Shown piece by piece: positions 1 through 22,451 of a stretch of DNA of 22,451 nucleotides (within the stretch, counting starts at the first letter, position 1; each line of letters starts with the position of its first letter). A program made the position numbers and the translations under genes. Where the stretch lies: NCBI GenBank assembly GCA_002383325.1, contig DFYJ01000026.1, forward strand, positions 36,806-59,256, written 5' to 3'. The DNA is from Candidatus Aminicenantes bacterium UBA4085 (GTDB lineage: Bacteria > Acidobacteriota > Aminicenantia > Aminicenantales > UBA4085). The notes under the pieces are model-generated. The model was given only the letters and a program-made list of their open reading frames with translations, did no database searches and was not told the DNA's origin.

Positions 1-14
1 ATGGCTTTCTTCAT
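1..14 (-). CDS. 5' end of a truncated gene (starts MKKA)
   Basis: Only the first codons lie in the window: ATG (14-12), AAG, AAA, GCC, then two bases of a fifth codon. A GGA Shine-Dalgarno core sits 6 bases upstream of the ATG. The start is 17 bp past the stop of the sugar-binding lipoprotein, on the same strand, so the two are probably co-transcribed. The M-K-K start would fit an exported or membrane protein, but four residues give no identity. An ABC transporter subunit would be the natural neighbour, but that is only a guess from context. Confidence 0.5.
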
Positions 15-31
15 GGCGGTCCTTTCGGATC

Positions 32-1039
32 CTAGTCCAGGATCGACAGATCCGGCCGCAGCAGCCGGCTGATGAGCGGGTCGTTCCTGTTCTCCGGCGT
101 AGCCAGGAAGACGCCCGTGTCCACCGTCTTCTCATAGGCCTCGCCGCGCAGGTGGGCGACCGCCGTGGCCACGCTCTTGAAGCCCATCTGGAAGGGATCC
201 TGCAGGACCAGGCCCATCAGCCGCCCGGCTTCCAGGGCTTCGATGAGCTTGCTGGAGGAGTCGAAGCCGACATGGATGAGCTTGCCGGCCAGGCCGTGGT
301 CCTCGATGGCCCGCATGGCCCCGAAGGTCGTGGACTCGTTAGGCGTGAAGACAGCCTCGACTTGCGGGAAGCGGTTGAGCAGGTTCTCGGCCGTCTGGTA
401 GGCCGTCTCGGTGGTCACGCCGGCAAACTGGTTGTCGGACAGGATCTTGATGTTGGGAAATTTGGACCGCATGGTGTCCAGAAAGCCCTGCTCGCGCTTG
501 GTGCTGCCCTCGACGCTGGCGATGACTCGAATCAGGATGGTGGTTCCGCGCCCCTTGAGCAGCCCGCCGATCCGCTCGGCCGCCACCACCCCGCCTTTGT
601 AGTTGTCCGTGGAAATGTAGGCGACCGGCGAGCCGCCGCTCAAGGCCGAGTTGTAGATGACCGTGGGAATGCCCAGCCGCCCGGCTTCTTCCACCGGGCG
701 GACCAGGGCCTTGTCGTCCATCGGCGTCAGGACCAGGGCGTCGATTCCGGCGTTGGTGAGCGTCTCGACGATCTGGATCTGCTCATTGCGGTCGTCTTCC
801 TTGAGCGGGCCCTTCCAGATGATCTCCACCCCCAGCTTGCGGGCCGCGGTCAGGGCCCCGGCGTGGATGGCTTTCCAGAACTCATGGGTCGTGCCCATGG
901 GGATGACGGCCAGGGTCAGGGGACGCAGGCCGTCCCTACCCGCCTCGGAGCCCGGGCGGCAGGCCGGAACGGCGAGAAAGGCGATCAGAGCGAGCGCGAG
1001 GAAGGCGGCTGTGAGGGAACGGGAGCGGTGGGATGTCAT
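32..1039 (-). CDS. Sugar-binding lipoprotein of an ABC transporter (RbsB-like)
   Basis: This is a 335-residue substrate-binding protein of the periplasmic-binding-protein-like I fold (Peripla_BP_4, ribose/xylose type), which would deliver a sugar to a membrane permease. The N terminus is a lipoprotein signal: basic start, hydrophobic stretch about residues 9-24, lipobox VPAC with Cys27 as the acylated residue. The mature part begins near residue 41 with LTLAVIPMGTTHEFW. The pattern IDALVLTPMDDKAL followed by GIPTVIYNS is typical of lobe 1, and VEAVFTPNESTTFGAMRA followed by IHVGFDSS of lobe 2. The ligand cannot be deduced. Permease and ATPase genes are not in the window; the gene starting at position 14 is the next candidate. 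No strong Shine-Dalgarno sequence precedes the ATG (AAAGG lies about 9 bases away). It follows the small exported protein by 23 bp. Family assignment is firm, sugar specificity unknown. Confidence 0.9.
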   Translation of the reverse strand: MTSHRSRSLTAAFLALALIAFLAVPACRPGSEAGRDGLRPLTLAVIPMGTTHEFWKAIHAGALTAARKLGVEIIWKGPLKEDDRNEQIQIVETLTNAGIDALVLTPMDDKALVRPVEEAGRLGIPTVIYNSALSGGSPVAYISTDNYKGGVVAAERIGGLLKGRGTTILIRVIASVEGSTKREQGFLDTMRSKFPNIKILSDNQFAGVTTETAYQTAENLLNRFPQVEAVFTPNESTTFGAMRAIEDHGLAGKLIHVGFDSSSKLIEALEAGRLMGLVLQDPFQMGFKSVATAVAHLRGEAYEKTVDTGVFLATPENRNDPLISRLLRPDLSILD

Positions 1040-1062
1040 GCGGGAAGCCTTTCACTTCGCTT

Positions 1063-1620
1063 TCATTCGAGCGCTTCGCGGATCCGGGCCAAACCGTTCA
1101 GCCGGGTTAGGATCGCGGCCAGCTCGGCCGGGGGCTGATCGCGGATCTGGATGACGATCTTCTTCTTGGTCATCCGGCCCTTGAGGCCGCCGACAAGGGC
1201 GCCCACGGAGGCGCCCGCCAGGCCTCCGTAGAGGGCCCGGATGCGGCGCTTGCGGGCGGAGGGCTCTTTTCCCGTGCTCAAGTCGCCGACAATGGCGCCA
1301 TAGAAGGCTCCCTGCTGAAAGCCGCTCCAGGCTCCCGCCGGCTTGGAGACCTTGGGGATGCGGACGATGCGGATCTCGGACAGCGGGATAAAATCGTAGG
1401 TGTTGGAAGCAGGATCGGCCACGACCAGGGAACTCGGCCGGACGGCGATCAGCTCCCCGGCTCTCTCCGTGCCGTCCTCGCAGACAATCTCGATGGAAAC
1501 GCCGGGCTTGGTCTTGGCCGCAACCCCGGGGACGAAGGCCATGGCCAGCAGGGCCGCGGCGGCGAAGTCCGCCGCGAGCGCGGCGCGGCGGTGCGGTGTG
1601 GTCATGGGCTGCAGCGACAT
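1063..1620 (-). CDS. Small exported protein with glycine-rich helix, unknown function
   Basis: This is a 185-residue protein that I cannot assign to a named family. Residues 1-35 look like a signal peptide: basic MTTPHRR, then an alanine-rich hydrophobic run ending near GVAA. A start at Met6 would give a more normal signal peptide. The mature part has two pieces. Residues about 40-95 look like a small beta domain (VSIEIVCEDGTERAGELIAV, then SLVVADPASNTYDFIPLSEI). Residues about 130-155 form a glycine-zipper-like segment (YGGLAGASVGALVGGLKG) that could insert in or lie on a membrane. The C terminus is a basic amphipathic stretch. It lies upstream of the sugar-binding lipoprotein on the same strand, with a 23-bp gap, and its start is 56 bp from the divergent transporter start. 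GGTGA upstream of the ATG may be its ribosome binding site. Confidence 0.75.
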   Translation of the reverse strand: MSLQPMTTPHRRAALAADFAAAALLAMAFVPGVAAKTKPGVSIEIVCEDGTERAGELIAVRPSSLVVADPASNTYDFIPLSEIRIVRIPKVSKPAGAWSGFQQGAFYGAIVGDLSTGKEPSARKRRIRALYGGLAGASVGALVGGLKGRMTKKKIVIQIRDQPPAELAAILTRLNGLARIREALE

Positions 1621-1642
1621 TGTATCACCATTCTTTCTACTT

Positions 1643-1669
1643 TTGTTCCGGATCGATTCTGGATATGAT
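1643..1669 (+). promoter_or_regulatory. Weak promoter candidate for the MFS transporter
   Basis: TATGAT at 1664-1669 matches 5 of 6 bases of a -10 element. A poor -35 candidate, TTGTTC at 1643-1648, is only 15 bp away. The ATG at 1677 is 7 bases past the hexamer, so transcription from here would give a leaderless or nearly leaderless message. This fits the absence of a Shine-Dalgarno sequence. The intergenic space to the divergent gene is only about 56 bp. Confidence 0.25.
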
Positions 1670-1676
1670 CCCGGGC

Positions 1677-2948
1677 ATGAGCCAGGCCTTCGAGGACGGG
1701 TCCCGCCGCGGGCGGTTTCGCTGGACCGTCTGCGCCCTTCTCTTCTTCGCCGCGACCATCAACTACGTCGACCGCCAGGTCATCGGCATCCTGGCTCCGC
1801 ATCTGCAGAAGATCTTCGGCTGGAGCGAGGTCCAGTACGGCTATATCGTGACCGCCTTCCAGGCCGCCTACGCCCTGGGCCTGGCCGTCTTCGGCCGGCT
1901 GGTCGACCGCTTCGGAACCCGTCTCGGATACACAGTCGCCATCATCTTCTGGAGCCTGGCCGCCATGGCCCATGCCGCGGCCCGCTCCGCTGTCGGATTC
2001 GGCGCCGCCCGCTTCGCCCTCGGCCTGGGCGAAGCCGGCAATTTCCCCACCGCCATCAAGGCCACCGCCGAATGGTTCCCCAAGCGGGAGCGGGCCTTGG
2101 CCACGGGCATCTTCAACGCCGGGACCAATGTCGGCGCGGTCGTCGCTCCGGCCGTGGTGCCCTGGCTGACGATCCAGTTCGGCTGGCCGGCCGCCTTCCT
2201 GGCCACAGGCGCCGTCGGCTTCCTGTGGATCATCTTCTGGCTGGCTCTCTACGAGATCCCCGAGCGCAAGCGCGGACTCGACCCCCGCGAGCTGGCCTAT
2301 ATCCAGAGCGACCCGATCGAACCGTCGACGGACAAGATCCCTTGGCTCAAGCTCCTGCGCTACAAGCAGACCTGGGCCTTTGTCCTGGGCAAGTTCCTGA
2401 CCGACCCGATTTGGTGGTTCTACCTCTATTGGCTGGCCAAATTCCTCAACGCCCGCTTCGGCCTGACGCTGTCCGGCTTGAGCCTGCCGCTGATCGTCGT
2501 CTACCTGATGACCGACGTCGGCAGCGTCGGCGGCGGCTGGGCCTCCTCGCATCTTATTAAGAAGGGCCGCACGGTCAACGCCGCGCGCAAGACGGTCATG
2601 CTGGTCTGCGCCCTGTGCGTGGTGCCCGTGACCATCGCCCCGAAGTCCACCACGGTCGCCATGGCCGTGCTGCTCGTCGGACTGGCCGCCTCCGCCCACC
2701 AGGCCTGGTCGGCCAACATCTTCACCTTCGTCTCGGATATGTTCCCCAAGCGGGCCGTGGGCTCGGTGACGGGCCTGGGCGGGGCGGCCGGCGCCGCGGG
2801 AGGGATGCTCTTCTCCGCCGGCGCGGGCCACATCATCGAGAAGACAGGCAGCTACACGATCCTCTTCATCATCGCGGGCTCGGCCTATCTGCTCGCGCTC
2901 CTGATCATCCAGCTTCTGGCCCCGAGGCTGGAGCCGGCCGATTTGTAG
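1677..2948 (+). CDS. MFS transporter, hexuronate (ExuT-like, ACS family)
   Basis: This is a 423-residue major-facilitator protein with the usual twelve hydrophobic segments in the inner membrane. Family marks of the anion:cation symporter group are clear: NYVDRQVIGILAP after the first helix, GRLVDRFGTRLG in the loop after helix 2, and RFALGLGEAGNFPTAIKA with EWFPKRERALATG in helices 4-5, all close to the E. coli ExuT glucuronate/galacturonate transporter. Proton-coupled uptake of a uronic acid is therefore the best guess; related sugar acids are possible. In-frame starts exist at 1596, 1665 and 1677. I chose 1677 because the 1596 extension runs antisense through the start of the divergent gene, and because a -10-like hexamer covers 1664-1669. 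The start at 1665 adds four residues and is nearly as likely. No clear Shine-Dalgarno sequence is present. The RlmN-like gene follows after 18 bp. Confidence 0.88.
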   Translation: MSQAFEDGSRRGRFRWTVCALLFFAATINYVDRQVIGILAPHLQKIFGWSEVQYGYIVTAFQAAYALGLAVFGRLVDRFGTRLGYTVAIIFWSLAAMAHAAARSAVGFGAARFALGLGEAGNFPTAIKATAEWFPKRERALATGIFNAGTNVGAVVAPAVVPWLTIQFGWPAAFLATGAVGFLWIIFWLALYEIPERKRGLDPRELAYIQSDPIEPSTDKIPWLKLLRYKQTWAFVLGKFLTDPIWWFYLYWLAKFLNARFGLTLSGLSLPLIVVYLMTDVGSVGGGWASSHLIKKGRTVNAARKTVMLVCALCVVPVTIAPKSTTVAMAVLLVGLAASAHQAWSANIFTFVSDMFPKRAVGSVTGLGGAAGAAGGMLFSAGAGHIIEKTGSYTILFIIAGSAYLLALLIIQLLAPRLEPADL

Positions 2949-2966
2949 AGATCAACCTCCCGACCC

Positions 2967-4031
2967 ATGCCCATCATCCTCAAGGACGTTACCGCACCCG
3001 AGCTGCAGGCTGCGTTGGCGCCGCTGGGCGTATCCCTGCGCCTGGCCCGGCGGCTCCAAGCGGTGGTGACGAGGCGCGACGCGTTTCCCGAGAGCCTGCC
3101 CGAGGTATCGGACAAGCTGCTGGCGCGCATCCGGGCGGAGGTGCGCCTGCCGCGGCTGGCCCGGCGGCACAAGGCCGTCTCTTCGCGGGATGGATTCGTT
3201 AAATATCTTTTCCGTGGCGACGGACCGGAGTTGTTCGAGGCCGTGGGAATTCCCTTGCTTCATCGGGCTGGAGAAGAGAAAACCATCGTTTGCGTAAGCG
3301 CCCAGGTAGGATGCGCCTTGGGCTGCGCCTTCTGCGCCACGGGGCGGATGGGCTTCGTCCGCAACCTTGCGGCCTGGGAGATGGTCGATCAGGTCCTTCA
3401 CATCGCCGAGGATTCGCCGCACCCGGTTCGCGGGGTCGTTTTCATGGGCATGGGCGAGCCGATGATGAACTATGATGCCGTCGTCCAGGCGGCCCGGATT
3501 CTGAGCGAGCCCTGCGGACCGGCGATCTCGGCCAAATCCATCAGTCTCTCGACGGCGGGTGTCGTGCCGGGCATCCGGAGATTCACGGCCGACCAGCTGC
3601 CGTTCCGCCTCGTCATATCTCTGACAAGCGCTGACCCAGCCCGGCGCGGCGGGCTGATGCCCGTTGAGAAGGCCCATCCCCTTCCGGTGCTGATGGAGGC
3701 GATCCGGGCATACCATGCCTGGTCGAGGCAGCGCGTGATCCTGGCTTGGACGATGATCTCGGGGTTCAATACCCGGGAAGAGGACGCCGTCCAACTGGCC
3801 GACCTGGTCCGGGGCCTCCCCGTCACGCTGGACATCATCGACGTGAACGACGATACGGGGCGCTTCCAGCCGCCTTCGGCCGAGGAGCTGGGCTCGTTCC
3901 GGGATGCGTTGAGCCGACACCTGAAAATGCCGGTCGCCAGGCGCTACAGCGGCGGCCGGGACATCCAGGCCGCCTGCGGGATGCTGGCGGGCTCGATTGA
4001 GGATCCGGGCGGATGGAGGCAGGTCTCATAA
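2967..4031 (+). CDS. Radical SAM methyltransferase, divergent RlmN/Cfr-family
   Basis: This 354-residue protein has the RlmN/Cfr architecture, a family that methylates adenine 2503 of 23S rRNA (some members also tRNA) by a ping-pong radical mechanism. The cluster motif is C116-x3-C120-x2-C123 (CALGCAFC). The two mechanistic cysteines are present: C109, seven residues before the cluster as in E. coli C118, and C337 in DIQAACGML, matching C355. The SAM-binding GMGEP is at 161-165. Length is near Cfr (about 350) and shorter than E. coli RlmN (384). It is divergent: the central block reads SLTSADPARRGGLMP and ILAWTMISGF instead of the usual SLH/N-x-D-LR and FEYV-L-x-G-V-N motifs, and IDVNDDTG replaces IPFNP. 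It may be a paralog with a changed substrate. No Shine-Dalgarno sequence is visible; with an 18-bp gap, coupling to the transporter is likely. Its last 88 bp overlap the convergent gene. Confidence 0.88.
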   Translation: MPIILKDVTAPELQAALAPLGVSLRLARRLQAVVTRRDAFPESLPEVSDKLLARIRAEVRLPRLARRHKAVSSRDGFVKYLFRGDGPELFEAVGIPLLHRAGEEKTIVCVSAQVGCALGCAFCATGRMGFVRNLAAWEMVDQVLHIAEDSPHPVRGVVFMGMGEPMMNYDAVVQAARILSEPCGPAISAKSISLSTAGVVPGIRRFTADQLPFRLVISLTSADPARRGGLMPVEKAHPLPVLMEAIRAYHAWSRQRVILAWTMISGFNTREEDAVQLADLVRGLPVTLDIIDVNDDTGRFQPPSAEELGSFRDALSRHLKMPVARRYSGGRDIQAACGMLAGSIEDPGGWRQVS

Positions 4032-6691
4032 AGGGTCTGGCAGATGGAGCGGTAATGGTAGAGGCCGTGGAACCAGTCGAGATTCCGGCGGGGAGAGGCG
4101 AGCGGCCGACCCAGGCGCTTCCGGCCCAGGAGATCGAGCAGCGTTTCGCCGATCGCCGCCTCGTCCCGGATATCGACGATGACGGCCGCGTCGGTGCGTT
4201 CCAGCAGGGATCGCGCATCCCCCCCCAAGTCCGGCGGCAAGAGAGCGAGGAGCGGCCGTCCGGACTCGACGAGTTCGTGGATTTTTCCGGTGATGATGGT
4301 CGACGCCCCCGGCCAGTCCCCGATTAAGAAGACGATGACGTCGTGAAGGAAGTACTGCCGGAAGATTTCCCGGCGGGGGGCGGAACCCCGGAATTCCACG
4401 AGCCTTTTCATCTCCTCCGGCCAGTCGGCGGTGTGCTGTTCATGGCGGCCGTAAAGGTCGATCCCCAAATCCCCCGGGCGGATCCGACCCGAATCGACGA
4501 GCCGGCCGGCCGCCCGGATCAGGGGCCGAATATCCTGGGGGCCGAAAAGCGTCCCGGCGTAAACCAGGCTGAGGATCTCCGCGGGGGGAACGAGATTCTC
4601 CCGGCGAAGGCGGGACAACTCCCCGATCTCGTCGTCGCCGATCCCGTTGGGGATCCAGACGATCCGCCCGCCGTCGAGGCCGTCGATCCGCTTCAGCATG
4701 TTGTCGCGCATCTCCCGGGAGACGACGACGACTCGATCGGCCGCCCGCAGGGCCTGGGCCTCCAAGCCGGCCGCCCGGCGGGCACCGAGGTCGTGCCGGA
4801 ATTTCCGATAAAGGCTCTTGGCCCGACGGTAGGGGTGGACGAGCCGGTTCCGTTCAGCGTAGGCGACGAGACCCCCGATCCACTCGTCCCGGTACTCCAG
4901 GATCAGCCTTGTCCCGGGATGCCGCCGCTTCAGCCGGAGCGCCAGCCTCAGGAAGGAAGCGAAAGGCGGCAGGGTCAGGTAGATCACGTCGTAGGCGTCC
5001 AGGTTCCCTCTCGCTTCGACGGCCCGGGGAAAGCCGTCTTCGATCCGCCGAAAAAACAGCGTCCGGGCCAACAGCTTGTGGAGGGGCGTGCGCTCCTCGA
5101 AGAAGGCCCTCTCGAACCGGTTCCGGTAGGGCTTCAGGTAGCGCACCCGGCTCAAGTCCGGGGGGAAATCGTTGCGCGCCGGGCCGTCCCGGTTGAGGGA
5201 ATTCGTCAAAACATCGACCTTCAGGTCCTGGCGCTCGTTGAGGTGCCGGTAGAGATTGACCGCCCGTTTGGCAGCGACCTCGATATCGGGGTAGAAGCAT
5301 CGGGTGATCAGCGCCGCGCGGATGATCCCGTCGCCGGTTCGGGCCGCGGCCGGCATCGGCGGACTTTCGGCCTCGAAGAGCGCCGCCCGGATCCCGGGTC
5401 GGCGGACCATCCGAAGGAGGAGCGAGAGATCGCCGGGTCCCGGGAGAAGGACCCGAGTCCAGGAATTCCCTGAGAGGCGGCAGTAAAAGACGAGCCGGGC
5501 CAACAAGGTGGCGGTGTAGGAGACGCTGGAGGCGAGAGCCGCCCCGGTGACCCCCAGCCGCGGGATCCAAAGCAGGTTCAGGCCGAGATTGAGAGCCAGC
5601 GCCCCCCCGTTGACGTAGGCGTTGATCAGCGGCTTTCCCCGTCCGGCGATGTCGTTGCCGAGAATGCGCGAGATCCCCAAGGCCGCCGCTCCCGGGAGGA
5701 GGGCGCGCAGCGGCCGGGCCGCGGGAAGGAACGATCGGGAGAAGAGAAGCTGCACGACGGGGCCGGCAGCGAGCCAGAGGAGGACGGCGACCGGGATTGT
5801 GGCCAGCATGGTCACCCGAGCCGCTTGGGGGGTCAAGGCGGCCCGGGCGCGGGGATCTTCCTCGGCGGCCACATGGAGGAAGACCACCAGCTGGGCCGCG
5901 TTGCTGAGCAGCCAGAGCTGTTCGGCGAGAAGAACCCCGACGCTGTAGAGCCCCAGAGCGGCCGGGCCGAGGAATCCGTTGATCAGGAACATGTCCGCGC
6001 GGGAATTGAGGAAGACCAGGAGGTTGCCGATGTGGCTCTGGAGCCCGAATCGGCTCAGATCCCGGAGATAGGCCCAATGGGGCCGGAAGACGGGCCGCCC
6101 CGCAAGCGGCGCCGTCTTGCGGAGAAGGAGGACGCCGGCGGCGAAGAAGGAGAGGGCGGCGGAGGCGATCGCCCCTCCCACTCCCCACTTCAGCGGCACC
6201 ACGGCGATTGCCGCGGCGGCCAGAAAAATCGCCGAACGGAGGACCGCGGCCCGGTTGTACGCTTGGAATTGCTGCAGACCGAGGGAAACGGACTGGGTGA
6301 AGAGGAAAAAGAGATTGCCGGGGACCAGAATGAGGGAGGCGAAGAGGCAGGCCCGAGGGATGGAGCTAAAAAACGTTCCTCCCAAGAGGAGCGCGGCGCC
6401 GGCTCCCAAAAGCATCCCGGCCCCCCCGAGCCCCGCGGCCAGCAGGAGGCTGTTCCCCAGAACTTCGGCGGGAGGGTGCCGCTGCCGGGCGAGGAAATAG
6501 GCGTTCGCCGGAACCACTCCCAGCTCGCAGAGAGTGGCCGCCAGAAAAGGGAGCAGCGCGCAGATCGTGTAGACGCCTTTGCCGTCCGGCCCTAAAGCCC
6601 GGGCCAGGAGCATCGAAGTCGCGGTGCCGAGGACGAGCACGCCGACCTGACCGGCAAGCGTGATCAAGCTTCTTTGCCTGAACTTTCCCAT
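3944..6691 (-). CDS. Fusion of Wzx-like flippase and GT-B glycosyltransferase
   Basis: This is a 915-residue continuous frame with two domains. Residues about 1-430 are a polysaccharide-biosynthesis membrane protein (Wzx/MATE-like, many hydrophobic helices, LLARALGPDGKGVYT in the first helical pair), expected to flip lipid-linked oligosaccharide across the inner membrane. A short polar linker (about 431-455) leads to a cytoplasmic GT-B glycosyltransferase resembling GT4 (about 456-890): LITRCFYPDIEVAAKRAVN at its start, VVVSREMRDNM and IVWIPNGIGDDE at the domain junction, LVYAGTLFGPQDIRPLI, and the donor-site region GKIHELVESGRPLLAL at 802-817. Flippase and transferase are normally separate genes. 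Nothing in the linker suggests a sequencing frameshift, since both halves share one frame without a stop. The last 29 residues are antisense to the RlmN-like gene and look like a random extension. The ATG at 6691 has only a weak AGG upstream. Donor and acceptor sugars are unknown. Confidence 0.85.
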   Translation of the reverse strand: MGKFRQRSLITLAGQVGVLVLGTATSMLLARALGPDGKGVYTICALLPFLAATLCELGVVPANAYFLARQRHPPAEVLGNSLLLAAGLGGAGMLLGAGAALLLGGTFFSSIPRACLFASLILVPGNLFFLFTQSVSLGLQQFQAYNRAAVLRSAIFLAAAAIAVVPLKWGVGGAIASAALSFFAAGVLLLRKTAPLAGRPVFRPHWAYLRDLSRFGLQSHIGNLLVFLNSRADMFLINGFLGPAALGLYSVGVLLAEQLWLLSNAAQLVVFLHVAAEEDPRARAALTPQAARVTMLATIPVAVLLWLAAGPVVQLLFSRSFLPAARPLRALLPGAAALGISRILGNDIAGRGKPLINAYVNGGALALNLGLNLLWIPRLGVTGAALASSVSYTATLLARLVFYCRLSGNSWTRVLLPGPGDLSLLLRMVRRPGIRAALFEAESPPMPAAARTGDGIIRAALITRCFYPDIEVAAKRAVNLYRHLNERQDLKVDVLTNSLNRDGPARNDFPPDLSRVRYLKPYRNRFERAFFEERTPLHKLLARTLFFRRIEDGFPRAVEARGNLDAYDVIYLTLPPFASFLRLALRLKRRHPGTRLILEYRDEWIGGLVAYAERNRLVHPYRRAKSLYRKFRHDLGARRAAGLEAQALRAADRVVVVSREMRDNMLKRIDGLDGGRIVWIPNGIGDDEIGELSRLRRENLVPPAEILSLVYAGTLFGPQDIRPLIRAAGRLVDSGRIRPGDLGIDLYGRHEQHTADWPEEMKRLVEFRGSAPRREIFRQYFLHDVIVFLIGDWPGASTIITGKIHELVESGRPLLALLPPDLGGDARSLLERTDAAVIVDIRDEAAIGETLLDLLGRKRLGRPLASPRRNLDWFHGLYHYRSICQTLYETCLHPPGSSIEPASIPQAAWMSRPPL

Positions 6692-6748
6692 TTCAGCCTG
6701 AGGTTGAGTCTTAGGAGATGCGCTCGACCCGGGAACTCGTCTCTCTTC

Positions 6749-7225
6749 CTAGGCCAGCTTGGCGACCTTTTTATCCCAATCTAAGATCATCGTCTTTCGG
6801 CCTCTGGCCGCGACGATATGCCCCTCGGCTTGGAGGAGCTTTTTCTGGGCCTCGACACCGCCGGGATACTTGGGGTTGATCTCGCCGCCGGCCTTGAGCG
6901 TCCGCCAGTAGGGAGTTGCACCCCGCTTGCGCTTGGCCTTGTCTTCCTCGGCCACATGGGCCGCAATGGAGGCGAAGATGCCGGTGGTGATGGGGCAGGC
7001 GATCTCGGCCCCGTGCTCCTTGGCCAGGGCGGCCCGGATCTCATGGATCGTGGTGACCTTGCCGCGCGGAACCTTTTTCATCAATGCGTCCACCAGCCGG
7101 GGCGTGGCGATGACGCAGGTCCCTCCGCCCCACCTCCTGCGCAGATCGGCGCCGAGAGCCACGACCTTGGGACAGCCCCGGGAGCCCTCGTACTTCTCCC
7201 GCCAGGTTTTCTTGCGCCGCGCCAT
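6749..7225 (-). CDS. MGMT-fold DNA-binding protein without the reactive cysteine
   Basis: This 158-residue protein resembles the C-terminal domain of O6-alkylguanine-DNA alkyltransferases and alkyltransferase-like (ATL) proteins. VPRGKVTTIHEIRAAL (52-67) matches the start of the family's helix-turn-helix, and GGVEAQKKLLQAEG (122-135) its closing motif. The methyl-accepting motif PCHRV reads PYWRT at 105-109, with Tyr106 where the cysteine should be. ATL proteins, which bind alkylated guanine and recruit nucleotide-excision repair, have Trp there. Cys77 in ACPITTG is elsewhere and not equivalent. So it probably binds DNA but cannot repair by alkyl transfer in the classical way. A basic N terminus (MARRKKTWREKY) precedes the domain. 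GGGGAGGGG sits just upstream of the ATG as a good ribosome binding site. It lies 80 bp after the phosphatase gene and 57 bp before the flippase fusion, on the same strand. A wider MGMT-family paralog of unknown role is the main alternative. Confidence 0.78.
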   Translation of the reverse strand: MARRKKTWREKYEGSRGCPKVVALGADLRRRWGGGTCVIATPRLVDALMKKVPRGKVTTIHEIRAALAKEHGAEIACPITTGIFASIAAHVAEEDKAKRKRGATPYWRTLKAGGEINPKYPGGVEAQKKLLQAEGHIVAARGRKTMILDWDKKVAKLA

Positions 7226-7254
7226 GAGCCCCTCCCCATCCCAACATCAACCGA

Positions 7255-7278
7255 GGCCGACAGAACGTTTTGTCGGCC
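7255..7278. repeat. Perfect 8-bp inverted repeat, 8-base spacer
   Basis: GGCCGACA at 7255-7262 pairs exactly with TGTCGGCC at 7271-7278 around GAACGTTT, itself nearly self-complementary. It lies 27 bp past the PhoD-like stop and 30 bp before the MGMT-like start. Read on the minus strand no T-run follows, so it is not a typical intrinsic terminator. It may be an operator for the MGMT-like gene, or a 3' stem-loop of the upstream message. Confidence 0.6.
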
Positions 7279-7305
7279 CGGCTGTGAGGAAATTGAAATA
7301 GACTC

Positions 7306-9981
7306 CTAAATTTCTATGATCCGTTCGCCCCGGCCTCCCGCGGGCAGGGTCATGACCCGCCGCAGGGTCTTCCAGCGCTCCGTTCCCGGCTCCCCCACCC
7401 GCACGGTGTAGGCGCCGGCCGCGAAGACCTTGGGCCGGAACGATGCGCCCCGGGACCGGACCGTGTAGACGATCTCGCCGTTCCTTTCGTCGACGACCTG
7501 GACGACCGGATTCGCCATGCCCTTGAAGACGAGCGTCGGCAGCCAGGCCTTGGCCGCCCGGCCGTAATTGTCCAGCTGGTTGAGAGTGATCGGCCAGCCC
7601 GGGAAGGGCTTAGCCCCGGGCCCGGTCGGATCCGTCTGCCGCGGCCAGCAGGCCAGGCTGATATCCCGCGTCTCCCGATCAAAAGTGATGATGCCGTACC
7701 CCGTCGATCGGTCGTAGAGAGAGGCCGGCTGCAGCCCCGTGACGTGGGGATTGGCCGCGGCCAGGACGGTCATGCGGTTCCCGAAGGCGTCCTTGAAATC
7801 TCCCGCGTAGCGCGGATCGCCCGGCTTGCGGTTGAGCCCCTTCGCCTTGGGAAACCATCGGCGCGGCCAGAGGTTGGAAATGGCCGGGACGCAGATGGCA
7901 TAGCCCGAATCGCCCCAGGCCTCGAGGCCGTACTTGAGGGTGCTGGGCAGGTGCTGATCGCCGCAGATGTGGAGGGCGAAGGCCTTGCGCATTTCGCGGA
8001 TGGCCGCGGCGCGGGCCGAGGGAGGCCAGCCGTCCGAGTCCATGTCGGCCATCGGGATGTCGTCGGGCGGGTACTCGCCCGGCTCAAGGATCCGGAGCTC
8101 CGGCACGCCGTCGTCCCCCGTCGTACCCTCCGGCAGAGTGGCCGGAGTGGACCAGAGCGTTTGCGACAGCACCGCCTTCATCCACGTCCCGCCCGACCAG
8201 TCGGCGGCCCAATTCCGCAGAAACCTCATCTGCCTTTCGCCCAGGAGCGCCGCTCCCTTGACGTCCGCGGCCGGCACGGCCTTCCAGTCGGGATTCTTGG
8301 CCCAGCCGTTGAGAACCCGGGCCTCGGGAAGCAGGGCCTTGGGCGCCGACTTGAACTTGCGGTCCTCGACGACGGCCAGACTCAAGCCGGCAAAGCGGAC
8401 TTCGCAAAAGTAGACGCCGATGCCCTGCTCCGCGGGCGCCGGGTCGGCCGGGTCGGGCAAATGGCTGGTCTGGGTCCGCTGAACCATGTTGACCCAGCGG
8501 GCCGGCATCTTGTAGCCGCCCGAGTCCTGCGCCTCCATGCTCGGGCCGGGGGAAGCCGCCTTGCCGCCCTCCCCCCAAAGGTTGCCGTGGTAGACGTCAT
8601 GATCGTCGGGGATGGAGATCGCCGGCCGGTCGCGCAGCAGCTCGCCGAAAGCCCAGCCGTAGAGATACCATTTGCGCAGGTAATCCAGGATGGCCGCCTC
8701 CACCGGCGCCGTCTGGGTGCCGTATCCGGCCACCCGCTCATAGATCTGGTCGCCGGCGAAGAACAGCAGGTCGGGATCGAAGCTTCTGACATGCTCGACG
8801 ATCTCGACGTGCGGGAATCCGACATCGTCCTGGCAGCAGAGGGCGGCCAGAGTGAGACGGCGCTTGTCCGTAGGCTCGCGCCGAACCCTGCCCTCATAGG
8901 TGAACGGGGTGCGCGATCGCGGGCCGGCGGCCAGCTCGTAAACGAGGCGATAGGGGACGTCCCGCGACGTGTCCCAGCCGGGGGCGCGGAAGGTCGCCGT
9001 CCGGGCATCGGGATCGATGGGCGCGTCGGCCACATCCATCCAGGTCCCGTCGGCCTTGCGGGTCAAGAGCCGGACGCTCGATCCGTCGGAGGACCCGACG
9101 GGCGGAAGCTGGGCGGTCAGCTTGAGGACGCCGCGGCTCAAGGCGTGCTGGGCGAACAGGATGGGCCCGAAGGCGCCTTCCTCCCGGTTTCTCACCATGC
9201 TGCCGTCGACCGTCCAGTCCGCAAACCAGGCCGCCGAACGGCCCGGCTCCGGCTTCCCAAGCTCAGGCAGATGGCTGACCAGGACGATGTTCCCCTCCAG
9301 GGCGGCCGGATCGAAGCCGCCCTGCTCGACCGAACCGAGAACAGCCTTCGAGGCGGGATCGAGGGCTGCGATCCTCAAAACCGCCCGGCCGCCTTCCGGC
9401 TTGGCCTCGAAGCGCAGCTCGACACCCGACCTGAGAGCCTCGCGCAGGGTCCGTTGGACCGCGCCGCGCTGGAGCTGCTCGAAGTCGCCGATGAACAGGT
9501 CCCCCTCGGACGACAGGCCGGCTTCCAAGCCTTGGCCGTAGATGACGGCGTTGCGAGGGTCGGGGAAGGGGCCCTTGGCGCCGATCCTGAAGCCGACCCA
9601 GTTGCGGCCGCGGGCGCTCTCGAAGGGCACGTCAATGGCCGTGCGGACGCCGACCGTCAGGGTTCCTCCCCCGGGGCCGATCGTCCGCGTCAGAAGATGA
9701 ACGTTGCGGTCCGCGGCCGGCAGAAGGCATTCCAGGCGGCCGTCTCGAATCCGCCAGTCCTGCAGTCGGTTGGTCCAGTATTCCGGACCGGGCCAGATCC
9801 GCTCCACGCCAGCCGGCCAAGCGGAGTGGAAAGCGCTCGGCGCCGGGGATGCCGGCCGGACCGCCGCAGCGGGTAGGGTGACGGCCAGCCCAAGCAAGAG
9901 GACGGCTACGGGTTTTTTTCCCCTGCGATGGGTCAAGCGCATATTCTCTCCCCTTCTCCGCTTCCGCGCCGGGCGAGGCAT
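7306..9981 (-). CDS. PhoD-like alkaline phosphatase/phosphodiesterase, exported
   Basis: This 891-residue exported protein has a C-terminal PhoD-family metallophosphatase domain (about residues 375-760). Metal-site motifs are GDQIYE at 410-415, DDHDVYHGN at 459-467 and GDQH at 674-677. PhoD enzymes hydrolyse phosphate mono- and diesters with Fe3+/Ca2+; the substrate here is unknown. Residues about 60-260 look like a beta-sandwich of the concanavalin/DUF1080 kind (WRIRDGRLECLLP), probably carbohydrate-binding, and a linker domain follows. The residue count is well above a simple PhoD. Two starts have good ribosome binding sites: ATG 9981 (GGGGAGGAAGGA) and ATG 9942 (AAGGGGAGAG). The latter gives 878 residues and a cleaner signal peptide (MRLTHRRGKK then a leucine/alanine run). 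It follows the fucosidase by 18 bp and is the last gene of the glycan-processing series. Confidence 0.87.
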   Translation of the reverse strand: MPRPARKRRRGENMRLTHRRGKKPVAVLLLGLAVTLPAAAVRPASPAPSAFHSAWPAGVERIWPGPEYWTNRLQDWRIRDGRLECLLPAADRNVHLLTRTIGPGGGTLTVGVRTAIDVPFESARGRNWVGFRIGAKGPFPDPRNAVIYGQGLEAGLSSEGDLFIGDFEQLQRGAVQRTLREALRSGVELRFEAKPEGGRAVLRIAALDPASKAVLGSVEQGGFDPAALEGNIVLVSHLPELGKPEPGRSAAWFADWTVDGSMVRNREEGAFGPILFAQHALSRGVLKLTAQLPPVGSSDGSSVRLLTRKADGTWMDVADAPIDPDARTATFRAPGWDTSRDVPYRLVYELAAGPRSRTPFTYEGRVRREPTDKRRLTLAALCCQDDVGFPHVEIVEHVRSFDPDLLFFAGDQIYERVAGYGTQTAPVEAAILDYLRKWYLYGWAFGELLRDRPAISIPDDHDVYHGNLWGEGGKAASPGPSMEAQDSGGYKMPARWVNMVQRTQTSHLPDPADPAPAEQGIGVYFCEVRFAGLSLAVVEDRKFKSAPKALLPEARVLNGWAKNPDWKAVPAADVKGAALLGERQMRFLRNWAADWSGGTWMKAVLSQTLWSTPATLPEGTTGDDGVPELRILEPGEYPPDDIPMADMDSDGWPPSARAAAIREMRKAFALHICGDQHLPSTLKYGLEAWGDSGYAICVPAISNLWPRRWFPKAKGLNRKPGDPRYAGDFKDAFGNRMTVLAAANPHVTGLQPASLYDRSTGYGIITFDRETRDISLACWPRQTDPTGPGAKPFPGWPITLNQLDNYGRAAKAWLPTLVFKGMANPVVQVVDERNGEIVYTVRSRGASFRPKVFAAGAYTVRVGEPGTERWKTLRRVMTLPAGGRGERIIEI

Positions 9982-9993
9982 TCCTTCCTCCCC
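9946..9993 (-). promoter_or_regulatory. Two alternative ribosome binding sites for the PhoD-like gene
   Basis: Read on the minus strand, GGGGAGGAAGGA at 9993-9982 abuts the ATG at 9981, and AAGGGGAG at 9955-9948 lies 5 bases before the in-frame ATG at 9942. Either could initiate translation. The signal peptide is of normal shape only from the second. Confidence 0.55.
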
Positions 9994-9999
9994 TGTCCC

Positions 10000-11571
10000 T
10001 TACTTCGCCCTCTTGTGCAGTCCGAACGCGGCCAGCGTCGGATTCAGACGGGATTGTTCGATGATAATCCGAATCGCATCCGTTGTCACCGGGGCGAAGC
10101 GCAGGAGGCGCTTGGCCCCGACCGTGGTGCCGCGGGCGAACCCGGTCCAGGTCTCTCCTTGGCGGGATTCCAGCCGGAAGGCTTCTATTCTCTGGCCCAC
10201 CCCGATGGCTTCCTGCAGCATCGCACAGTCGAACGTCCCCGTCTTAGCCAGCCTGAGAGTGATCACGGCGGCCTCCGCCTCGGGTTCCGCCTGCCAATAC
10301 GAGGCCGGATCGCCGTCGAGAATGAGCTCGGCGCCATGGCCGGGCGCCCGGGTATCGGCCTTGGCCTTGGCCCCGGCCGCCGCGCTGGCGCCGAAGGTAG
10401 CCTCCAGGATCCTCCGCATCTCCCGCATGGCCGCCGCGTCGCTCTCATGGATCAAGCCCCGCTTGTCGGGAGGGACGTTGAGGAGCAGCACCCCGTTGCG
10501 GCCGACCGAGCTGAAATAGATGTCGACCAGCTTGTCCGGCGGCTTGACCTGGTCATCCTGGTCGGGATGGTAGAACCAGCCCGGCCTGATGGAGACATCA
10601 GTCTCGGCCGGGTACCAGACGAGGGACTTGGCCCCGCGGATCGCCGCGCGGCTGCCCAGGTCCTCCTTGGTCAGGTCCTGGGGGGTGAAAGCCCCGTCCA
10701 GGGGCTCGCGCTGGGAGGCGGAGGCCACGGCGGCAGGGTCGGAGATGTCGGCCGGGACGACGCTCCACTCGGTCTCCCGGCCGTACCCGGATTCGGTCCC
10801 CACCCAGCGCACGTCGGGTCCCATGATGGCGATGACGGCGGCCGGCTGAAGCTCCCGGATGAGCTTGTAGTAGGAGGGCCAGTCGTAGACTTGCTTCTTG
10901 CCGTTGGGGCCCTCGGCGCAGGCGCCGTCGAACCAGACCTCGGCCACCGGGCCGTATCCGGTCAGAAGCTCGCGCAGCTGGGCCCGGAAGTACTCGTTGT
11001 AGCGGGGCGAGTCGCCGTAGGTCTTCTCGTGGCGGTCCCAGGGCGAGAGGTAGACCCCGAAGCCGAGGCCGGCCTCGCGGCAGGCCGCAGCGACTTCGCC
11101 CACGACATCGCCCTTCCCGTCCTTCCAGGGGCTGCTCTTGACCGAGTGGTCCGTCAGCGCCGTGGGCCAGAGGCAGAATCCGTCGTGATGCTTGGCCGTG
11201 ACGATGAGCGTCTTCATCCCGGCCTCCTTCAACACCCGGGCCCACTGGCGCGCGTCCAGCTCCGTCGGATGGAAGAGCTTGGGATCCTCCGTCCCCTCGC
11301 CCCACTCGCGGTTGGTGAAGGTGTTCATGCCGAAGTGGGCGAAGGCGATCAGCTCCCGGGCCTGCCAGTCGGCCTGGCGGGGCGACGGCACGACCGAGGC
11401 GGCCTTGCGGATGACGGCCGCCTCATCGTCGCCCGGCTCGATGAAGGCATAGCTTTTCCCCGGCCCGGACTCGGTCTCCTTCTGCTGGACCTGGAAGACG
11501 ATGATCATGATCGGAATGGCCGCCAGCAAAACCAGGAAGAATCCCATCGCCGCCGATCTCTTGCTCTTCAC
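10000..11571 (-). CDS. Alpha-L-fucosidase, GH29, membrane-anchored or exported
   Basis: This 523-residue retaining alpha-L-fucosidase releases terminal fucose from glycans. The GH29 barrel spans about 65-380: FAHFGMNTF at 77-85, VTAKHHDGFCLWP at 124-136, and EVWFDGA with the predicted nucleophile Asp215. After it, residues about 390-523 (ELILDGDPASYW to the end) look like an F5/8-type C (CBM32-like) beta-sandwich that often binds galactose-containing glycans. Residues 10-27 are a single hydrophobic segment without an obvious cleavage site or lipobox, so it may stay anchored in the inner membrane or be a signal peptide. The start codon is GTG (11571-11569), with AAAGGA about 7 bases upstream. 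It sits 39 bp after the sulfatase and 18 bp before the PhoD-like gene. The family is secure; linkage preference (alpha-1,2/3/4/6) is not visible. Confidence 0.93.
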   Translation of the reverse strand: MKSKRSAAMGFFLVLLAAIPIMIIVFQVQQKETESGPGKSYAFIEPGDDEAAVIRKAASVVPSPRQADWQARELIAFAHFGMNTFTNREWGEGTEDPKLFHPTELDARQWARVLKEAGMKTLIVTAKHHDGFCLWPTALTDHSVKSSPWKDGKGDVVGEVAAACREAGLGFGVYLSPWDRHEKTYGDSPRYNEYFRAQLRELLTGYGPVAEVWFDGACAEGPNGKKQVYDWPSYYKLIRELQPAAVIAIMGPDVRWVGTESGYGRETEWSVVPADISDPAAVASASQREPLDGAFTPQDLTKEDLGSRAAIRGAKSLVWYPAETDVSIRPGWFYHPDQDDQVKPPDKLVDIYFSSVGRNGVLLLNVPPDKRGLIHESDAAAMREMRRILEATFGASAAAGAKAKADTRAPGHGAELILDGDPASYWQAEPEAEAAVITLRLAKTGTFDCAMLQEAIGVGQRIEAFRLESRQGETWTGFARGTTVGAKRLLRFAPVTTDAIRIIIEQSRLNPTLAAFGLHKRAK

Positions 11572-11610
11572 GGTGCCGTCCTTTCCCCGGGCCTCCCGCC
11601 CTCGGCCGCC

Positions 11611-13209
11611 CTACTTCTTGGGCAGGAAGCGGGCTTCGTCGGTATCCTGGTAGAAAGTCCGCAGGCGGGCCAGCTCGGCCTCGAGCTTGCGCCGCGTCCC
11701 GGCATAGGCCGGCTCCGCGGCCACGTTGCGCAGCTCCCTCGGATCCTTCTCCAGATCGTACATCTCCCAGGCGTCGATGTCGTGGTAGAAATGGATCAGC
11801 TTGTAGCGGTCCGTCCGCACGCCGTAGTGACGCTTGACGCTGTGGACGGCCGGGTACTCGAAGTAGTGGTAATAGACCGACCGGCGCCAGTCGGAGGGCG
11901 CCCGGCCGCGCAGGACGCCGCGCAGCGAGCGGCCCTGCATCTCGTCCGGGACGCCGCAGCCGGCATAGTCCAGAAAGGTCGGGGCATAGTCCAGATTGAG
12001 GACCATATCGCGGCGATTGACGGCGGGCGGAATCTCCCGCGGGTAACGGATGATGAGCGGCATGCGCAGCGACTCCTCGTACATGAACCGCTTGTCGAAC
12101 CAGCCGTGCTCGCCCAGGTAGAAGCCCTGGTCCGAGGCATAGATGACCACGGTGTCCTCGGCCAGCCCGGCCGCCTCGAGCCAGTCCAAGACCCGGCCGA
12201 CGTTGTCGTCGACCGAGGCGATGCAGCGCAGATAGTCCTTGATGTAGCGCTGGTACTTCCACTCGGCCAGCTCGCGGCCCTGCAGGCCGGCCTTCCGGAA
12301 GGCCTCATTCTCCTCGGCGTAGGCCCGGGTGAAAATCTCCCTCTCCTCCGGCGTCATGCGGGCCAGGCACCCCTCCCACTCCTTGCGCAGGGCCGCCTCG
12401 GCCGGGGTGTCGTCGGCCGGGGTCGCGTCGGGCGTGAGCTTGAGGTCGTAGCCGGGCATCATGTCGTCCGCGATCCTCATCTTCTGCTCCCGGGCCGCGG
12501 CGCTGCGGGTCGCATAATCGTCGAAGAAGGTGTCGGGGACCGGGAGGCGCTCGCCCTTGTAGAGGTCCAGATGCTTGGGGTCGGGCAGCCAGTTGCGGTG
12601 CGGGGCCTTGTGGTGCAGCAGGACGCAGAAGGGCTTCGAGGCGTCGCGGCCCTTGAGCCAGCCGAGGGCCTGGTCGGTGATCAAATCGGTGACGTAGCCT
12701 TGGCGGGCCGCGCGGACCCCGCCGGTGATGAAGTCCGGATTGTAGTAGTCGCCCTGGCCGGGCAGGATGGACCAATGATCGAAGCCGGTCGGGTCGGACT
12801 TGAGGTGCCACTTGCCGAACAGCGCGGTCTGGTAGCCGGCTGCGCGGAGGAGCTTGGGAAAGGTCGTCTGGGAGCCGTCGAACGCGACGGCGTTGTCGAT
12901 GACGCCGTTCTTGTGGCTGTACTGGCCGGTCAGCAGAACGGCCCGGCAGGGCGCACAGATGGAGTTGGTGCAGAAGCTGCGCTCGAAGCGGACGCCTCCG
13001 GCGGCCAGCCGGTCGATGGACGGGGTCTTGTTCAGCCGGCCGTCGTAGCAGGAGATGGCCTGGTAGGCGTGATCGTCGGACATCATGAAGAGGATGTTCG
13101 GCCGCTTCGCCGCGCCGCCCGATCGGCGCGTCGTCCGGACCCACGGACCGGCGGAGGCCAAGGGGACCGCCCCGGCCATCTTCAGAAAATCCCTTCTCTT
13201 GATCGCCAT
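11611..13209 (-). CDS. Tat-exported S1-family sulfatase, GlcNAc-6-sulfatase-like
   Basis: This 532-residue type I sulfatase removes sulfate esters from glycans. It opens with a Tat leader (KRRDFLKMAGAVPLASAG). Metal ligands are Asp45-Asp46 and Asp360-Gln361; Lys133 and His135 lie in GKWH, Lys373 follows. The formylglycine motif is C85-A-P-C-R89: the convertible Cys85 and Arg89 are present, but the usual fourth-position serine is cysteine. The block MSDDHAYQAIS and the run GKWHLKS, GFDHW, LPGQGDYYNPDF resemble bacterial N-acetylglucosamine-6-O-sulfatases (SulfAtlas S1_11, BT4656 type) from memory, so a 6-sulfated GlcNAc or related sugar is the best guess. The frame is open far upstream to 14733, but that part overlaps the preceding gene; the ATG at 13209 has an AAGGAGA site 5 bases upstream and the Tat leader, which decides the start. 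No formylglycine-generating enzyme is in the window. Confidence 0.94.
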   Translation of the reverse strand: MAIKRRDFLKMAGAVPLASAGPWVRTTRRSGGAAKRPNILFMMSDDHAYQAISCYDGRLNKTPSIDRLAAGGVRFERSFCTNSICAPCRAVLLTGQYSHKNGVIDNAVAFDGSQTTFPKLLRAAGYQTALFGKWHLKSDPTGFDHWSILPGQGDYYNPDFITGGVRAARQGYVTDLITDQALGWLKGRDASKPFCVLLHHKAPHRNWLPDPKHLDLYKGERLPVPDTFFDDYATRSAAAREQKMRIADDMMPGYDLKLTPDATPADDTPAEAALRKEWEGCLARMTPEEREIFTRAYAEENEAFRKAGLQGRELAEWKYQRYIKDYLRCIASVDDNVGRVLDWLEAAGLAEDTVVIYASDQGFYLGEHGWFDKRFMYEESLRMPLIIRYPREIPPAVNRRDMVLNLDYAPTFLDYAGCGVPDEMQGRSLRGVLRGRAPSDWRRSVYYHYFEYPAVHSVKRHYGVRTDRYKLIHFYHDIDAWEMYDLEKDPRELRNVAAEPAYAGTRRKLEAELARLRTFYQDTDEARFLPKK

Positions 13210-13214
13210 GACGG

Positions 13215-13221
13215 TCTCCTT
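13215..13221 (-). promoter_or_regulatory. Ribosome binding site AAGGAGA of the sulfatase
   Basis: AAGGAGA on the minus strand begins within the TGA stop codon of the preceding metallophosphoesterase gene (13223-13221) and lies 5 bases before the sulfatase ATG. The arrangement suggests translational coupling and fixes the sulfatase start. Confidence 0.8.
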
Positions 13222-15035
13222 CAATCGCGGAGGCGGAAGACCGCCACCGCGCCGTCGACGTTGGCCGCCGCGAAGCGGCCGCCCCCCATGGGGACAAGGG
13301 TATGCACACAGCCCGGGCCGAGATCGAGCAGGGTCTCGACCCGCCCGCCCTCGTCGATGGACAGGATGCGGCCGGTCCGGGCCCCCAGCAGGATGCGCCC
13401 CTTCCACTCCAGCGGCGCGCCCGGCTCGAGCTCGCCGGCGCCGTGGGCCGGGGCGATGCGCCGCAGGATCCGGCCGTCGGCCGCGTCCAGGACGAGAACG
13501 GCGTCCAGTCGCGACTTGATCAGGATCCGTCGCCCGTCCTCCGAGAGGCCCAGCGATTCCCAAGCCCCGGCCTGGACCCGCCAGACGGTCTGGCCGGTCG
13601 CCAGGTCGACCGCGGAGACGAATCCGTCCGGGGCGCAGAAGAAGACCCGGCGCCCGTCGCTTGCGGGAGCGCATCCGGCCGGGGAGTAGTAGAAATTGTC
13701 GTTCTCGGTCCAGCGCCACAGCTCCTTGCCTGTCGCCGCGTCCACCGCATGGGCGCTTCCATCCCAGGCCCCAAAGACCAGCCGGCCGCCGACGGGAAGG
13801 GGCGCCGATTGGATGAGCCCCTTGGCCGCATCGCTTGTCAGGTAGGGGGTCAAGTTGAACGAGTTGGTGGCCAAGATCCGGCCGGTCGACGTCCCCAGCC
13901 AGAAGCGCGGGATCCGGCCGGAACGCGTCTCGAAGGGAACAAGGGGGGACGTCGGGCGCAAGCCGAGATCCGCGGCGCTGAACAAGCCGCCCCGCGCCGC
14001 GTCCAGCTTCACGATCCGGCCGTCCGCGGAGGCGGCCAGGAGGAACTTGCCCTGGACGGCGGGCCGGCTGATGAACGGCGCTTTGGCCTGATAGGTCCAA
14101 AGGATCTTGCCTGTCCGGCTCCAGCAGGTGATGCGCCCCCCATGGTCGGCCGCGTAAAGGCGCCGGCCGTCCGAGATCGGCCCGGCGGCGAGCCGCCGGC
14201 CCAGATCCCGGCGCCAGAGGACCTCGGCCCGGGACGGGAGCGTCGGGACCGGAGCCAAGGCCGCGGCCGGAGCCCTCCCCCGCCGCGAGAACGCGCCCCA
14301 CAGACGCGGGATCCCGGCTGCATCGGGGCGGCCGATCTCCACGGTCGAACGGTCGAGCGTCACCACGGCCATCGAAGGCGGCCGGTCGTCGCCGGCCAGG
14401 GCCGCCCGGACCGTCCAGACGGGCAGGCCATGGAAATAGTCCTGACGATCGGCGTGGACGTGGCCGGCGATGACGACGGTCCGGCGCGTCCGCAGGGCGG
14501 CATGCACGCGGGCCCAGTTGTCGATGCTCGGAGGCGGGAAATGGACGAAGAAGAAGACGTCCGCGTCGGCGGGAATGCGGCGAATCCGGTCTTCGAGCCA
14601 CAGGACGTCGTCGGGGGCGAAGTGGCCCTGGTCCCAGGCGCTCAGACCGAGGAAGAAGGCGCCGCCCATCTCGAAATCGAAACGATCGCCGCCAAAGGCC
14701 CGCTGGAAGCCGTAGCCCCCGAAGCCGGCCCAATGCGTGTCATGGTTGCCGGGGAGAACATGGCAGGGCGCCTTCAGGCGGCCGAGGAGAGCCTTGGCTT
14801 CCTCCAACTCCGCGTCGCGGCCCTTTTCCGTGACGTCGCCCGCCACGACCACGAAGCGGATGGAGGGATCGGCATTGATGGCTTGGACCAGGGCGGCCAG
14901 CCCGGAAGATGCAGCGGCCCCGGATCCGATATGGGTATCGGCCAGGACGGCGAAGGCGAGGGGCTGGGCGGCCGCACCGAGGCACAGAAGGAGGGACAAC
15001 GCCAGACCCGCCAGGGCAGGGCGAATGAGCTTCAT
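13221..15035 (-). CDS. Metallophosphoesterase fused to PQQ-type beta-propeller
   Basis: This is a 604-residue exported protein with two domains. After a signal peptide (residues 1-23, ending GAAAQ) comes a calcineurin-like phosphoesterase (about 25-225) with all five metal motifs: D33-x-H35, G66-D67, G96-N97-H98-D99, His165 and G191-H-x-H194. Residues about 270-604 are a beta-propeller of PQQ/quinoprotein-like repeats: ITCWSRTGKILWTY, VDAATGKELWRW, VDLATGQTVWRV and LDAADGRILRRI mark successive blades. The cofactor-binding tryptophan-disk pattern of true PQQ dehydrogenases is not recognisable, so the propeller is likely a binding or scaffold unit. Acting in the periplasm or outside, it could cleave a phosphate mono- or diester on a glycan; the substrate is unknown. 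An excellent GGAGGAAGGA site precedes the ATG. It follows the GH27 gene by 61 bp and its stop overlaps the sulfatase ribosome binding site. Confidence 0.88.
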   Translation of the reverse strand: MKLIRPALAGLALSLLLCLGAAAQPLAFAVLADTHIGSGAAASSGLAALVQAINADPSIRFVVVAGDVTEKGRDAELEEAKALLGRLKAPCHVLPGNHDTHWAGFGGYGFQRAFGGDRFDFEMGGAFFLGLSAWDQGHFAPDDVLWLEDRIRRIPADADVFFFVHFPPPSIDNWARVHAALRTRRTVVIAGHVHADRQDYFHGLPVWTVRAALAGDDRPPSMAVVTLDRSTVEIGRPDAAGIPRLWGAFSRRGRAPAAALAPVPTLPSRAEVLWRRDLGRRLAAGPISDGRRLYAADHGGRITCWSRTGKILWTYQAKAPFISRPAVQGKFLLAASADGRIVKLDAARGGLFSAADLGLRPTSPLVPFETRSGRIPRFWLGTSTGRILATNSFNLTPYLTSDAAKGLIQSAPLPVGGRLVFGAWDGSAHAVDAATGKELWRWTENDNFYYSPAGCAPASDGRRVFFCAPDGFVSAVDLATGQTVWRVQAGAWESLGLSEDGRRILIKSRLDAVLVLDAADGRILRRIAPAHGAGELEPGAPLEWKGRILLGARTGRILSIDEGGRVETLLDLGPGCVHTLVPMGGGRFAAANVDGAVAVFRLRD

Positions 15036-15096
15036 GTCCTTCCTCCAGTCTCCCCGCAGTCTCCGGCCCGGATCCCGGGGGGAAACGCGCCGCGCG

Positions 15097-16635
15097 CTAA
15101 GCCTTGACCGGCCTCAGGCGGACCAGCAGGACGCCGTGCCGGCCGACCAGGCCCTCGAAAGAGCCCTCGATGGCGCCGGCGCCGATATCCTTCTGCCGCC
15201 ACAGGTCGCGCACGACCTGCGGCCCCTCGATCCCCAGGGCTTTCCAGTCCACACGGATCGGCTTCATCCCCTCGCCGCGGTTGAACAGCCCCACGGCCAC
15301 GGAGCCGTCATCGAGCGGACGCGCCCAGACCTCCAGGTCGCCGTCCTTCTTGATCCGGCGGGCCGGCCGGCCCAGCGAATCCTGATCGACCTCCAGGACC
15401 TCGTCGTTGGTCAGCAGGCCGAGGGTGAAGTCGTCCATCCGGGTGATGTCGCCGCTGAAGATGAGCGGGGCGGCCAGCAGGCACCACAACGAGACATGCG
15501 CATACTGCTCGTTGGGGGTCAGCGGCGAGGGCGCCGTGCCCCCTTCCCAGTTGGAGAGGTAGCCCAGCAGCAGGTAGTCGGGGTCGTTCCAGCCGCCCTG
15601 CCCGCCGTATTTGTGGAGGCCCTTGTCGGCGTAGAGATCGAAGCCGTCCTGAAAGAGCTTGAGGCCGATCTTCTCGAAGGACGAGCCCAGGTCGCCGGCG
15701 GTCCGCCAGCTGTGGCCGCCCACCTCCTGGCCCCACTCCCAGACGTCGGCCATGCCGTATTGACAAAGGTTGAGGACGATGTCGCGCGGCTGCTTGGCCA
15801 GGATGGCGCTGATCTCGCGGTAGGGCCGCTGGTACTCGGCCAGGCTCTTGTCCTTGGCGACCTGGGCGAAGGTGCACCAGTCGTACTTCAGGAAGTCGAA
15901 GCCCCACTCGACGAAGCGCCGGACATCCTGCTCCTCATGCTTGTAAGCGCCGACATGGCCGGCGCAGGTCAGCGGGCCGGGCGAGGTGTAGATGCCGGCC
16001 TTGAGGCCCAGGCTGTGGATCAGGTCGGTCAGGCCCTTCATGTCGGGGAAGCGGCCGTTGGAGTTGACCAGACCCTTCCTGTCGCGGGCCTCGCCCATCA
16101 AGGAGGGCTCCTTGGAATCGGGACGGACGGCCCAGCAGTCGTCGATGTTGACGTACATGTAGCCATGGTCCTTCATCCCGGTGTCGACCATGGCCTGGGC
16201 CGCCGCCTGCATGATCTCGTGGGTGACATGGTTTTCCCAGACGTACCAGGAGTTCCAGCCCATGTGCGGCGTCAGGGCCAGGGTGTCGAGGCCGCAGACG
16301 ATCTTAAGCATCCGCTCGGCGGCGCCCTTGGCGTTGGCGGCGCGCAGAGTGACCGTCCAGTCACCCAGGTCCTTGATCGTGCCCGTGATGAAGCCGGTGG
16401 CCGGGTCGAGCGACAGCCCGGGCGGTAAGCCTTCGGCCGAGAAGGCCATCGGCCTCTCGCCGGTGGCGGGCACGGCAAAGAGGAAGGGCGTGTTGGGGCG
16501 GCAGCCGAAGAGCTTGGTGCCGTTGATCCGCGGCTCCGGACCGGGCTTGGGAGTGAGAACGAGTCGTTCCTCAGCCGCCCCTCCGGCGGCGGCGATCAAG
16601 GTCAGGAAAAGTACGGCGGCAACGGTCTTGCGCAT
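15097..16635 (-). CDS. Alpha-galactosidase, GH27, with N-terminal Ig-like domain
   Basis: This 512-residue exported retaining enzyme cleaves terminal alpha-galactose (some GH27 members cleave alpha-GalNAc). A signal peptide occupies about residues 1-21. Residues about 45-114 match a putative Ig domain (He_PIG): GLPPGLSLDPATGFITG. The GH27 barrel starts with LTPHMGWNSWY (121-131), has NIDDCW at 163-168, predicted nucleophile Asp252 in KYDWC and predicted acid/base Asp315 in RTAGD. A C-terminal beta domain ends the protein (VAVGLFNRGE). The longer frame begins at 16653, but the ATG at 16635 has AAGGAGA 5 bases upstream and starts a normal signal peptide, so I chose it. It lies 29 bp after the Tat phosphoesterase and 61 bp before the phosphoesterase-propeller gene. 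Family and catalytic residues are clear; choice between galactose and GalNAc is not. Confidence 0.94.
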   Translation of the reverse strand: MRKTVAAVLFLTLIAAAGGAAEERLVLTPKPGPEPRINGTKLFGCRPNTPFLFAVPATGERPMAFSAEGLPPGLSLDPATGFITGTIKDLGDWTVTLRAANAKGAAERMLKIVCGLDTLALTPHMGWNSWYVWENHVTHEIMQAAAQAMVDTGMKDHGYMYVNIDDCWAVRPDSKEPSLMGEARDRKGLVNSNGRFPDMKGLTDLIHSLGLKAGIYTSPGPLTCAGHVGAYKHEEQDVRRFVEWGFDFLKYDWCTFAQVAKDKSLAEYQRPYREISAILAKQPRDIVLNLCQYGMADVWEWGQEVGGHSWRTAGDLGSSFEKIGLKLFQDGFDLYADKGLHKYGGQGGWNDPDYLLLGYLSNWEGGTAPSPLTPNEQYAHVSLWCLLAAPLIFSGDITRMDDFTLGLLTNDEVLEVDQDSLGRPARRIKKDGDLEVWARPLDDGSVAVGLFNRGEGMKPIRVDWKALGIEGPQVVRDLWRQKDIGAGAIEGSFEGLVGRHGVLLVRLRPVKA

Positions 16636-16640
16636 GGGCC

Positions 16641-16647
16641 TCTCCTT
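16641..16647 (-). promoter_or_regulatory. Ribosome binding site AAGGAGA of the GH27 gene
   Basis: AAGGAGA on the minus strand lies 5 bases before the ATG at 16635. The longer in-frame ATG at 16653 has no comparable site, so this decides the start. Confidence 0.78.
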
Positions 16648-16664
16648 GGGCATGGCTTGCCCCT

Positions 16665-17624
16665 CTATCGAAGATCCGGTCGCCGGGCCTCTAGGGTCCG
16701 GCTCTCGCTTGCGAGCTTGTGGAATCCGCGGATGCGGACCGTGCCGTCGGGCGCGGCCTGGGCCAGGACGTAGGCGTTGTTCGCAGGGCCGGAGCCCTCG
16801 CCCGCGGCCTTGAGCGTGATGTAGGCGATGCCGTCGATCTCCGAAAAGCCGCCTTCGTGGCGATGGCCCTGGAAGACGGCCCGGACGCGCTGGGAGTCGG
16901 ACAGGATCCGGCGGGCCGCGGCGGCGTTCTTGACATAGTAGGCGCCTTCCCCGTCGAGCTGCTGGTGGACGAAGACGACGGCCGGGCCCCGGCCGGCGGC
17001 CAGGTCGGCTTGGAGCCAGTCCAGCTCGGCCGGGGGAAAGTTGCAGTCCTCCCAGGCGAAGTCGCCGCGGCTGAACTCCCGCCCGTCCGAGCGGAAGTTG
17101 GGATCCAGGACGACAAAGTGAACGCCCCGGAGGTCGAAGGAATAATAGGTCTTCGATGGGGGGATGCCGGTATTGGGCGCGGCGGCCAGAAACTCGGCTT
17201 TAGTCAAGCTGTCCTCGTCGTGGTTGCCCAGGGCGTGGTAGCGCGGCCCCTTAAATCCGGCCAAGACGGCCTCGATCGTCCGCAGGAAGGAAAGTGTCCG
17301 GACCGGCACGGGCTGGATGTCCTGATCCTTGAAGTCGCCCAGCTCGACGATGAAGTCGGCTTTCTCCGCGTTCATGGTCTCGACGAATTCTGCCAGCTTG
17401 GCCGTCGACTCCCGGTACATGCGGCCGCCGGCCGGGTCGCGGTCGGCGTAGTGCAGGTCGGCGATCAAGCCGAAGCGGACCGGCGCAGCCGCTCCGGGGG
17501 CCGGGCCGAGGCGCGGCCCAAAGCAGGCCGCCGCGGCGAGGAGAAGGAACGGGAGCAGCCGCCAAGAAGCCCGAGCGGCCAGGCCGCAACCGGCGTTTTG
17601 GAGGAACTTCCTTCGGGTGGTCAT
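16665..17624 (-). CDS. Tat-exported metallophosphoesterase
   Basis: This 319-residue calcineurin-like phosphoesterase has a Tat leader (TTRRKFLQNAG, then a leucine/alanine-rich segment about 22-34). It carries the complete set of metal motifs: D56-x-H58, G96-D97, G133-N134-H135-D136, His220 and G253-H-x-H256. Size and motif spacing fit the purple-acid/cAMP-phosphodiesterase-like group (CpdA/Icc or ACP5-like), but the leader places it in the periplasm, so a glycan or nucleotide phosphoester is more likely than cytoplasmic cAMP. The frame is open to an ATG at 17696, overlapping the stop of the UroD-like gene. I prefer 17624 because the Tat motif begins right there and because a -10-like TAGAAT lies within the longer version. 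No strong Shine-Dalgarno sequence precedes it. It is followed by the GH27 gene after 29 bp. The substrate is unknown. Confidence 0.88.
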   Translation of the reverse strand: MTTRRKFLQNAGCGLAARASWRLLPFLLLAAAACFGPRLGPAPGAAAPVRFGLIADLHYADRDPAGGRMYRESTAKLAEFVETMNAEKADFIVELGDFKDQDIQPVPVRTLSFLRTIEAVLAGFKGPRYHALGNHDEDSLTKAEFLAAAPNTGIPPSKTYYSFDLRGVHFVVLDPNFRSDGREFSRGDFAWEDCNFPPAELDWLQADLAAGRGPAVVFVHQQLDGEGAYYVKNAAAARRILSDSQRVRAVFQGHRHEGGFSEIDGIAYITLKAAGEGSGPANNAYVLAQAAPDGTVRIRGFHKLASESRTLEARRPDLR

Positions 17625-17635
17625 GGGGCGCTTGG

Positions 17636-17660
17636 GCTTCCCTATTCTATCGAGGGAAGC
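17636..17660. repeat. Perfect 8-bp inverted repeat around a -10 element
   Basis: GCTTCCCT at 17636-17643 pairs exactly with AGGGAAGC at 17653-17660 around a 9-base spacer (17644-17652) that contains TAGAAT on the minus strand. It stands 12 bp before the phosphoesterase ATG at 17624. It could be an operator for a dimeric repressor or a hairpin in the message. Confidence 0.6.
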
Positions 17661-17672
17661 GAGATATCTCCA
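17644..17672 (-). promoter_or_regulatory. Candidate internal promoter of the glycan gene series
   Basis: On the minus strand TGGAGA (17672-17667, 4 of 6 to the -35 consensus) and TAGAAT (17649-17644, 5 of 6 to the -10 consensus) are separated by exactly 17 bp. Predicted transcription starts near 17637, leaving a short leader before the ATG at 17624. It would drive the phosphoesterase and the five genes after it independently of the first two genes. Confidence 0.42.
17661..17670. repeat. 10-bp perfect palindrome in the promoter spacer
   Basis: GAGATATCTC is a perfect 10-bp palindrome directly adjoining the inverted repeat at 17636-17660 and overlapping the candidate -35 element. Its position suits a regulator site, though a 10-bp palindrome can occur by chance. 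Confidence 0.4.
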
Positions 17673-17683
17673 GCCCGAGCCTT

Positions 17684-18799
17684 TCAATAGACGCATTCAT
17701 GGGCGGCCGCGGCGAAAGCCTTGAGGTTCTCCACCGGCGCATCGAAGAAATGGTCCGAGGCCGAGCAGATGTACCCGCCCTGGTCCCCCACCGTCTCGAA
17801 GAGCTTGCGGACCGTCCGGCGGATGTGGTCCGGCGTGCCGGTCGTCAGGACGTTGAACTGGTCCACCCCGCCGATCAGCGCCAGGCGGCCGCCGATCTTG
17901 CGCTTGAATTCCCAAGGCTCCTGGTTGCCGCCGATCGAGAGCGGGGCCAGGGTCTCGGAAGCGTCGGCCCCGTTGCGGACGATCAGATCCTCGATGCCGA
18001 AGGTGCCGCCGCAGGTGTGATAGATCACTTTGAAGCCCAGGTCGTGCAGGGCGTCGTGCATGACCCGATCGTAGGGCAGGCAGAACTCCTCGTGCATCCG
18101 GGGCGAGATGAGGGTCGAGGAAGCCGAGCCGCCGCCCGTCTCGATCAGGTCGAAGCGGGCCCCGCGCATGGACTCGATGAAGCGGAGCTTCTTCGCCAGC
18201 AGGATCTTGAGCAGGGCGTGGACCCAGTCCGGCTTGTCGATGGCGGCCATGATCAGTTCGCTGATGTCCATCAGGCAGGCGGCGTGCTGCCAGCAGCCGG
18301 CCTGGTCGCCCCAGACGAAGCCGCGCAGGATGCCGTGGCCGCCGACCTCGTCGTAGCGGCGGAGGACCGGGGCCGGATCCAACCTGGGCACGGGCATGAA
18401 GTCGCGGATGAGGTCGATATCCTCGTCCCGCTTGACGAGGTACTCGGTGATCCAGGTCGTTCTGCGATCGCCCTCGGTCTTGTAGGTCAGAAGGCCCCGG
18501 GGCGTCGTGATGGCATGGTGGACGACCCGGTGGTCGGGATCGGCCGAGATGACCACGGCCTCGTCGCGCCAGTCCGGGGAGCCGATCTTGTTGAAGTCGG
18601 CATCCGTCAGCCAGAACTGGTCCATGCTCTCGAAGTATTGGATCTGGGCGTCGAAGCCGACGGCCCGGTTGGCAGCCAGGTCGTCCATCCCGCGCATGAA
18701 CGTGTCCAGGTGGTACTTCTGCCACTGGTGCACGGTGACGGGCAGGCGGTCGGGCTTCTCGCGGTTCAGAGCGGCGAGCAGGCGTTCCTTGCTGGTCAT
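17684..18799 (-). CDS. UroD-fold methyltransferase-like protein with HxC...C site
   Basis: This 371-residue soluble protein belongs to the uroporphyrinogen decarboxylase superfamily. It starts MTSKERLLAALNREKPDRLPV, typical of the methyltransferase branch (MtaA/MtbA/CmuA-like) found in many environmental genomes. His261-Thr-Cys263 (IYHTCGG) and Cys345 (GGYICSASDH) form an H-x-C-Xn-C pattern with 81 residues between the cysteines. In cobalamin:coenzyme M methyltransferases this pattern binds a catalytic zinc; true uroporphyrinogen decarboxylase lacks it. So methyl transfer from a corrinoid or methylated substrate is more likely than heme synthesis. No corrinoid protein or heme gene is nearby. 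GAAGGAAG precedes the ATG. It follows the beta-helix gene by 22 bp, so it is probably co-transcribed with glycan-degrading enzymes, suggesting a role in handling O-methyl groups of sugars. That role is inference; the fold and zinc pattern are visible. Confidence 0.87.
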   Translation of the reverse strand: MTSKERLLAALNREKPDRLPVTVHQWQKYHLDTFMRGMDDLAANRAVGFDAQIQYFESMDQFWLTDADFNKIGSPDWRDEAVVISADPDHRVVHHAITTPRGLLTYKTEGDRRTTWITEYLVKRDEDIDLIRDFMPVPRLDPAPVLRRYDEVGGHGILRGFVWGDQAGCWQHAACLMDISELIMAAIDKPDWVHALLKILLAKKLRFIESMRGARFDLIETGGGSASSTLISPRMHEEFCLPYDRVMHDALHDLGFKVIYHTCGGTFGIEDLIVRNGADASETLAPLSIGGNQEPWEFKRKIGGRLALIGGVDQFNVLTTGTPDHIRRTVRKLFETVGDQGGYICSASDHFFDAPVENLKAFAAAAHECVY

Positions 18800-18821
18800 G
18801 GCTTCCTTCTCAGTTCATTCC

Positions 18822-21083
18822 TTATCTGTTTTTGCGGAATTCATCAACGACCAAACCCATGCCCTCGAGCGGGATCGGCTGGAAGCCGATCCGGGCGGCG
18901 GGAGAGCCGGGCGGGATGGTCAAGGTCATCCGGGCCGGATCAAAGGCCGCGGGGGGGTCAGGGGGAAAGAGATTGCCGGCGAATTCCCTGGCCATGGCCG
19001 GGTCGCCGGGCCGGAGCAGGACATAGCTCCGGCCCAGGTCGATATTGAGATAGTAGGGATCCCAACCCTTGAAGCCGGGCTCGAGCCGCCGCAAAAGGGC
19101 CGGGTCGGCCGAGACGTTGTCCTTGAACTCAACTAGGCCCAAGTCGAAAACGTTGGCATCATAGACATCCAGCCAGCGCCCGCCCCAGGAGATGTTGCGG
19201 ACGATGCGGTTGCCCTTGGGCCGGGCCGGCTCGTCCTGCAGGATCGTCTTGAGCCCGGGATAGCGCTCCGAGTAGGGCGGCTCCCCGGCTTTCATCTCGG
19301 CGTAGGTCTTGAACAGCGTTGGGTAGGTGCCGTCGAAATAGTAGCCCGCCCAGCTCAGCCCGCGGGCATCGACATGCAGGGCCGGCGAGCCCTCGATGAC
19401 AACGTTGTTCTCGACCAGGTTGTCCCGGCCGCCGCCGATCATGATGGAGCGCCCGGCCCGGACCAGCAGGTTGCCGAAGACGGTGAAGCCCGAGCCCCAG
19501 TCGTCCAGGTAGATGCCCATGACGCCGTGCAGGCCCGGCCCTTGGAGGTCGTGGATGTAGTTGTACCGCAGGACGTTGCCCCGCCAGGTCCAGTCGCGGC
19601 CCGTGTGGAAGGCCCCCGAGTCTCCCGTCTCCCGGCAGACGCCGAAGATCTCGTTGGACTCGATGACGTGGTCGTTGCCGGCCAGGACGATGGCCTCGTG
19701 CGGCGCGTCGTGGATCCGGTTATGGGACGTCAGGCTTCCGACTCCCGCCAGCCGGATCGCCACCTGCCCGGTCCGGATCCAGCGGCTGAAGCGGTAGATG
19801 TCGTTGTTGATCGCGGCGTGTCGGCCCGGGAGGAGGGTCTTCCGGTCGCCGCCTTCGAGGCGGATGCCTCCCAGGGCCAGGTCATGGATATCGCAGGAGC
19901 GCACTTCGCAGGCCTCTCCACCCTCGATCATGACGGCATCCCCGCCCAGGTTGGTCAGCTCGCAGCCGGCCAGCCGGACGCGGCGCGAATCCTTGACCAC
20001 GGCCCCCGGCCCGCGCGATTCGGCGAAAGTCAGGCCTTCGAAGGACAGATCGGATGCGCCCTCGACAAGCAGGAGCGGCTCGGCCAGCATCGAGACCGCC
20101 AGGCTGCCGGCGCCCGCCGGCTCCGGAGGCCAGACATAGAGTCGGCCGGCGGCGCGGTCCAAGGCCCACTCCCCGGGCCGGTCGAGCTCCTCCAGGACAT
20201 TGAGGAAGCGGAAGCGCTGGCCCTTGGTATAGCCGTAGCTGTGGTGCGGCTCGGACAGGACAACCTCGCCCCGGCGGCGGTCGATGGAGGCGACTTTCTG
20301 GACGGAGTCGCTCCAATCCCAGGTCCAGTAGCCGTGGACATAGATCTCGCCGGCGTCGGACCAGCGGGCCATACGGTCATCCCGGCAAGCGATGCGGCCG
20401 TAGTGGCGTCCGACGGGCACGCCGTCGAAGCGCTTCTCCCGCTCCAGGCCCTCGTGCAGGCGCCTGGGGCCTGATTGGGGCACATCGGAGATCAGGAGCC
20501 AGCCTTCGTCGGGATAGGCCGCCAGCGGCATGAGCTCCCGGCCGGAGAAGAGCTCCAGCCCGGGCGAGCCGCGCGGCTCGATCGGCCCCGGATCGGCGAT
20601 GCCTTGGGCCTTCAGATCGGCGACACGGATACTCCCTCTGGCTTCCGGCGCCAGGCGGGACAGGACGGCGGGGTCGAGGACCGGGGAAAGGCCTTCAAGG
20701 GCTCGATCGCCGGTGACGCGGACTTCATCTCCCGGCTTGGCCCGCCAGCGGACCGGATGCCCCGGGCGGCCCGAGTCGGCCGCGCCGAAGCGCCAGGAAG
20801 TCCCCAGGCGATAGTCGCCGGCGGCGATCCAGACGGTGACATCGGCTTCGGCGGAACGGCTATCGCCCAGGACGGACCGCACAGCCCGGCGGGCCGCCTC
20901 GAGCGTCGCCAGCGGCCCGTCCGTCCGATCCGCGTTCGGCTCGGCCAGACGCCCCGACCAGGCATCGCTACCTGAGGGCGCGACGTAGCGCACGATCCCG
21001 AGTGAGCGGCCCGAACAGGAGATCGTTCCCGAGGCCAGGACGGCGCCGAGGCCCAAGGCGATGACAAGGGCTCTCTTCGGCAT
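18822..21083 (-). CDS. Right-handed beta-helix protein, GH141-like, exported
   Basis: This 753-residue exported protein is probably a glycan-active enzyme. Its signal peptide (MPKRALVIALGLGAVLASG) ends in TISC, a loose lipobox that would make Cys23 a lipid anchor. Near the N terminus IVRYVAPSGSDAWSG and PLATLEAARRAVR are the usual opening of large parallel beta-helix enzymes. A beta-sandwich-like insert follows, then the helix (about 335-585), with repeated short strands such as VRLAGCELTNLGGDAVMIEGG and HVIESNEIF. The block GAFHTGRDWTWRGN (about 490-503) and GIYLDDWGSG resemble GH141, a family with alpha-L-fucosidase (BT1002) and xylanase members. I cannot confirm catalytic residues. The frame is open from 21101; the ATG at 21083 gives a normal signal peptide. 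Neither start has a Shine-Dalgarno sequence. It is the first gene of the eight-gene series; the UroD-like gene follows after 22 bp. Confidence 0.82.
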   Translation of the reverse strand: MPKRALVIALGLGAVLASGTISCSGRSLGIVRYVAPSGSDAWSGRLAEPNADRTDGPLATLEAARRAVRSVLGDSRSAEADVTVWIAAGDYRLGTSWRFGAADSGRPGHPVRWRAKPGDEVRVTGDRALEGLSPVLDPAVLSRLAPEARGSIRVADLKAQGIADPGPIEPRGSPGLELFSGRELMPLAAYPDEGWLLISDVPQSGPRRLHEGLEREKRFDGVPVGRHYGRIACRDDRMARWSDAGEIYVHGYWTWDWSDSVQKVASIDRRRGEVVLSEPHHSYGYTKGQRFRFLNVLEELDRPGEWALDRAAGRLYVWPPEPAGAGSLAVSMLAEPLLLVEGASDLSFEGLTFAESRGPGAVVKDSRRVRLAGCELTNLGGDAVMIEGGEACEVRSCDIHDLALGGIRLEGGDRKTLLPGRHAAINNDIYRFSRWIRTGQVAIRLAGVGSLTSHNRIHDAPHEAIVLAGNDHVIESNEIFGVCRETGDSGAFHTGRDWTWRGNVLRYNYIHDLQGPGLHGVMGIYLDDWGSGFTVFGNLLVRAGRSIMIGGGRDNLVENNVVIEGSPALHVDARGLSWAGYYFDGTYPTLFKTYAEMKAGEPPYSERYPGLKTILQDEPARPKGNRIVRNISWGGRWLDVYDANVFDLGLVEFKDNVSADPALLRRLEPGFKGWDPYYLNIDLGRSYVLLRPGDPAMAREFAGNLFPPDPPAAFDPARMTLTIPPGSPAARIGFQPIPLEGMGLVVDEFRKNR

Positions 21084-21091
21084 CGGCCCGG

Positions 21092-21097
21092 ATTCTA
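21092..21097 (-). promoter_or_regulatory. -10-like element before the eight-gene series
   Basis: TAGAAT on the minus strand (21097-21092) matches the -10 consensus in 5 of 6 bases and stands 8 bases before the ATG at 21083. The -35 region is poor. The spacing would yield a leaderless message, in keeping with the missing ribosome binding site. The same hexamer occurs in the candidate promoter at 17644-17649. Confidence 0.25.
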
Positions 21098-21141
21098 CCA
21101 TACGGCCGCGGGGCGGGCGAGAGGCGCGGAACGTCCGGCCA

Positions 21142-21150
21142 TGCTATGAT
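21142..21150 (+). promoter_or_regulatory. Extended -10 promoter of the flavoprotein gene
   Basis: TGCTATGAT fits an extended -10 (TG-n-TATAAT, 5 of 6 in the hexamer at 21145-21150), with no recognisable -35, as is common for this promoter type. The ATG at 21175 is 24 bases downstream, leaving room for a short leader. Confidence 0.42.
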
Positions 21151-21174
21151 AGGGGGGCAGGCAGCACCCCACCC

Positions 21175-22407
21175 ATGAATACCTATTCCGTGGCAGTGAT
21201 CGGCGGCGGACCGGCCGGGCTCTTTTGCGCCCTGCGGGCGGCCGAGGGGGGCCTGCGGGTCGTCGTCCTGGAAAAGAAAGCCGCCCCGGGCCGCAAGCTC
21301 CTTCTCTCCGGATCCGGGCAATGCAACATCACCCACGACGGGGAGATCGAGACCTTTCTGTCCCATTACGGGGACAACGGCGGATTCCTCAAACCGGCCT
21401 TGATGAATTTCGGGAGCCGGGATTTGATGGCCTTCTTCGAGGAACGCGGCGTCCCGATGGCCGTCGAGCCCGGCGGCAAGGTCTTCCCGGCCTCGCGCAA
21501 AGCGGCTGATATTCTGGACGCCCTGTTGGCCGCCTGCGCGTCCGCCGGCGTCGCCATCCGGTGCGGGGATCCGGTCATCGAGGTCGCCATCCATGGCCGG
21601 GGATTCCTGGTCCGGACGGGCGGGGCGTCCTACACGGCGGAACGGGCGGTCATCGCGACCGGCGGCATCACCTACCCGGGCACGGGATCGACCGGCGGTG
21701 GATACGCCATGGCCCGCGGCCTGAGCCATCGGGTGACCGAGACCGGCCCTGCCCTTTGCGCCGCACAGATCCAGGATCACCCCTTCTCCGATCTGGCGGG
21801 CATCTCCTTCCCCGAGCGGACGGTCGCGATCGTCCGGGAGGGGCGTACGATCCGGCGCCATACCGGGGATATCCTGCTGACCCATTCCGGGCTGTCGGGC
21901 CCGGGAATTCTCGACTTTTCGCGATTCATCCGGGCTGGCGACACGCTGGAGATAGCGTTTCTCCCGGGCTTCTCACCGGAAGCGATGGAAGAGGCCCTCC
22001 TCGGGCGCATCGCCGAGTCCGGCCTGCGCCGGATCGGGACCATCCTGGCGGCCTTCGACCTGCCGGAGCGCTTCGTCCAAAAGCTCCTGGCCGCGGCCGG
22101 TGTGGATCCGGAATTGACCGGAGCCCATCTGTCCAAGCCTGACCGCGCTTCTCTCATCCGGCTCCTGACGGGCTGGCCGCTGGTCGTCAGCCGCCTGGGC
22201 AGTCCCCACGAGGCGATGGCCACCCGGGGCGGCGTGGCGCTGGACGAGGTCAATCCCAAGACCATGGAATCCCGGCTCGCGCCCCGCCTTTTCTTCATCG
22301 GGGAGGTCCTGGACATCGACGGCGACACGGGGGGCTACAACCTCCAGGCCGCCTTCTCCACCGGCTATGTCGCGGGTGAAGAGGCTGCGGCACTTATGTT
22401 TTCTTGA
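21175..22407 (+). CDS. FAD-dependent oxidoreductase, YhiN/HI0933 family
   Basis: This 410-residue cytoplasmic flavoprotein is of the YhiN/HI0933 ('aminoacetone oxidase') family, whose physiological role is unsettled. The N-terminal FAD-binding Rossmann motif is VIGGGPAG (8-15), followed by VLEKKAAPGRKLLLSGSGQCNIT (31-53), a hallmark of the family. IATGGITYPGTGSTGGGYAMA marks the second FAD contact, and GDTGGYNLQAAFSTG (383-397) closes the FAD site. Length is normal. The frame is open from 21061, but the extension lies in the intergenic region and over the divergent gene's start; the ATG at 21175 begins exactly where family members begin. No good Shine-Dalgarno sequence is visible. It is divergent from the glycan series, separated by 91 bp, and functionally unconnected as far as the sequence shows. 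Confidence 0.93.
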   Translation: MNTYSVAVIGGGPAGLFCALRAAEGGLRVVVLEKKAAPGRKLLLSGSGQCNITHDGEIETFLSHYGDNGGFLKPALMNFGSRDLMAFFEERGVPMAVEPGGKVFPASRKAADILDALLAACASAGVAIRCGDPVIEVAIHGRGFLVRTGGASYTAERAVIATGGITYPGTGSTGGGYAMARGLSHRVTETGPALCAAQIQDHPFSDLAGISFPERTVAIVREGRTIRRHTGDILLTHSGLSGPGILDFSRFIRAGDTLEIAFLPGFSPEAMEEALLGRIAESGLRRIGTILAAFDLPERFVQKLLAAAGVDPELTGAHLSKPDRASLIRLLTGWPLVVSRLGSPHEAMATRGGVALDEVNPKTMESRLAPRLFFIGEVLDIDGDTGGYNLQAAFSTGYVAGEEAAALMFS

Positions 22408-22447
22408 TGATCCCCCGAATATCTGCTAACCTTCGCGGCGGAAAGGA

Positions 22448-22451
22448 ATGA
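22448..22451 (+). CDS. Start codon of a truncated downstream gene
   Basis: An ATG at 22448-22450 is preceded by GCGGAAAGGA, a good ribosome binding site at the edge of the window. It is 40 bp past the flavoprotein stop. Only the start codon and one base are present, so no product can be named. Confidence 0.4.

Follow-up and report, generated by a model that had tools for sequence, protein, structure and literature searches.

The window, by which we mean the whole 22,451-nucleotide stretch analysed here from a contig of Candidatus Aminicenantes bacterium UBA4085, carries eight minus-strand genes extending from position 7306 to 21083 or, with an alternative start, 21101 (Table 1). In the order of transcription, they encode a GH141-type protein, a UroD-fold protein, a metallophosphatase, a GH27 protein, a phosphatase/beta-propeller fusion, an S1 sulfatase, a GH29 protein and a PhoD-like protein. 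All were present in the ORF listing of the window and, with the likeliest starts, are separated by 22, 59, 11, 61, 11, 39 and 18 bp; the second of the 11-bp gaps, between the fusion gene and S1, is counted from the ATG at 13209 that the sequence shows as the S1 start. The original prediction of eight same-strand genes with gaps of 11–61 bp was thus reproduced, as were the predicted families, with GH29, GH27, sulfatase, Metallophos plus PQQ_2, URO-D and beta-helix matches over the Pfam cut-offs and the PhoD and Metallophos_2 matches just under them. The eight genes probably form one operon and would then be co-transcribed. As their GC3 (0.86–0.93) is close to that of three neighbours (0.84–0.90), we see no sign of a recent foreign origin.

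Table 1. Coordinates and supporting matches of the features in the window.
Feature	Position	Strand	Match or remark
GH141-type right-handed beta-helix glycoside hydrolase, predicted signal peptide	18822..21083	-	first cluster gene; possible start 21101
UroD-fold protein (UroD371, 371-aa family), candidate methyltransferase, without export signal	17684..18799	-	PF01208 1.5e-25
Calcineurin-like metallophosphoesterase, Tat-type signal	16665..17624	-	PF12850 (Metallophos_2) 25.7 bits, below cut-off 27
GH27 alpha-galactosidase-type exo-glycosidase, N-terminal Ig-like domain, predicted exported	15097..16653	-	PF16499 9.1e-39; PF05345 3e-8
Calcineurin-like phosphatase + PQQ/BamB-type beta-propeller fusion, predicted exported	13221..15035	-	PF00149 4.7e-15; PF13360 (PQQ_2) 5.5e-27
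S1 sulfatase, Cys-type CAPCR activation motif, Tat signal	11611..13209	-	PF00884 5.2e-51; SGSH_C
GH29 alpha-L-fucosidase with F5/8C domain, predicted exported or membrane-anchored	10000..11571	-	PF01120 5.6e-41; PF00754 5.8e-9
Long PhoD-like phosphatase/phosphodiesterase, predicted exported	7306..9981	-	last cluster gene; PF09423 25.5 bits, cut-off 27
Perfect 8-bp hairpin GGCCGACA-loop-TGTCGGCC, without T-tract	7255..7278	.	between PhoD and next gene
Periplasmic sugar-binding protein	32..1039	-	PF13407 1.1e-56; outside the eight genes, ~6 kb off

Upstream of the cluster lies a divergently oriented gene for an HI0933-type flavoprotein. Downstream are an MGMT-like gene, a flippase/glycosyltransferase gene, an rlmN-looking radical SAM gene, an MFS transporter gene and the sugar-binding protein gene, which adjoins PhoD in relative G002 and GH116 in relative G083. 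The hairpin is a possible boundary of the cluster: the region 7226–7308 has a folding energy of −40 kcal/mol (z −4.5), and terminator prediction did not call the hairpin as a terminator. By a simple hydropathy scan, which is not a trained predictor, seven of the eight proteins begin with a hydrophobic stretch or carry a Tat motif, in agreement with the seven export signals claimed before; the UroD-fold protein has neither. Among the matches listed (the best 120 of 200, of at least 2993 for UroD371, and of 1375), the named close homologues belong to Acidobacteriota or Candidatus Aminicenantes; of the related contigs, the close ones (L001, L002, L003 and L005) come from MAGs of the same groups. 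The alignments used below, A1, A2, A3 and A4, consist of 20, 22, 11 and 28 picked rows, respectively.

The beta-helix protein was the one candidate that the original prediction left for an endo-acting enzyme. Besides a right-handed beta-helix match over the Pfam cut-off, the A4 profile detected 5mqp, the structure of BT1002, with an E-value of 1.2e-18; the single window sequence did not reach 1e-3. The protein resembles the GH141 family (BT1002, Xyn141E and the Wf141 endo-fucanases) in this profile match and in a fold shared with BT1002 over 488 residues, although, when the structures are aligned, it is only ~20% identical to BT1002. D494 and D533/D534, invariant in A4, are 39–40 residues apart, as against 41 for D523/D564, the catalytic Asp pair of BT1002 (PMC12786026); the two pairs were compared by spacing alone. 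As far as sequence and fold comparison can tell, the protein falls with GH141. The founder BT1002 is endo-acting and the family also holds endo-fucanases and a xylanase (PMC10154630, PMC12786026), so that the claim of no evident endo-acting enzyme, the beta-helix protein perhaps excepted, is not sustained as worded. The product that BT1002 releases from RG-II is described as 2-O-methyl-D-xylose-alpha-1,3-L-fucose (PMC10154630).

The two exo-glycosidases and the sulfatase have close matches in the PDB. The GH27 protein matched 4nzj (E 9.3e-98), and both catalytic Asp stretches appeared to be present, as KYDWC and WRTAGD, which we take to be these sites, align with KYDYC and WRVSGD of 4nzj. The GH29 protein matched 4zrx (E 1.8e-152) as well as 3mo4 and 3ues (E ~1e-136); its WFDG and GTESG stretches, presumably the nucleophile and acid/base sites, align with WLDG and GNEAG of 3mo4, and the protein appears nearest to the alpha-1,3/4 type. 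The S1 sulfatase appears nearest to GlcNAc-6-sulfatases, with 602 bits (E 9.8e-180) to 5g2v, an N-acetylglucosamine-6-sulfatase, and 582 bits to 7p24, a mucin-desulfating sulfatase, as against 355 bits to 7lha, an exo-L-galactose-6-sulfatase. Its likeness to the S1_11 sulfatases 5g2v and 7p24 (580–600 bits), which we assume to be those named BT4656 and BT3177/BT1628, includes the GWFDKR and HSVKRHYG stretches, common in the alignment and presumably holding the sugar-recognition triad. Unlike the 5g2v sequence, which has Ser in the activation motif, the window protein has Cys, its CAPCR being in our understanding the C-x-P-x-R formylglycine motif. For the S1, GH27, GH29 and GH141 proteins, enzymes of Bacteroides are, to our knowledge, among the closest relatives of solved structure.

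The smallest of the three metallophosphatases, whose ORF has a possible start at 17696 that overlaps the UroD stop, matched 2nxf, a putative dimetal phosphatase (E 4.4e-6). In the fusion protein, D33, H35, G66-D67, G96-N97-H98-D99, H165, G191-H192 and H194 are invariant in all 20 rows of A1. The third protein is termed PhoD-like only, because it misses the gathering score of PF09423, and contains GDQIY, DDHD and GDQH stretches, which we regard as metal-site motifs. That phosphate is one of the decorations of the glycan, as had been claimed, derives only from such phosphatase motifs and is not sustained in that form.

To see how far the arrangement is conserved, 142 genomes of the class were searched, each query having its own E-value limit, giving matches to the fusion protein in 11, UroD371 in 26, GH141 in four and PhoD in 36 genomes. 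Neighbourhoods were read in all 26 UroD371 genomes, 9 of the 11 with the fusion, three of the four with GH141 and 9 of the 36 with PhoD, together with the other window-type GH29 loci fetched. The orders rest on tblastn matches and Pfam; the tblastn maps keep matches of at least 70 or at least 60 bits with lower-scoring overlaps dropped, and the gene caller used on the relatives miscalls some antisense frames. The absence of conserved order from close relatives would, according to the original prediction, speak against a co-ordered cluster for a decorated glycan; parts of the window order were found in at least seven of the 142 genomes, a lower bound. In G001, HI0933 is followed by GH141-UroD on one contig and a second contig carries GH27-fusion-GH29-MGMT, i.e., the layout of the window without S1 and PhoD; the metallophosphatase would lie in the contig gap. 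G002 has UroD-GH29b-GH27-fusion-S1-GH29 on one contig (GH29b being an extra GH29) and the end of GH29 followed by PhoD, the sugar-binding protein gene and GH38 on another. UroD-GH27 recurs in G003, which also has GH27-fusion, in G084, and in G083, where GH29, GH116, the sugar-binding protein gene and GH38 follow. G090 carries HI0933, UroD, another S1 and a metallophosphatase, with S1-GH29-PhoD on a second contig, and G004 carries UroD, another S1, a gene for a 1579-aa PKD protein and the fusion, as well as GH29, a small gene, another S1 and PhoD. The divergent HI0933 neighbour is common to the window, G001 and G090. G096 gave no UroD371 match; there, PhoD is followed 80 bp further on by the start of a GH141-type gene in the same orientation.

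The recurrent adjacencies are UroD-GH27, GH27-fusion, S1-GH29 and GH29-PhoD, between genes 43–89% identical to those of the window, and the commonest members are UroD, GH27, the fusion and GH29. Within the class, GH141 lies beside UroD only in G001 among the relatives, and the window-type S1 was found only in G002 and G090. We read GH141, S1 and PhoD as exchangeable cargo of a slot headed by UroD or by GH141-UroD. As parts of the order recur in relatives, the eight genes are probably one system, albeit a variable one. Alternatively, they could be independently acquired catabolic genes, each with its own substrate, gathered in a permissive slot by HI0933 and not constituting a pathway. The cargo of the slot indeed differs from one close relative to the next, and a contiguous run of all eight genes was found in no relative, most relatives being fragmented MAG contigs. 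Of the genomes with UroD371, 19 of 26 have no window-type order beside UroD (the G088 contig breaks off 500 bp past it), window-type GH29 genes elsewhere are often solitary or beside a symporter-like gene, and, of the nine PhoD loci read, two are of the window type (G002 and G004) and one has GH141 (G096), the other six stretches being free of the cluster genes apart from a far-off S1 in G008. Nevertheless, the single strand, the short gaps and the repeated adjacencies make this loose assemblage rather unlikely in our view. Still less can be said for a phosphorus scavenging operon, in which exported phosphatases and the sulfatase free phosphate and sulfate from organic debris and the glycosidases give access: three of the eight genes encode distinct metallophosphatases, but the genes that recur most in relatives include UroD, GH27 and GH29, in G001 GH29 is followed by MGMT with no PhoD between them, and the G083 stretch yielded no phosphatase. 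We consider it very improbable.

Of the members searched one by one, UroD371 is the one most often found in this setting; the original prediction had identified its fold correctly and given it no role. At least 2993 homologues fell below an E-value of 1e-3 among the 7998 scored, candidates having been limited to about 8000, and the best 120 of these, from several phyla, are 69–90% identical over 96–100% of the length; names among those listed include Acidobacteriota, Phycisphaerae, Terriglobia and Omnitrophica. The best NCBIfam families were methyltransferases for all 22 aligned rows, and the MtaA/CmuA model (TIGR01463) matched all 22 (best E 7.8e-26). A sequence search of the PDB gave no match at 1e-3, and a profile alignment with 4ay7, a methylcobalamin:CoM methyltransferase, had an E-value of 0.005, with H261-x-C263 falling on the His-x-Cys of 4ay7. 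We take this His-x-Cys to be zinc ligands of 4ay7, the third ligand being Cys. In 121 sequences, H261 is conserved in 120, C263 in all and C345, the candidate third ligand, in 114. The fold is that of UroD/MtaA, which does not discriminate between functions. HemE was rejected as an identity, as the hemE model had no match at 1e-3 for the window protein and matched one of the 22 rows (E 5e-4).

The linkage of UroD371 to glycan enzymes extends beyond the window-type order. GH29 was located in all 26 UroD371 genomes (107 matches) and lies within 10 kb of UroD371 in 15 of them, as against about 0.8 (0.76) expected at random placement; none of 200,000 simulations reached 15 and the maximum was 7, the genomes being treated as independent, which they are not. 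Eight of the 15 linkages are of a single type, in which GH29 lies 1.1–1.4 kb away on the other strand, and in L097 (neighbours identified by Pfam), L094 and L095 (by tblastn and N-terminal likeness) the stretch also carries a further UroD-fold gene as well as one of the sodium:solute-symporter type. UroD371 was also found in 9 of 68 genomes of Hydrogenedentota, where ten neighbours were put to Pfam and four of the nine loci have a glycan-related gene within 5 kb, a raw count. These are a GH106 rhamnosidase gene (L130), a GH141-type gene 0.4 kb off (L132; A4 profile E 9.7e-56, PF21231 23.2 bits, below the cut-off of 27), a GH36-type gene 4 kb off (L129) and an L-rhamnose mutarotase gene (L136). 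Second UroD-fold genes lie near UroD371 in L133, L136 and L137, and L134 and L135 look alike by eye.

As to the function of UroD371, we tentatively propose a new branch of UroD-fold methyltransferases that would anaerobically remove O-methyl groups from methylated (deoxy)sugars, for example 2-O-methyl-fucose or 2-O-methyl-xylose, freed by GH141, GH29, GH27 or rhamnosidases. UroD371 resembles MtaA/CmuA and the UroD-type O-demethylases MtvB, OdmB, MtoB and CdmB in its fold, the HxC motif and its nearest profile families, but differs in scoring below the curated cut-offs, in its glycosidase neighbours and in having no corrinoid protein at the locus. A competing reading, to which we give somewhat less than even weight, is that the locus is an ordinary CAZyme cluster and UroD371 another TIM-barrel enzyme, for instance a lyase or hydrolase acting on a sugar or sugar acid, with no methyl transfer. 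Three observations are in its favour: (i) the MtaA/CmuA model gave the window protein 84 bits, as against a cut-off of 235.4; (ii) C345 is Leu in 7 of the 121 members, is not aligned to MtaA and is absent from the five aligned UroD paralogues; and (iii) a corrinoid motif pattern gave only two matches, judged to be chance, in 75 neighbourhood sequences from the locus and its relatives. Because the same pattern finds control loci, matching 13 of 14 corrinoid/RACo loci (the missed one holds no PF02607 match), its silence near UroD371 counts against methyl transfer, as does the position of the PF02607 corrinoid and RACo genes, which were found elsewhere in the genomes. On the other side stand the methyltransferase families found for every aligned row and the almost invariant HxC, which the five paralogues keep. 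Moreover, each of the 26 UroD371 genomes has corrinoid domains and 24 of them have RACo, albeit corrinoid domains also occur in 9 of 14 control genomes and RACo in 55 of 116 UroD371-negative ones. The loss of a zinc ligand need not be decisive either, since the UroD superfamily includes corrinoid-dependent O-demethylases, some of them without zinc (PMC13222342).

Taken as one system, the eight genes form in our view, with fair probability, a gene cluster for the extracytoplasmic breakdown of a glycan bearing fucose, sulfate and perhaps O-methyl groups. The exported GH141 protein would open or trim the chain, the S1 sulfatase would free a terminal 6-sulfated sugar, GH29 would take off alpha-1,3/4-type fucose and GH27 an alpha-galacto-type end group. 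The three metallophosphatases may remove phosphoryl groups or salvage phosphate, which is the weakest step. Released sugars would be imported by a transporter encoded elsewhere (the sugar-binding protein gene adjoins the cluster in two relatives), and UroD371 would act on them inside the cell, most likely passing a methyl ether group to a corrinoid protein encoded elsewhere. That UroD371 takes methyl groups from O-methyl sugars is the doubtful part, and we hold it to be a minority possibility. In the window, 22 bp separate GH141 from UroD371 downstream of it, in G001 the two are adjacent, and in another phylum a GH141-type gene lies 0.4 kb off; these positions fit such a path of release followed by demethylation.

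As for the substrate, the combination of a GlcNAc-6-sulfatase-like S1, an alpha-1,3/4-fucosidase and an alpha-galacto-type exo-enzyme suggests sulfated Lewis/mucin-like structures or N-glycan antennae. GH141 with the sulfatase and GH29 equally suggests a fucan, and the methyl chemistry suggests RG-II or a bacterial exopolysaccharide. In the anaerobic breakdown of RG-II and of algal and bacterial exopolysaccharides, methyl ethers are some of the last hurdles, and we know of no characterised anaerobic sugar O-demethylase. If the proposal is correct, UroD371 would fill a gap in anaerobic metabolism by providing a route for the methyl ethers of complex glycans and leading the methyl group into C1 metabolism. 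The family occurs at ~70% identity in Acidobacteriota, Hydrogenedentota, Phycisphaerae and Omnitrophica, and in two phyla it is physically linked with fucosidases and GH141-type genes, which makes it a directly testable candidate; the locus is otherwise mostly a new arrangement of known enzymes, and this family is the part worth following.

Compared with the polysaccharide utilisation loci of Bacteroidota for RG-II, mucin and fucoidan, the cluster is alike in bringing together exported GH141, GH29, GH27 and S1 proteins for one decorated glycan, but it lacks SusC/SusD and a recognised regulator, none having been recognised among the window genes, and has metallophosphatases and a UroD-fold protein. 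The original description of the locus as being without SusC/D is correct in that none of the 15 window proteins matched the SusC/D Pfam families; as a distinguishing feature it is of little value, since SusD (PF07980) is absent from all 26 related genomes. The locus is an example, from an uncultured class, of glycan gene clusters that do without SusD and carry exchangeable cargo. The GH38 and GH116 genes of the relatives would suit a Lewis/mucin-like or N-glycan substrate.

A different arrangement of UroD371, the 371-aa UroD-fold family of candidate methyltransferases, was found in L097 and, as judged by tblastn and N-terminal likeness, in L094 and L095, where it adjoins a cassette for a second UroD-fold protein (28-30% identical), a GH29 enzyme, a small protein and a sodium:solute symporter. 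The consecutive genes of the Hydrogenedentota locus L136, one of them for an L-rhamnose mutarotase, point to 6-deoxy-hexose metabolism. Five Aminicenantia loci (L163, L165, L167, L169 and L174) carry orphan corrinoid proteins, which are adjoined by peptidase-like and symporter-like genes (neighbours judged by eye); in L174, a 336-aa UroD-fold gene lies directly behind the corrinoid protein.

Coordinates of the features described
Stretch	Position	Feature
L097	5998-11735	UroD371 and adjoining cassette
L136	2483-5158	UroD371, second UroD-fold gene, L-rhamnose mutarotase
L112 (G096)	11440-14532	PhoD gene, 80 bp, start of GH141-type gene
L082 (G002)	4359-7514	1051-aa open frame spanning GH29 and GH27
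Window	7255-7278	inverted repeat of 8 bp without mismatch, GGCCGACA/TGTCGGCC
Window	3944-6691	915-aa ORF

The AT-rich class member G096, in which no UroD371 match was found, has a PhoD gene followed by a GH141-type gene, of which the start portion is present at the contig end. The GH29/GH27 frame of genome G002 contains one ambiguous codon, and is either a fusion or a sequencing artefact.

Between PhoD, the last gene of the cluster, and the downstream MGMT-like gene, the inverted repeat lacks a T-tract; folding of the surrounding region gave a z of -4.5. Elsewhere in the window, a single ORF unites a polysaccharide-flippase domain with a glycosyltransferase-4-type domain.
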